Source: Posidonia oceanica (taxonomy: Eukaryota > Streptophyta > Magnoliopsida > Alismatales > Posidoniaceae). Taken from it: a stretch of 64,000 bases of DNA. A program made the translations under genes and the position numbers. This document shows, one piece after another, positions 1 through 64,000 of the stretch. The stretch spans positions 6,138,001 to 6,202,000 of the forward strand of contig JAZBRS010000044.1 of NCBI GenBank assembly GCA_037176725.1, written 5' to 3'. How positions within the stretch are numbered: position 1 is the first letter of the stretch; each line of letters opens with the position of its first letter. The notes under the pieces are model-generated. The model saw only the letters and a program-made list of their open reading frames with translations. It searched no databases and was not told the origin of the DNA.

Positions 1-3000
1 CCTGTAGAACCTACACCAGCAGCTCACCCAAGAACCAAGCAAAAACCGACATCTAAACTTTACCCCATGAACCCAAACCAAACCATTTCCTCCCTCAAAC
101 AAAAACCAACCTCACCAGCACCCAACCTTCTCCCCAGAACCGGTGCCACCCTCTGCAAGACCAACTTCACTAGCAAACCCAAATCAGAACCCAATTCCCT
201 CCCAAATCAGATTCCAAGCAAACCAACACATCTCCTCTCCCTCAGACCAAACCCAAACCATCTTCCTCGAACCCACGCTTCCCCCAGACCCGACCAAGCC
301 CTCAGCAAGCCCTCCAGCTCACCACAGCACCCTTACAGCTCATTCCCTTCACCACAGTCCAAATTCCATTAACTCCTCCTGGCACCCTCGCGACTTCTGT
401 GGCCAACCTCGATTCAAGCCACCCTCCTAACGGTCATGGCCATCACCATAGCCCGTGTCACCACCGTCCGACTTCACCTCTCACCCGCTGAGACTGCCAC
501 AACCCAGAGCTTGCCAGATTCTTTGATTTGAGCAACGACTTTATTGCTCAAGCCCCTGCCAGCCTCCCAGACCTCGAGCCACTCCCCACCTTGCGCTTGA
601 TAGCCCCCAATCGCTCTCACATCCCCTCTGTGGCCTGACATTCACTTGGACCCAAAAACGACCCAAACAAAACCAATGCAATTCTTCCCGTTCTAGATGG
701 CCACACTCTATTCCAAGCATCCAGAGAGCATCCTGAGTGTTCACTCAAGCGAACCCCATCCTCCCCACTGCTCCTAGAGCCCTGGAACACCCAGACGACC
801 CTCGGCCCCCACTGGTTCCAGTGCCGGAACCACATCCGGACCCGGCGCAGCGCAACCATCTTCTCTCCGTCCAGAAAGCTTCGCCTTGCTCCCACGGTCG
901 CGCCGGACCAGTCGCCAAGCTCCGCGGCCGCTTCGATAGCATTCTCTGGTTCTGTCTCAAAGCGCCGGCCATCCTCGCGTCGTCAGCTTGCTTCGGCCGA
1001 CACCACAGGTAGTTTTCTTTCCCTGGGGGTTCGCCTGAACCCCCTCTTGCCTTCGGGCTTTTCCTTTTTACTTTTCGTTGCCTGTACTCTCCTCCCGAGG
1101 TCACCGGACCTCTGCTTCTTCCCCGGCGACGTCGCCGGCGCCCGCAGACCTCCGGCGTTGCCTTTTATCTTCAGCATGTTACTGTAGCTTTATTTTGTTT
1201 TTTTTGTTTTTATTTACATTAACATAAAGTACATTAGTTTCTGTTATTTACATACCGGTCCTCCATTTAGCTATTTTACTATGCTTGTGTATAGTTTGTT
1301 TATTTATTTCTGTAATGAAATCATGTTAATATTACTGTGTGCCCCTTGAGTTTTCATTTTCATGCACTTAGGTCCACTGCCATGTTTAATACCAAGTGTT
1401 TATTTGGGCATTTTGCAGCCTAATCCCTGTGCTATCTATATCTGCAACTTGGTCCTTTTTATTTGATTTTTCATTTAATCCCTAAGCTAACTGCATGCAA
1501 CATTAATAAAAAGTATCCCTTCTTTGTTTATTTACTGTCTGGTCCTTAGCATGCTGTGGTCTTCTGGCTTTTTGCATCCAACCCCTTGCATTTAGTCACT
1601 CTTGCATTTAGATCCTCCACAGTCTATTGTCATTTGTTTTTTCCCTTTTTATCATACTGCATTGCATGATATCACCTTAGGTTTAGATTATTACATCTAG
1701 GTCCACACAGCATGCATCCTTATTCCCCTTTTCGCTTTAAAAATTGTAAAAGAGCCCTTGATCTTGGTTTATTTGCTTTTGGGCCCCTCTGAGCTTTGAA
1801 TATGTGTGTTTCCTTTTTGCAAGAAAGCCCCCCCTGTTTTGTTGCACAGAGGTCCTCCCATTGTGTTTTACTTTCATGTGCTTTTCCCTTGGCCTTGCTT
1901 TCAAACCTAGAGCCTGTTTAGGTTGCACCCAAGTTTTCAAACACCACTGTGATTGTACATGCCTATTTTCTTCCTGGATTTGTTATTTGGCCCTGGTTTT
2001 CTTGGAATTTGCACATAGGTCCCTAGGACCACCTTTTTTGGTTTTTTTTGTTGTTTCTTGGCTTTGTTCCTTCTGTCCGAACTTTTCCGAGGTTGCAGGA
2101 GACTCCCCTACGGGTTCTCTTTTGGGATTCGTGCCCATTTACTAGTTTTTTTGCGTTCAGGTCTCTAAAGTTTTTTGAAATTGCACTTAGGCCCCCCTTT
2201 TCTTGCATTTTGCACTCATCTGCCCTAATTAACCTTGCATTTAGTCCATGCATCCTTGCATTAGCACCCTCGCACACATTTGCATTCTTTTGCACGCATT
2301 TGGGGTTAATTTGCACATAAACCCTTGCACTCTTCCTATCTACACATAGGTCCTCCCCCTTTGCATTTTTGCATACATTGCACCCCTTTTTTTACTGCAC
2401 TCAGTCTCGTAGGACACTTTTGAGCACGCTTAACTCCCATTTACATGGGAGGACCTGTTTTGCACACCCCTATGACCCATTTTTACACTTAGATCCCTTT
2501 TTCTCCCCTGTTCTGGCCCCTCTGCCTTGAAGCTGGGATATCTTCCGATCCGACCTTCAGATCTTCGCAACTAAGTTACCTGGACGACCCTGGTGGAGCG
2601 CTCTTCAGCATGGACCAAGCATTTCTCAGATCAGGCCTCAGATCTCCAAGGTAAGTCCTCCTGAGCCCTTGCACAGCATTCATTTGCACACCATTTGCAT
2701 TTCATGCATTGTTTTCGCGTCTCGTTTTCCGTGCATGTAGATTAGGGCCTCCCCCTTTGTCTAGCAACTCTGTCTCCCCTCTTCGCGTACTCGCAAGTGT
2801 TTTGGGTTAAGTTTTCCCTCGGATTCGCTACTGATTGCGGTCTTCTTCCCCCTTTTCCATGATCCGATTGCACAACAAGCTTTGGGCAGCGTGCGAGACA
2901 CATCGTGGGATGGTTTAGTGGGAAACGGTCACAGAATAGTGGCGATCCTTCCACTTGCTTCCTCTCCCCTTCGCAGGTCTTCACACTTGCATTGTGTGGT

Positions 3001-3104
3001 TCTTCCAGTGTCTTGTTCTTACACTTGCACCGCTTATCTCTCCTTTGCATCTGGGCTGGCAGCCCTAACTGCTCGGTTGACGCCCGTCATGTCGTCTAAT
3101 CTCC

Positions 3105-3605
3105 CCCTTTGCTTGTTATACCTCTGCATTACGTGACTTTTCCGATGTTTTGCTTTTACGTTTGCATCACTTGTTTTTCGCCCGGATTTGCTTTCATCTT
3201 TGCTTGTCGTACCCCTGCATTGCGTGGCTTTTCCGATGTTTTGCTTTTACTTTTGCATCACTTGTTTCCTCGCCCGGATTTGCTTTCGTCTTTGCTTGTC
3301 GTACCCCTACATTACGTGGCTTTTCCGATGTTTTGCTTTTACTTTTGCATCGCTTGTTTTCCGCCCGGATTTGCTTTCGTCTTTGCTTGTCGTACCCCAG
3401 CATTGCGTGGCTTTTCCAATGTTTTGCTTTTACTTTTGCATCGCTTGTTTTCTCGTCTAGATTTGCTTTCGTCTTTGCTTGTCGTACCCCTGCATTATGT
3501 GGCTTTTCCGATGTTTTGCTTTTACTTCTACATTGCTTGTTTTTCGCCCGGATTTGCTTCCGTCTCTACTTGTCGTACCCCTGCATTGCGTGGCTTTTTC
3601 GATGT
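3105..3605 (+). repeat. ~92-bp tandem repeat in 5' LTR
   Basis: About five and a half copies of a roughly 92-bp unit. Each contains TTTTCCGATGTTTTGCTTTT, then a TTGCATC-CTTGTTT stretch, then CCCGGATTTGCTTTCGTCTT, and ends in GTACCCCTGCATTGCGTGGC. The copies start near 3136, 3226, 3318, 3411, 3501 and 3592. The same block is in the 3' LTR at 24749-25250. Confidence 0.9.
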
Positions 3606-4130
3606 TTGTTTCCCTTGTTCCTTGCACCGTTTCGCGTGCCTGCATTGTTTCTTGCGCCGTTTTGTGCGCATGCCTTATTTCTTGCATCGTTTCGTGCACA
3701 TGCTTGTCTTTCTCGCATCGTTTTGCGCACACGCTCTGTTTTGGCACCGTTTCGCGTGCCCGCTTTGTTTTCTCACACCATTTTGCGTGCTTGCTCTGTT
3801 TTGGCACCGTTTTGCGTGCCCGCTTTGTTTTCTTGCATCATTTTGCATGCTTGCTCTATTTTGGCACCGTTTCGCGTGCCTGCTTAGTTTTCTTGCATCG
3901 TTTTGCGTGCTTGCTCTGTTTTGGCATCGTTTCATGTGCCGCTTTGTTTTCTTGCACCCTTTTGCATACCGCTCTTTTTTCTTGCACTGTTTTGTGTGCC
4001 CACTCTGCTTTCTTGCACTGTTATGCGTGCTGCTTCGTCTTTTACATTGTTTTGCGTGCTGATCTTGTTTTCTCGCACCATTTCACGTGCCATTTCTGTT
4101 TCTCGCATCGTTTTGCGTATTTTACGCCGT
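3606..4130 (+). repeat. 30/60-bp tandem repeat in 5' LTR
   Basis: A run of units alternating TTTTGGCACCGTTTCGCGTG and TTTTCTCGCACCGTTTTGCG, giving a basic period near 30 bp and a higher-order period near 60 bp. It begins and ends in more degenerate copies. Because 30 and 60 are multiples of three and the unit is T-rich, long but meaningless reading frames stay open on both strands. The 3' LTR has about two more 60-bp units (25251-25905), so the tract changed length after insertion or during replication. Confidence 0.9.
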
Positions 4131-4741
4131 TTTCTCTGCATTGCATGGTTTTACCGCTGTTTTGCTTTATCGCCTGCATTCGCATATAGGGCAGTGATGC
4201 TTACTGCCTGGAGTTCACACGAACCAGGGTTTCGCTCGGTTCAGAACATAGACAGCGCTGCTGAGCACTTAGATTGCACGTTTAATTCCTTGCATCGTAT
4301 TCCAACACTTAGAGGATACCCTTGAGCATCTACTTAGGCATTCACGGCATTTAGGCATTCAAAGCATGCATTTCCCTTCAAAAGCGAGCATAAGCCTAGA
4401 AAGACCGCTTCTCGGGCGTGTCGGGGGTGCCTAACACCTTCCTCGTGCGTAACAGGAGTCCTTACCCTTTCTCTGGCCCGCAATGACCCTTTTACCCTCG
4501 TCCTTGGTACGCGACATCCTCTTTGCATAGCATTTGCATTGAACTGCATCTTCTTGTGTGGTTTTGCATGTTCTTCATGCATCTCCCCGGTTTTCCTCGT
4601 CTCCTAATTGAGTAGACTAGGTGGCGACTCCCCTTTTTCCTTTATCTTTCCCTCCTCCACGTCGCTCCATCCGTGAATACCTCTCTCTCTCTCGGGCGTT
4701 CTCCGGTCCGAATCCTCGAAGAGAAAGGCACGTTCACAGGC

Positions 4742-4759
4742 TGGCGACTCCGTTGGGGA
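4742..4759 (+). other. Primer binding site, tRNA-Arg-like
   Basis: TGGCGACTCCGTTGGGGA begins three bases after the 5' LTR end. Its complement ends in ...CGGAGTCGCCA, a tRNA 3' end with CCA tail and an acceptor arm pairing with GACTCCG, as in plant tRNA-Arg. Ogre elements are known to use tRNA-Arg. The exact isoacceptor was not checked. Confidence 0.8.
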
Positions 4760-5910
4760 ATTCTAGACTCCGGCTTTCGCTTTTGGCTTTCGCTCGCTTG
4801 CCTTTGCATCTTTGCTTGCCTTTGTGTCTTTGCTTGCCTTGTGCTTTTGCCTTGCCTACTTGCTTGTCCGCCTGTCTTGATTCCCCGTAGGTCGCACAGT
4901 GGTGACTTTGCTAAGGATTCAGACTCTGGCTCTCTTCTCTGGCTTTTTGCTTGCTTTGTTTTTGCTTGCCTTGCCTGTTTACCTTGCTTTGTTACCCGCT
5001 TTACCTTTACATGCTCTATTGCTTACCTGTTCTTTACTTATTTATCTGCTGGCTTATTGTCATTTTATTTTCTCGCATAATACATGTCTAAATACTTGTT
5101 TGGCACCTATATATGCCTTTTGACTGGTAATTGCTTTGTTTTACACCTTTGCTATGCCACTGCACATGCACATGCCACACATGCTATGCCTTTTGACATG
5201 CTAAGTGTTTCTTTCCACTATCATGTCCACATACACTTAGCACATAAGATGACCATGCTTTTTGAAGTGTTGTGTGTTGATTGCTTGCCATGATTGGGTG
5301 TTTTGTTCCCCTTTCGCTTTAGGATTAGGAACAACTAGAGACATGTTGCTCCCCCTCCCATGGCAAATAAAAACAGCAAGTAAAAGCCACATCTAGGATC
5401 CACTAGAGACCTCAACACACCTTCACCCCTTGGGTTAATAAAATGCGCAAGATTAAAAAACTTTAATCATTTTGCATGAAGCATCATATAGGACATGCAT
5501 CTTCTCATCCCTGAGTCTGCCTATTAGTTTGAGAAGGATGGTCCCGGTCTCTTGTTCAGCTGCTTTGGCACAGGACAAGTTGATCGGTCTGTCCCCCCTT
5601 GTCAGGGGTCGTGTTGGTGTTGATAGCGAGTACAGCCCATGCTTAGGCAGGGTCAAGGCCACTACAGCACCACTCGTCATACCTGAACTCTGGGCCAGGG
5701 TCTAGACGAGAGCCTTATTTTCTGACTGAGTCGGTGACCCGCACACTTGTGAGTCCGAAGTAGACAACCTACTAGGACACACTAGATTGGTGAGAGAGAG
5801 CATGCTAGATAGCATACCATCTGCATGATTGCATTCATACCACCAACTAAGCATTTGCTTTTCCCTTCAGGTTCTAACACCTGTTTGTTGTTTGCAACAG
5901 AGATCAGTGA
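4760..5910 (+). other. 5' leader of element 1
   Basis: Untranslated leader between primer site and gag. The first 350 bp are rich in CTTGCCTTTGC-like pyrimidine runs. A degenerate second copy of the primer-site neighbourhood lies near 4891-4940 (GTGGTGACTTTGCTAAGGAT). A more mixed-composition part follows (5300-5900). No convincing ORF is seen before 5911. Confidence 0.6.
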
Positions 5911-8880
5911 GTGAGTTCCCTTGTCGGGGCTCGAGTGTTTCACTTCACTGACGCCTCTGCTGCGCCTTCTGTTCTCGACCCTCCCTTCCTGGAGCTATTT
6001 GCCTTTGCGAATATAGCTCCTCCTAGGCATCTTTCTTCACCCTTCTGTCGCAGCCCGGTTCTTACCCGCTCTCGGTCAGCCATGGCCCAGCGCACTCTTG
6101 AGCCTTTACTCACTTCTGCTGTTCCGGAGGGTCCTATTTCGGTCCCTTCGACCATTGTTTCCATTCCTCCTGTGCCTTCAGTGACTCTGGGGTTTCCCCC
6201 TCTGTCGACTAGGGCACCCCAGCATCTTGTGGGGCAGTGGCAGACTCACACTACTCAGGACCCGGTCACCGATCCTGTCTTGGTGACCTATGCTTGCGCT
6301 CCTAAGGCGCCTCCGCCCCCTCCTTCCCTGGGTTTTGTCGCTTCTAACGCCCACCTTGCTGCGGCGACTTCTGCCTTAGGATCTTATCCTCCTGGACAGT
6401 CTGAGTCCTCCCCATCTGGTCCCTCGCTGGCATTGCAATTCAGTATTCCCACTGATGGGACTCCTGAAGAGTGGTACTAGCGCTTGGCAGAGCTTGCCCA
6501 GATCTTTCAAGGCCTGGCTCTGTCCGCCCGCCCCCTCTAGTTCCTTCTGCACCTGAGGTCCCTCTGCATTCTGTTCCTGCTCTCCAGGCGTTCCCTGCTA
6601 CATTGCCGCCCCGGCCATCACCCCAACTGCTCTCTGTTCCGGTGATAGGGGCGCAGCCTCCCCTTGCTGCACACACTTCATTCACTGCACAGCATGCACC
6701 TCCCCCATCTGGTGGCCAGCCCCTCGGGCTGGTTCGAGCACAGCATTTCTCTGGCTCGCTACCTGGCACCGTGCCACTGTAGCAGCTGTTGCTCCCACAA
6801 TCTCCACGATTCACTACACCGCATCCTGCATATCCCCATCCAATGCATCAACAATTCCCTCCCCCTGCATACTTCACACCACCCACTGCACATCTGCATG
6901 GATACGCCGGCCATCCCATTGCTTCACCCGGCAACGCGATGGTGGATTCGGAGGAGCACCTTGGTGCGACTCATACGGCGTATGCAGTCCCCACCCCTAC
7001 TGTCCCATCTCCTTTGGCAGCAACTTCAGGATCTAACGACGACAGGTTCTCGACAAGTGCAGGGTGTGGACTTCCACTCCTACCAGTTCCGGGACCTCTG
7101 TTGCTTTCCAGAGGCGGTACTCCCATCGAAATTCAAGATCCCGGCATTTGACAAATACAATGGTAGGGGCTGCCCCATCGCCCATTTGAAGGCGTATTGC
7201 AGAGACTTGGCTCAGCTTTAGGCTAATGACAGGTTACTAATCCGCCTGTTTCAAAAAAGTCTGACTAGCCCGGCCCTCAAGTGGTTCACGTCATTTGATA
7301 TGTCCACCATTAAGACTTGGAATGACCTAGGTAGGGCGTTCCTAGAACAGTATTCCTTCAATCTTGACCTGGTCCCTAAGCACGAGGACCTCGTCGTTCT
7401 CAAGCAGAGGAACAACGAGCCGTTCGGGGAGTACGTCGGCCGTTGGCGTGCCCTAGCTGCACAGGTTCACGATAGACCCTCTGACGAGGAATCTATCGAG
7501 ATTATCATTAGGGGCGTGCAACCATCCACTGGCGCTCTGCTTGCCATTCAGGCTGTCACTAGCTTTGCATCTCTAATTCGGGTCGGCACACGCGTGGAGA
7601 GTACTCTTCGGAGCGACAATTTCTCAGCACTCTCTGTCTTCGCCAAGCAAGCCACATCCCCCAGCGGTGGCGGTAGCAGCAGCAACACTAACAACAACGG
7701 CGGCGGTAACAACAACAACCCCAGGAGGAGGGATCCCCCACGGCCCGCAGTTGCTTATGTCGACTCTCCTACCGCTCCTGTTCACATGGTAGCTCCGCCT
7801 AGCCCGAATCAAGTAGTGTATGCACCTACACCTAGTGCACCTCACACACCACAGATCACCACCACCGCCCGACCGGTCTACTCAGCCCCACCGGTTCGGC
7901 AAGGACAAAACCAAGGGCAGAGACGGCCCCACCCTCAACGCAACTACACTCAACTGGTAGAGCTGTTGAGCACCGTTCTTCCCAAGGTCACGTCACTCCT
8001 CACACTCCCCGAAATCCGCCCACCACCGAATCCTCTTCCAATGTGGTATAGGATGGATCACTTCTGCGATTTTCATCGAGTAGTCGGGCACTTGACGAAT
8101 AATTGCTTCACTCTACGGGGAGCCGTGCAGGACCTGATTGACCGGAAGGTCATCAGTATCAACACTCAGGAGGCAACATCTTCTTCCACCCCTCCACCAG
8201 CATCCCCTTCTGCATTAGGAGCAGCTCGTCATAATCCAAGCATCGTCCACCTACCCCTGCCTGAGCATTCTGGCCCAGGAGGCACGGGGACTTCAGGTGT
8301 GCACTCTCTCTTCCCCTCTGGGTCCGCTACGTCTGTGGTGGACCCTTCTGATCTGATTCAGGATCTTTCTGTGCCCATCTCTTCTTCTCTTTATCTTGCG
8401 ACGCTTGCCAGCTCCGAGTCGGAGATTCACATGATCCAACTGGACGCCAAGCCGGAGCGTACCGCTGTGAGGCCCACCATACAACCAGAGGCTCCACCCC
8501 CCATCTGCCTGTAGGCCAGACCCTAGCCAGAACTAGCACAGCCTCCCCAGCTACAACCTTTACTTGCCCACCAATTGGCTAATCCCTCGGCAACCCTTCT
8601 CGAGCTCGCAGCTTGTGTTCCCCTGGTTATTAACTTAACCCGGGATACCCACCGCGTTCATTATGACTATGCCACAGAGATGTGTGCAGATGTCATGCGA
8701 TCGAGGAGGGTGTACAGACCCGCTGCCCCAGCAACCAAACCTGCAACCCCAATAGCCAGGCCTAACCCCCCTGAACCTACTCCACCTGCAAGCCAACCAC
8801 CAACAGACCCATCTCCACCTGTAAGCCAGCCTCCAGTAAGCTAATCCCTTGATCTTCCCCCTGCAGAACCTACCACCAAA
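5911..8880 (+). pseudogene. gag: gag (broken), element 1
   Basis: Structural polyprotein that would package element RNA in cytoplasmic particles. The likely start is the ATG at 6082 (MAQRTLEP) or 5911 in the same frame. A proline-rich N-terminal part is followed by the retrotransposon gag core in frame 1 (about 7090-7620; landmarks FKIPAFDKYNG, HLKAYCRDL, WNDLGRAFLEQY, GEYVGRWR). A Gln/Asn/Gly-rich linker and a zinc-knuckle variant of the form C-x2-H-x4-H-x4-C (about 8070-8110) come next. Stops interrupt frame 1 at 6478, 7219, 8512, 8524 and 8842. The frame moves to frame 3 near 6490-7090 and back, so at least two indels are present. Family assignment is firm; the exact N-terminus is not. Confidence 0.85.
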
Positions 8881-10803
8881 ACCACTATCCCTGCCACCAA
8901 AAAAGACCAGCCTTCAGCTGACATAACGGCCCAGCTGAAAAAAGTCAAGGCTGACATATCCATCTGGGACCTGATCCATTCTTCCTGCGAACACCGAGAG
9001 GCTTTCCTCCGTGTGTTCCAGGCCGCCCATGTGTCCTAAACCATCGAGCCTTCAACTCTAGAGAATATGGTAGGCATGATCGCGGAACCGCAGGTCATCT
9101 CTTTCTCGAGCGATGAACTGCCTCCAGCGGGGACTAACCATAATCAACCCCTGTTCATCACAGTGCAGTTCAAAAGGTTCCGCATTCCCCTCTCGCTGGT
9201 CGATAATGGGTCAGGCCTTAACGTCTGTCCCCTGCGCACAGCACTGAAGCTCGGATTCAAAGCCGAGGACATCACGCCTATTGTGAAGGGAATGACTTCT
9301 TTTGATAACACGCACCATGATTCTTTGGGGATCCTGGTTATTCCTCTTACCATTGGCCCGGTCGAATTCGATGTTGAGTTTTATGTTGTTGACTTGGAGC
9401 CTTCTTTTAATCTTCTGCTTGGGCGCCCTTGCCTGCACAAGCATCAGGTGATCCCCTCGACCCTCCACCGAATGATCAAGTTTCGCTATGATGACGATGT
9501 TATCATTGTAATGGTGGAAAACTTTGACAAGGAACCGGTAGAGGTGGTCTCTTCTGTATCTCGGCCAACTGTCCAATTTGATCCTAAGCCGTCGGATACT
9601 TTATACCGCGTTAACCGTTTTGAGCCGGTTAACTTTATTCCTCTTCTTGAGCGTGTCAGCTCTCTGGCCGTTCATTGCAACCCTTCCAGGATGGTCAAGA
9701 ATGTTTGTCGTAGGTGGGGCTATGAGAAGGGAACGCCACTTGGGCGTCACGAGCAAGGGATCGCCGAGCCGGTTACTACCGAGGAGCGTGGAAAATTCCA
9801 AGGCCTGGGATATGAATGGCAACCCCGCGATGGTGAGCACCTGGATTCAGTGAGGCGAAAGCTCGTGATCCCTCGAGACCTCGCTAACTTCGTCAGTGCA
9901 GGTATTCTCGACCCGAACACGAGCCCAACAACAGCCCAGCCGGGACCATGCCAGAGCCCTACACTGTCGATAGAGGAGTGGGTCTGCATAGAGGACTGTT
10001 ATTCTGATGAAGAGCAACCTGGCACGATTGTCCCAGCACAGTCCAAGGAAGAAGCTCAGATCAGCCCTGCAATCTCCCAGTCTGTTTGCCTGGCCCTCCC
10101 TTGTCCTGATACAACGGCAGATTCAGCATGGCCTATGCCAGAAATGATGGTTTCTTCTTCTACAGCTTCACTAGTGCCTATGATAGCCAGTTCAGTAGCT
10201 CCAGGATCACGAGCACCTCTGCAGGCACCAACCGCTTGTCCACTCGTGGCCGCAACTGCACCAGCATTGAGGTTACCTTTTCCGGGGGTGCAATCAGTCA
10301 GTTCAGGCGACGGCATGACTCAGCTTGCCTCATCCGTAGCTCCACAAGCAAAGCAGGCGGCACTATCAACCATACCGCCGTTAGCTTCAGCCGATCTAAT
10401 GTTGTGGAAGACCCTTGCCGCTACTACAGAGAAACAACCACCATCACACACGGCTGCCGGCGCTTCATCCCTCAGAACAATCGTCCAGCTTTTGGACCAT
10501 CAGAAGAGCGCCTTTGCCTCCCCTCCAGTCGCAGCGCTATCCCTGTTGGCACCCCTGTCAGTGGCATCTCTGACCAGCCTATTCACCTCTTTGATCCCTC
10601 CAGTGCCGCAGCCAGTCGCGCCAGGAGGGCAGTCAGCCAACCAGCTAGTAACAGAGCAGGTATCCAGCCCGATGATATGTTTAGAAGCCAGAGCAGGCCC
10701 CGTAGGTGCAGGAATCGCCGGGCGGGATTCTGAAGAGGTTGCTTGTGCCTATTACGTCGACACGCCCTCCGAAGACGAGGAAGGTGCGACTGCAGAAGCC
10801 TAG
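8881..10803 (+). pseudogene. Protease region with G-patch-like motif, element 1
   Basis: Aspartic protease that would cut the Gag-Pol polyprotein. Frame 1 continues from gag through a stop at 9037. The open part starts at 9067. The active-site motif is VDNGSGLNVCP (about 9196-9230), the D-N-G-S form usual in Tat elements rather than D-T/S-G. The flap and LLLGRPCLHKHQ follow (about 9415-9450). At about 9715-9830 is a G-patch-like stretch (GYEKGTPLGRHEQGI, then GKFQGLGYEW), typical after protease in Tat/Ogre. The rest (9900-10800) is a low-complexity Ala/Pro/Ser linker ending in a TAG at 10801. Ogre elements are reported to splice out an intron between protease and RT; no such intron could be demonstrated here. 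Confidence 0.87.
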
Positions 10804-12955
10804 GTGGCTAACAAGCTTGAAGACTTGGAATTGCTCTTCCAGGAGCAACTTGCGGTGCTTGCTGAAGACGCCGCTGAGCAACACACACTGAAGAAAGGGA
10901 AAGCCGTGGCCATGGATCCCTCCCTGCCGCAAGATCGTCCCTCCGTCATGGTCTTGGAAGAAGAACTAGAGGCAGTAACCACTAGACCAGATGAGTTAAT
11001 CACTTCACAGCCTGAAGATGGGTCTAGATGGTTCGTGCAGCAGATGCCCTGCACAAGTGGCACGGCTGGCGATAGTACACAGGTTCGTCACCCAGAAAAC
11101 AGTTGTCCATCTCCAGCACTCTCTGCAAGCACACTTGGAAACGTGGAGCATGAGACAGTACAGCCAGCAGCAGTAGCAGACAGTGTAGTCCCAGTATTCC
11201 AGGCAATCCCAGCAGTGACAGTGGTGCCAAAGCAGTCAGAACAGACAGAGCAGCCAGATCAGTCAACGGGGCCAGGGGCCACTGAAGCAGGCATCACCCA
11301 CCAAGCCCACAAAAATACTCGGGTGAGCGTGACTATCCTAAGGCGTCATCCGGATCAAGAGGCGGAACTTGTTCACTCCTTCGACATTACAAATCCTACA
11401 TTTGAGAAGGAGATCCTCTCAGAACTTATTGCATGTGAGGAGGAGGGGGACTTAGGCGTAGATGAGAATGATGAATCATCGCATGAGTTCCAGCCTTATG
11501 ATGACGACCCGGAAGGGCCCAACCTCCACATCAAGGAAGAGACGGAGGTTATCAATGTTGGCACAGCTGAAGATATTAAGGAGGTTCGCATCAGTGCCCT
11601 ATTGCCGCCCCAAGCCAAAGCAGAGTTCATTGCATTCCTTATGGACTACGCAGACGTCTTCGCTTGGAGCTACGAAGACATGGTCGGCCTTGATGTCGAG
11701 ATCGTGGTACACAACTTGCCTTTAGATCCAGACGTGAAGCCAGTAAAGCAGAAGCCCTGAAAGTGGTGACCACAATGGTTGCTCAAAATCAAGGAGGAAA
11801 TCATGAAGCAGCACAGCGTTGGCTTTCTCAAGGTCATCCTCTACCCAGAGTGGCTCGCAAATATCGTGCCAGTGCCCAAGAAGGATGGCCGAGTTCGGAT
11901 TTGTACCGACTACAGGGACTTGAACAAGGCAAGTCCCAAGGACGATTTCCCATTGCCTCATATCGACGTCCTAGTCGACAACACTGCAGGCCATAAGATG
12001 CTATCTTTCATGGACGGCTTCTCCGGCTACAATCAGATCAGAATGGCGGAAGAAGACATGGAGAAGACCTCATTTTACCACCCCCTGGGGAGTCTTTTGC
12101 TATCAGGTCATGCCATTTGGGCTTAAGAATGCTGGAGCAACATACCAAAGGGCGATGACAGCTTTATTCCACGACCTCATGCACCAAGAAGTCGAGGTCT
12201 ACGTAGACGACATCATTGCCAAGTCTAGGGAGCCTAAGGATCATCTTATCTGCCTCAAGAAGCTCTTTGATCACCTGAGGAAGTACAAGCTTCACCTTAA
12301 CCCTAGTAAATGTGTGTTCGGGGTATCATCTGGCAAGCCATTGGGCTATATCATCGGCCAGAGGGGGATTGAAGTGGACCCAAGTAAGGCTAAAGCCATC
12401 GTGGAAATGCCACCCCCTAAGACTGAGAAAGAAGTCAGAGGCCTGCTGGGGCGCCTGCAGTTCATCAGCCGGTTCATAGCGCAACTCACTCCTATTTGTG
12501 AACCAATCTTTAAGCTCCTGAAGAAGAATGCACGGATCAACTGGAGCGAGGAGTGCCAGGCCGCATTCGACAAGATTAAGCAGCTCCTAATCAAGCCTCC
12601 TATCCTGATCTCTCCTGTGCCAGGAAGACCACTGATTCTCTATCTTTCTACCACACAGCATTCCATGGGCACCGTCCTGGGCCAACATGATGAGACCAAT
12701 AGAAAGGAGCATGCCATTTACTACCTGAGCAAGAAGTTTAATGAATGCGAAGCCAGATATAGTACAATGGAGAAGACCTGCCTATCCCTTGTCTGGGCTG
12801 CACAGAAACTAAGGCATTACATGATGGCGCACCCAGTTCAGCTCTTATGCCGACATGACCCAATCAAATATCTTTTTCAGAAGCCGACTATGGTAGGCAG
12901 ATGTGTTAAGTGGCAGGTGTTATTGTCGCAGTATGACATCACCTTCGTCACATAG
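10804..12955 (+). pseudogene. Reverse transcriptase plus gypsy-type RNase H, element 1
   Basis: Would copy element RNA into DNA. Frame 1 holds an acidic linker, then the pre-RT segment (DYADVFAWSYEDMVGLD, about 11645-11700). Two TGA codons follow at 11758 and 11767, then RT fingers and palm (PVPKKDGRVRICTDYRDLNK; FMDGFSGYNQI). One extra T in the run 12073-12076 shifts the frame to 2, where MPFGLKNAGATYQRAM and the intact catalytic YVDD (about 12200) follow. The first RNase H (about 12610-12950) has lost the usual first catalytic Asp: YLSTTQHSMG stands where D-x-S is expected. This is usual for a degenerate gypsy RNase H that is backed up by a second one. The frame ends in TAG at 12953 and resumes directly. 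Confidence 0.9.
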
Positions 12956-13480
12956 AAATCAATGAAGGGGCAAGCAATGGCAGATCATCTAGCTGACTTC
13001 CCCTTACCTGAGTACCAGCCTTTGCAAACACAGTTCCCTGATGAAGACATCCTGTTCACCATGGAGGATTCAAAGCAAAAAAATCCTGAAGATGAGTTAC
13101 AGTGGCATCTGTACTTTGATGGCGCAATTAATAGAAGGGGCAGAGGCATCGGTGCTGTCCTATCAACGCCGCAGGGAGTTCTAATCCCCTTTGCAAGGAA
13201 GATGGTATTCCCTTGCACCAACAATGAAGCGGAGTATGAAGCCTGCCTTCTTGGACTGCAAGTCGCACTTGAACACGATGTGCGCAAGCTGCATGTGCAT
13301 GGAGATGCGATGCTGGTCATATCCCAGGTTAACGGCGACTGGAAGACTAAGGACCCTAAGCTGGTACCTTACCATGAATGCCTGCTGAAGCTGATAAGAG
13401 AATTTGAAGACATCCGCTTCACTTACATGAATAGGGCCAAGAACGCCTATGCAGATGCTCTGGCAACCCTTGCATCTTGG
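12956..13480 (+). pseudogene. Second, archaeal-type RNase H (aRNH), element 1
   Basis: Removes the RNA strand during reverse transcription. All four acidic residues expected of the fold are visible: FDGA (about 13120), EAEYEA (13230), HGDAMLV (13305) and NAYADALA (13445). A duplicate RNase H directly after RT/RNase H is diagnostic of Tat-lineage plant Ty3 elements. It shares frame 2 with the preceding domain and the integrase zinc finger, so this stretch (12956-13930) is the longest undamaged part of pol. Confidence 0.88.
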
Positions 13481-14825
13481 CTATCTATACCAGAAGGCCA
13501 TGCAGTGGACATATCAGTCTCTCGTGTGGAACAACCCGCACACTGCATGACTATCGAGGAGGCGGATCCAGCAGAAGAGCTCCCTTGGTACCACGACATT
13601 AAAGTCTTCCTTGAATCCGGCAGCCCTCCACCCGGTGCCTCGGCCACAGATAGAAAAACTCTAGTACATCTGGCATCAAAGTATGTGATAGGGGCAGGAC
13701 ATTTGTACAAAAGATCCTACAACCAGATGCTCCTACGCTGTGTAAACAGGAAGGAGGCTGACACACTTATGCTCCAAGTCCATGCAGGGACCTGCGGTCC
13801 TCACATGAATGGTGTGCTACTGACAAAGAAGATCATGCTCCAAGGTTACTTCTGGTCAACCATGGAGGCAGACTGCTGCCAATTTGTGCGCAAGTGCCAT
13901 AACTGCCAGATCCATGGGAACTTCATACACGCGCCCCGCAAGAACTGCACAGCATGTCTTCGCCTTGGCCTTTCTCCACCTGGGGGATCGATGTCATTGG
14001 CGCCATACACCCACCAGCTTCCAATGGTCATCGTTACAGTCAAGTGGCGATCGACTACTTTACCAAGTGGGTGGAAGCAGCCTCCTACAAAACGGTAACT
14101 GCTATGGCTACCGAAAAGTTTATCAGAAACAATATCATAGCCCGGTATGGGGTCCCACATGCGCTTGTCTCTGATAATGGCACAAACTTCATAGACAAGA
14201 GGATCGAAGATTACCTACAAGGCTTCCACATCAAGCATCACCGATCCTCACATTATAGGCCACAGATGAATGGCGCGGTAGAGTCTGCCAACAAAAACCT
14301 TGTTAAAATCTTGAAAAAGATGGCAGAGACTCACAAGGACTGGCATGACAAGCTTCCGTACGCGCTCTGGGCATACAGGACATCAATTCGAACCTCAACA
14401 GGGGCTACCCCATATTCTCTGGTATACGGCATGGAGGCAGTGTTGCCTGTTGAAGTGGAGATCCCCTCACTATGGATCTTACGAGAAGCTAAGCTGGAAG
14501 AAGCAGAATGGGTCGAAGACCGTTGCATCCAGCTGAACTTGATTGATGAGCATAGGTTGCAAGCCATACATCACGCTTAGTGCTACCAGAAGCGCTCGGC
14601 CAGAGCATACCTGAAGAAGGTTAGGCCCAGAAGCTTCAATCCAGGGGATATGGTCCTTCGAGCCATCCATCTCCCCGACGGTCGAGGGAATTCCGGCCCA
14701 ACTAGTGTGGCCCCTTCCTAATCAAGCAGATCTTCTCCGGCGGCGCAGCAGTCCTTAAGGACATGGATCAAGTCGAGCAGTCTGAGCCAGTCAACTCATG
14801 CTACCTCAAGCAGTACTACCAGTAG
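13481..14825 (+). pseudogene. Integrase, element 1 (frameshifted)
   Basis: Would insert the DNA copy into a chromosome. The HHCC zinc finger is visible in frame 2 (about 13775-13915, ending CHNCQIHG). A lost C in the run 13934-13937 moves the rest to frame 1. The catalytic core has D in WGIDVIGAI (about 13985), D in VSDNGTNF (14170) and E in NGAVESANK (14275), followed by LPYALWAYRT and YGMEAVLPVEVE. A TAG lies at 14578. The frame is lost again near 14680-14705, and the C-terminal end can be followed in frame 3 to the TAG at 14823. No chromodomain is seen, as expected outside the chromoviruses. Confidence 0.88.
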
Positions 14826-15353
14826 CCCGCCGCCGCCTTGCACACCTTTCCCTTCATGCCTCTTGCATTCCTTCTTTCCCCTGCATTTTAGGTTAGTTTA
14901 TTTTTTCAGCAAGAAGTTGTAAATGCACTATATACATCGCTATCATGGGCCCGATGATGAAAATCGGAGATGCTTGCCTGCTCTGGAAGGAGTACCCTCT
15001 ACCTCACTTGACACTACTTAGACATCCTAACCAATGAGGGAGCCACCATCCAAGGAGGACAGACGAAATGTCTAAACCCTTCCAATACACCTCAAGAGGG
15101 AGAAAACAATCCTAGGGTGTGAGAGAGTGTGAGCAAGACCCATACGCCTTAGCCTAGCCCCCACAGAAAACTAGAAGGCGAAGACAGGAGTTAACCCTGG
15201 AGATAGAGGTGTGTAGTACGACCTCGTCCCTCCGATTTGCCTTGGGAAGGATCCACATCCACGCCTACAAATCCACAAGCTATGCAAAGCCTAGCCCCTT
15301 TTACCTCAGAACCAGGCGCCCATTACCTCTGAGTTAGGGACGGCGGAAGCCTG

Positions 15354-15436
15354 CAAAAAAAAAAAAAAAAAGCAAAAGAAAAAAAAGGAAACAAGAAAGA
15401 AAAGACAAAAACAAAAAAAAAAGGGGGAAGAAGCAA
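15354..15436 (+). repeat. A-rich tract downstream of pol
   Basis: Begins with about 17 A residues and continues as A-runs broken by single G or C for about 80 bp. It lies about 530 bp after the pol stop. Element 2 has a comparable tract, A-rich on its own sense strand, after its pol (58380-58560). Confidence 0.85.
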
Positions 15437-16134
15437 CAACAAACAAAAAAGGGAGGGGCTAAAACAAAAGTCAGCCCCGGGAACGAAGGCAGGCAGCATG
15501 ATTCCGCCCCTTAGAGAGGAACCAAATTTGCGCCTGAGAAATACATAGATCCTATGTGGCCCAACCACTTATCCCAGCCATCACCAGACACCCATCTTCC
15601 CCCCAGGCCAGGGATAGGGAAAGTACTACACACCTACGTGAGAGCAAAAAAAAAGAGACAAAAAAAATGAGAAGAGTAGGTGTAGCTCCTTGAGAGTTTG
15701 GCATGGAGCCTGTCCTCGCTACACCACTATCCAAGCACCCATAACACCCTTTCCAGAGCACCACCAACAGTTAGGAATCCGAGTAGAGTCTGATGAGTCA
15801 GAGACTGCTCCTTCCTTTGCAGCAGGTATCAAGCACTCCGTATGCTGAGGGCGATGGATTTAGTATAGAGCATGCATGCATCTATTCACTATCAAATCAT
15901 CCCCACCCCTTTCCTCCCACTCTGCAAGGCTCAGCTCAGTGCTGGGACAGTACTTCTACCAAGGCAGGTTGACCGCCTCCAAGCTTCAGATCAGCTAATC
16001 ACTGCCAGTCCAACAGCTCAGGGAAGGCATCAGTAGCCAGAGACAGGGCGATCACTCCAGAGGCAGCAGGACAACCTTGGCATCCCCCCTCGGGCCGTCA
16101 GGTCTGTGCAATCAGGCGCCACCCCTAACCCTTG

Positions 16135-16300
16135 TGTGATTTCACTCCGGACGGACGAAGTCTCTTTCCCGCCTGTCCCCTTGCTCCGTACAGGACAAGG
16201 ACAAACGTGCCTCCTTTGTAACTTCGTTCCAGACGAACGAAGTCCCCTTCCCTTGTCTCCTCGCTCCGCACGGACGAGGACAAGGGTGCCCTTTGTGCGG
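16135..16300 (+). repeat. ~80-bp imperfect tandem duplication
   Basis: CTCCGGACGGACGAAGTCTC (about 16146) and TTCCAGACGAACGAAGTCCC (about 16227) head two copies that continue in parallel through a CCTTGCTCCGTAC/CCTCGCTCCGCAC block and GGACAAGG/GGACAAGG. Period about 81 bp. Confidence 0.75.
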
Positions 16301-16585
16301 CACCGCCTTGTACAGGCAGTGCACCCTTTGCTTAGCTGAATGTGCTTGAATTCTGTGGTCTAATTGCTAGCTGTAGCGTTTGAACTCCTTTATCAACTTT
16401 TTATGCACATCTGCTTATCTGTCTGCCAGTGTTATGCGCCTGTACATGTTCCAGATTGATGAAACAGTTTTGGCCACTGGTACTTGAAGATTTCGCACCA
16501 GTTGTCTACATCCTCGCCTGTCATGGGCTTCCCCACCTTGCTGACCCCAGCACACTGCTCCGAGGCCCTCTGAGGATGGATTGCC

Positions 16586-17725
16586 ATGCTCACCGAAGCT
16601 GATCGTGAAAGACTGAACCAGTGGGGCATCCCCCCCAGACTTCTGAAAGCTGCTGATGTGGAGGTCAGCCGACACCTTTTGTGTGCTGCTGCAAGGTTCT
16701 GGAAACCAACGCACCACGTCTTCCGCTTTGGAAGGACGGAGCTGACACTTACAATGGAAGAGGTGCGTCGAATCTACGGCTTCTCCACGCTCATGGGACC
16801 TACTGTGTTCATGAGGCGTTCTGGCTATGTTACTGTCCTGAGGTAGCTTACAGGGCTCTCTGCACAAATATGCGAGAAAAGACTGGTCTGCATCGACGGA
16901 CCCGCACCTACCCTCTGCCTGAACTATTTTGAAGAAGTCTCCAAGAAGCGCACTGAACTAGGAGATGAACTGTGGCTTTGCGGCTTTGTCACCCGTTTCC
17001 TGGGCGAGCTGATTTTCAGTCGTGGCCGGATGACTGTAGCTATTGAAGTTGCGGAGATTGCCCTTGCTGTGGTGACCTGCCAAATCGACCTGGCGCCTGT
17101 CGTCTTGGCTGAGACGTACTGCGGACTGGACCGCATTTTGCACCACTGCCGCCACTTTCATGGCTGCGGGGCCCTAGTACAAGTGTGGTTAGCTGGACAC
17201 CTAGAGGTAGACATCCTGTGCCCCCAGAAGCATGCATTTGAGACGTACTGTAGCAGTGGCCACGCCAAAACCGTCAAAACTGTCCGCGAGGAGTACGAAA
17301 GGTTGGAATAGCTGACTGATGATACAATAACTTGGCGTATCATCCCATCTGCAGTAGAGCCCTTCACTGTCTTCTTCGGCGCCCGCGACATGCGTCTAGT
17401 CGTCCTGCCGAGGTTCACTAAAGGCGTAGAGTGCCACCCCATCCGGGTTATGCGGCAATTTGGCCTCCACCAAGGGGCATTTGTTGACAGCACTGCGCCA
17501 AAACTAGTCCAGCCCTATCCCTTCAGCACAGTTGCACCCACAACAAAGTTAGCAGACCTCCTGCGCCATGGCATCAAGTCCACAGACATTGCAGCAGCAA
17601 GGGCCTCAGGATGTATTCCTGAGTATCTAACTGAAGTGCAGGGGCTCTGGCCCATTAATGAGATCCCGCTTGACGCACCTCTCTTCCCTGGCACTAGGAA
17701 GTCGAAGAAGGCCTGTACTGACTAG
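16586..17725 (+). pseudogene. Sense-oriented plant mobile domain (PMD) extra ORF, element 1
   Basis: Not a retroviral gene. Frame 2 gives about 379 codons from ATG 16586 to TAG 17723, broken by TAGs at 16844 and 17309. Landmarks of the plant mobile domain (aminotransferase-like PMD, also found in MULE transposons and MAIN/MAIL1 proteins) are FWKPTHHVFRFG followed by LTLTMEEVRRIYGF (about 16700-16780), LAETYCGLDRI (about 17105), an LVQVWLAGHLEV segment, and HPIRVMRQFGLHQ (about 17440). There is no sign of introns. It lies in the same direction as pol, 1.76 kb after it. PMD-like domains have been reported in extra ORFs of Tat elements; their role is unknown. What it did for the element is not visible. 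Confidence 0.75.
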
Positions 17726-18367
17726 GGCCTCCGCATCTGCTTATCTCTTTTTGAGTCTTGCTATACTCTGTTTTGCCTGCTATAGGCATGTAACCAAGAC
17801 TTTGTTAATGCAAGGGTGTTTTGTACCACGTGCTTGTGTGCTTGGTTTGGCTTCCATAACATGATACGTGCATGGTCTTATAATCATATCTTCAGCACAT
17901 CCCCTTAGCCCACCAGAGTCATGAGAAGGGCACTATCAGAACCTGACAGCTCAGAAGCAACTACCAATGCTCTCGACACCAAGGGAAACTACAAGGAGGC
18001 CCCACGTTCCACTTGGATGCTAGAATCTCTGCAAACCAGCACCGTCAACACAGGCAAGAGCCGCCAAGTGCTCTCGGCTGGGCATCCACCGGGCTAATAC
18101 CCCTAACTATCCGGCGATGAGTCCGTCAACTCACCACCGGGCTGGTAGCCCTAACTACTCGTTTGACAAGCACGTCAGCTTAGTCTATCGCTTTTTCGAT
18201 GCCATGGGTGCTTCGACTGTCCCCTGGTATCCTCCCTGATACCAAGGGCATCCTTTTCCGCTACCCCATGGTATCACATCTCTAGCTGCATCTAGGGTGG
18301 CGTGCCTAACTGTCGCGGGCCCATCCGTTTCTTTGCTCTGCTTTTAGGTCTTGGTGCCCCTGATCTC
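17726..18367 (+). other. Non-coding 3' region of element 1, with dispersed hairpin motif
   Basis: No gene seen. Two copies of a GGGCT-n-AGCCCTAACT-like motif lie at about 18091-18140 and 18145-18180. Further copies lie at 19327 and 19388 and in both LTRs. Confidence 0.6.
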
Positions 18368-19175
18368 TTCCGGTCGATAAGTTCGAAACTTATCATCCAA
18401 CCTTTGCGGTCGATGGGTCCGAAACCTATCCCTTCCGGTCGATAAGTCCGAAACTTATCATCCAACCTTTGCGGTCGATGGGTCCGAAACCTATCCCATC
18501 CGGTCGATAAGTCCGAAACTTATCATCCAACCTTTGCAGTCGATGGGTCCAAAACCTATCCTTTCCGGTCGATAAGTCTGAAACTTATCATCCAACCTTT
18601 GCGGTCGATGGGTCCGAAACCTATCCCTTCCGGTCGATAAGTCCGAAACTTATCATCCAACCTTTGCGGTCGATGGGTCCGAAACCTATCCCTTCCAGTC
18701 GATAAGTCTGAATCTTATCATCCAACCTTTGCGGTCGATGGGTCCGAAACCTATCCCATCCGGTCGATAAGTCCGAAACTTATCATCCAACCTTTGTAGT
18801 CGATGGGTCCGAAACCTATCCTTTCTGGTCAATAAGTCCGAAACTTATCATCCAACCTTTGCGGTCGATGGGTCTGAAACCTATCATTTATCGCATCATG
18901 CCACCTTTGCGGCCGATAAGTCCGAAACTTATCCGATCCTGGTTGATAAGCCTGAAAGCCTATCACACCAATCTATCCCTTCCGGTTGATAGGACCGTAA
19001 ACTATCGCTTCTGGCCAATAAGTCCGAAACTTATCCGGTCTTTTGGTTGATAAGACCGCAAACTTACCACACCAATCCTTCCTTGCGGTCGATGGGTCCG
19101 AAACCTATCCTTTCCGGTCGATAAGTCCGAAACTTATCATCCATCCTTTGCGGTTGTTGGGTCCGAAACCTATCA
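18368..19175 (+). repeat. 65-bp tandem repeat of paired hairpins, 3' region of element 1
   Basis: About eight regular 65-bp units (18368-18890) and a degenerate tail to about 19175. Each unit has two related halves, GATAAGTCCGAAACTTATC and GATGGGTCCGAAACCTATC. The first is a perfect 7-bp stem with a CCGAA loop; the second pairs the same way with one G-T wobble. Tandem repeats in the 3' region are known for Ogre/Tat elements and can seed satellites. Confidence 0.93.
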
Positions 19176-19767
19176 TCTGCCGTGCGTCTTCTTTTCTTGC
19201 TTGCTTTCTCAACAGAACAGATGCCCCCCCTTTTTTTTCCTTTCGTGCAGGATTTTGCTCTTCTATTCCGCGCCGCTATAGTCATCTGCTTGCTTCCTCG
19301 GGCAAGGACAAGCTGCCCTTCATTCTCTAGGCTAGCAGCCCAAACTGCTCGGATGACACCCGTCACCCTGTCTGGCGTCCTTTTATTTGGGCTGATAACC
19401 CTAACTATCCGGTGGGGAGTCTGTCAACTCATCATTCATTGCACCAGCATTCAACGGCATGGCCCTATCTCTTACCATATCCGCATCATGCAATGTTGCA
19501 TATTGGTTCAACATCAACATTAACATCGGCTGCATCAGCATTGCAGCAGTATTTGCATCTGCATTAACATTCGCATTAGCATCTGCATTGGCATGCATTG
19601 CACCGCATCTGCATTCGCATCTCCATTCACATTCGCATTTTGGCAACGGTTCATGACTTCTGGCGCATCTGTCGGGATAGTGCCCACGCCTACATACTTC
19701 GCGCCTGCAGGTTCGAGTGGGGTGTCTTGTCAACCCTAAGCAGGGACCTCGCTTCCCTTGACCTCGC
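19176..19767 (+). other. 3' untranslated end of element 1, with GCATYY-rich stretch
   Basis: No gene seen. 19500-19640 is a loose hexanucleotide array of GCATCT, GCATTC and ACATTC-type words. 19327-19430 holds two copies of the dispersed GGGCT/AGCCC motif. Confidence 0.6.
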
Positions 19768-19782
19768 TCAAGGAGGGGCATC
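19768..19782 (+). other. Polypurine tract, element 1
   Basis: CAAGGAGGGGCATC directly precedes the TGTAGACA that opens the 3' LTR. It would prime plus-strand DNA synthesis. The same AAGGAGGGGCATC-TGTAGA junction occurs, reverse complemented, at the 3' LTR of element 2 (50534-50555), which supports both boundaries. Confidence 0.85.
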
Positions 19783-22700
19783 TGTAGACACCCCATTTTA
19801 ACCAAGGGGTCTCAGCCCTCAAGGAGCACTCCGGGAGCACTCTGGAACTGGTTCTAAAGTCTAGTAGCTCACCCTCCTTCAACCCTAAATCTTCTCCCAT
19901 TCCAAAACCATTATCATTCGCTAAAACCAAACCTTCAAACCAAACCCAAACCCTCCTTAAACCCTACCAAAGAACCCCCAAATATTCAAACCCAAACGAC
20001 TCCCAAAACCCTAGGAAACTTAGGTAAAATTACCCTCTTTCTACACCTCAAAACCCTTCCAAAACCTTCCCAAATCCAAACCCAAACCTTAGGCCGAACA
20101 CTAGGGACCCTAGGCTACACACTCCCCAAATTTCAGCTCTTTCCTAAACCTTTAACCCCTTCATTTCACCAAATTATCCTTTTCTCTCTCCTGGATTATT
20201 CTTTTCTCTCTCCTCTCTCTCTCTTCTGATTATCCGCCTTCTTTTCACTCCCGTCTCCCTCTTCTTCTTGCCAGGCTATGGGCCCACCTTGAGCATCTAT
20301 CTCTTCTGAATCTTATTTGTATTTTTATCTTATTTTTAGCATTTTCCTTGATTTTCTAAAAATTATTTTCTTTCAACTCCTCTCATTCTTCTCCACTCCT
20401 TCATTTCTCCTCTTTCTTCTTCCTTTTTCTTTTCCTTTCCTCTCTTCCACTAAATCCCTAAAAAATCCTTAAAAACCTTTAAAACTCTAAAACGAAAGAA
20501 AAACAAAACAAAATCCTAAAAGAGATAATTTAAAAACATTAAACAAACAATTAAAAACAAAAACCTAATCAAACCCAACTAAAACCAAAAACCAAGAATG
20601 CAATCTAAAATATGCAATACAAACAAAAAGAAAATGCCGCAAAATCAAGGAAAGAACCAAAATGTAATCAAAACAGGCAAAAGAAAAAACCCTACTAAAA
20701 ACAATCAAAAAAATAATTCCTAAAAAGAAAAGGAACAATTAAAAATGCTAAGGCAAGTAATTAAGAAAGAAAAACTTAACTTAACAATCCTAAAAGGAAA
20801 CAATTTGAAAACTTAATTAAAAAGGAAAGCAAACAATCCAAAATCTAAAAACACTTGATTAAAAAACCTAACAAGAAAAAAACTCAACAAAAAAATATAT
20901 TAAAAAAGAACTTAACAAGCAAAAATCAAAATCGAATCTGAAAGGAAACTTAAACAAAATCTTAAAAGATTAAAGTCAAAAGCTAAAACTCACCTTAATT
21001 AATCTAAAAAAATCCTTAAAAAACCCTAATCAAAATCCCAAATATTTAACAAGAAAAACATGATTAAAAAGCAATTTGAAAAGCTTAACAAACAATTAAA
21101 CAAAATCAAAAACAATTTGAAGGGAAGAAAACCCTAATTAAAACTAAAACTCTTTAATCCTAACTAACTAATCAAAAAACAATCATTAAAAAACTTAATC
21201 AAAGTCCTAACTTAAAACACAACTATCCTAAAAACTTTTCCCATCCTCTTCTATTTTATTTTTATTTTTATTTTTATTTATTCTATTCTCTTCTTATTTC
21301 CCTTTTACCTTTCCCTTTCTTCTTTTCTCCCTTTCTTTCTTTTTTTCTTTCTTTTCCTATTGAGCCCAGTCCGGCCCATTCCACCCCATCCTTATTTCCT
21401 CCTTCTTCTTCCTCCTTTCACTCCTTCTCTCCCGCCCAATCCCCCTCTAAAAAACCAAAAAAATCAACACCCGAATGCCAGCAGCCTTCTCTGCCTCCAT
21501 CTCTTCGGTAAACTAAACCCAAGCTCACCCCAATCCCATGAGCCCAGACCAACACCATCCCCCCCCAGACCGAACTCAGACCAGCACCATCACCTTTAGA
21601 CCGGACCCAACCGTTGCAAGCCACCTCCTCTCCCACACCCAAACCACCTGCAGAACCTACACCAACAGCTCACCCAAGAACCAAGCAAAAACCGACATCT
21701 AAACTTTACCCCATGAACCCAAACCAAACCATTTCCTCCCTCAAACAAAAACCAACCTCACCAGCACCCAACCTTCTCCCCAGAACCGGTGCCACCCTCT
21801 GCAAGACCAACTTCACTAGCAAACCCAAATCAGAACCCAATTCCCTCCCAAATCAGATTCCAAGCAAACCAACACATCTCCTCTCCCTCAGACCAAACCC
21901 AAACCATCTTCCTCGAACCCACGCTTCCCCCAGACCCGACCAAGCCCTCAGCAAGCCCTCCAGCTCACCACAGCACCCTTACAGCTCATTCCCTTCACCA
22001 CAGTCCAAATTCCATTAACTCCTCCTGGCACCCTCGTGACTTCTGTGGCCGACCTCGATTCAAGCCACCCTCCTAACGGTCACGGCCATCACCATAGCCC
22101 GCGTCACCACCGTCCGGCTTCACCTCTCACCCGTTGAGACTGCCACACCCAGAGCCTGCCAGATTCTTTGATTTGAGCAACGACTTCATTGCTCAAGCCC
22201 CTGCCAGCCTCCCAGACCTTGAGCCACTCCCCGCCTCGCGCCCGATAGCCCCCAATTGCCCTCACATCCCCTCTGTGGCTTGACATTCACTTGGACCCAA
22301 AAACGACCCAAACAAAACCAATGCAATTCTTCCCGTTCCAGACGGCCACACTCCATTCCAAGCATCTAGAGAGCATCCTGAGTGTTCACTCGAGCGAACC
22401 CCATCCTCCCCACTGCTCCCAGAGCCCCGGAACACCCAGACGACCCTTGGCCCCCACTAGTTCCTGTGCCGGAACCACCTCCGGACCCAGCGCAGCGCAA
22501 CCATCTTCTCTCCGTCCAGAAAGCTTCGCCTTGCTCCCACGATCGTGCCGGACCTGTCGCCAAGCTCCGCGGCCGCTTCGACAGCATTCTCTAGTTCAGT
22601 CTCAGAGCACCGGCCATCCTCGTGTCGTTAGCTTGCTCCGAGCGACACCACAGGTAGTTTTCTTTCCTCAGGGGTTCGCCTGAACCCCCTCTTGCCTTCG

Positions 22701-24748
22701 GGCTTTTCCTTTTTACTTTTCGTTGCCTGTACTCTCCTCCCGAGGTCGCCGGACCTCTGCTTCTTCCCCGGCGACGTCGCCAGCGCACGCAGAACTCCGG
22801 TGTTGCCTTTTATCTTCAGCATGTTACTGTAGCTTTATTTTGTTTTTTTTGTTTTTATTTACATTAACATAAAGTACATTAGTTTCTGTTATTTACATAC
22901 CGGTCCTCCATTTAGCTATTTTACTATGCTTGTGTATAGTTTGTTTATTTATTTCTGTAATGAAATCATGTTAATATTACTGTGTGCCCCTTGAGTTTTC
23001 ATTTTCTTGCACTTAGGTCCACTGCCATGTTAAATACCAAGTGTTTATTTGGGCATTTTGCAGCCTAATCCCTGTGCTATCTATATCTGCAACTTGGTCC
23101 TTTTTATTTGATTTTTCATTTAATCCCTAAGCTAACTGCATGCAACATTAATAAAAAGTATCCCTTCTTTGTTTATTTACTGTCTGGTCCTTAGCATGCT
23201 GTGGTCTTCTGGCTTTTTGCATCCAACCCCTTGCATTTACTCACTCTTGCATTTAGGTCCTCCACAGTCTATTTTCATTTGTTTTTTCCCTTTTTATCAT
23301 ACAACATTGCATGATATCATCTTAGGTTTAGATTATTACATCTAGGTCCACACAGCATGCATCCTTATTCCCCTTTTCGCTTTAAAAATTGTAAAAGAGC
23401 CCCTGATCTTGGTTTATTTGCTTTTGGGCCCCTTTGAGCTTTGAATATGTGTGTTTCCTTTTTGCAAGAAAGCCCCCCCTGTTTTGTTGCACAGAGGTCC
23501 TCCCATTGTGTTTTACTTTCATGTGCTTTTCCCTTGGCCTTGCTTTCAAACCTAGAGCCTGTTTAGGTTGCACCCAAGTTTTCAAACACCACTGTGATTG
23601 TACATGCCTATTTTCTTCCTGGATTTGTTATTTGGCCCTGGTTTTCTTGGAATTTGCACATAGGTCCCTGGGACCACCTTTTTTGGTTTTTTTGTTGTTT
23701 CTTGGCTTTGTTCCTTCTGTCCGAGCTTTTCCGAGGTTGCAGGAGACTCCCCTGCGGGTTCTCTTTTGGGATTCATTCCCGTTTACTGGTTTTTTTGCAT
23801 TCAGGTCCCTAAAGTTTTCTGAAATTGCACTTAGGCCCCCCTTTTCTTGCATTTTGCACTCATCTGCCCTAATTAACCTTGCATTTAGTCCATGCATCCT
23901 TGCATTAGCACCCTCGCACACATTTGCACTCTTTTGCACGCATTTGGGGTTAATTTGCACATAAACCCTTGCACTCTTCCTATCTACACATAGGTCCTCC
24001 CCCTTTGCATTTTTGCATACATTGCACCCCTTTTTTTACTGCACTCAGTCTCGTAGGACACTTTTGAGCACGCTTAACTCCCATTTACATTGGAGGACCT
24101 GTTTTGCACACCCCTATGACCCATTTTTACACTTAGATCCCTTTTTCTCCCCTGTTCTGGCCCCTCTGCCTTGAAGCTGGGATATCTTCCGATCCGACTG
24201 TCAGATCTTCGCAGCTAAGTTACCTGGACGACCCTAGTGGAGCGCTCTTCAGCATGGACCAAGCATTTCTCAGATCAAGCCTCAGATCTCCAAGGTAAGT
24301 CCTCCTGAACCCTTGCACAGCATTCATTTGCACACCATTTGCATTTCATGCATTGTTTTCGCGTCTCGTTTTCCATGCATGTAGATTAGGGCCTCCCCCT
24401 TTGTCTAGCAACTCTATCTCCCCTCTTCGCGTACTCGCAAGTGTTTTGGGTTAAGTTTTCCCTCAGATTCGCTACTGATTGCGGTCTTCTTCCCCCTTTT
24501 CCACGATCTGATTGCACAGCGAGCTTTGGGCAGCGTGCGAGACACATCGTGGGATGGTTTAGTGGGAAACGGTCACAGAATAGTGGCGATCCTTCCACTT
24601 GCTTCCTCTCCCCTTCGCAGGTCTTCACACTTGCATTGTGTGGTTCTTCCGATGTCTTGTTCTTACACTCGCACCGCTTATCTCTCCTTTGCATCCGGGC
24701 TGGCAACCCTAACTGCTCGGTTGATGCCCGTCATGTCGTCTAATCTCC

Positions 24749-25250
24749 CCCTTTGCTTGTTATACCTCTGCATTGTGTGACTTTTCCGATGTTTTGCTTT
24801 TATGTTTGCATCGCTTGTTTTTCGCCCGGATTTGCTTTCGTCTTTGCTTGTCGTACCCCTGCATTGCGTGGCTTTTTCGATGTTTTGCTTTTACTTTTGC
24901 ATCACTTGTTTCCTCGCCCGGATTTGCTTTCGTCTTTGCTTGTCATACCCCTACATTGCGTGGCTTTTCCGATGTTTTGCTTTTACTTTTGCATCGCTTG
25001 TTTTCCGCCTGGATTTGCTTTCGTCTTTGCTTGTCGTACCCCTGCATTGCGTGGCTTTTCCGATGTTTTGCTTTTACTTTTGCATCGCTTGTTTTCTCAC
25101 CCAGATTTGCTTTCGTCTTTGCTTGTCGTACCCCTGCATTGCGTGGCTTTTCCGATGTTTTGCTTTTACTTCTGCATCGCTTGTTTTTCGCCCGGATTTG
25201 CTTCCGTCTCTGCTTGTCGTACCCCTACATTGCATGGCTTTTTCGATGTT
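24749..25250 (+). repeat. ~92-bp tandem repeat in 3' LTR
   Basis: Same unit as at 3105-3605, about five and a half copies, aligned at an offset of about 21644 with only scattered substitutions. Confidence 0.9.
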
Positions 25251-25905
25251 TGTTTTCCTTGTTCCTTGCACCGTTTCGCGTGCCTGCATTGTTTCTTACG
25301 CCGTTTTGCGCACATGCCTTATTTCTTGCATCGTTTCGTGTGCATGCTTTGTTTTCTCGCACCGTTTTGCACGTACGCTCTGTTTTGGCACCGTTTCGCT
25401 TGCCCGCTTTGTTTTCTCGCACTGTTTTGCGTGCTTGCTCTGTTTTGGCACCGTTTCGCATGCCCGTTTTGTTTTCTCGCACCATTTTGCATGCTTGCTC
25501 TATTTTGGCACTGTTTCGCGTGCCCGCTTTGTTTTCTCGCACCGTTTTGCGTGCTTGCTCTGTTTTGGCACCGTTTCACGTGCTCGCTTTGTTTTCTCGC
25601 ACCGTTTTGCATGCTTGCTCTGTTTTGGCACCGTTTCGCGTGCCTGCTTAGTTTTCTCGCACCGTTTTGCGTGCTTGCTCTGTTTTGGCATTGTTTCGTG
25701 TGCTGTTTTGTTTTCTTGCACCATTTTGCATACCGCTCTTGTTTCTTGCACTGTTTTTCGTGCCCGTTCTGCTTTCTTGCACCATTATGCGTGCCACTTC
25801 GTCTTTTGCACCGTTTTACGTGCCGATCTTGTTTTCTCGCACCATTTCGCGTGCCGTTTCCGTTTCTCGCATCGTTTTGCGTATTTTATGCCCTTTTCTC
25901 TTGCA
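25251..25905 (+). repeat. 30/60-bp tandem repeat in 3' LTR
   Basis: Same unit as at 3606-4130, about 130 bp longer. That equals about two extra 60-bp units and accounts for the length difference between the LTRs. Confidence 0.9.
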
Positions 25906-26515
25906 TGTCGCTCTGCATTCCATGGTTTTACCGCTACTTTGCTTTATCGCCTGCATTTGCATATAGGGCAGTGATGCTTACTGCCTGGAGTTCTCACGAA
26001 CCAGGATTTCGCTCGGTTCGGAACACAGACAGCGCTGCTGAGCACTTAGATTGCACGTTTAATTCCTTGCATCGCATTCCAACACTTAGAGCATACCCTT
26101 GAGCATCCACTTAGGCATTCACGGCATTTAGGCATTCAAAGCATGTATTTCCCTTCAAAAGCGAGCGTAAGCCTAGAAAGACCGCTTCTCGGGCGTGTCA
26201 GGGGTGCCTAACACCTTCCCCGTGCATAACAGGAGTCCTTACCCTTTCTCTGGCCCACAATGACCCTTTTGCCCTCGTCCTTGGTATGAGACATCCTCTT
26301 TGCATAGCATTTGCATTGAACTGCATCTTCTTGTGTGGTTTTGCATGTTCTTCATGCATCTCCCCGGTTTTCCTCGTCTCTCGATTGAATAGACTAGGTG
26401 GCGACTCCCCTTTTTCCTTTATCTTTCCCTCCTCTGCATCGCTCCATCCGTGAATACCTCTCTCTCTCTCGGGCCCTCTCCGGTCCGAATCCTCGAAGAG
26501 AAAGGCACGTTCACA

Positions 26516-27433
26516 CCCCCTGAGAAAGGAGAACCTCTTTTGGCCTAACAAAAAATTGCATTCACCAACAATGTCCATAGCAACATGCCACCATCTCCTG
26601 TATCTGTTGGAATACCTCCTTTCGCAACGCTCCTTCCAGATGTGCCAGCATATAAAACCCGGAAGAAGCCCAATCAAAGCATGCCCGTAAGAAGACATCC
26701 GACCAGAACCCTGCCAAGAAGAAATAGTATCCAAGACGTCCCCACAGACATCCATATGTTGCACACGGCTGAAGAACTCCCAGATATTTGATGCCAAATT
26801 GCCATGAAGAAGCAAATGGTTAAGGGGCTCTATCTGTGCATTGATACAACAATTGCATTTAGAAGCAAAAAGCACAGATCTAGATTGAACATTTTCATCA
26901 ACAGAAACTACATTCCAAGCTATCTTCCAAAGAAATAGAGACATCTTTGCTGGCAAAAAAGAAGACCAGATCCATCTCCACCTGTTATCATTCGAACTCC
27001 TGTTAGAAATAAGAGACCAAGCACTCTTAATGGAAAAAACACCATCAGTCGTAGGCATCCAAATAAGCTTATCATCAAATCCCTGTGAATTCACATGAAG
27101 CTTGTAAAACTGCTACCACAAACTGAGCACGTCATCCTCATTGCCCCCAATCTGATTTTCAAATAAATCTCTATGGTGATACACATCCCCAACATAGGCC
27201 CCCAAATCAGTATACGTGAAATGCTCAAAAACGTTAAAAATAATCCCATCTTCATGCCATTTATCCATCCTAAACAATGCATTCCCCTTATCAATCAACC
27301 ACCGAGAATTTGAAATAACCATAGGCATAACTTCCATCAAAGATTTCCAACGAGGTGAAGCATAAGTTGGACAAGAAACATTCCATCCAACCAACAAAAC
27401 CTTATACTTGGTTGCACAATAAATACTCCACAA
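26516..27433 (-). pseudogene. LINE-A ORF2, zf-RVT-like C-terminal region, cut by element 1
   Basis: Downstream of RT, in two frames (27433-27113 and 27094-26516). The second has the plant zf-RVT look: DKLIWMPTTDGVFSIKSAW, FLWKIAWN, then CNCCINAQIEPLNHLLLHG, a C-x-C-C...H arrangement. Its frame runs to about 26516 and then enters LTR sequence, which fixes the insertion point. The RNase H that normally follows is absent here. Confidence 0.83.
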
Positions 27434-27454
27434 AGATTCTTTTTACAGCAGCTT

Positions 27455-28898
27455 CTAGCAGGCCTTAATCCTGAATAGATATTGCATATCAACAAACCGT
27501 CGAATGCCCAACCCCATATCATGCAAAGGCCTAGTACAAACATCCCAGTGCACCCAATGGAATTTCTTCTTGCTTTCCACGTATCCCCACAAAAAATCTC
27601 TCGAAAGTCGGACTATATCATGAATAATATGCACAGGAACCTTCAAAACAGTCAATATGTGCAAGGGAATAGAACAAAGAACATTCTTAATCAAAGTGAG
27701 ATGACCTGCCATACTCAGGAATTCATAACACCAACCCTCTATACGTTTCCTGATTTTCTCCAATAAAGGATGTATAAAACACCCTTTAAATCTCCCAAGA
27801 GCAATAGGAGCCCCCAAGTAATACAGAGGCCAAGAACCTTGAGGAAAGCCAGTATGATATTCAATAATATCATTTCTTCTCATAGAGTGCCACCAAAAAT
27901 AATTGCATTTACTCCTACCTAAGCGTTGACCAGAATATAGTTCATACCTTGCAATAAAGCCCATGAGATTGGAGATTGAAATACTATCAGCTCTACAGAA
28001 CAATAAAGCATCATCAGCAAAGAACAAATGAGAATGACTGATTCCTTTCCTAGACGTAGCATATCTGTTGCACAACCCTCTCTGAACCAACGAACTGACA
28101 CCCCTATTGAAAACTTCCTGAGCCAAAATAAACAAGGAGGGAGATAGAGGATTACCTTGCTTCAGACCCCTCGAAGCCTTAAAGAACTCCACTTGTTTCC
28201 CATTAATAATAATAGAAAACCAATTATTGTCCAGAGATCTTCGAACAAGGTCAATAAACCTCTCAGAAAACCCGAAACGCCTAAGCACATGAAATAGACA
28301 TTGCCATTCCATCCTATCATAGGCCTTAAGCATGTCCAACTTGAAGACCACGTTACCCCTTCTGCATCTCTTATCAATATCCCCAATCAACTCCTGAGCC
28401 AACTGAATATGATCATAAATGTCCCTTCCTTTAACAAAACCTGGCTGCTCATTACTGATTAACTTTGGAAGCCAAGAAACAAGCCTATTATTCAAGATCT
28501 TAGAACAAAGTTTGGAAGGTACATTCCCCACACTGATAAGTCTGAATTGCGCAAAACTAATAGGCCTATCAACTTTTGGAATTAGACAGATCATAGAAGC
28601 AGGGATACTTCTATGCATTTTGCCACCAACATAGAAAAGCTTTATCAAGGCAAATAAGTCATCCTTAATAACATCCCAAGTAGCCAAATAAAAAGACAAA
28701 GAAAACCCATCAGGACCTACAGCCGCCCCCCACAGGCATAGACTAAAGAGTAGCATAAATTTCCTCCATATCTGGCAAAGCAGTAATATACAAACAATCC
28801 TCCTCAGAGATTAAGGAAGGAATACAATCCAGGAGAGATTCATCCAACGAGCAACCATTAGAGGTGAAAAGATCTTTGAAAAATTCAATGGCCACATC
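27455..28898 (-). pseudogene. LINE-A ORF2, reverse transcriptase domain
   Basis: Copies LINE RNA at the nicked target. One extra base in a C-run on the plus strand near 28722-28735 puts RT in a different frame from endonuclease. Open frame 28756-27455, 433 codons. Visible: GPDGFSLSFY, SIPASMICLIPK, NEQPGFVKGRDIYDHI, FKLDMLKAYDRMEW (first catalytic Asp), GLKQGNPLSPSLFIL and the catalytic FADD in HLFFADDALLF (about 28020). Catalytic residues are intact although the protein is not continuous. The frame breaks again at 27455. Confidence 0.9.
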
Positions 28899-30080
28899 CT
28901 ATATCTGCTTAGCATCCTGAACCCAGACGTCTCTACTATCTTTAATAGCATGAATAGATGACCGACAATGCCGCTGTTTGACAATATGATGGAAAAAAGT
29001 AGTATTATTGTCACCCTCCTTCAACCAATGACAACGAGCCTTCTGTAACCAAAACTTCTCTTCCCGTAGAAGAGCTAAGTCCAAGTCCTGCTGAGCAGAA
29101 CTAACCTGTTGCAAATGCTCAGTACAGAAATTTTCATTCAGAGTCCTTTGAACATTAGCTAACCTTTCCTTAGCCTTCTTGACATTATCATAAATATTAC
29201 CAAAATGCTCTTTGTTCCAGATCTTCAAAGTCTTCTTCAAACGAGTTAATTTGAGAAACCAACGCAACGACATGTCACCATTGTCAGCCACTGGAGAGAC
29301 CCAAGATTGCTTAATTACCTGTAAACAAGTTGCATCATCAAGCCAAACATCCAGAATCTTGAAAGGGGTAGGACCAAAGTCATGAGGTTTTGCAACATCC
29401 ACCAAAATAGGAGCATGATCTGAGTGGGATCTAGGAAGATTTGTAACATTAACCTGCAAAGACTGACAATGCAAGTTAACCAGACATCTGTCTAATCTGG
29501 CCATAATGCTGTCCTCACCTATCTGATTATTGCACCAAGTAAACTGAGAACCTGTATAACCAGCATCATCAAGCATGCACGAGGATAAACAATCCCTGAA
29601 TTCATTTAAATAAATCTGCCTTGGAAAACTCCCACCCTTCTTTTCAGAACAAGACAAAACAGAGTTAAAGTCACCAACAACAAACCAAGGCCACTGAAAA
29701 TCCATCTCTGCTAGTGAAAATAAATGCTCCCAAAGACCCCTACGCTTCACCCCATCACAACTAGCATAGATAATAGTGATATAAACCATAGAACCAATAT
29801 CACTATCAAAAATAGAAACAGTTAAAGCCTGATCAAACACATTCACAACCGCCATTTGATTCGAAGCTTTACCAAACACCCATATTTTAGCAAGACCGGC
29901 ATTTTTAGCATAAAACTTATCAAAACCCATCTCCCTCATGATATCTTCACTCTAACTAACATCAACGATAGGTTCAAGAACAACAATCATATAAGGCTTA
30001 TGAACATTAACAAGATATTTCAACCTCCTAACCGTAGGCCGATTAGCCACTCCACTAGCATTCCATATGATCTTCCTCAT
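28899..30080 (-). pseudogene. LINE-A ORF2, endonuclease domain
   Basis: APE-type endonuclease that nicks target DNA. ATG at 30080, overlapping ORF1 by 26 bp. A TAG lies at 29954-29952. Motifs: WPWFVVGDFNSVLS (about 29690), ARLDRCLVN and SHSDHAPILVD (about 29410), i.e. the catalytic GDFN, R-L-D and SDH signatures. A helical linker with HFGNIYDNVKKAKERL and the WLKEGDNNTTFFH motif follows. The open frame ends at 28899, but the same frame remains meaningful to about 28745. Confidence 0.87.
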
Positions 30081-31523
30081 TTGATAAAATAGAAAAGGAA
30101 TTATGAGCACTAGGAAGAGACTTACTACGAGTAACCGCTCTAGTGGAACCCTTCAAGTTAGAAGAATGAGATTTATGACCTAGTGCACTTTTCTTTGGTC
30201 TACCTCGACACCGTTTGACTTCCCCAACGGCCTTTGATTCACTGACTGAGCATCCAATATCCACCGGCACGGTGCCCTCCACAGCTATGTTCTTCTCACT
30301 GTCTACCATAACCACATTGGAACGACCACCATTCAGACCACCTCCCTCATCACCGGAAACAACCTTCGTTGAACTCTCCGACATCTCACCCACTTCCAAC
30401 AGCTGGACGCCACCATATTGACTCTGGCACCCTCGGTCTGCATCTCCACCTCATTTTGATCATAGCTATCGACACCGTCATCTTCTACATGAAACACCTT
30501 ACACAACATATCCCTCACCTCTGGATCATCATCCCAAGAGAACACTTGTTTATCAGCAACAATAAGATCCTTTTTTAGAGATTCAAACACCTTAGCAATA
30601 GGAACATCAACATGATTTGAAATTGTCAACACATCATCGAGCTTCAGAATTCTACCTGTGGCCTTCCAAACCTTCTTTTTATTCCCATTTCCATGTGCAA
30701 ACCGAACATTACCCGGATTCACTTGCACACGGATATCATGAGCATTTTCCTCCATATGAGCATTTGAAGTATTCTTCTTCTCTGGATTCCTACCACAAGC
30801 ACTCTCCACATGACCTCTCTTCCGGCATAATCTGCAAAACAAGGGTTGATTCTCAAACTTCACCAGCTGAAACTCTCCCTCAGCTTCCGTTCCCACATAC
30901 ACCACAGTTGGATACTCTCTAGTAAAGTCAAGCTCTACACAGAACTGAGCACACACCACCGTCGACTGAGAAGATGTAGAAGTAGCAATACACAACAATG
31001 GACCGAAGATCTTTGCAACAGATTTAATGAAGCCGGATTTGTAATAACATTGAGGTAATGAAGGTAGGGCAACCCACACTGGTGCAATATTATTCTCAGA
31101 CCCCGGCCTAAACCATGGTGTCCATCTGAACACCTTCAACATCTGACCATTCAAAACCCATTTATCTCTAGTGTAAATCTTCAAAAAATCAGATTCCGAA
31201 GCAAATTTCACAAGAAGATGTCTCCAATCAATCACATTGATATCAACCGCTCCTTTGACTCCCCAGTTTGAGAGAGCCCTTTGTATCTCAGAAGATGGAA
31301 GATGAGCAGAAAGAAACTTAAATATCAAGGCCGTCTTGTATGGCAGTGACAACTTTGCAACCTCCACCATAGATAAAATTATCGCCGATCTTCCAAACTT
31401 CGTAGAAGGCTCTCGAACTGGGAAATCATCAACCACCGTAGCCCCACAAAGATTATCTGCAAAAGACCTACCCCCCACATGACTGGAACCACCGCCGCCA
31501 TCACACAAAAAAGAAGAACCCAT
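30055..31523 (-). pseudogene. LINE-A ORF1: DUF4283-like and CCHC zinc knuckle
   Basis: RNA-binding ORF1 protein of plant L1 elements. The chosen start is the ATG at 31523 (MGSSFLCDGG); the frame is open further upstream, but that part reads as 5' untranslated sequence. A DUF4283-like domain spans about residues 40-190 (KFGRSAIILSMVEVAKLSLP; DKWVLNGQMLKVFRW; WVALPSLP). The knuckle CRLCRKRGHVESAC lies near 30840. Near 30415 the frame shifts, and the C-terminal part continues in another frame to TAG at 30055, with an AT-hook-like KRCRGRPKKS. The C-terminal end overlaps the ORF2 start at 30080, a common plant L1 arrangement. A single indel explains the break. Confidence 0.83.
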
Positions 31524-32131
31524 TACGTAACAAAGAACCCAACAACTGCACCATCGAACCCTAGAATCCAAAGATGGAAGCACCACAGAAAAGCCACCGA
31601 GGGGAGGCCCCGAACAACCAGAGAACGACAAAGCCGACCTCCAAAGCCAGACGGCAAAGATCAAGAGAAAAACCAGATGCCTGAACCTTAATCAGGAGGA
31701 AGAAAACAATGCAGAATCCACCAAAACCCTAGCGTCCTGAGGTTGAAGAACCACAGGAACCATCGGGGAGAGACCCCGAGCACCCAGAGTCCGAGCACAA
31801 CAGATCACCAAAGCCAGATGGCGAAAACCAAGAAGAAAGGGTACAGAAACCCTAGACGCGAGGAAGACGAAGGAAGAAAATATTACCCTTCCAACGAGAA
31901 AATTAGAGCACTGTTCATGGAGCCCACCGATATTATACTCCCACCCGCAAACAACCTCTGGAGGGAACGCCGGAAGACACCAGAGAACCAACTGCCTCTC
32001 CAGCCCTAGCCCACCAAGAAATCGCCGGACCTCCAAGAAGTTGAGAGAGAAGCCTCCAATCCTCTTACTCCAGCTCTATCGCAATTCATAAAATTATGGA
32101 AGCCTTCCCCTTATCAGAGCCCCCAATTACG
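31524..32131 (-). other. 5' untranslated region of LINE-A
   Basis: About 600 bp between the array junction and the ORF1 start. G+C is higher than in the array. On the minus strand it contains two similar stretches, complementary to about 31540-31700 and 31740-31880 (on the plus strand, words such as GAGGCCCCGAACAACCAGAG and GAGACCCCGAGCACCCAGAG). This suggests duplicated promoter-like segments. Not proven. Confidence 0.55.
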
Positions 32132-32283
32132 TTTTTGACATTAACAAGCAACGATTTTTCTATTTTGCGTCGTTATATACCAACAATTCATCTCCACTTC
32201 ATTTTTACACAATTTTAAAGATTTCTACGAAAATTAAAAAAGTTTTCGAGATTTCTTCCATTTTATCGAATAACAATAAGATT
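32132..32283. repeat. End of a 540-bp subunit, left edge of array
   Basis: TTTTTGACATTAACAAGCAA through TTATCGAATAACAATAAG. It matches the last part of the third subunit in other units (e.g. 35767-35912), cut on its left by LINE-A. Confidence 0.85.
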
Positions 32284-35200
32284 ATGGCAACACTAGGAGG
32301 CGGGATGCACCGGTGCACTTCACTGGCGAACTTTCTAGGCGATTCTGGTACCCAAGGGAAGCCAGGGGCGCCCAGGAGGTGCCCATAATGTTTGGGTTGG
32401 GCCTAATTTTGGAGATAACCGATCTATTAGAGGTTGCTCTTTTGTTGTTGAAGTTTAGAATCTGATTTTTGATTTTATGGTGAGTTTTGTAGAAATAAAA
32501 TGAATCTGTGTCCTTTCAGAGATTAGAATTTTATAAACACATTAGGGCAAGATGAGAATCAAGCCAATCATTAGGGATGAGTTAGGGATTGCATAAAATG
32601 GAATAGCAAGACCCCACTTGAGCTTGGGTTGGAAACTAAAAGACAAAATTACCTAGAAATGCAAAGGTTTTCCCTAATTGGTCTAGATGGACATTAGGGA
32701 ACATAATAATTTAGGAATGCATCTTGGCACCAGAACTTAGTGTTCTAGGTGCAGTTGGTGTGGGTGTGTGGTCTTGTAAGTACATTGGGACTTCGGGACC
32801 AGTGCTTTGCTGCTGTGTCGTGCCGGATGGGTAAATGATAAACCTAGAAGGTGCTTTTGTTCCTTGTTGTGTGGTGTTTTGCAATGTGGTTCTGAGCTCG
32901 ACAGTGGAGCTGTCGAGGCTGTGTTTTGAGCTGTGATTTCAGCTTGTGGTTTTGTGCTGTGCTTGCTATAGTGTTTTGAGGTATTTTGAGTTGTCATTTA
33001 AAGATTTCGAAATGGTTTTCGAAAAGATTTTTGAAAGAAAATGTAGAGGTTTGGCAAAGGTTTTTGAAAGAGTATTCCGGTGTTCTCTATGTGTGGTGGA
33101 CCAAGATACTGGAGGGACGTGTCGACGGCATCAGGGGATGTGACGACATTCCTGGTAAGGCTTGCCGCATTGCCTAGGTTAAGGTCTTGAGACCAAGAGG
33201 CTGAGGTAAGTGTTCGTTGGATCTTGGAGGTATGATACACCTTGGTTGTCGTTCACGAGGCCGAGGATGAGGTCCGCGGGCTGGAGGTACCCACTAGACT
33301 TGGAGGTATGACACTCCGCAAGTTCTAAGGGCAGAGGACCCACGATACTGACTATACATAGTGTATCGTGGCAGCAGACATACGGGGTAAGAGACCTCTG
33401 AGTAGCTAGACGTGATACTCTAGTTATTACGGGTACCGAGACTGCTTGGTGTGGACTGAGCCTGGGGGTGAGGAGCCCCAGGGGTTTGGAGCACTGAGTT
33501 AGGGCGCTTAGAGGGCATACCCTGTGGTGTCCTGTAGAGAGACAGGACCTATTGAGGCTTGTTGGCCGGGACAGTTCACTCACCCATAGGGTGGTCGACC
33601 GTAACAGTGCAGGGACATCGTGGTAGCGCCTCGGTGGACTGCTTGTGGCTAGGTGTCTCGCTTGGGCTCGAGTGACGACACTTTGTTTGCTTGTGTGTGG
33701 TTAGCTATGCTTGTGGCCGCGCCTATGGGGCATAGGTCTTATGCTAATGAGGCACATTGGTTTGGCTGAGCAGTGTCTCAACGCTAGCTTCGTGTTTTGG
33801 TGTTTGTTGTGTTGTGTGTGTGTGTGTTGAATGCTATTGAGGGTATTCAGACACGGTTGGTTGTCTAGTCCGCACCATGAGTGTGATGGACCATACCGTG
33901 TGTTTTGAGGCTTGATTTGGCTAGTGTGGTCATTTCAAGTGTGCATAAAGATTTTGAAAAGAGCCTGCATATGGTTTTGAATTGAAAAGAGAAAAGATGA
34001 TTTCAAATGCTTATTTTTAGTGGTTTGCTTTGTAGGCAATGAGGTACGCCCTGTAGTGGCATCCAAAAGTGATGCCTGTGTTTGTTGCTTGTTGCGTTGT
34101 TACGCCTGTTTCCTCGACGTTGTTTGTCGAGCTGTTTGTGTGCGTAGGTGGGGTGTGTGCGGTGTGACCTATTGAGTGGTTGCTCACGTGTGTTTTGCGT
34201 TTGTTTTTGGCAGGTGCAAGATAGGAGAGAAAGTTGCTAGTGCATATAGAAGATGAGTCACACTGCCACACATCAAGGGTTCTGGGTAAGTGAGTTGTTT
34301 AAGTTTATTTTATTTCTACTTTATAGTGTTTGTGAGAATTTAGTTCTGCAGTTCATGAACGCTAATAAGTTTTTAAAAAAAAAAAACAAATGTTAGCTAG
34401 GTTGAGAGGTAACGACATTGGGGACGTTAGATAGACGGTTTTCGATTATACAAAAAAGTTTGACCTTTTTTTAAGGTAGAGTTTTATTAAACATTTACGT
34501 GTCATTTTTAATAGATGAATTTTTTCATAAGTGTATCATATTTTCCACCTCTATATTGCTATTATCGATATTTTGTTGAATTCGATACACTTTTGTCAGC
34601 TTATACTCAATTTGTAAAGGCTTACTGCTTTTCGAACTTTAAAAAAGTTGACTTTTTTATTTTTGAATTCTCCATTTACTTTTTTGACATTAAGAAACAA
34701 CGATTTATCTATTTTGCAATGTTATGTACCAACAACACTTCTCTACTTCATTTTTACACAATTTTGAAGATTTCTACGAAAATAACAAAAGTTTTCGAGA
34801 TTTTTCCCATTTTATCGATTAACAATAAGTGTTTGTATATTTTTTTTTTGTAATATTTTAAAATATCATTGGTTTCCTTAATTGATTGTTATTTTTGTAT
34901 GTTTTGACCTACAATCTCAATAGATCATATTTTGGTAACTTTTATTGTCATTCTGATTAAATTCAAGAGGATAAACCGGTTGAGATGGAAGAGATAGTTT
35001 GACTTTTTGTTAAGTTAGAGTTTTATTAAATATTTTTTTATAATTTCTAGAATAAGTATTTTTTTGATAGTGCATCGTAATTTCCATCTATAAATATCAA
35101 TCATCGGTATTTCCTCGAATTTGATACACTTCTGACAAATTATATTCAATTTTTAAAGACACATTGCTTTAGAAGATTTAAAAAAGTTTGACTTTTTTTT

Positions 35201-35912
35201 ATTTTCAAGTTCTCTTACTTGTTTTTCGACAATTACATACAACGATTTATCTATTTTGCGTTATTATATACCAACTACACATCTCTACATGAGTTTTACA
35301 TAATTTATAAGATGTCTACGAAAATTACAAAATCTTTTGTGATTTCTTCCATTTTATCGAAAAGCAGTAGGTGTCAGTTAACAGTTTTTTGTTACTTTTC
35401 AAAAGATATATTGTTTTCATATTTGATTGTTGTTTCTAATACATTACGACCTACATTATCTGTGAATCATGTTTTGGTGACATTCGATGTCATTCAAACA
35501 AAATACTAGATGATAGATGATTTTCGAGTTGACAAAAAAGTTTGACTTTTTATTAAGATTGAGTTTTATTAAACATTTACGTGTCATGTATATTAGATGA
35601 ATTTTTTCATAGGTGTATCACATTTTCCACCTCTATATTTCTATTATCGATATTTCCTTGAAGTTGATACACTTTTGTCAGCTCATACTCAATTTCTAAA
35701 GGCTTACTACTTTTCGAACATTAAAAAAGTTTGACTTTTTTATTTTTGAATTCTCCAATTGCTTTCTTGACATTAACAAACAACGATTTTCCTATTTTGC
35801 CTTGTTTTATACCAACAACACTTCTCTACTTTATTTTTACACAATTTTGAAGATTTCTACGAAAATAACAAAAGTTTTCGAGATTTCTTCCATTTTATTG
35901 ATTAACAATAAG
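32284..35912. repeat. Array unit 1
   Basis: Cassette about 32284-34435, then subunits starting near 34436, 34985 and 35516. GTTTGAC landmarks at 34458, 34998 and 35539 give a 540-bp period. A perfect inverted repeat CTCGACAG-n5-CTGTCGAG lies near 32898, and CTCGACGTTGTTTGTCGAG near 34112. Confidence 0.88.
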
Positions 35913-38900
35913 ATTCTGGCGACACTAAGAGGCGGGATCCGCAGGCATGCTTCACTGGTGTACATTCTAGGCGTTTCTGGTGCCTATGGGACGTTAGGGG
36001 CACCAAGGAAGCACCCATTATGTTTGGGTTGGGCCTGATTTTGGTGATAACCGATCTATTAGAGGTTTCTCTTTTGTTGTTAAAGTTTAGAATCTGATTT
36101 TTTGTTTATGGTGAGTTTTGTAGAATTAAAATGAATCCTTGCCCTTTAAGAGATTAGAATTTAATAAACACATTAGGGCAAGATGAGAATCAAGCCAATC
36201 AATAGGGATGCATTAGGGATTGCATAAAATGGAATAACAAGACCCCCCTTGAGTTAGGGTTGGAAACTAAAAGACTAAATAACCTAGAAATGCTAAGGTT
36301 TTCCCTAATTGGTCTAGATGGACATTAGGGAACATAATAATTTAGGAATGGATCTTGGCACTAGAACTTAGTGTTCTGGGTGCCGTTGTGGTGGGTGTGT
36401 GGTCTCGTATGTACGTTGGGACTTCGGGACCTGTGCTTTCCATCTGTGTGGTGCCGGATGGGTACATGATATATCCAGAAGGTGCTTTTGTTCTAAGTTG
36501 TGTGGTGTTTTGTAATGTGGTTCTTGGCTCGACAGTGGAGCTGTTGAGGCTGTGTTTTGAGCTGTCATTTCAGCTCATGGTTTTGTGCTGTGCTTGGTAC
36601 TATGTTTTGAGGTATTTTGAGTTGTCATTTATGGATTTCGAAATGATTTTCGAAAAGAGTTTCAAAAAGAAAATGCAGAGGTTTGGCAAAGGTTTTTAAA
36701 AGAGTTTTCCGGTGTTTTCTGTGTGTGGCGGACCAAGATACTAGTGGGCGTGTCGACGGGATCAGGGGAAGTGACGACATTCCTGGTTAGCCAGGCACGT
36801 TGCCTAGGTTGAGGTCCTGAGACCAAGAGGCTATGATAAGTGTTCGTCGGATCTTGGATGTATGATACTCCTTGATTGTCGTTCACGAGGTCGAGGCTGA
36901 GGTCCGCAGGTTGGGGGTACCGACTGGACATGGAGGTATGACACTCCGCTTGTTCCGAGCGCTGAGAACCCAGGTACTGACTGTACATAGTGTATCATGG
37001 CAGCAGACACAGGGGGTAATTGAGACCTCTAAGTAACTGGACGTGATACCCTAGTTAGTACGGGTACCGAGACAACTTAGTGTGGGCTAAGCCTAGGGTT
37101 GTGGAGCCCCAAGGGTTTGGAGCACTGAGTTAGGGCACTTTGAGGGCATACCCTGTGGTGTCCTGCTGAGAGACAGGACCTATTGAGGCTTGTTGGCTAG
37201 GACGGTTCACTCCCCCACAGGTTGGTCGACCGTAGCAGTGCAGGGACATCGTGGTAGTGCCTCGGTGGACTGCTTGTGGCTAGGTGTCTCGCTTGGGCCC
37301 GAGTGACGACACTGTGTTTGCTTGTGAGTGGTTAGCATTGCCTGTGGCCGTGCCTATGGGGTGTAGGTCTTATGTTAGTGAGGCGCATTGGTTTGGCTAA
37401 GCAGTGTCTCAGCGCTGGCTTTGTGTTTTGGTGTTTGTTGTATTGTGAGTGTGTGTGTTGAATGCTATTGAGGGTATTCAGACACGGTTGGTTGTCTAGT
37501 TTGCACAATGAGTGTGATGGACTGGACCGTGTGTTTGGAGGCTTGATTTGGCTAGTGTGGTCATTTCAAGTGTGCATAATGATTTTGAAAAGAGCCTGCA
37601 TATGGTTTTGAAATGAAAAGTGAAAAGATGATTTCAAATGCCTATTTTTATTGGTTTGCTTTGTAGGCAATGAGGTATGCCCTGTTGTGGCATCCAGAAG
37701 TGATAGCGGTGTTTGTTGCCTGTTGCGTTGTTACGCCTGTTTCATTGACGTTGTTTGTCAAGCTGTTTGCGTGCGTAGGTGGGGTGTGTGCTGCGTGACC
37801 TATTGAGTGGTCGCTCACGTGTGTTTTGCGTTTATTTTTGGCAAGTGCAGGATAGGAGTGGGAGTTACTAGTGCATATAGGAGAGGAGTTACATTGCCAC
37901 ACATCAAGGGTTCTGGGTAAGTGAGTTGTTTAAGTTTATTTTATTTCTGCTTTATAGTATTTGTGAGAATTTAGTTCTGTAGTTCATGAATACTAATAAG
38001 ATTTTTTTTTAAAAAAAAACAAATGTTAGTTAGGTTGAGAAGTAATGACAATGGGGTCATTAGTTAGGCGATTTTCGATTTGACAAAAAAGTTTGATTTT
38101 TTTTAAGGTAGAGTTTTATTAAACATTTACGTGTCATTTTTAATAGATGAATTTTTTCATAAGTGTATCATATTTTCCACCTCTATATTGCTATTATCGA
38201 TATTTCCTTAAATTCAATATACATTTGTCAGCTTATACTCAATTTGTAATGGCTTACTGCTTTTCAAACATTAAAAAAGTTTGACTTTTTTATTTTTGAA
38301 TTCTCTAATTACTTTTTTGACATTAACAAACAACGATTTATTTATTTTGCATTGTTATGTACCAACAACACTTCTCTACTTCACTTTTACACAATTTTGA
38401 AGATTTCTACGAAAATTACAAAAGTTTTCGAGATTTCTCCCATTTTATCGATTAACAATAAGTGTTTGTATATGATTTTTTGTAATATTTTAAAATATCA
38501 TTGGTTTCCTTAATTGATTATTATTTTTGTACGTTTTGACCTACAATCTCAATGGATTATATTTTGGTAACATTTATTGTAATTCTATTAAAATTTGAGA
38601 GGATAAACGGGTTTAGATGGAAGAGATAGTTTGACTTTTTGTTAAGTTTGAGTTTTATTAATTTTTTTATTATAAATTCTAGTACATGATATTTTTTGAT
38701 AATACATCTTAATTTCCACCTATAAATATCAATCATCAGTATTTCCTCGAATTCGATACATTTCTGACAAATTATACTCAATTTTTAAGAGCACATTGCT
38801 TTAGAAGATTTTAAAAAGTTTGACTTTTTTTATTTTCGAATTCTCTTACTTGTTTTCTGACAATTACATGCAACGATTTATCTATTTTGCGTTATTATAT

Positions 38901-39540
38901 ACCAACTACACATCTCTACTTGAGTTTTAGGCAATTTATAAGATTTCTACGAAAATTACAAAATCTTTTGAGATTTCTTCCTTTTTATCGAAAAGCAGTA
39001 GTTTAAGTTAACAGTATTTTGTTACTTTTCAAAAAATATTTTGTTTTCACATTTGATTGTTGTTTTTGATACATTACAACCTATATTATCTGTGAATCAT
39101 GTTTTGGTGACATTCGTTGTCATTCAAATAAAATACTTGATGATAGATGGTTTTCGATTTGACAAAATAGTTTGAACTTTTATTAAGATAGAGTTTTGTT
39201 AAACATTTACATGTCATGTATGTTAGATGAATTTTTTCATAGGTGTATTATATTTTCCACCTCTATATTTCTACTATCGATATTTCCTTGAATTCGATAC
39301 ACTTTTGTCAGCTCAAACACAATTTCTAATGGCTTACTAGTTTTCGTACTTTAAAAAATTTTGACTTTTTATTTTTGAATTCTCCAATTATTTTTTTGAC
39401 ATTAACAAACAACGACTTTTCTATTTTGCATTGTTATATACCAACAACACTTCTCCATATCATTTTTACACAATTTTGATGATTTCTATGAAAATTACAA
39501 AAGTTTTCGAGATTTTTTCCATTTTATCGATTAACTATAA
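35913..39540. repeat. Array unit 2
   Basis: Cassette about 35913-38062 and three subunits to 39540. In the short hairpin near 37744 both arms differ from other units (TTGAC...GTCAA) but still pair. Confidence 0.88.
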
Positions 39541-42056
39541 GAATCTAGCGACACTAGTAGGTGAGATTCGCAGACACACTTTTATGGCGAACTTTCCAGG
39601 CATTTCTGGAGCCCAAGGGATGCCATGGGTGCCACGAAGGCACCCATTATGTTTGGGTTGGGCCTGATTTTGGTGATAACTGATCTATTAGAGGTTTCTC
39701 TTTTGTTATTGAAGTTTAGAATCTGATTTTTTTGTTTTATGGTGAGTTTTGTAGAATTAAAATGAATCCTTGCCCTTTAAGAGATTAGAATTTAATAAAA
39801 ACATTAGGACAAGTTGAGAATCAAGCCAATCATTAGGGATGAGTTAGGGATTGCATAAAATGGAATAACAAGACCCCCCTTGAGCTAGGGTTGGAAACTA
39901 AAAGACTAAATAACCTAGAAATGCTAAGGTTTTCCCTAATTGGTCTAGATGGACATTAGGAAACATAATAATTTAGGATTGGATCTTGGCACTAGAACTT
40001 AGTGTTCTGGGTGCCGTTGTGGTGGGTGAGTGGTCTCGTATGTACGTTGGGACTTCGGGACCTGTGCTTTCCATCTGTGTGGTGTCGGATGGGTACATGT
40101 TATATCTAGAAGGTGCTTTAGTTCCCGGTTGTGTGGTGTTTTGTAATGTGGTTCTGGGCTCGACAGTGGAGCTGTCGAAGCTGTGTTTTGAGCTGTCATT
40201 TCAACTCGTGGTTTTGTGTTGTGCTTGGTACTATGTTTTGATGTATTTTGAGTTGTCATTTAAGGATTTCGAAATGGTTTTTGAAAAGAGTTTTGAAAAG
40301 AAATTGCAGGGATTTGGCAAAATTTTTAAAAGAGTTTTCCGTTGTTTTCTGTGTGTGGCGGACCAAGATACTGGGGGGGCGTGTCGACGGGATCAGGGGA
40401 TGTGACGAAATTCCTGGTTGGCCTGGCACGTTGCCTCGGTTTAGGTCCTTAGACCAAGAGGCTGTGGTAAGTGTTCATCGGATCTTGGAAGTATGATACA
40501 CCTTGATTGTCGTTCACGAGGCCGAAGCTGAGGTCCACGGGTTGGGGGTACCGACTGGACTAGGGGGTATGACACTCCACTTGTTCCGGGTGCCATGGAC
40601 CAAGGGTACTGACTGTACATAGTGTATCATGGCAGCAGAGCCAGGCGGTATGAGACCTCTGAGTAGCTGGACGTGATACCCTAGTTAGTACGAGTACCAA
40701 GACTGCTTGGTGTGGAATGAGCTTGGGGTTCAGGTGTCCCAGGGGTTTGGAGCACTGAGTTAGGACGTTTAGAGGGCGTACCCTGTGGTGTAGTGCAGAG
40801 AGACAGAACTTGTTGAGGCTTGTTGGCCGAGACGGTTCACACCCCCACAAGGTGGTCGACCGTAACAGTGTAGGGACACCGTGGTAGCACCTGGGTGGAC
40901 TACGTGTGGCAAGGTGTCTCACTTGGGCCCAAGTGACGACGCTTTGTTTGCTTGTGTGTGGTTAGTTGTGCTTGTGGCCGCGCTTGTGGGGCGTAGGTCT
41001 TGCGCTAGTGAGGCACATTGGTTTGTCGGAGCTGTGTCTCAACGCTGGCTTTGTGTTTTGGTGTTTGTTGTGTTGTGTGTGTGTGTGTTGAATGCTATTG
41101 AGGGTTTCAGACACGGTTGGTTGTCTAGTCCACACCAGTAGTGTGATGGACCAGACCGTGTGTTTTGAGGCTTGATTTGGCTAGTGTGGTCATTTCAAGT
41201 GTGCATAAAGATTTTGAAAAGAGCATGCATATGGTTTTGAAATGAAAAGACAAATGCATGTTTTTAGTAGTTTGCTTTGTGGGCAATGAGGCATGCCTTG
41301 TCATGGCATCTAGAAGTGATGCCTGTATTTGTTGCTTGTGGCGTAGTTACGCCTGTTTCCTCGACGTTGTTTGTCGAGCCGTTTGTGTGTGTAAGTGGGG
41401 TGTGTGCTAGGTGACCTATTGAGTGGTCACCCACAAGTGTTTTGTTTTTGTTTTTGGCAAGTGCTGGATAGGAGCTGGAATTGCTAGTGCATATAGCAGT
41501 GGAGTCACACTACCACACATCAAGCATTCGTGGTATGTGAGTTGTTTAAGTTTATTTTATTTTTGCTTTATAGTATTTGTGTGAATTTAGTTCTACAGTT
41601 CAAGAATGCCAATAAGATTTTTTTAAAAAAAAGCAAATGTTAGTTAGGTTGAGAGGTAAAGACATTGGGATTGTTACATAGACGGTTTTCGATTTGACAA
41701 AAAAATTTCACTTTTTTTAAAGATAGACTTTTATTAAACATTTACATGTCATTTATAATAGATGAATTTTTTCAAAGGAGTATCATATTTTCCACCTCTA
41801 TATTGCTATTATCGATATTTCCTTGAATTCGATACATTTTTGTCAGCTTATACTCAATTTGTAAAGGCTTACTGGTTTTCGAACTTTAAAAAAGTTTGAC
41901 TTTTTTATTTTTGAATTCTCCAATTACTTTTTTGACATTAACAAACAACGATTTATCTATTTTGCAATGTTACGTACTAACAACACTTCTCTAGTTCATT
42001 TTTACACAAATTTGAAGTTTTCGAGATTTCTTCTATTTTATCGATTAACAATAAGA
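39541..42056. repeat. Array unit 3 (short: one subunit)
   Basis: Cassette about 39541-41676 followed by a single subunit (41677-42056) instead of three. The unit is shorter by about 1.1 kb, i.e. two 540-bp subunits, as expected from unequal exchange between subunits. Confidence 0.88.
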
Positions 42057-45000
42057 TTCAGGCGACACTATGAGGTGGGACTCGCCGACGTGCTTCACTG
42101 GTGAACTTTCTAGGTGTTTCTGGCGCCCATGAGACGCCAGGGGCGCCTAGGAGGCACCCAATATGTTTGGGTAGGGACAGATTTTTGTGACAACCAATCT
42201 ATTAGTGGTTGCTCTTTTGTCGTTGAAGTATAGAATCTGATTTTTGGTTTTAAGGTGAGTTTTGTAGAATTAAAATGAATACTTGTCCTTTAAGAGATTA
42301 GAATTTTGAAAACACATTAGGGCAAGATAGAATCAAGTCAATCATTAGGAATGAGTTTGGAATTGCATAAAATGGAATTGCAAGACCCCACTTGAGCTAG
42401 GGTTGGATACTAAAAGACTAAATAACCTAGAAATGCTAAGATTTCCCCTAATTGGCCTAGATGGACATTAAGGAACGTAATAATTTATGATTGGATCTTG
42501 GCACTAGAACTTAGTGCTCTGGGTACCGTTGGTGTGGGTGTGTGGTCTCGTAAGTACGTTGGGACTTCGGGACCAGTGCTTTGCTTCAGTGTGGTGCTGG
42601 ATGGGAAATGATATACATAGAAGGTGTTTTTGTTCCCTATTGTTTGGTGTTTTTAATGTGGTTCTGGGCTCGACAGTGGAGCTGTCGAGGCTGTGTTTTG
42701 AGCTATGATTTCAGCTCGTGGTTTTGTGCTATGATTGGTACTGTGTTTCGAGGTATTTTGAGTTGTCTTTTAAGGATTTTGAAATAATTTTCGAAAAGAG
42801 TTTTGGAAAGAAAATGCAGAGGTTTGGCAAAGGTTTTTGAAATAGTTTTTTGGTGTTTTCTGTGTGTGGCGGACCAAGATACTGGAGGGGCGTGACGATG
42901 GGATTAGGGGATGTGACGACATTCCAATTTCGCCGGGCGCATTGCCTAGGTTGAGGTCCTGAGACAAAGAGGCTGGGGTAATTGTTTGTCAGATCTCGGA
43001 GGTATGATGCTCCTTGATTGTCGTTCACGAGGCCGAGGCTGAGGTCCCTAGGTTGGGGGTACCGACTAGACTTGGAGGTATGACACTCCGCTTGTTCCGG
43101 GTGCCGATGTCCCAGGGTACTGACTGTACATAGTGTAACATGGCAGCGGACATAGGGGGTCTGAGTCCTCTGAGTAGCTGGACATGATACCCTAGTTAGT
43201 ACGGGTACCGAGATTGCTTCGTGTTGACATAGCCTGGGGTTGAGGAGCCCCAGGGGTTTGGAGCACTGAGTTTGGGCGCTTAAAGGGCATACGCTGTGGT
43301 GTTCCACAGAGAGATAGGACCTATAGAGGCTTGTTGGCCAAGACGGTTCACTCCCCCACAGGGTAGTCGACTGTAGCAATGCAGGGACACCGTGGTAGCG
43401 CCCCGATGTATTGCTTGTGGCTAGGTGTCTCGCTTGGGTCCGAGTGACGACACTTTGTTTGCTTGTATGTGGTTAGCTATGCTTGTGGCCGCGCCTGTGG
43501 GGCGTAGGTCTTACGCTAATGAGACGCATTGGTTTGGCTGAGCAGTGTCTTAGCGCGGGCTTCGTGTTTTGGTGTTTGTTGTATTGTATGTGTGTGTATT
43601 GAATGCTATTGAGAGTATTCAGACACGGTTGGTTGTCTAGTCCGCACCATGAGTGTGATGGACCAAACCGTGTGTTTTGTGGCTTGATTTGGCTAGTGTG
43701 GTCATTTCAAGTGTGCATAAAGATTTTGAAAAGAGCATGCATATGGTTTTAAAATGAAAAGAGAAAAGATGATTTCAAGTACATGTTTTTAGTGGTTTAC
43801 TTTGTGAGCAATGAGGTATGCCCTGTTGTGGCATCCGGAAGTGATGCCTGTGTTTGTTGCTTGTGGCGTAGTTACGCCTGTTACCTCGACGTTGTTTGTC
43901 GAGCTGTTTGGGTGTGTAGGTGGGGTGTGTGCTGGGTGACCTATTGAGTGGTCGCTATCGTGTGTTTTGTGTTTGTTTTTGGCAAGTGCAGGATAGGAGA
44001 GGAGTCACACTACCACACATCAAGTGTTCTGGGTAAGTGAGTTGTTTAAGTTTATTTTATTTCTGGTTTATAGTATTTGTGAGAATTTAGTTCTGTAGTT
44101 CATAAATGCTAATAAGATTTTTTTAAAAAAAAAACAAATGTTAGCTAGGTTGAGAGGTAACGACATTGGGGTCGTTAGATACACGGTTTTTGATTTGACA
44201 AAAAAGTTTGACTTTTTTTTAAGGTAGAGTTTTATTAAACATTTACGTGTCATTTATAATAGATGAATTTTTTCATAAGTGTATCATATTTTCCACCTCT
44301 ATATTGCTATTATCGATATTTTGTTGAATTCGATACACTTTTGTCAGCTTATACTCAATTTGTAAAGGCTTATTGCTTTTCGAACTTTGAAAAAGGTTGA
44401 CTTTTTTATTTTTGAATTCTCCATTTACTTTTTTGACATTAAGAAACAACGATTTATCTATTTTGCAATGTTATGTACCAACAACACTTCTCTACTTCAT
44501 TTTTACACAATTTTGAAGATTTCTACGAAAATAACAAAAGTTTTCGAGATTTTTCCCATTTTATCGATTAACAATAAGTGTTTGTATATTTTTTTTTGTA
44601 ATATTTTAAAATATCATTGGTTTCCTTAATTGATTGTTATTTTTGTATGTTTTGACCTACAATCTCAATAGATCATATTTTGGTAACTTTTATTGTCATT
44701 CTGATTAAATTCAAGAGGATAAACCGGTTGAGATGGAAGAGATAGTTTTGACTTTTTGTTAAGTTAGAGTTTTATTAAATATTTTTTTATAATTTCTAGA
44801 ATAAGTATTTTTTTGATAGTGCATCGTAATTTCCATCTATAAATATCAATCATCGGTATTTCCTCGAATTTGATACACTTCTGACAAATTATATTCAATT
44901 TTTAAAGACACATTGCTTTAGAAGATTTAAAAAAGTTTGACTTTTTTTATTTTTGAGTTCACTTACTTGTTTTCTGACAATTACATGTAACGATTTATCT

Positions 45001-45657
45001 ATTTTGCGTTATTATATACCAACTACACATCTCTACTTGAGTTTTAGGCAATTTATAAGATTTCTACGAAAATTACAAAATCTTTTGAGATTTCTTCCTT
45101 TTTATCGAAAAACAGTAGGTGTCAGTTAACAGTTTTTTGTTACTTTTCAAAAAATATATTGTTTTCATATTTGATTGTTGTTTTTGATACATTACGACCT
45201 ATATTATCTGTGAATCATGTTTTGGTGACATTCGATATCATTCAAATAAAATACTTGTTGATAGACGGTTTTCGATTTAACAAAAAAGTTTGACTTTTTG
45301 TTAAGATAGAGTTTTATTAAACACTTACGTGTCATGTGTATTAGATGAATTTTTTCATAAGTGTATCATATTTTCCACCTCTATTTTTATTATCGATATT
45401 TCCTTGAATTCGATATACTTTTGTCAGCTCATACTCAATTTCTAAAGGCTTACTAGTTTTCCAACTTTAAAAAAGTTTGACTTTTTTATTTTTGAATTCT
45501 CCAATTACTTTTTTGACATTAACAAACAACGATTTTTTTATTTTGCATTGTTATATACCAAAAACATTTCTCTACTTCATTTTTACACAATCTTGAAGAT
45601 TTATACGAAAATTACAAAAGTTTTCGAGATTTCTTCCATTTTATCGATTAACAATAA
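42057..45657. repeat. Array unit 4
   Basis: Cassette about 42057-44175 and three subunits to 45657 (GTTTGAC landmarks near 44206, 44750 and 45289). The first subunit (44176-44720) is strikingly close to the first subunit of unit 1 (34436-34980), closer than to that of unit 2, by eye. Confidence 0.88.
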
Positions 45658-48521
45658 GATTCTGGAGACACTTGGTGGCAGGATTTGTCGACACAGTTCA
45701 CTGGCGAACTTTCCAGGTGTTTCTGGCACCCATGGGACGCCAGTGGCGCCCAAAAGGTGTCCATTATGTTTGGGTTGGGCCTGATTTTGGTGATAACCAA
45801 TGTATTAGAGGTTGCTCTTTTGTTGTTGAAGTTTAAAATATTATTTTTGATTTTATGGTGAGTTTTGTAGAATTAAAATGAATCCTTGTCCTTTAGGAGA
45901 TTAGAATTTTATAATCACATTAGGGCATGATGAGAATCAAGCCAATCATTTGGGATGTGTTAGGGATTGCAAAAAATGGAATAGCAATACCCCACTTGAG
46001 CAAGGGTTGGATACTAAAAGACTAAAAAACCTAGAAATGCTATGGTTTTCCATAATTGGTCTAGATGGACATTAGGGAACAAAATAATTTTGGATTGGAT
46101 CTTGGCACCAGAACTTAGTGTTCTGGGTGCCGTTGGTGTGGGTGTGTGGTCTCGTAAGTACGTTGGGACTTCGGGACCAGTGCTTTCCTTCTGTGTGGTG
46201 CCGAATTGGTAAATGACATACCCAGAAGGTGCTTTTGTTCCCTGTTGTGTGGTGTTTTGTAATGTGGTTCTGGGCTCGATAGTGGAGCTGTCGAGGTTGT
46301 GTTTTGAGCTGTGATTTCAACTCCTGGTTTTGTGCTGTGCTTGGTACTGTGTTTTTACGTATTTTGAGTTGTCATTTAAGGATTTCGAAAAGAGTTTTGA
46401 AAAGAAAATGCAGGGGTTTGGCAAAGATTTTTGAAAGATAATGGAGGGGCATGTCGACGAGATCAGGGGATGTGATGACATTCCTGTTTGCCAGGTGCGT
46501 TGCCTAGGTTGCGGTCTTGAGACCAAGAGGCTGAGGTAAGTATCCGTCGGATCTTGGAGGTACGATACTCCTTGATTATTGTTCACGATGTCGAGGCTAA
46601 GGTCCGCGGGTTGAGGGTACCGACTGGACTTGGAGGTATGACACTCCGCTAGTTCAGGATGCGGAGGACCAAGGGTACTGACTGTACATAGTGTATCGTG
46701 GCAGCGAACACAGGGGGTATGAGACCTCTGAGTAGCTGGACGTGATACCCTAGTTAGTACGGGTACCGAGACTGCTTGGTGTGGACTGAGCCTGGGGGTG
46801 AGGAGCCCCAGGGGTTTGGAGCACTGAGTTAGGACGCTTAGAGGATGTACCCTATGGTGTCCTACTGAGAGACAGGACCTGTTGAGGCTTGTTGGCCGGG
46901 ATGGTTCACTCCCCCATAGGGTGGTCAACCGTAGCTATGCAGGGACACTTTGGTAGCGCCTCGGTGGACTGCTTGGGGCTAGGTGTCTTGCTTGGGCCCG
47001 AGTGACGACACTTTGTTTGCTTGTGTGTGGTTAGCTGTGCTTATGGCCGCGTTTGTGAGGCATAAGTCTTGCGCTAGTGAGGCGCATTGGTTTGGCTGAG
47101 CAGTGTCTCAGCACTGGCTTTGTGTTTTGGTGTTTGTTATGTGTGTGTGTGTGTGTGTGTTGAATGCTATTGAGGGTATTCATACACGGTTGGTTGTCTA
47201 GTCCGCACTAGGAGTGTGATGGACCAGACTGTGTGTTTTGAGGTTTGATTTGGCTAGTGTGGTCATTTCAAGTGTGCATAATGATTTTGAAAAGAGCATG
47301 TATATGGTTTTGAAATGAAAAGAGAAAAGATGATTTCAAATGCCTGTTTTTAGTGGTTTGCCTTGTAGGCAATGAGGTATGCCCTATTGTGGCATCTAGA
47401 AGTGATGGCGGTGTTTGTTGCTTGTTGCGTTGTTACGCCTGTTTCGTCGACGTTGTTTGTCAAGCTGTTTGCGTGCGTAGATGGGGTGTGTGCTGCGTGA
47501 CCTATTGAGTGGTCGCTCACGTGTGTTTTGCGTTTGTTTTTGGCAGGTGGAGGATAGGAGTGGGAGTTGCTAGTGCATATAGGAGAGGAGTTACACTGCC
47601 ACACATCAATGGTTCTGGGTAAGTGAGTTGTTTAAGTTTATTTTATTTCTGCTTTATAGTATTTGTGAGAATTTAGTTCTGTAGTTCATGAATGCTAATA
47701 AGATTTTAAAAAAAGAAAATGTTAGCTAGGTTGAGAGGTAACGACATTGGGGTCGTTACATAGACGGTTTTCGATTTGACAAAAATGTTTGACTTTTTTT
47801 TAAGATAGAGTTTTATTAAACGTTTACATGTAATTTTTAATAGATGAATTTTTTCATAGGTGTATCATATTTTCCACCTCTATATTGGTATTATCAATAT
47901 TTCCATGAATTCGAAACACTTTTGTCAGCTTATACTCAATTTGTAAAGGCTTACTGGTTTTCGAACTTTAAAAAAGTTAGAATTTTTTTTGTTGAATTCT
48001 CCAATTACTTTTTTGACAATAACAAGAAAATATTTATCTATTTTGCAATGTTATGTACCTACAACACTTCTCTACTTCATTTTTACACAATTTTGTGGAT
48101 TTCTATGAAAATTACAAAAGTTTTCGAGATTTCTCCCATTTTATCGATTAACTATATGTGTTTGTATACGATTTTTTGTAATATTGATTGTTATTTTTGT
48201 ACGTTTTGACCTACAATCTCAATGGATCATATTTTGGTAACTTTTATTGTCATTCTAATAAAATTCGAGAGGATAAATGGGTTTAGATGGAAGAGATAAT
48301 TTAACTTTTTGTTAAGTTAGAGTTTTATTAAATATTTTTTTATAATTTCTAGTATATGTATTTTTTTGATAGTGCATCGTAATTTCCACCTATAAATATC
48401 AATCATCGGTATTTCCTCGAATTCGATACACTTTTGACAAATTTTACTCAATTTTTTAAGGCACATTGCTTTAGAAGATTTAAAAAAGTTTGACTTTTTT
48501 ATTTTTGAGTTCTCTTACTTG
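45658..48521. repeat. Array unit 5, truncated by LINE-B
   Basis: Cassette about 45658-47760, then one full subunit and part of a second, ending at GAGTTCTCTTACTTG where the LINE-B poly(T) starts. About 60 bp are missing from the cassette near 46435, where TTTTTGAAAGATAATGGAGG skips sequence present in other units. The cassette right end reads GGGGTCGTTACA. Confidence 0.88.
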
Positions 48522-48961
48522 TTTTTTTTTTTTTGGGCAAATTAGATTTTTATATTAATGATTAGATAACGGAGTACAAATGAAATGATACTCCTCAAAA
48601 AGAGGATAAGGACCCATCAATCACCAGTCCAAAGATTTGTCAGAAAAAACTCCTCTCCAAAACCCATGCCCTTGGGAAAAAGAAGAGGAGAAAAAGACTA
48701 ATCTGTACTCCCTCTAGTTCGCAAACTTGGAAAACCCCACCTATCAAAGTTATAGATACCCTTAAGCTCATTGAGGAAATCAAAATAAGAAGAATAAACA
48801 TTATGAACTTGGAGCCATCCTCCCTCCTTAGCTAGATAATCTATAGCAAAATTGCCCTCCCGATAACAGTGAGAGTAGCAAACATTAAATCTATCTAGGA
48901 TACGCCGCCACCAAGTATAGCATCTCCAGCTAACAGAAATCTTCCTTTGCAACATAAGAAC
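48522..48961 (-). mobile_element. LINE-B 3' end with RNase H fragment and poly(A) tail
   Basis: On the minus strand: the C-terminal part of an RNase H domain (48955-48698; CYREGNFAIDYLAKEG matches the usual R-E-x-N-x-x-A-D-x-L-A motif), a short 3' untranslated region, and a poly(A) tail seen as a T-run at 48522-48535 directly against array sequence. Its upstream part is cut at 48961/48962 by the LTR of element 2. It cannot be the missing end of LINE-A: for a minus-strand LINE the 3' end should lie left of LINE-A, not right of it. Confidence 0.85.
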
Positions 48962-50539
48962 TGTAGATGTGGATTTGGGGGATGTTTATAAAGATGACTG
49001 CGCTTCCATGTACGTTGTCAACTTTGTTGTGATCGCCACTTATCAATGGACGAACAAGGTGCCTGGGGAGATGATGATGATGTGGGTAGTCGGCTCACTG
49101 GATCGACGGCTAGGTGTTGTCCAGCAGCTTCCTCGTATTACATGAGCGGATTCCTTTTCCTTCAAAAAACAAGTAATAGAAGATCTGGATGAGTTCTTGT
49201 GTAGTAAATCGATCAAATAAATAAGAAATAACATGAATAAATGCAACTAATACTAACCGGGGGTTGGTCCCCGCATGCATATGCCATGAATCTAATCTAA
49301 AGAATGCAATAATGAAAATAAAGAGAATGGAAGATGATACTCCCTTCACCCTTGTGCTGTATGTAGTGAGATGAGGAAGCGGAGGTACGGTTGGAGCTCC
49401 AGGAATCCTTGAGATCTCTGGGATTCAAGGTGGGATATGGTGATCTAGGGTTTCTAGATTGAAGGTGGAGGCTAGGGTTTTTCTCTTAGAAGATACTCTT
49501 TTCCTTAAACCCTAAAATTGGCCACTTTTCTCAAATGAATTCGCCACCCCGGGCACTGACACATGGAGCCTTTTTATAGGTTCGTGGGACACGGGTGGCT
49601 TAGACCTAAGAAGGTTCTAGAAGTTTCTAGAAGGGAACTGATATTTAGGACTAGTCGCTGGCGACTGGCGTAAATATCTCTCGAAAAGATCATGGAAATG
49701 CCGGGGAAACACCACGTGACTAGGTCAGCAGGGAGTCCACGTCAGCTAGTCGCCTGTAAGATAGGCGTCTAACTGTAGCACCAATCCAGCAACTAAAGAT
49801 TTGTTTCAGATTTCTAGGAGATAAATCCTGGATTGGTTTCTGAATTTTAGGAAGATACATCACTGATTGAAAAACGTGTTTTAGAAAGATCTAGGTCTTA
49901 ATTTGGAAGCCACCTAGGATTTTCTAGATTTATTCCTTAATTGATTATAAGATTTTTATATGATATATCATATATTAAATACTTGAAGACCATGAAAATA
50001 TCGATAATGTAGAAAAAGCATTATAATAATTTATAAAGCCCCCCATGTATTATATTAATGTCCAGGATATTAATTATCAAGCTAGAGAGAGAGAAAATGC
50101 TAGTCGCCTATCTTAGAGGCGCCTACACATTCCAGTCGTCCCCTCTAAAAGGCGCGTGGATGTGTCGCCGCTATGGGAGGCAACTAGCTAGGTCTTTTGC
50201 ATTTTTAACCCTATCTTTTAAGTTAATCCAGAGAAACATGATAAAAGCCCGAAAAACTTCAGAAATCTCATGAAATCGTAAAAACATCTTCTTTAACTCA
50301 AATCTGCCACTGATCTGAGTAGGAAAAAGGGTGCTTAAGGTACTCGGACTTGCCACGAGTTTGAGTGCGCTAGCTATGCCACAGCTAACAGCCTTGAGTC
50401 AAATAAAATCAAGCGATGCTTTAAACAAATCACGGAAAATCTGGAAATGTGTTATTAAGCCTTGGTTGTGTGATATGGGGCGCCTAGCTGGTTCCTATCC
50501 TCTAAGAACTCTTAGAAATGCGAAAATGGGATATCTACA
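48962..50539 (-). repeat. 3' LTR of element 2 (1578 bp)
   Basis: On the minus strand it begins TGTAGATATCCC next to the polypurine tract and ends CCACATCTACA where LINE-B resumes. TGTAGAT and ATCTACA form a perfect 7-bp terminal inverted repeat, which supports both ends. A TATA box lies at 49578-49571, so U3 would be roughly 50539-49580. The partner LTR is off window. Several GTCGCC/GGCGAC hairpin motifs lie inside (49653, 49749, 50101). Confidence 0.82.
49571..49578 (-). promoter_or_regulatory. Candidate TATA box of element 2 LTR promoter
   Basis: TATAAAAA on the minus strand within CCTATAAAAAGGCTCC, well placed inside the LTR and flanked by G+C-rich sequence as plant TATA boxes often are. 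No start site can be read from sequence. Confidence 0.55.
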
Positions 50540-50555
50540 GATGCCCCTCCTTGGA
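50540..50555 (-). other. Polypurine tract, element 2
   Basis: Minus strand CCAAGGAGGGGCATC abuts TGTAGAT of the LTR. The core AAGGAGGGGCATC is identical to that of element 1 at 19770-19782. Confidence 0.82.
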
Positions 50556-51614
50556 GTTGATCTTGGAACAAATCAGTTCCAAGGTAAGAACGATGTCCTA
50601 ATGAGCATTTGCTAAAAAGGGGAGCTCTGTCTTAAACAATTTGCCGGTTGGGTAGCCAAAGGAAAGATAAAAGGAGGTTTAAACTGCCATCATATTGGGG
50701 ACTCAAGCATAGAGGGGTGATGTCGGATTCGGAACATGTGTCGTAGCCGATGTCAAGACCAGGTCAACCATGTAAGGGTGCTTCAACGGGGCAGGAACTA
50801 AGGAGGAAATCGTGAGGTTTTATCTCGACACGATCGAAAAGGAGTTTGGCATCTTGTTTGAGACTTCACTCGGATTGGAATTGATAAAAGGATAGGTAGG
50901 AACTAGGTTGGCTCTAGGAGAATCACATGTCCTAAGGGTTTCTATCACTCTTGAAGGTCATATTGCTCCGTCCGTGCTCCGCTTCCAAGGATATGAGAAA
51001 ATGCATGGATGCATGATTCAAGCAAACAATGATAATGCAAGGTCAACATACGATGCAATGAATGGTCCTTATGCTAGGTTAGGCCGGCGGGGTACGGTTG
51101 GTCCCAAATCATATGGACATATGCAAAATGAATGAATGCACTTTGTTGTGGTCAAGTGTTTTCCATCCTCGAGTGTGACCGGTACTCTTAGGAAAGGACT
51201 GTCGTCCCACAGCTCGATTTGGCAAGTAAAGAGGCTCTATGTGTAGAGAACCGGGTGAGGGAGTGAACCCTTTGCCTGCCAAAACAATGTTTCATCTTTA
51301 GTCGTAGTAGTGGTGTCAGTGGACACGGTGTGAGCTTTGGGGCAAGGGCTCATCCCTTGTCTTCACTTTTTAGTTCGCAGTTGGGCAGAATCATCCTTTA
51401 TGAAGGGGGCAAAGGATCATCTGTCCTAATGTTCCAGTCGCCGCTGAGCTTGGCGCCTGGAATAGTCGCCTGTTGTAGGGGCGACGCGCAATCTTCTGGC
51501 TAATTTGTCTCGAAATCCGATTTATCCTCCGTTTTTCCCGATACGAGGTGATAAAGGGAGGCCGTGCTTATCTTCCAGAGGTTATTCTACAGAATTAATC
51601 TCCTCCCTTTGACC
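50556..51614. other. Non-coding stretch between polypurine tract and antisense gene A
   Basis: No gene seen. Two GTCGCC/GGCG hairpins lie at 51433-51461 and 51463-51486. The last 60 bp may be the 5' leader of gene A on the plus strand. Confidence 0.55.
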
Positions 51615-52967
51615 ATGAAGCTTCCTTCTTTCTCTTCTTCAACCTTCACCGTGGAAAGGGTGGTTGATATCCCCAACCACTTGATGCAAGCCATTCATGG
51701 AGATCAGGTATGCTCTCTCCTTCTCTTCTTTGTCCTTGTACGCTTTGCTTGTTTGTGGTCTTGTCCCTGAGTGTTTACTTGTGATAGGTTGTAGTAAACC
51801 TTACCGGATGTCCGAATTTCCATAATTCGTTCCGGTACTCTCTACCTTGGGTATCTAGCATGATTGGCCGAGTGGAAAGCAATAGGCATCTCTTTGAATC
51901 CAGTGGTTTTGACAAACTTTTGGATTTGATGCGTGCCCCTCTACCTTGGCCCTTGTTGCATGCAATGATGGCCTTTTGGAAGGGCTCCTCTAACACCTTC
52001 AACTTTCCTCATGGGGAGACATTGATTTCTTGTGAGGAGGCTACTTCTTTACTTGGACTTGCGGCAGAATCTACTGAAACATCGGACGATCGCTTCGCCA
52101 TATCTGTTGAGACAGTAGATTCCAGGAAGATAGGCCGGTATTTAGTGAAGGATCAAGATGCTAGCAAGGCATTGGTGCATTCAGGGAGGCTGTTTCTTCA
52201 GGGCTTGTGGGAGATACTTAGCACCCGACAACTTGCTAAAAACAAACTAAAGATGTGTTTGTTTGTAGCAATTGGTGGCCTTGCACTGTTCGTTGATGAA
52301 AATTTCACATTGGATCTTCATCATGTGGACCTTCTCATGCACGTAGCGGCTTGGCCAGACTTGTATCTGACTCCTGCTGTGCTGGCATACACCATGGAGG
52401 GGCTCTCAAGTGCATCTTGCTCGGGGAAGTTCTTTGGCTCTCCCATACTACTGCATAGATGGTTCATGTCCCATTGTCGGTGTTATGCTGATTTTGCCGG
52501 GCTGCCTTTTTATGACTGCATATTCCGCCTTGACTCTTTGTCCTTGTAGGATTTTGACTTTGTGCCAAAGCTAACTGAGGCTCAGAAGGCACGAGTGATG
52601 AATGCAGTTCATAGTTATCTCAAACTGGTCTTGGTGGGAGCCAGGGCCTTCGTGTTGTATCCGATTCAGCGTTGCCCACGCCTGTTAAACCAAGAGCTCT
52701 CTGTTAAGCCTGGTTCAGTGCTATCTCCCCCAATCCATGCCCGTAGAGAGGATGGCTCTGGAGTACATCGTCCTCTGGGTCCACATCGGCAGGCGAGTGT
52801 CCCTGAGTGCGCCTCATCTGTCTGAAGCTTCTCGGGAGTCACAGGAGTCAAGGTACCTGAAGTGGTACGCTCGACTTCGCCCCACTCCCCAGAAGTACAC
52901 CGAAGATAGGCTGGAGTTTTTGAAGATGCTTGGCCTCAGTCACATGAGCATGGCAATGTATGGTTGA
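51615..52967 (+). pseudogene. Antisense gene A of element 2: PMD-like protein with one intron
   Basis: Opposite in direction to pol. Exon 1 is 51615-51707 (ATG, 31 codons). The 80-bp intron 51708-51787 has GTATGC at its donor and TGATAG at its acceptor. Exon 2 starts at 51788, in phase 0. It continues 253 codons to a TAG at 52547, then stays meaningful in the same frame to about 52730 and shifts frame for the last part (to TGA at 52965). LLHAMMAFWKGSSNTFNFPH followed by CEEATSLLGL matches the N-terminal signature of the plant mobile domain, and ESRYLKWYARL near the end resembles the PMD C-terminal region. Function unknown; PMDs are linked to transposons and to MAIN/MAIL1-type silencing factors. 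A captured host or MULE gene is the alternative reading. Confidence 0.68.
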
Positions 52968-53582
52968 GTTTATTTTTATAGTGTATTGGTTATGAGTTAA
53001 TAATGATATTTTTATTTTAAGTTTGGTTAAATTGGTTGTGCTTACTGTTGTGTTGGTGGGTTATTAGTGTCTGAATTAATGGTGGATAATTTGTTTTAAA
53101 TAAATAAGCAGAAGGAAAGAAAGAAAAAAAGGTCTATCCGTTCTAGTCGCCGCTATAAGGGGCATCTAGCTCAGAGGAGGTTCGAATGAGGTGGGAAGGT
53201 TATTTTACAGTTATTATTATTATTGCTAATTTTGGATGGTTGTCGCCGCTATTCACGGCGGCAGATGCTGACATGGCCTCCACCAGGGCGGTTCAAACTG
53301 AGGCGGGAAAGTTAGCGCCTAAGGAAACCGAAGGGTTAGTCGCCGCAAAGCACAGTGTCTAAAGTGGTCGCTGCTATATTTGGCGACCAAGGCACGAGTT
53401 CAGTAACAAAACCGAACCGTTGCCCCCCTTTTGGCCTCAAACTCTTCTTCCTCCCTCTCTCTTCTCCATTCAGTGCCCGCATCCCTCCGCCTTCCTCTCC
53501 GGCGTCTCGACAGTGGTCTTCGGCATGGTGCGGCGGTCTCCGGCATGGTGGGCAGTGCTCTTGTTCTTCCTCCACATCCCCG
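52968..53582 (+). other. Spacer before antisense gene B, hairpin-rich, probable leader
   Basis: AT-rich to about 53130, then G+C-rich with several GTCGCC-type inverted repeats (53144-53170, 53242, 53338, 53366-53390) and a CT-rich leader-like stretch (53440-53475) before the ATG at 53583. No other gene seen. Confidence 0.5.
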
Positions 53583-56500
53583 ATGGTTAGCGGCGGCAAT
53601 GAGGGCGTCGCAGACGGTGGCAGCTCAGACTGCGGCAGCGGCTCATCTCGTCAGAGAAGGAGGTATTCTCCTCCTCTCCTCCTTGCTTCCTTTGCCCTTG
53701 TGTGGTGTGCCCGACGGTAGATGGCCGGAGAGGGCGGATGGCCGTGATAGTGGACTGGGATGGGTTTTTGTGAATGATTTTTGTTGGTTTTGAATGAAAA
53801 TTTTTTTTTTTTTGTTTTCTTTTTTTTTGTGAATGACAAATGAATCAGGGGATGAATGAATTTCTTGTGAATGATATGAATGAGTGGAATGAATTTTTGT
53901 TGTGAATGAATGATAAACGATATTTTTGTGTTTGAGTTTTATTGAATGAAGGAGAATATTTCTGTGAATTTTTCTTGCAGGAAATGAAAATTTATTGTTT
54001 AAATTTGTGGGGAGGTTATGTCAAATTTTTTCCAGAAATTAGGAGATTTATTTTATTTATTAATGATGGAATATATGGAATTTATGGGATAATGGGTTAA
54101 AACTTGAGGGACTTTTATGCACATTTTTTATTATTTCTGTATTTTTGTGAATTTGTTTGGAGATGGACAGAAATAATTGATTTTTTTTTAGAATATTTTT
54201 GCTAATAATGCCTAAGTAAATAATGTTGTGAAATTTTGGAGAATAGAATTCTCTCTTGAATTTTAAAAGAGAGAATTTAATTGTTTAATGAAAAAGATGC
54301 TTAATGGATTAATTTAGTGAATTAAAATTAGGAAAGTTTAAAAAGAAAACTTGAATTATTAATGATTATCAGGGTAAATTCCTTAGAGAATAATAACTTA
54401 TTAATTCATGAATTTAAGATTAGAGGGCAAGTTCGCTTAAGGAAAATTGATTATTAGGATAGGTTGGTGGATTAATTGATGCAAGTTAGATAGTCAAATT
54501 CTTAAGGTGGACTGGTGAAGAAGGATTTTCTCAGTGTGGTATTTTCCGTCTTGGTAGGGCCATAAAATGTGTTTTAAATATTTGTAAAGTTTAATTAATT
54601 TCATTCAGTATTGTGTTTAAATGTCGTATGTTAATTAAAAACCTGAGGTGATTGTACTTCTTAAATGGTTTACGTGTTTTTTAAAAGAGTTAGATATTTT
54701 AAGTGATATTTGAGATAATTTTTAATGTTGTGAGTATTTGTTAGATAATTAAAATGGGTTTATATGTTTAATTAAAAGAGTTTTAAATATTTGAAGTGAT
54801 TAATGGTTAGGTGTTTGATTAATGTTTTTGAAGTGATTAATTAATGTTTGAAAAGATTAATTAATGTTTGAGATGATTAATTAATGTTTGAAATGGTTAA
54901 TTAACGTTTGGAATGATTAATTAAGGTTTGAAATGGTTAATTAATGTTTGGAATGACTAATATTCGAGGTGGTTAATGTTTGAGATGATTTAATGTTTTG
55001 GAATGATCAAAGACCAATTAATGTTTAACTTGGCATGGACTGACCAAACTCTACTTGTGCTACTGTTCCAGGGTCTTCGATGAGAAGGTTCAGACTGGGA
55101 GGGACGAGGCCGGTCCTTCTATTGTAGGGGCAAGCTTCTCTCGTCCTTGCAAGCTTCGAACGAGGCGTCTACATGCACCGTCTCCTGCTAGGACGGAGAC
55201 GAGTGGCAGTGACAACGGCAGTCTTGGTCTGGGCGAGGTCCCTCGTTATCCTCCTCCTAGGAGAGCTAGGACAGCAGTTGAGCTTGCGGAGCTAGGCCAG
55301 GTGAGATGTGTTTTAGTCTTTTATTAAGTTATTTTGTTTGTTTAAGAAGTTATTAATGTTATTTTTTGGATTTTCTATTTAGATGCCAATGCCTAGCCGG
55401 GCTCGCTCTAGATGGGAGGACCTTCATGAGACGTACGTCCGTCTTCCAGACTTTCAGCGGGAGAAACTGGCTCGGATGGGCTTTGGCCACTTTCTAGAGA
55501 TTGTGCCTTTTGAGATTCATCTAGGATTACTAGTCTCTTTTGCTGAGCGGTTCCACAGTGCTTCTGGCAGCTTCATCCTCCGTGTGGATGAGATGATGAT
55601 CACCCTGGAGGATGTGGTTAGGTTGGTAGGCCTGAGGGTAGATGGCGAGCCCGTGGTAGCAATGTGGCAGCACTGTTATGGTGCTGAGCTGGAGTCTTGC
55701 TACGGCGTGCAACCTCCGTGCTTCGGCCGTTACCACACTCGTGTCAACATCAGGTGGCTGAAGGAGCGTCTCGATGACCTCCTACTTGCTAACGTGGCGG
55801 CTCCAGGTGTAGCTGATCAGCAGCTGCGTGTCTTCCTCTCCATCCTGTTCCACCAGCTGTTCTTCGGCACCTCCTCTCAGATGCTTCATGCCGGTTTTGC
55901 CCCTCTCCTTCTGGATATGGAGAGGATTGGTATGTACTCCGGGGGCTCGGCCGTGTTGGCCTACCTTGTCTCTCACTTGGAGGCATTTTCAGCAGGACAA
56001 ACCCGCTCTCTCTCTGGCTACTTGCCCCTTTTCCAGGTTTGTGCTTTAATTTACTGTCTATCTTTTCTGTTTATTTGCCTATTTCTGACTTGAAACTGCT
56101 TCTTTATGTGACAGACTTGGATCTTTGAGCATTTTCTGTACCTGAGGCCTGGCATTCCTGGGAGTGGTCCCGTTGAGTTCCCTCGGGCTTAACGGTGGAT
56201 GGATGTGCAGCTGGCTCCTGAGAGACTCCGACCTGTTAGGCACTTAGGCTGCTTTCTGTTGGAGGTCCTCCCTGAGGAGTGGGTAAGTTATTGTACTTAG
56301 TCTTTTCTTTTCTGTACAGTTTCTTGCTTGTATTTTGACTAAGTTGTGCTATAGGTTGTCTAGAGACCTTATGCCAACGATGAGCATGCTGCTGAGGAGC
56401 CCATTGTACGTGGTTCCCACCTATTTCTTCCAGAGTGCTAGCTCTTCAGCCTCTTCTTGTCCCGCTTTAGTCAGGTGGGCCGTGTTTTGAGGTAGTTCGG

Positions 56501-57934
56501 CCTCTGACAGCTCATCCCGAGGCTTGGTCCTGCAGCTCGTTCCCTTGGGTCGTCCAAAGGGGGTCAGCCTGACACACCTCAGCTGTTTGCCACTTAGCTT
56601 GAGGATTGGTGCTTCGGCAGTACTACTCCTCCTTCTGACGGCTCGGCAGAGACCAAGGCGGCATGGAGGACTTGGTTCGACACTACCTTTGCTCAGTTGA
56701 TAGTTTTCCATCGCTCTCTCTTCTACGGTGGATCCAACGTGCCGATGGGCATTGGCTTTCGTGCGAGCAGCAGTGTTAGTTCACTACGGCAGGAGCTGGC
56801 GGTTGCCCATGGTCATATCCAGAAGCTGGTAAGTAATTTCTTTTGAGCTTTCCTTTTATTTAATGCTCCTTTACTTATATGTCTTTTTGCTTGCACAGAT
56901 GACTGCTTCTGAGGGTATGGCGGAGGCAGTTAGGACTCAGTAGCAGCAGCAGCATACTTCTAGGGTTGAGGAGCTAGTACAGGAGAGAGATGAGCTATTG
57001 TCCTGACTAGTACGAGTGAGCTTTGCCCCTTTCTTTTACTTATCTGCCCCTGTTCTTGCTATTTAACTGATACTGTCTGCTTTGGTGTAGGCTGAGGGTG
57101 CCTCGACTAGTGTAGAGCCTCCTCCTACTGCTGCTACGGAGCCGGCTGCTTCTCGCTTCGGGGGCATGCTCGCTGACGAAGCTCGAGCTCACGAATCAGA
57201 GGTACCTCTGTCTCTTTTCTAGCTTTAAGTATATGTCTTGTTAGCTTATTTAATTCTTCCTTGCAGATCCAAGCTATGATGGACATGATTCACACCCCTC
57301 CTTCCACTGGGCCCACGTAGAGTCTGCTTGATGACGCTTTGGGGCGTGCCGATAAGCTGCTAGGGCGCCTTAGTCAGCTGGAGCGAGAGCGTGAGAGCCG
57401 CTTTCAGGAGTTAGAGGCTCGTGTTGCCGCATCTGAGATGGAGACAGCCAGGGCACGTCTTGAGGTAGACTCCACAAGAAGGGTAACTCCTCTTCTACTT
57501 GAGCACATTTGATTACTGCTAGCCTTCCTGCTTAATTATTCTAACTCTGGGACTGCTGTCTTTTTTAACTGCAGTTGAGCGTTGGTCGCAGCCAGCGGAT
57601 ACAGGAGTTGGAGGCACAGTTGGCGCAGACTCAGGCAACAGTTGTGGCGGTTCTTCCTGATGCTGACATTTCTGGTCTGGTTGCTGCAGCCCCGTCAGTG
57701 TCAGCGCACTCCAGAGTTCTGTCAGCTGAGCAGATTGCGAGAGCGCGGTCCTCCCCTCATCTTGGGCTACTTCGTTCTATACTGAGGGGGTCTTGGGAGA
57801 GGAGCCAGAGTGGGGCGACATCTTTAGTTGCACAACCTACGCCGGGGCCTCCAGATGGTGACATGAGGGCAGCGGTGAGTCTGGTCGCTGAGCTTGTTCT
57901 TCTTTTTTGTTTCTAGCAGAATATGTCAATGTAA
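53583..57934 (+). pseudogene. Antisense gene B of element 2: multi-exon PMD plus coiled-coil protein
   Basis: Proposed exons: 53583-53662, 55072-55300, 55383-56036, 56115-56282, 56355-56828, 56899-57015, 57091-57201, 57267-57482, 57575-57874, and possibly 57917-57934. Every intron is GT...AG. Apart from intron 1 (1409 bp, splits an Arg codon), all are 65-92 bp and lie in phase 0, with every internal exon a multiple of three. Exon 3 encodes a clear plant mobile domain (FHSASGSFILRVDEMMITLE followed by DVVRLVGL). Exons 5-9 encode a Gln/Glu-rich heptad-like coiled coil (QLERERESRFQELEARV). Nine in-frame stops (56190; 56361, 56439, 56493, 56505 and one more in exon 5; 56941; 57004; 57318) break it; each is one C-to-T change from CAG, CGA or CAA. 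The final 42-bp intron is doubtfully short; reading on gives a stop at 57914. Function unknown. Confidence 0.75.
54780..55025. repeat. 21-bp minisatellite in intron 1 of gene B
   Basis: About eight to ten imperfect copies of ATTAATTAATGTTTGAAATG plus one base, period 21 bp, decaying towards the acceptor at 55071. Confidence 0.85.
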
Positions 57935-59266
57935 AGTGAAAACATTTATATGATGAAATGTTTCCTTTGTTTACCTACACACTCTTGCATTTTTGTTAAT
58001 AATCAAAAGACATACCTTTCTTGACAAAAGAATTGGCTAAGTTATTTTATTTTAAAGAAAGATATTGCAATGATTGTTCATAAATAATAGTCTTTGAATG
58101 CATGTTACTAGTTTGAAATTGGATGGAGGGAATTAATTTCTGGCCTCAGCTAAAGAGATGGAAAATCAGAGCCCAGTGGACGCCGATTGTGAGTCATCCG
58201 TGGATGCTCTAAAGATTGTTGCCTAAGCAATGTTTTTGTTGAGAGAACGCACTCAAGCCGTGAGACACACTTGAGTAGGATGTTAACTCCGAATTTGGGT
58301 GGGTCGATTGTTGCATCATTGGCCAGATTAATTCCAGTTTTCCTACTTACTAGGTTTTCATTTGTATGTAGGGTGGATGGTTCTTTTTAGTTGGTTTTCT
58401 TTGGTTTTCTGATTTCTTGCTATTTTCGGGCTTTATAATTTTTTTGGTGTTTTGAGTTATATAATTTTTTTGGTCTTTTGAGTTATATGATTTTTGTGGG
58501 TTTTCTAATTTTTTTTGGATTTTGGGTTTTCTAATTTTTTGGATTTTAAATTTCTTTAATGGGGAAAGATGAGTACCTACTCTAAGCATTGCCTTGGGGT
58601 CTGTTTTAACCAAATGAGTGGGCCCTATATTCATGGGTATGTCCCTTGTGCCATACCTGCACCTTTTAGAGACTTTGGTCCACGCATCAGTCCTTATTTG
58701 GATTGCTATTCCCTTGGCCTTTTCAGTCCTTGATTACCCAGGGTTGCTTACTCCTTGCCTGTCAGTGGGAATAGGATGGGGGAGGTTTCGAGATGTAGTA
58801 AACTCTCAGTGTTGGCTTAGGTCTTGAATTCCACTTGCCTTTCTTTGGTCCTTAATGTGTCTTTCTAGGATTTATGCTTTAGACACAAAGACAGCTTTTG
58901 CCATGTTCCTTTTCTGCTCTTTGGACAGCTCTTTGCTGACCTCTTTCAGTTGTACAGTTTCTTTTACTGTCTCTTTTCATTTGTTCCTCACTTGGACAAC
59001 TTCTTTGCTGCCTTCTTTCCTCTCTGTTTGGGCAGTTTTTGCTGCCATCTTTTCTGGACGCCTTCTGAGTCATTTGGCAAGCGGTTCGTACCATAAGCCT
59101 CTACTCCGAGCCTACCTTTTCCTTACCTCCCCGTGCAGTGTGTATGTGGAGACAGGTCAAGGCATGGGTCCCCCTAGGTGTTCCTCTTCTTATTGGCTTT
59201 GGGAATCTCTCCCTTTTTCAGCTTGATGTTAGGCCCTAGGTCTTTCCAATGACATAAGCATGCTGG
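57935..59266. other. Non-coding spacer between gene B and pol of element 2
   Basis: No gene seen. 58380-58560 is T-rich with repeated GGTTTTCT and TTATATAATTTTTTTGG words, i.e. A-rich on the element's sense strand. It resembles in position the A-rich tract after pol in element 1. Confidence 0.6.
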
Positions 59267-60680
59267 TCAAGGATAGTACCTTTCCAGGTGCATTGCATTC
59301 CAAGGGTCAGGAAGATCTGTCCCGTTCTGGGACAACCGATAGGCATTCCCCGGATATGCAGCAACCACTATATAGGGTCCTTCCCAATTTGGCTTTAACT
59401 TTCCCTTAAGGTGGGGCTTATTGTAAGGCAACACCTCTTTGAGCACTAGATCACCAATTTTAAACTTGCGTTCGATTACTTCCTTTTGATAAGCCTTAGT
59501 TAACCTTTGTTGGTAAACACACGTATGCTCGGCGGCTGCTAGCCGTTTCTCATCAAGAAGTTCTAGGTGAAAGAGTAAGGTCTGCCTCTTTTCTTCGGCG
59601 GACATTCCTCTATCAATTTGAACTCTTAATGAAGGGATCAAGATCTCATATGGGACTACCGCCTCCATTCCAAAGGCTAAGGCATAGAGTGTTTGACCCA
59701 TTGCCGTCCTTACGGTGGTGCGGTATGCCCATAATGCACTTACGAGCTTATCTGACCAATCTGATCCCTTAGCGTCTTCTACCATTTTCTTGATAATTTT
59801 TATTAAGGTTTTATTAGTAGCTTCTGCCTGTCCATTCCCTTGCGGGTAATACGGGGAGGAGTGGTGTAGAGTGATACCGAATTTCTGGCAAAACCGCTTA
59901 AACTCCTCCGAGATGAAGATTGGCCCGTTGTCTGCTACTAAGGCTTTAGGCACCCCAAACCTTGCAATGATATTGCATTGTACAAATTTGCACAGGGTCG
60001 TGGCCTTGATGTTTACGAACGCTTCTGCTTCTGCCCATTTGGTGAAGAACTCCATCACTGTAAGGATAAAGGTGTTGCCCTTGCCTTGATGGATGGGTCC
60101 TACCACATCGAAGGCCCACATGGAGAAGGGCCATGGTGCTGACAAAGCGTGAAGTGTTGAAGCTGGAGCATGAATCTTGATGGCATGTAGTTGGTAGCTT
60201 TTGCACCGCTTGACTTTGCTTGCACAGTCAGTTTCCTTGGTAGGCCAATAATATCCCCTCTTGATGATCACTTTAGCCATGAACTGGGAGTTGATGTGGC
60301 CCCCGCAGACTCCCTCATGTGTTTCCTTGAGGATTTCAGCTGATTCTGAAGCGTCCACACATCGGAGTTCAATCCCTAGGGGTGTCCTCCAGAAGAGTGT
60401 GTTGGCTCTGATGTAGTACCTTGTAGCCATCCTCCTCAGTGCCTCTCGATCCCTGGGAGTTGCGTAAGTCGGGAAGGTGCCATCCTGTACATAGTTCCAT
60501 ATGTCATAGTACCACGGGTTGCCATCATTGTTTATCTCTGTATCTCCTTGATAACAGACCGCTACGTGCATCATGTTTTCCTGGTTTGGTTCCTCTCTGG
60601 ATTCCTGTACCCATTCTACGACAGACTCCACTATTGGTGCGCTGATTTTCCACACCATGACGGATTGCTCATCTGAATTG
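59267..60680 (-). pseudogene. Integrase, element 2 (zinc finger damaged)
   Basis: The frame is open from 60907 to 59267 (546 codons including the end of RNase H). Zinc finger: HEGVCGGH, then KRCKSYQLH near 60205, where Tyr replaces the last Cys of C-x2-C (TAC for TGC, G-to-A on this strand). Core: D in FDVVGPI (about 60105), D in VADNGPIF (59935), E in NGQAEATNK (59830), then LVSALWAYRTTVRT and FGMEAVVPYEI. The C-terminal domain is intact to NWEGPYIVV and the end LERYYP. The reading frame is otherwise whole, but the metal-binding site is not, so activity is doubtful. No chromodomain is seen. Confidence 0.9.
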
Positions 60681-61090
60681 AAGGGGAACAAGGACGCCAA
60701 TGAGGCTAGTGAATCGGCCAGGATGTTGTTGCTTCTGAGCGTATGCACATATACTACTCTGTCAAATTTCTTCAATAAAGCTATGGCTAAATTGCGGTAT
60801 CCCTGCAGCTTTGGTGAGAGGGTCTTATATTTGTTGAGGACTTGTCGGATGATGGGCTGTGAGTCCCCAGTTACCTTTAGCCTTCTTGCCCCTAGATCGA
60901 GAGCCATTCGTACCCCTCGGATGAGTGCCTCATATTCTGCAATATTATTACTTGCTGAAAAGAGTAGCTGGGCTGCGGTAGGGAGAACAATACCCTCTAG
61001 AGTGAGGAGTGTTGCCCCTATCCTAAAGCCCTACGAGTTCAGTGCTCCATCGAAATGGAGAGTTCATTCTCTGACAAGTGGCATGACACT
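60681..61090 (-). pseudogene. Archaeal-type second RNase H, element 2
   Basis: Acidic residues seen in LHFDGA (about 61050), IAEYEA (60935), TGDSQPII (60865) and NILADSLA (60725), so the catalytic set is complete. TGA at 61066-61064 and TAG near 61033 break the frame. The TGA stands where Trp is usual (TGG to TGA is a G-to-A change on this strand). Confidence 0.83.
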
Positions 61091-62854
61091 ACTGATCGCC
61101 AGTATTTCCTCGTCTGGAAAGTCTGTTGATACTGGCTGATATTCTGACACAAGTAGTCTGGCAAGTTGATCCGCGATAGCCTGCCCCTTGACCGCCTTCT
61201 GAGTGACAAACTGCAGGTCAAATTCAATGAGGAGCATTTGCCATTGTGCTAGCCTTCTAGACAGTGTAGGTTTCTTGAACATGTACTTGATAGGGTCCAT
61301 CTTGGCTACATAGTAGACTTTGTGTGCCAGAAAGTAGTGTCTGAGCTTTTGTGAGGCCCACACTAAGGCTAGGCAGTGTCTCTCGATCTAGGAGTACTTT
61401 CTCTCATACTCAATGAATGTTCTGCTGAGTTAATAAACCGCTTTCTCCTTCCTCCCAGCTTCATCATGTTGTGCTAGGACGACTCCCATCGAGTTATCAG
61501 TGATGGCCAAGTAAAGTAACAATGGCCTCTTAGGGACTAGAGCAGTCAATACTGGAGGATTGAGGAGGTAGAGCTTTAGCTCATCAAAAGCCTTTTGACA
61601 GGTATGATCCCACTTGAACTCTGTACTGCCTTTTAAAAGCTCATAAAATGGTCTACACTTCTCCGCATGCTGAGAGATGAATCTGCGAATGAACTATAGT
61701 CTCCCTATGAGTCCTCTGAGTTCCTTGATATTCTTTGGCGGCAGCAGGGCCGTTATGGCTTTAGCCTTTGTGGGATCTACTTTGATGCCCCTTCTACTCA
61801 CTATGAGGCTGAGTAGCTTTCAGGCAGTGACCCCGAAGACACACTTCTTGGGGTTCATCTTGAGGTTGTACTGGTCTACTCTCTGGAGTACTCTTTCTAG
61901 CGCTTCAAAGTGTCCCTCTCTTGTCTTTGATTTTACTAACAGGTTATCCACATAGCATTCCATGCAATCGTGCCTCATGTCGTGGAAGATTGCCATCATA
62001 GCCCTCTGATAGGTGGCTCCAGCATTCTTTAGTACAAACGGCATAACTATATTGCAATAGGTCCCCCATGGAGTGGTAAACGAGGTCTTCTCCTAATCTT
62101 CCTCTGCCAGTTTGATCTGGTTGTAACCTAAGAAACCATCCATGAACAAGAACATTTCATAGCCTGCAGTGTTGTCTATGAGGATGTCTATATGTGGGAG
62201 AGGGAAATCGTCTTTTGGGCATGCTTCATTGAGGTTCCTGTAGTCAATGCACACGCGCACTTTGCCATCTTTCTTCATCACTAGAACTATGTTGGCAATC
62301 CACTCTGGATACACCACAACTCTGATGAACTTTGCCTTATGCGGTTTGTCTATCTCTTCTTTGACTTTTAAGGCAAGGTTTGGACGTAGATGCCAGAGCT
62401 TCTGCTTCGCTGTCTTTGCACCTGGCTTGAGAGGGAGTCTGTGCTCAACCAGCAGTGATTCAAGCCCGGGCATTTCTCCGTAGGAGAAAGCCAGTACCTT
62501 CGCATATCTTCTGAGTAGCTTTGTCATTCTGGTTCGTTCATCTAAGTTGAGGGCAGAGCTTATCCGAACTGGTCTCGGATCATCTTCAATCCCCAGATTG
62601 ATTTCTTTTGTTTCTTTAGTGGTAGCCTTGGTCTGCTCATCATATTTTTTCATCATTTCTTCAAAGATGGCAGGGTCTACAGATTCTTCTTCATCTGGGT
62701 CCTCTTCTGTATCCACCAGCTCGTAGACTTCATAGTTTCTAGTGTTCTTGCCGGTTGTGTTCGACACTTCTTCGACTAGAAAGATGGCATGTGACGTGGC
62801 TAGCTCCTGTGGTAGCGCCGTGGTGTAATGACATACTTGGACTGTCTGGGTCAC
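61091..62854 (-). pseudogene. Reverse transcriptase plus gypsy RNase H, element 2 (active site altered)
   Basis: Pre-RT (YAKVLAFSYGEMPGLE, about 62480), then RT motifs VYPEWIANIVLVMKKDGKVR, VCIDYRNLNEACPKDDFPLP and FMDGFLGYNQI. TAG at 62095-62093, then MPFVLKNAGATYQRAM in the same frame. The catalytic motif near 61950 is YVDN, not YVDD (GAT-AAC), so one of the two essential aspartates is gone. More stops follow (about 61820, 61695, 61430, 61390). A degenerate first RNase H ends with WASQKLRHYFLAHKV and FVTQKAVKGQAIADQLA. Inactive. Confidence 0.88.
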
Positions 62855-64000
62855 TGGCCCCTTCCTGTTCTAAGTTGTACACTCAGCAGATGGATTAGAT
62901 ACCTTTTGTGAGGACATGGTGGTAGTTATGCCATCCCTGCCACACCCTCAACTACTTTCCCCACTATTATTAGCTAAACTAGGAAGTAAATTACTGGAAA
63001 GTAAATTGTGCGAAAATAAAATGCAGGAATTAAAAGTAGGAAAGAAATTGTTCACAAGGCTAGGGGGATTGCCCCTAGGTTTGCTTCCATGGCGGAAGCG
63101 GCGCGCCATTGGGCGTTAGTCTGTGGCCCCGGCCCCTTCTTGCTTAGAGGGGCAAGGCCGTAGGTCACTGAAGAGGCTGGTGAGTTCACAGAGGGGGTCA
63201 GTGTCCTCTATTTCAGCGTCTTTGGAGGAGATTTCAGAGGAGTCAGTTGCTGAGACGTCCAGAGGCAGGGAAATTTTTGGAGAAGAGGGGAGGACGATGC
63301 CGAGGACCTCTTTTGTGCAGGGGGAAGAGGTTGGCGCTTTTGTCTCAGGATCTGTCAGGATGTCGAGGATGAACGTGTCAGGAACTTCTTCAGAGTGAGG
63401 GGAAGAAGTTGGTGCTGCTGTTGTTGAATCTGCTGGGATGTTGGGAATTGTATCTGCCTCTCGTTTGTCGTGTATCTGTAACCCAACTGATATAAAATGA
63501 TTTGATAAGGACCATGCCAAAGGCTTGCTCAGACTTGAATGCCCGAGGTACCCTAACCCTGTGCTACCACACTCTTTGGGGGTTCCAAGCGCATCTGTCA
63601 TTCCTTGCTCTTGGCGACCAAGTCCCTTCACAGGGATGTACCCTATTTTGAGAAGGATCTCCCATGGCCTCTTCATGTGATCCAAGAAGTGGTACTGGTC
63701 CATATCAATGCTCCGAGGGGTGAAAATCTATTTTACATTGTTTACAGCCTTGGCTGCAGAGCCCTGATTGATGGTGCCGGTGTGGTGGTTGGGATTGTTA
63801 CTAGATTTGCCTCTGCTTCCATTGGCTCATCTCCCAGCACTTTGATTATCTTCCCTTGGTGAGGGAATTTCATACATTGATGGCGTGGGGAGGTGACTGT
63901 CTTGATTTCTTTGATCCATTGGCGCTCTAGAATGAGTCGATATGAGATTGGTGCATCGACTATTATTAATTCTGTATCTGTTTGAAGGGGGCCAATGGTG
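62855..64000 (-). pseudogene. End of protease, G-patch-like motif and linker, element 2 (partial)
   Basis: At the right edge the minus strand reads as the C-terminal part of an aspartic protease (SYRLILERQWIKEIKTV where L-L-G-R-P-W-L is usual, about 63930), then a frame change. An open frame follows at 63703-63116 with the G-patch-like GYIPVKGLGRQEQGM and GLGYLGH, then a Ser/Thr/Pro-rich acidic linker. 62855-63115 links to RT and is G+C-mixed with stops. The protease active site and all of gag lie outside the window. Confidence 0.75.

Follow-up and report, generated by a model that had tools for sequence, protein, structure and literature searches.

Two genes of the plant mobile domain type, antisense to pol and predicted to be spliced, in an Ogre/Tat-type retrotransposon family of Posidonia oceanica

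The element and its antisense genes

The 64,000-nt stretch of Posidonia oceanica DNA that we analysed (the window) contains part of a long terminal repeat (LTR) retrotransposon, element 2. Between its integrase and its 3′ LTR lie two genes of the plant mobile domain (PMD) type, A and B, both antisense to pol. The features are as follows.

48962 to 50539, minus strand: 3′ LTR of element 2, from the sequence; ends TGTAGAT...ATCTACA, U3 end at 50539
49652 to 50187, unstranded: five inverted-repeat sites in the LTR (near 49653, 49748, 50102, 50134 and 50163)
50540 to 50556, minus strand: polypurine tract adjoining the 3′ LTR, from the sequence
51436 to 51486, unstranded: two repeat sites, about 130-180 bp 5′ of the gene A ATG
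51615 to 52966, plus strand: gene A, PMD-like, two exons (51615-51707 and 51788-52966), antisense to pol
53145 to 53390, unstranded: four repeat sites upstream of gene B (53145, 53241, 53338 and 53366; the second and fourth weak)
53583 to 57916, plus strand: gene B, nine-exon PMD gene, antisense to pol; conserved frame end near 57890
53583 to 53662, plus strand: gene B exon 1
53663 to 55071, plus strand: gene B intron 1, 1409 nt, with an AT-rich 20-bp tandem repeat
55072 to 55300, plus strand: gene B exon 2
55383 to 56036, plus strand: gene B exon 3
56115 to 56282, plus strand: gene B exon 4
56355 to 56828, plus strand: gene B exon 5
55383 to 56828, plus strand: plant mobile domain (PF10536), gene B exons 3-5
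56899 to 57015, plus strand: gene B exon 6
57091 to 57201, plus strand: gene B exon 7
57267 to 57482, plus strand: gene B exon 8
57575 to (57916), plus strand: gene B exon 9
59267 to 61030, minus strand: additional RNase H (RVT_3), zinc-binding domain and integrase core of element 2 (Pfam)
61031 to 64000, minus strand: reverse transcriptase, RNase H and part of the protease of element 2, with several stops

Element 2 spans 48962 to about 71499 and so runs beyond the window. Its partner LTR lies on the same contig (L009:5913-7499), and the pair is 94.2% identical. The outer flanks are AGAAC and AACCA, with no clean 5-bp target duplication. Pfam places RVT_3 (residues 4-111), the zinc-binding domain and the integrase core in one frame. 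An additional RNase H between RNase H and integrase is the Ogre/Tat criterion in PMC6317226; on the strength of this domain and of a reverse-strand PMD reading frame in the 3′ part, element 2 is, judged by its sequence, a decayed copy of a large Ogre/Tat-type Ty3/gypsy family. Many copies of this family are present in the 2.96-Gb host assembly. The window copy of pol is broken, like that of gene B.

Gene B has eight GT-AG introns, the first of which interrupts an Arg codon (AG|G); the remaining seven are in phase 0, and unspliced read-through meets at least one stop from each intron. Over its 797 codons, the spliced frame meets 10 stops, counting the terminal one; the two alternative forward frames have 33 and 51. 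The T content is 40-57% in introns and 15-30% in exons. With PF10536, exon 3 by itself reaches 81.7 bits and the joined exons 117.4 bits (profile 1-295), above the curated cut-off of 34.9 bits; exon 3 had no match among solved structures. These results bear out the first-pass annotation in its proposal of a nine-exon antisense PMD gene, for which it had suggested the profile check, and in its restored Arg codon. Its optional tenth exon (a 42-nt intron, stop at 57934) fares worse: the GT donor is found in two of ten aligned copies, window included, and a minor frameshift seen in the window copy alone displaces the 3′ end so proposed. Nor is the structure intact, as had been supposed, because the window copy has nine in-frame internal stops and is decayed.

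The earlier description of a single gene overlooked gene A. PF10536 gives it 28.3 bits (E 1.3e-6), which is under the cut-off of 34.9, and we therefore call it PMD-like rather than a member of the family. Its window copy has one stop and one frameshift, and its longer part is stop-free up to its end in one of five other copies. The start ATG, donor GT and acceptor AG are found in 11 of 11 copies.

Conservation and selection among copies

The copies compared are those that match the window best and were not drawn at random. Ten were aligned for gene B, and L055 and L056 were dropped because their 5′ parts mismatch, leaving eight, window included. Across exons 2-9 of these eight, 114 of 120 splice dinucleotides are intact, each of the six losses is confined to one copy, and the introns persist in every copy. 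Four further copies, covering exons 3-5 only, keep 19/24 with alignment gaps scored as lost, and the exon 1 donor is kept in 5/5. None of the eight has an intact gene B; the best has two internal stops. In L056, a deletion joins the start of gene A to the exon 6-7 region of gene B.

The position assigned to gene B in the first-pass annotation, between integrase and the polypurine tract and LTR on the strand opposite pol, recurs in other copies. Among the matches listed, nine pairs of exon 8-9 and integrase (window included) lie at most 30 kb apart, on opposite strands, with gaps of 2042-2148 bp. The other 31 of the 40 listed exon 8-9 matches have no listed integrase match. Five listed pairs with an LTR upstream (window included) have gaps of 6438-6843 bp. 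In the comparison with related copies that had also been suggested earlier, the block is in place in the nine listed pairs, and 17 of 30 LTR loci do not continue into the A/B region. No clean insertion scar around the block was seen among the copies compared, and no terminal inverted repeats flank it in the window. Five of the six fetched 7.1-kb blocks are interrupted or shortened, and L045 alone is colinear to its end. The match reaches its limit at window coordinates 52281 (L046), 55517 (L047), 53221 (L048) and 56958 (L050), and about 2.9 kb of additional sequence sits in gene B intron 1 of L049. No related locus was confirmed in viral contigs.

One subfamily lacks the region from reverse transcriptase to integrase and has the antisense genes; its deletion junction was found at 36 places. 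Such a pol-less subfamily retaining antisense genes is new to us. The pol-less selection set comprises seven copies, of which L052 was so classed via L060, the junction itself being unseen. Since the gene B tree does not unite the pol-less copies in a single clade, selection in this set is not proof of selection after the loss of pol.

Changes shared among copies of gene B have an N/S of 0.90, versus 1.98 in the context-matched neutral expectation (0/1000 shuffles), while private changes are neutral (2.03 versus 2.15 expected; 303/1000). Purifying selection is clear in exons 3-5 (shared N/S 0.74 versus neutral 1.90) and weak in exons 6-9; in exon 2 alone the depletion of amino-acid changes is not significant. 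Shared changes are not depleted in the two wrong frames. Integrase, our yardstick, gives a shared N/S of 0.95 versus 1.76 in nine copies (0/1000), so that the depletion in gene B is about equal. An earlier integrase test with near-neutral ratios was set aside, as five of its eight rows lacked a full integrase (three had no match, two the last part only). The longer part of gene A has a shared N/S of 0.65 versus 1.87 (2/1000), and its first 114 codons are not significantly depleted. Gene A (1.50 versus 2.24; 16/1000) and integrase (1.78 versus 2.19; 36/1000) also show some depletion among private changes, and the contrast between shared and private changes is therefore sharp in gene B only. Stop changes occur at 10 of 182 shared variable sites of gene B, which implies that deamination recurs or that broken copies are replicated.

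This selection on shared changes in both genes runs against the first-pass view of a mere passenger transcription unit. It likewise contradicts the neutrality expected if A and B were captured host PMD genes, a reading that we regard as improbable. PMD is also present in host genes (PMC5418596), and the P. oceanica assembly has elsewhere a long uninterrupted PMD frame; however, gene B shares no more than 26.8% identity with that frame, and distant copies have the block in the same place. A nested DNA transposon of the MULE kind, carrying a PMD, is more improbable still. PMD frames do lie beside MULE transposase in this genome (L011), but gene B is about 26-29% identical to other PMD frames in the genome, and the block keeps a constant position in the listed exon 8-9/integrase pairs. 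Moreover, no transposase was noticed among the block's frames, which were read by eye with a subset scanned for families, and terminal inverted repeats are not convincing: one of 25 listed inverted pairs spans both genes, with 18 nt at 83%. The useful product could instead be antisense RNA, acting through double-stranded RNA or interference with genomic RNA, as is discussed for transcripts of other elements (PMC7264820). We think this unlikely because amino-acid selection acts in one frame only, although RNA could have an added role. That gene B is an integral, selected and spliced gene of the element is, from these sequence comparisons, very probable.

An inverted repeat shared by the LTR and both genes

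A 23-bp inverted repeat, AGTCGCC-N9-GGCGNCT, occurs in the LTR, upstream of gene A and upstream of gene B. Its presence in all three is new to us. It was defined post hoc, after inspection of the sequence. In the window LTR, the first site is without a spacer and the fourth has a spacing of 10. The spacing is 9 in 94 of 97 site-copies, with ties resolved in favour of 9 (LTR 53/55, gene A upstream 22/22, gene B upstream 19/20; L048, which diverges past window position 53221, was omitted from the gene B sites).

We counted pairs of AGTCGCC and GGCGACT 0-14 apart with at most three mismatches. The LTR has seven versus 0.26 expected, five of them the sites described, and the upstream regions have two versus 0.07 (gene A) and four versus 0.21 (gene B). 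Inside the genes there are none versus 0.31 (gene A) and one versus 1.06 (gene B), and the pol of element 2 has none versus 1.06. Element 1 shows a mild excess (15 versus 8.25; 3/60 shuffles). With at most two mismatches, the window has 11 pairs, four of them outside the LTR and promoter regions.

The repeat might be an RNA hairpin with a 7-bp stem and a 9-nt loop, given that the repeats are inverted and that site B-4 deviates on both arms with complementarity kept. We consider this doubtful: in LTR-2, LTR-3, LTR-4, A-1, B-1, B-2 and B-3, letter 5 of the right arm mostly fails to complement the left arm, which fits two degenerate half-sites rather than a stem. A stronger candidate, which we rate somewhat below even, is that a host factor binds the repeat and that the A and B proteins have other targets, such as silencing complexes of the MAIN/MAIL1/PP7L kind. 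The half-site AGNCGCC resembles the ERF GCC-box AGCCGCC; against this, a paired site with a fixed spacing of 9 is, to our knowledge, not usual for ERF. PMD proteins encoded by host genes do work in a silencing complex (PMC8616336).

Proposed mechanism and relation to known elements

Taken as a whole, we favour, with a probability of roughly 0.6 on the sequence data, an Ogre/Tat family in which the antisense, spliced genes A and B form a second transcription programme. Genomic RNA driven by the LTR would carry A and B in antisense. Their introns would present no splice sites there and so survive reverse transcription; the first-pass annotation had explained the introns by orientation in this way, and we concur. 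Promoters of their own on the opposite strand would drive A and B, and the host would splice these transcripts to yield PMD proteins that may serve self-regulation or anti-silencing. The inverted repeat is a putative site of one dimeric regulator, most simply the product of A or B, which would act on the LTR and its own promoters by activation or anti-silencing. We know of no DNA binding by PMD proteins, and that the element encodes the regulator of its repeat is a tentative proposal from the sequence.

More speculative is a complete self-recognising circuit, in which PMD proteins from the spliced antisense genes would recognise the CpG-bearing repeat, both at the LTR and at the promoters of A and B, and relieve all three transcription units of silencing, also serving the subfamily without reverse transcriptase and integrase. 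Such a circuit would mean that anti-silencing of the VANC kind arose separately in retrotransposons, and would be a possible source of the host PMD silencing proteins. As in VANDAL elements, an element protein would be paired with a short motif having many copies in non-coding regions (PMC5735166). By contrast, VANDALs are DNA transposons, VANC belongs to another protein family, and its 9-bp motif is arrayed in one orientation instead of being a spaced inverted pair. VANC binding is demonstrated (PMC5735166), whereas A and B are known here from sequence, and the comparison is one of how they might work.

PMD antisense reading frames in Ogre/Tat elements are already known (PMC6317226, PMC5418596). 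PMC6317226 reports PMD in 57% of Ogre elements; these resemble element 2 in their PMD extra frame and in the additional RNase H before integrase, and the largest elements in the lineage group reach about 24 kb. The splicing it describes joins gag-protease to RT-RH-INT, whereas the introns of element 2 lie in an antisense gene. Clades PMD-A1 and PMD-A2 are encoded by Gypsy elements only (PMC5418596), and A and B are likewise Gypsy-encoded. The aORF-3R of plant LTR retrotransposons (maize Grande gene23, rice RIRE2, Silene Retand) also lie on the opposite strand between pol and the 3′ LTR, and an own promoter is reported for that of Grande (PMC7264820). The aORF-3R account in that paper describes products without clear similarity to other proteins and, unlike what we see in element 2, mentions no multi-exon aORF, second gene or repeat shared with the LTR. 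The same paper calls for a search for spliced and antisense transcripts.

The sequence data indicate that an element copied through RNA can include, as a selected and heritable component, a multi-intron gene that is retained because it is antisense. A survey built on long open frames would overlook genes of this kind or register just the largest exon, as would apply to PMC6317226, which used frames of at least 250 codons. The shared repeat offers a concrete target for the function of Gypsy-encoded PMD proteins, and hence for the origin of MAIN/MAIL1-type silencing.

Element 2 and its antisense genes

The first-pass annotation had read a plant mobile domain (PMD) gene, here gene B, antisense to pol inside element 2, a decayed Ogre/Tat-type retrotransposon. 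Its nine exons and eight GT-AG introns are indeed present, but the window copy is broken by nine in-frame stops (final stop not counted), which the annotation did not mention. The observation also extends further than was proposed, to a second gene, a shared repeat, selection and carriers that lack pol. The main features are as follows.

48962-50539, LTR of element 2; partner LTR at L009:5913-7499, on contig C35 at 6207913-6209499
51615-52966, plus strand, gene A: two exons, PMD-like product, between gene B and the polypurine tract
53583-57916, plus strand, gene B: nine exons, eight GT-AG introns

Given the position of the partner LTR, element 2 is about 22.5 kb long. Between the two LTRs, 79 of 1576 sites are different (62 transitions and 17 transversions; K2P 0.052), a divergence that would correspond to about 2 million years at an assumed substitution rate of 1.3e-8. 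No clean target duplication was seen in the sequence beside both LTRs. The pol region is broken, with 7 stops over 613 codons of 62869-61031. The 587-codon RNase H-integrase frame has zero stops and opens with an additional RNase H (Pfam RVT_3), a feature shared with Ogre and Retand elements as given in a survey (PMC6317226). In the gag-protease part, seen in L060 (element sense) and L009:3-1025, two tandem stretches resembling protease, with motifs like DTG or DTE, were noted by eye, and a weak G-patch match at 63116-63727 is slightly below cut-off. Elsewhere in the window, 32000-48500 is a satellite array of ~540-bp units with a higher-order repeat of ~3.63 kb. Frames at 26198-31691 (minus strand) resemble a non-LTR retrotransposon by eye, and related sequence appears on both flanks of element 2.

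The first junction of gene B interrupts an Arg codon, and the remaining seven are in phase 0. Its first intron is 1409 nt and the seven others are 65-92 nt; T content is 40-57% in introns and 15-30% in exons, and reading through any of the eight introns disrupts the frame. The Pfam PMD match is 81.7 bits for exon 3 alone and 117.4 bits with the exons joined (profile positions 1-295). The annotation's possible tenth exon, ending at 57934 after a 42-nt intron, was rejected: of 10 aligned copies, counting the window, only 2 have the GT donor. A small frameshift near it is private to the window copy, and the nine other rows of the alignment reach a stop close to window 57890. The last 15 codons were left out of selection counts.

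Gene A scores 28.3 bits against the PMD profile, below the cut-off of 34.9. All 11 aligned copies, counting the window, keep its ATG and its intron GT and AG. The window copy has one stop and one frameshift, and in one of five other copies the longer part has no stop before its end. In another copy, L056, a deletion moves the start of gene A near exons 6-7 of gene B.

In element 1, whose LTRs are 95% alike, a PMD-like frame (16574-17722, plus strand) follows integrase and runs in the sense direction. This is a single frame with two stops and no intron signs seen; its match, 23 bits on 16847-17311, is below cut-off. A sense frame without signs of introns, set against antisense genes with introns, is the orientation contrast predicted by the annotation's idea that introns are retained only when antisense to the element's RNA.

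Family copies, intron retention and selection

We searched the host assembly (2.96 Gb) for copies. Queries from the LTR (540 bp), gene B exons 8-9 and integrase each gave full or nearly full matches at 40 of 40 scored places, the best of 6006, 4305 and 3689 first-look candidates, respectively, which are lower bounds. Among 30 LTR loci, 13 (window included) extend into the internal region at the element's 3′ side, and in 11 of these the match runs for ~1.5 kb and takes in the start of gene A; the remaining 17 include the window's own 5′ LTR. Among the matches listed, nine exon 8-9/integrase pairs (window included) lie at most 30 kb apart, on opposite strands with gaps of 2042-2148 bp; five pairs with an LTR match upstream within 40 kb (window included) have gaps of 6438-6843 bp. 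The other 31 exon 8-9 matches have no integrase match among those listed. From this colinearity, we take the antisense-gene block as probably part of the element family, not an insertion into the window copy. A contrary sign is that, of six 7.1-kb blocks from other copies, L045 alone stays colinear throughout; the other five are interrupted or shortened, as in an old, heavily invaded family. On a different contig (C62, ~0.4-1.9 Mb), many mostly stop-free PMD matches lie on one strand, often ~25.4 kb apart; in the one unit of this series that was examined (L011), a MULE transposase frame lies next to the PMD.

Ten copies of gene B were aligned over exons 2-9, and eight (window included) were kept after two with non-homologous 5′ parts were dropped. 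These eight retain 114 of 120 splice dinucleotides, every loss being confined to one copy; four further copies (exons 3-5 only) keep 19 of 24. Private frameshifts aside, exon lengths are equal or differ by multiples of three, while intron lengths vary freely. Clean intron loss was not found among the aligned copies. Gene B is interrupted in every copy, by two internal stops in the best one.

We compared ratios of amino-acid-altering to silent changes (N/S) with a neutral expectation in which changes were reassigned at random among sites with matching trinucleotide context (1000 shuffles). Shared changes occur in at least two copies, private changes in one. The 182 shared changes in gene B comprise 96 silent and 86 altering ones (10 of these to stops).

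Observed and expected N/S (in brackets, shuffles reaching the observed value)
Gene B, shared: 0.90; expected 1.98, range 1.49-2.71 (0/1000)
Gene B, private (394 changes): 2.03; expected 2.15, neutral
Gene B, two wrong frames, shared: 2.27 and 3.20; expected 1.69 and 2.19, no depletion
Gene B exons 3-5, shared: 0.74; expected 1.90, strongest signal
Gene B exons 6-9, shared: 1.18; expected 2.00 (46/1000), weaker
Gene B exon 2, shared: 1.33; expected 2.00, not significant
Additional RNase H plus integrase (yardstick), nine copies, shared: 0.95; expected 1.76 (0/1000)
The same, private: 1.78; expected 2.19 (36/1000)
Gene A longer part, six copies, shared: 0.65; expected 1.87 (2/1000)
The same, private: 1.50; expected 2.24 (16/1000)

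The first 114 codons of gene A (eleven copies) exhibit no significant depletion. The depletion of shared altering changes indicates that the spliced-frame protein was needed while the family multiplied, to about the same degree as integrase. Neutral decay after insertion is a clean result for gene B only.

A subfamily without pol

Two copies, L061 (at 1540-1570) and L065 (at 1430-1450), pass directly from a point on the gag-protease side, near window 62953-62965, to the integrase end (59485-59486). They lack reverse transcriptase, RNase H and the greater part of integrase, while gag-protease sequence and gene B are retained. The deletion sits at a short similarity. Of 40 places scored with a 311-bp query spanning the junction, 36 (source included) match all or almost all of it, and the other four align from position 153 onward only. 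By hand comparison, six of the 36 (on C22, C25, C30, C46, C56 and C60) lie 1.3-1.5 kb beyond a match to gene B exons 8-9. In seven copies classed as pol-less, exons 3-5 have an N/S of 0.94 versus 1.78 expected for shared changes (0/2000) and 1.58 versus 1.95 for private ones (90/2000). Since the pol-less copies are not one clade, this depletion may be inherited from full elements.

The shared inverted repeat and known elements

The inverted repeat AGTCGCC-N9-GGCGNCT occurs in the LTR and upstream of both antisense genes. Pairs of the half-sites AGTCGCC and GGCGACT were sought at distances of 0-14, allowing up to three mismatches, and expected numbers were taken from dinucleotide shuffles. The LTR has 7 pairs (0.26 expected), five of them belonging to described sites; 2 lie directly upstream of gene A (0.07 expected) and 4 upstream of gene B (0.21 expected). 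The fourth gene B pair was detected in a spacer-12 register, the spacer-9 register having other mismatches. The same search gave no pairs in element 2 pol (1.06 expected) or within gene A (0.31 expected), and one within gene B (1.06 expected). Element 1 has a mild excess (15 versus 8.25 expected; 3 of 60 shuffles reach 15). When at most two mismatches are allowed, the window has 11 pairs; the LTR and the regions upstream of the two genes account for 7 of these, and 4 fall in other parts.

Because the pattern was picked after viewing the sequence, other copies are the better check. Spacing is 9 in 94 of 97 site-copies; the tally, in which ties go to 9, covers eleven copies at the sites in the LTR and before gene A and five copies at those before gene B, the window among them. 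Three sites are weak, LTR-5, B-2 and B-4, which show 2-4 mismatches in the copies examined. Several other copies fit the repeat better than the window does, some with zero mismatches when the fifth letter of the right arm is N. By eye, many mismatches are C-to-T or G-to-A at the half-site CpG, as expected if the sites were methylated. On the minus strand, a TATA-like stretch near 49571-49581, also noted by eye, would place the LTR repeat sites upstream of the LTR start.

An antisense PMD gene inside a Tat/Ogre element is an already known kind. A survey reports PMD extra ORFs in 57% of Ogre elements and a class of 3′ extra ORFs in reverse orientation (PMC6317226), PMD clades A1 and A2 are given as exclusive to Gypsy (PMC5418596), and antisense additional ORFs, with their own promoter in Grande, have been described (PMC7264820). 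Among the papers listed, from mostly open literature, titles and abstract openings mention neither an antisense gene of several exons in an LTR element of plants nor a repeat common to LTR and antisense promoters; the paper of Steinbauerova and colleagues on extra ORFs or the Grande gene23 paper may describe spliced antisense genes. What we would regard as a new form of this known kind is the split of gene B into nine exons together with the selection measured on it, the pairing of two antisense genes, the spaced repeat common to them and the LTR, and the carriers without pol.

A proposal in print holds that element PMD proteins oppose silencing (PMC8616336). As to the function of the repeat and genes as a circuit, we hypothesize that the inverted repeat would be the site of one dimeric factor serving the LTR promoter and both antisense promoters.
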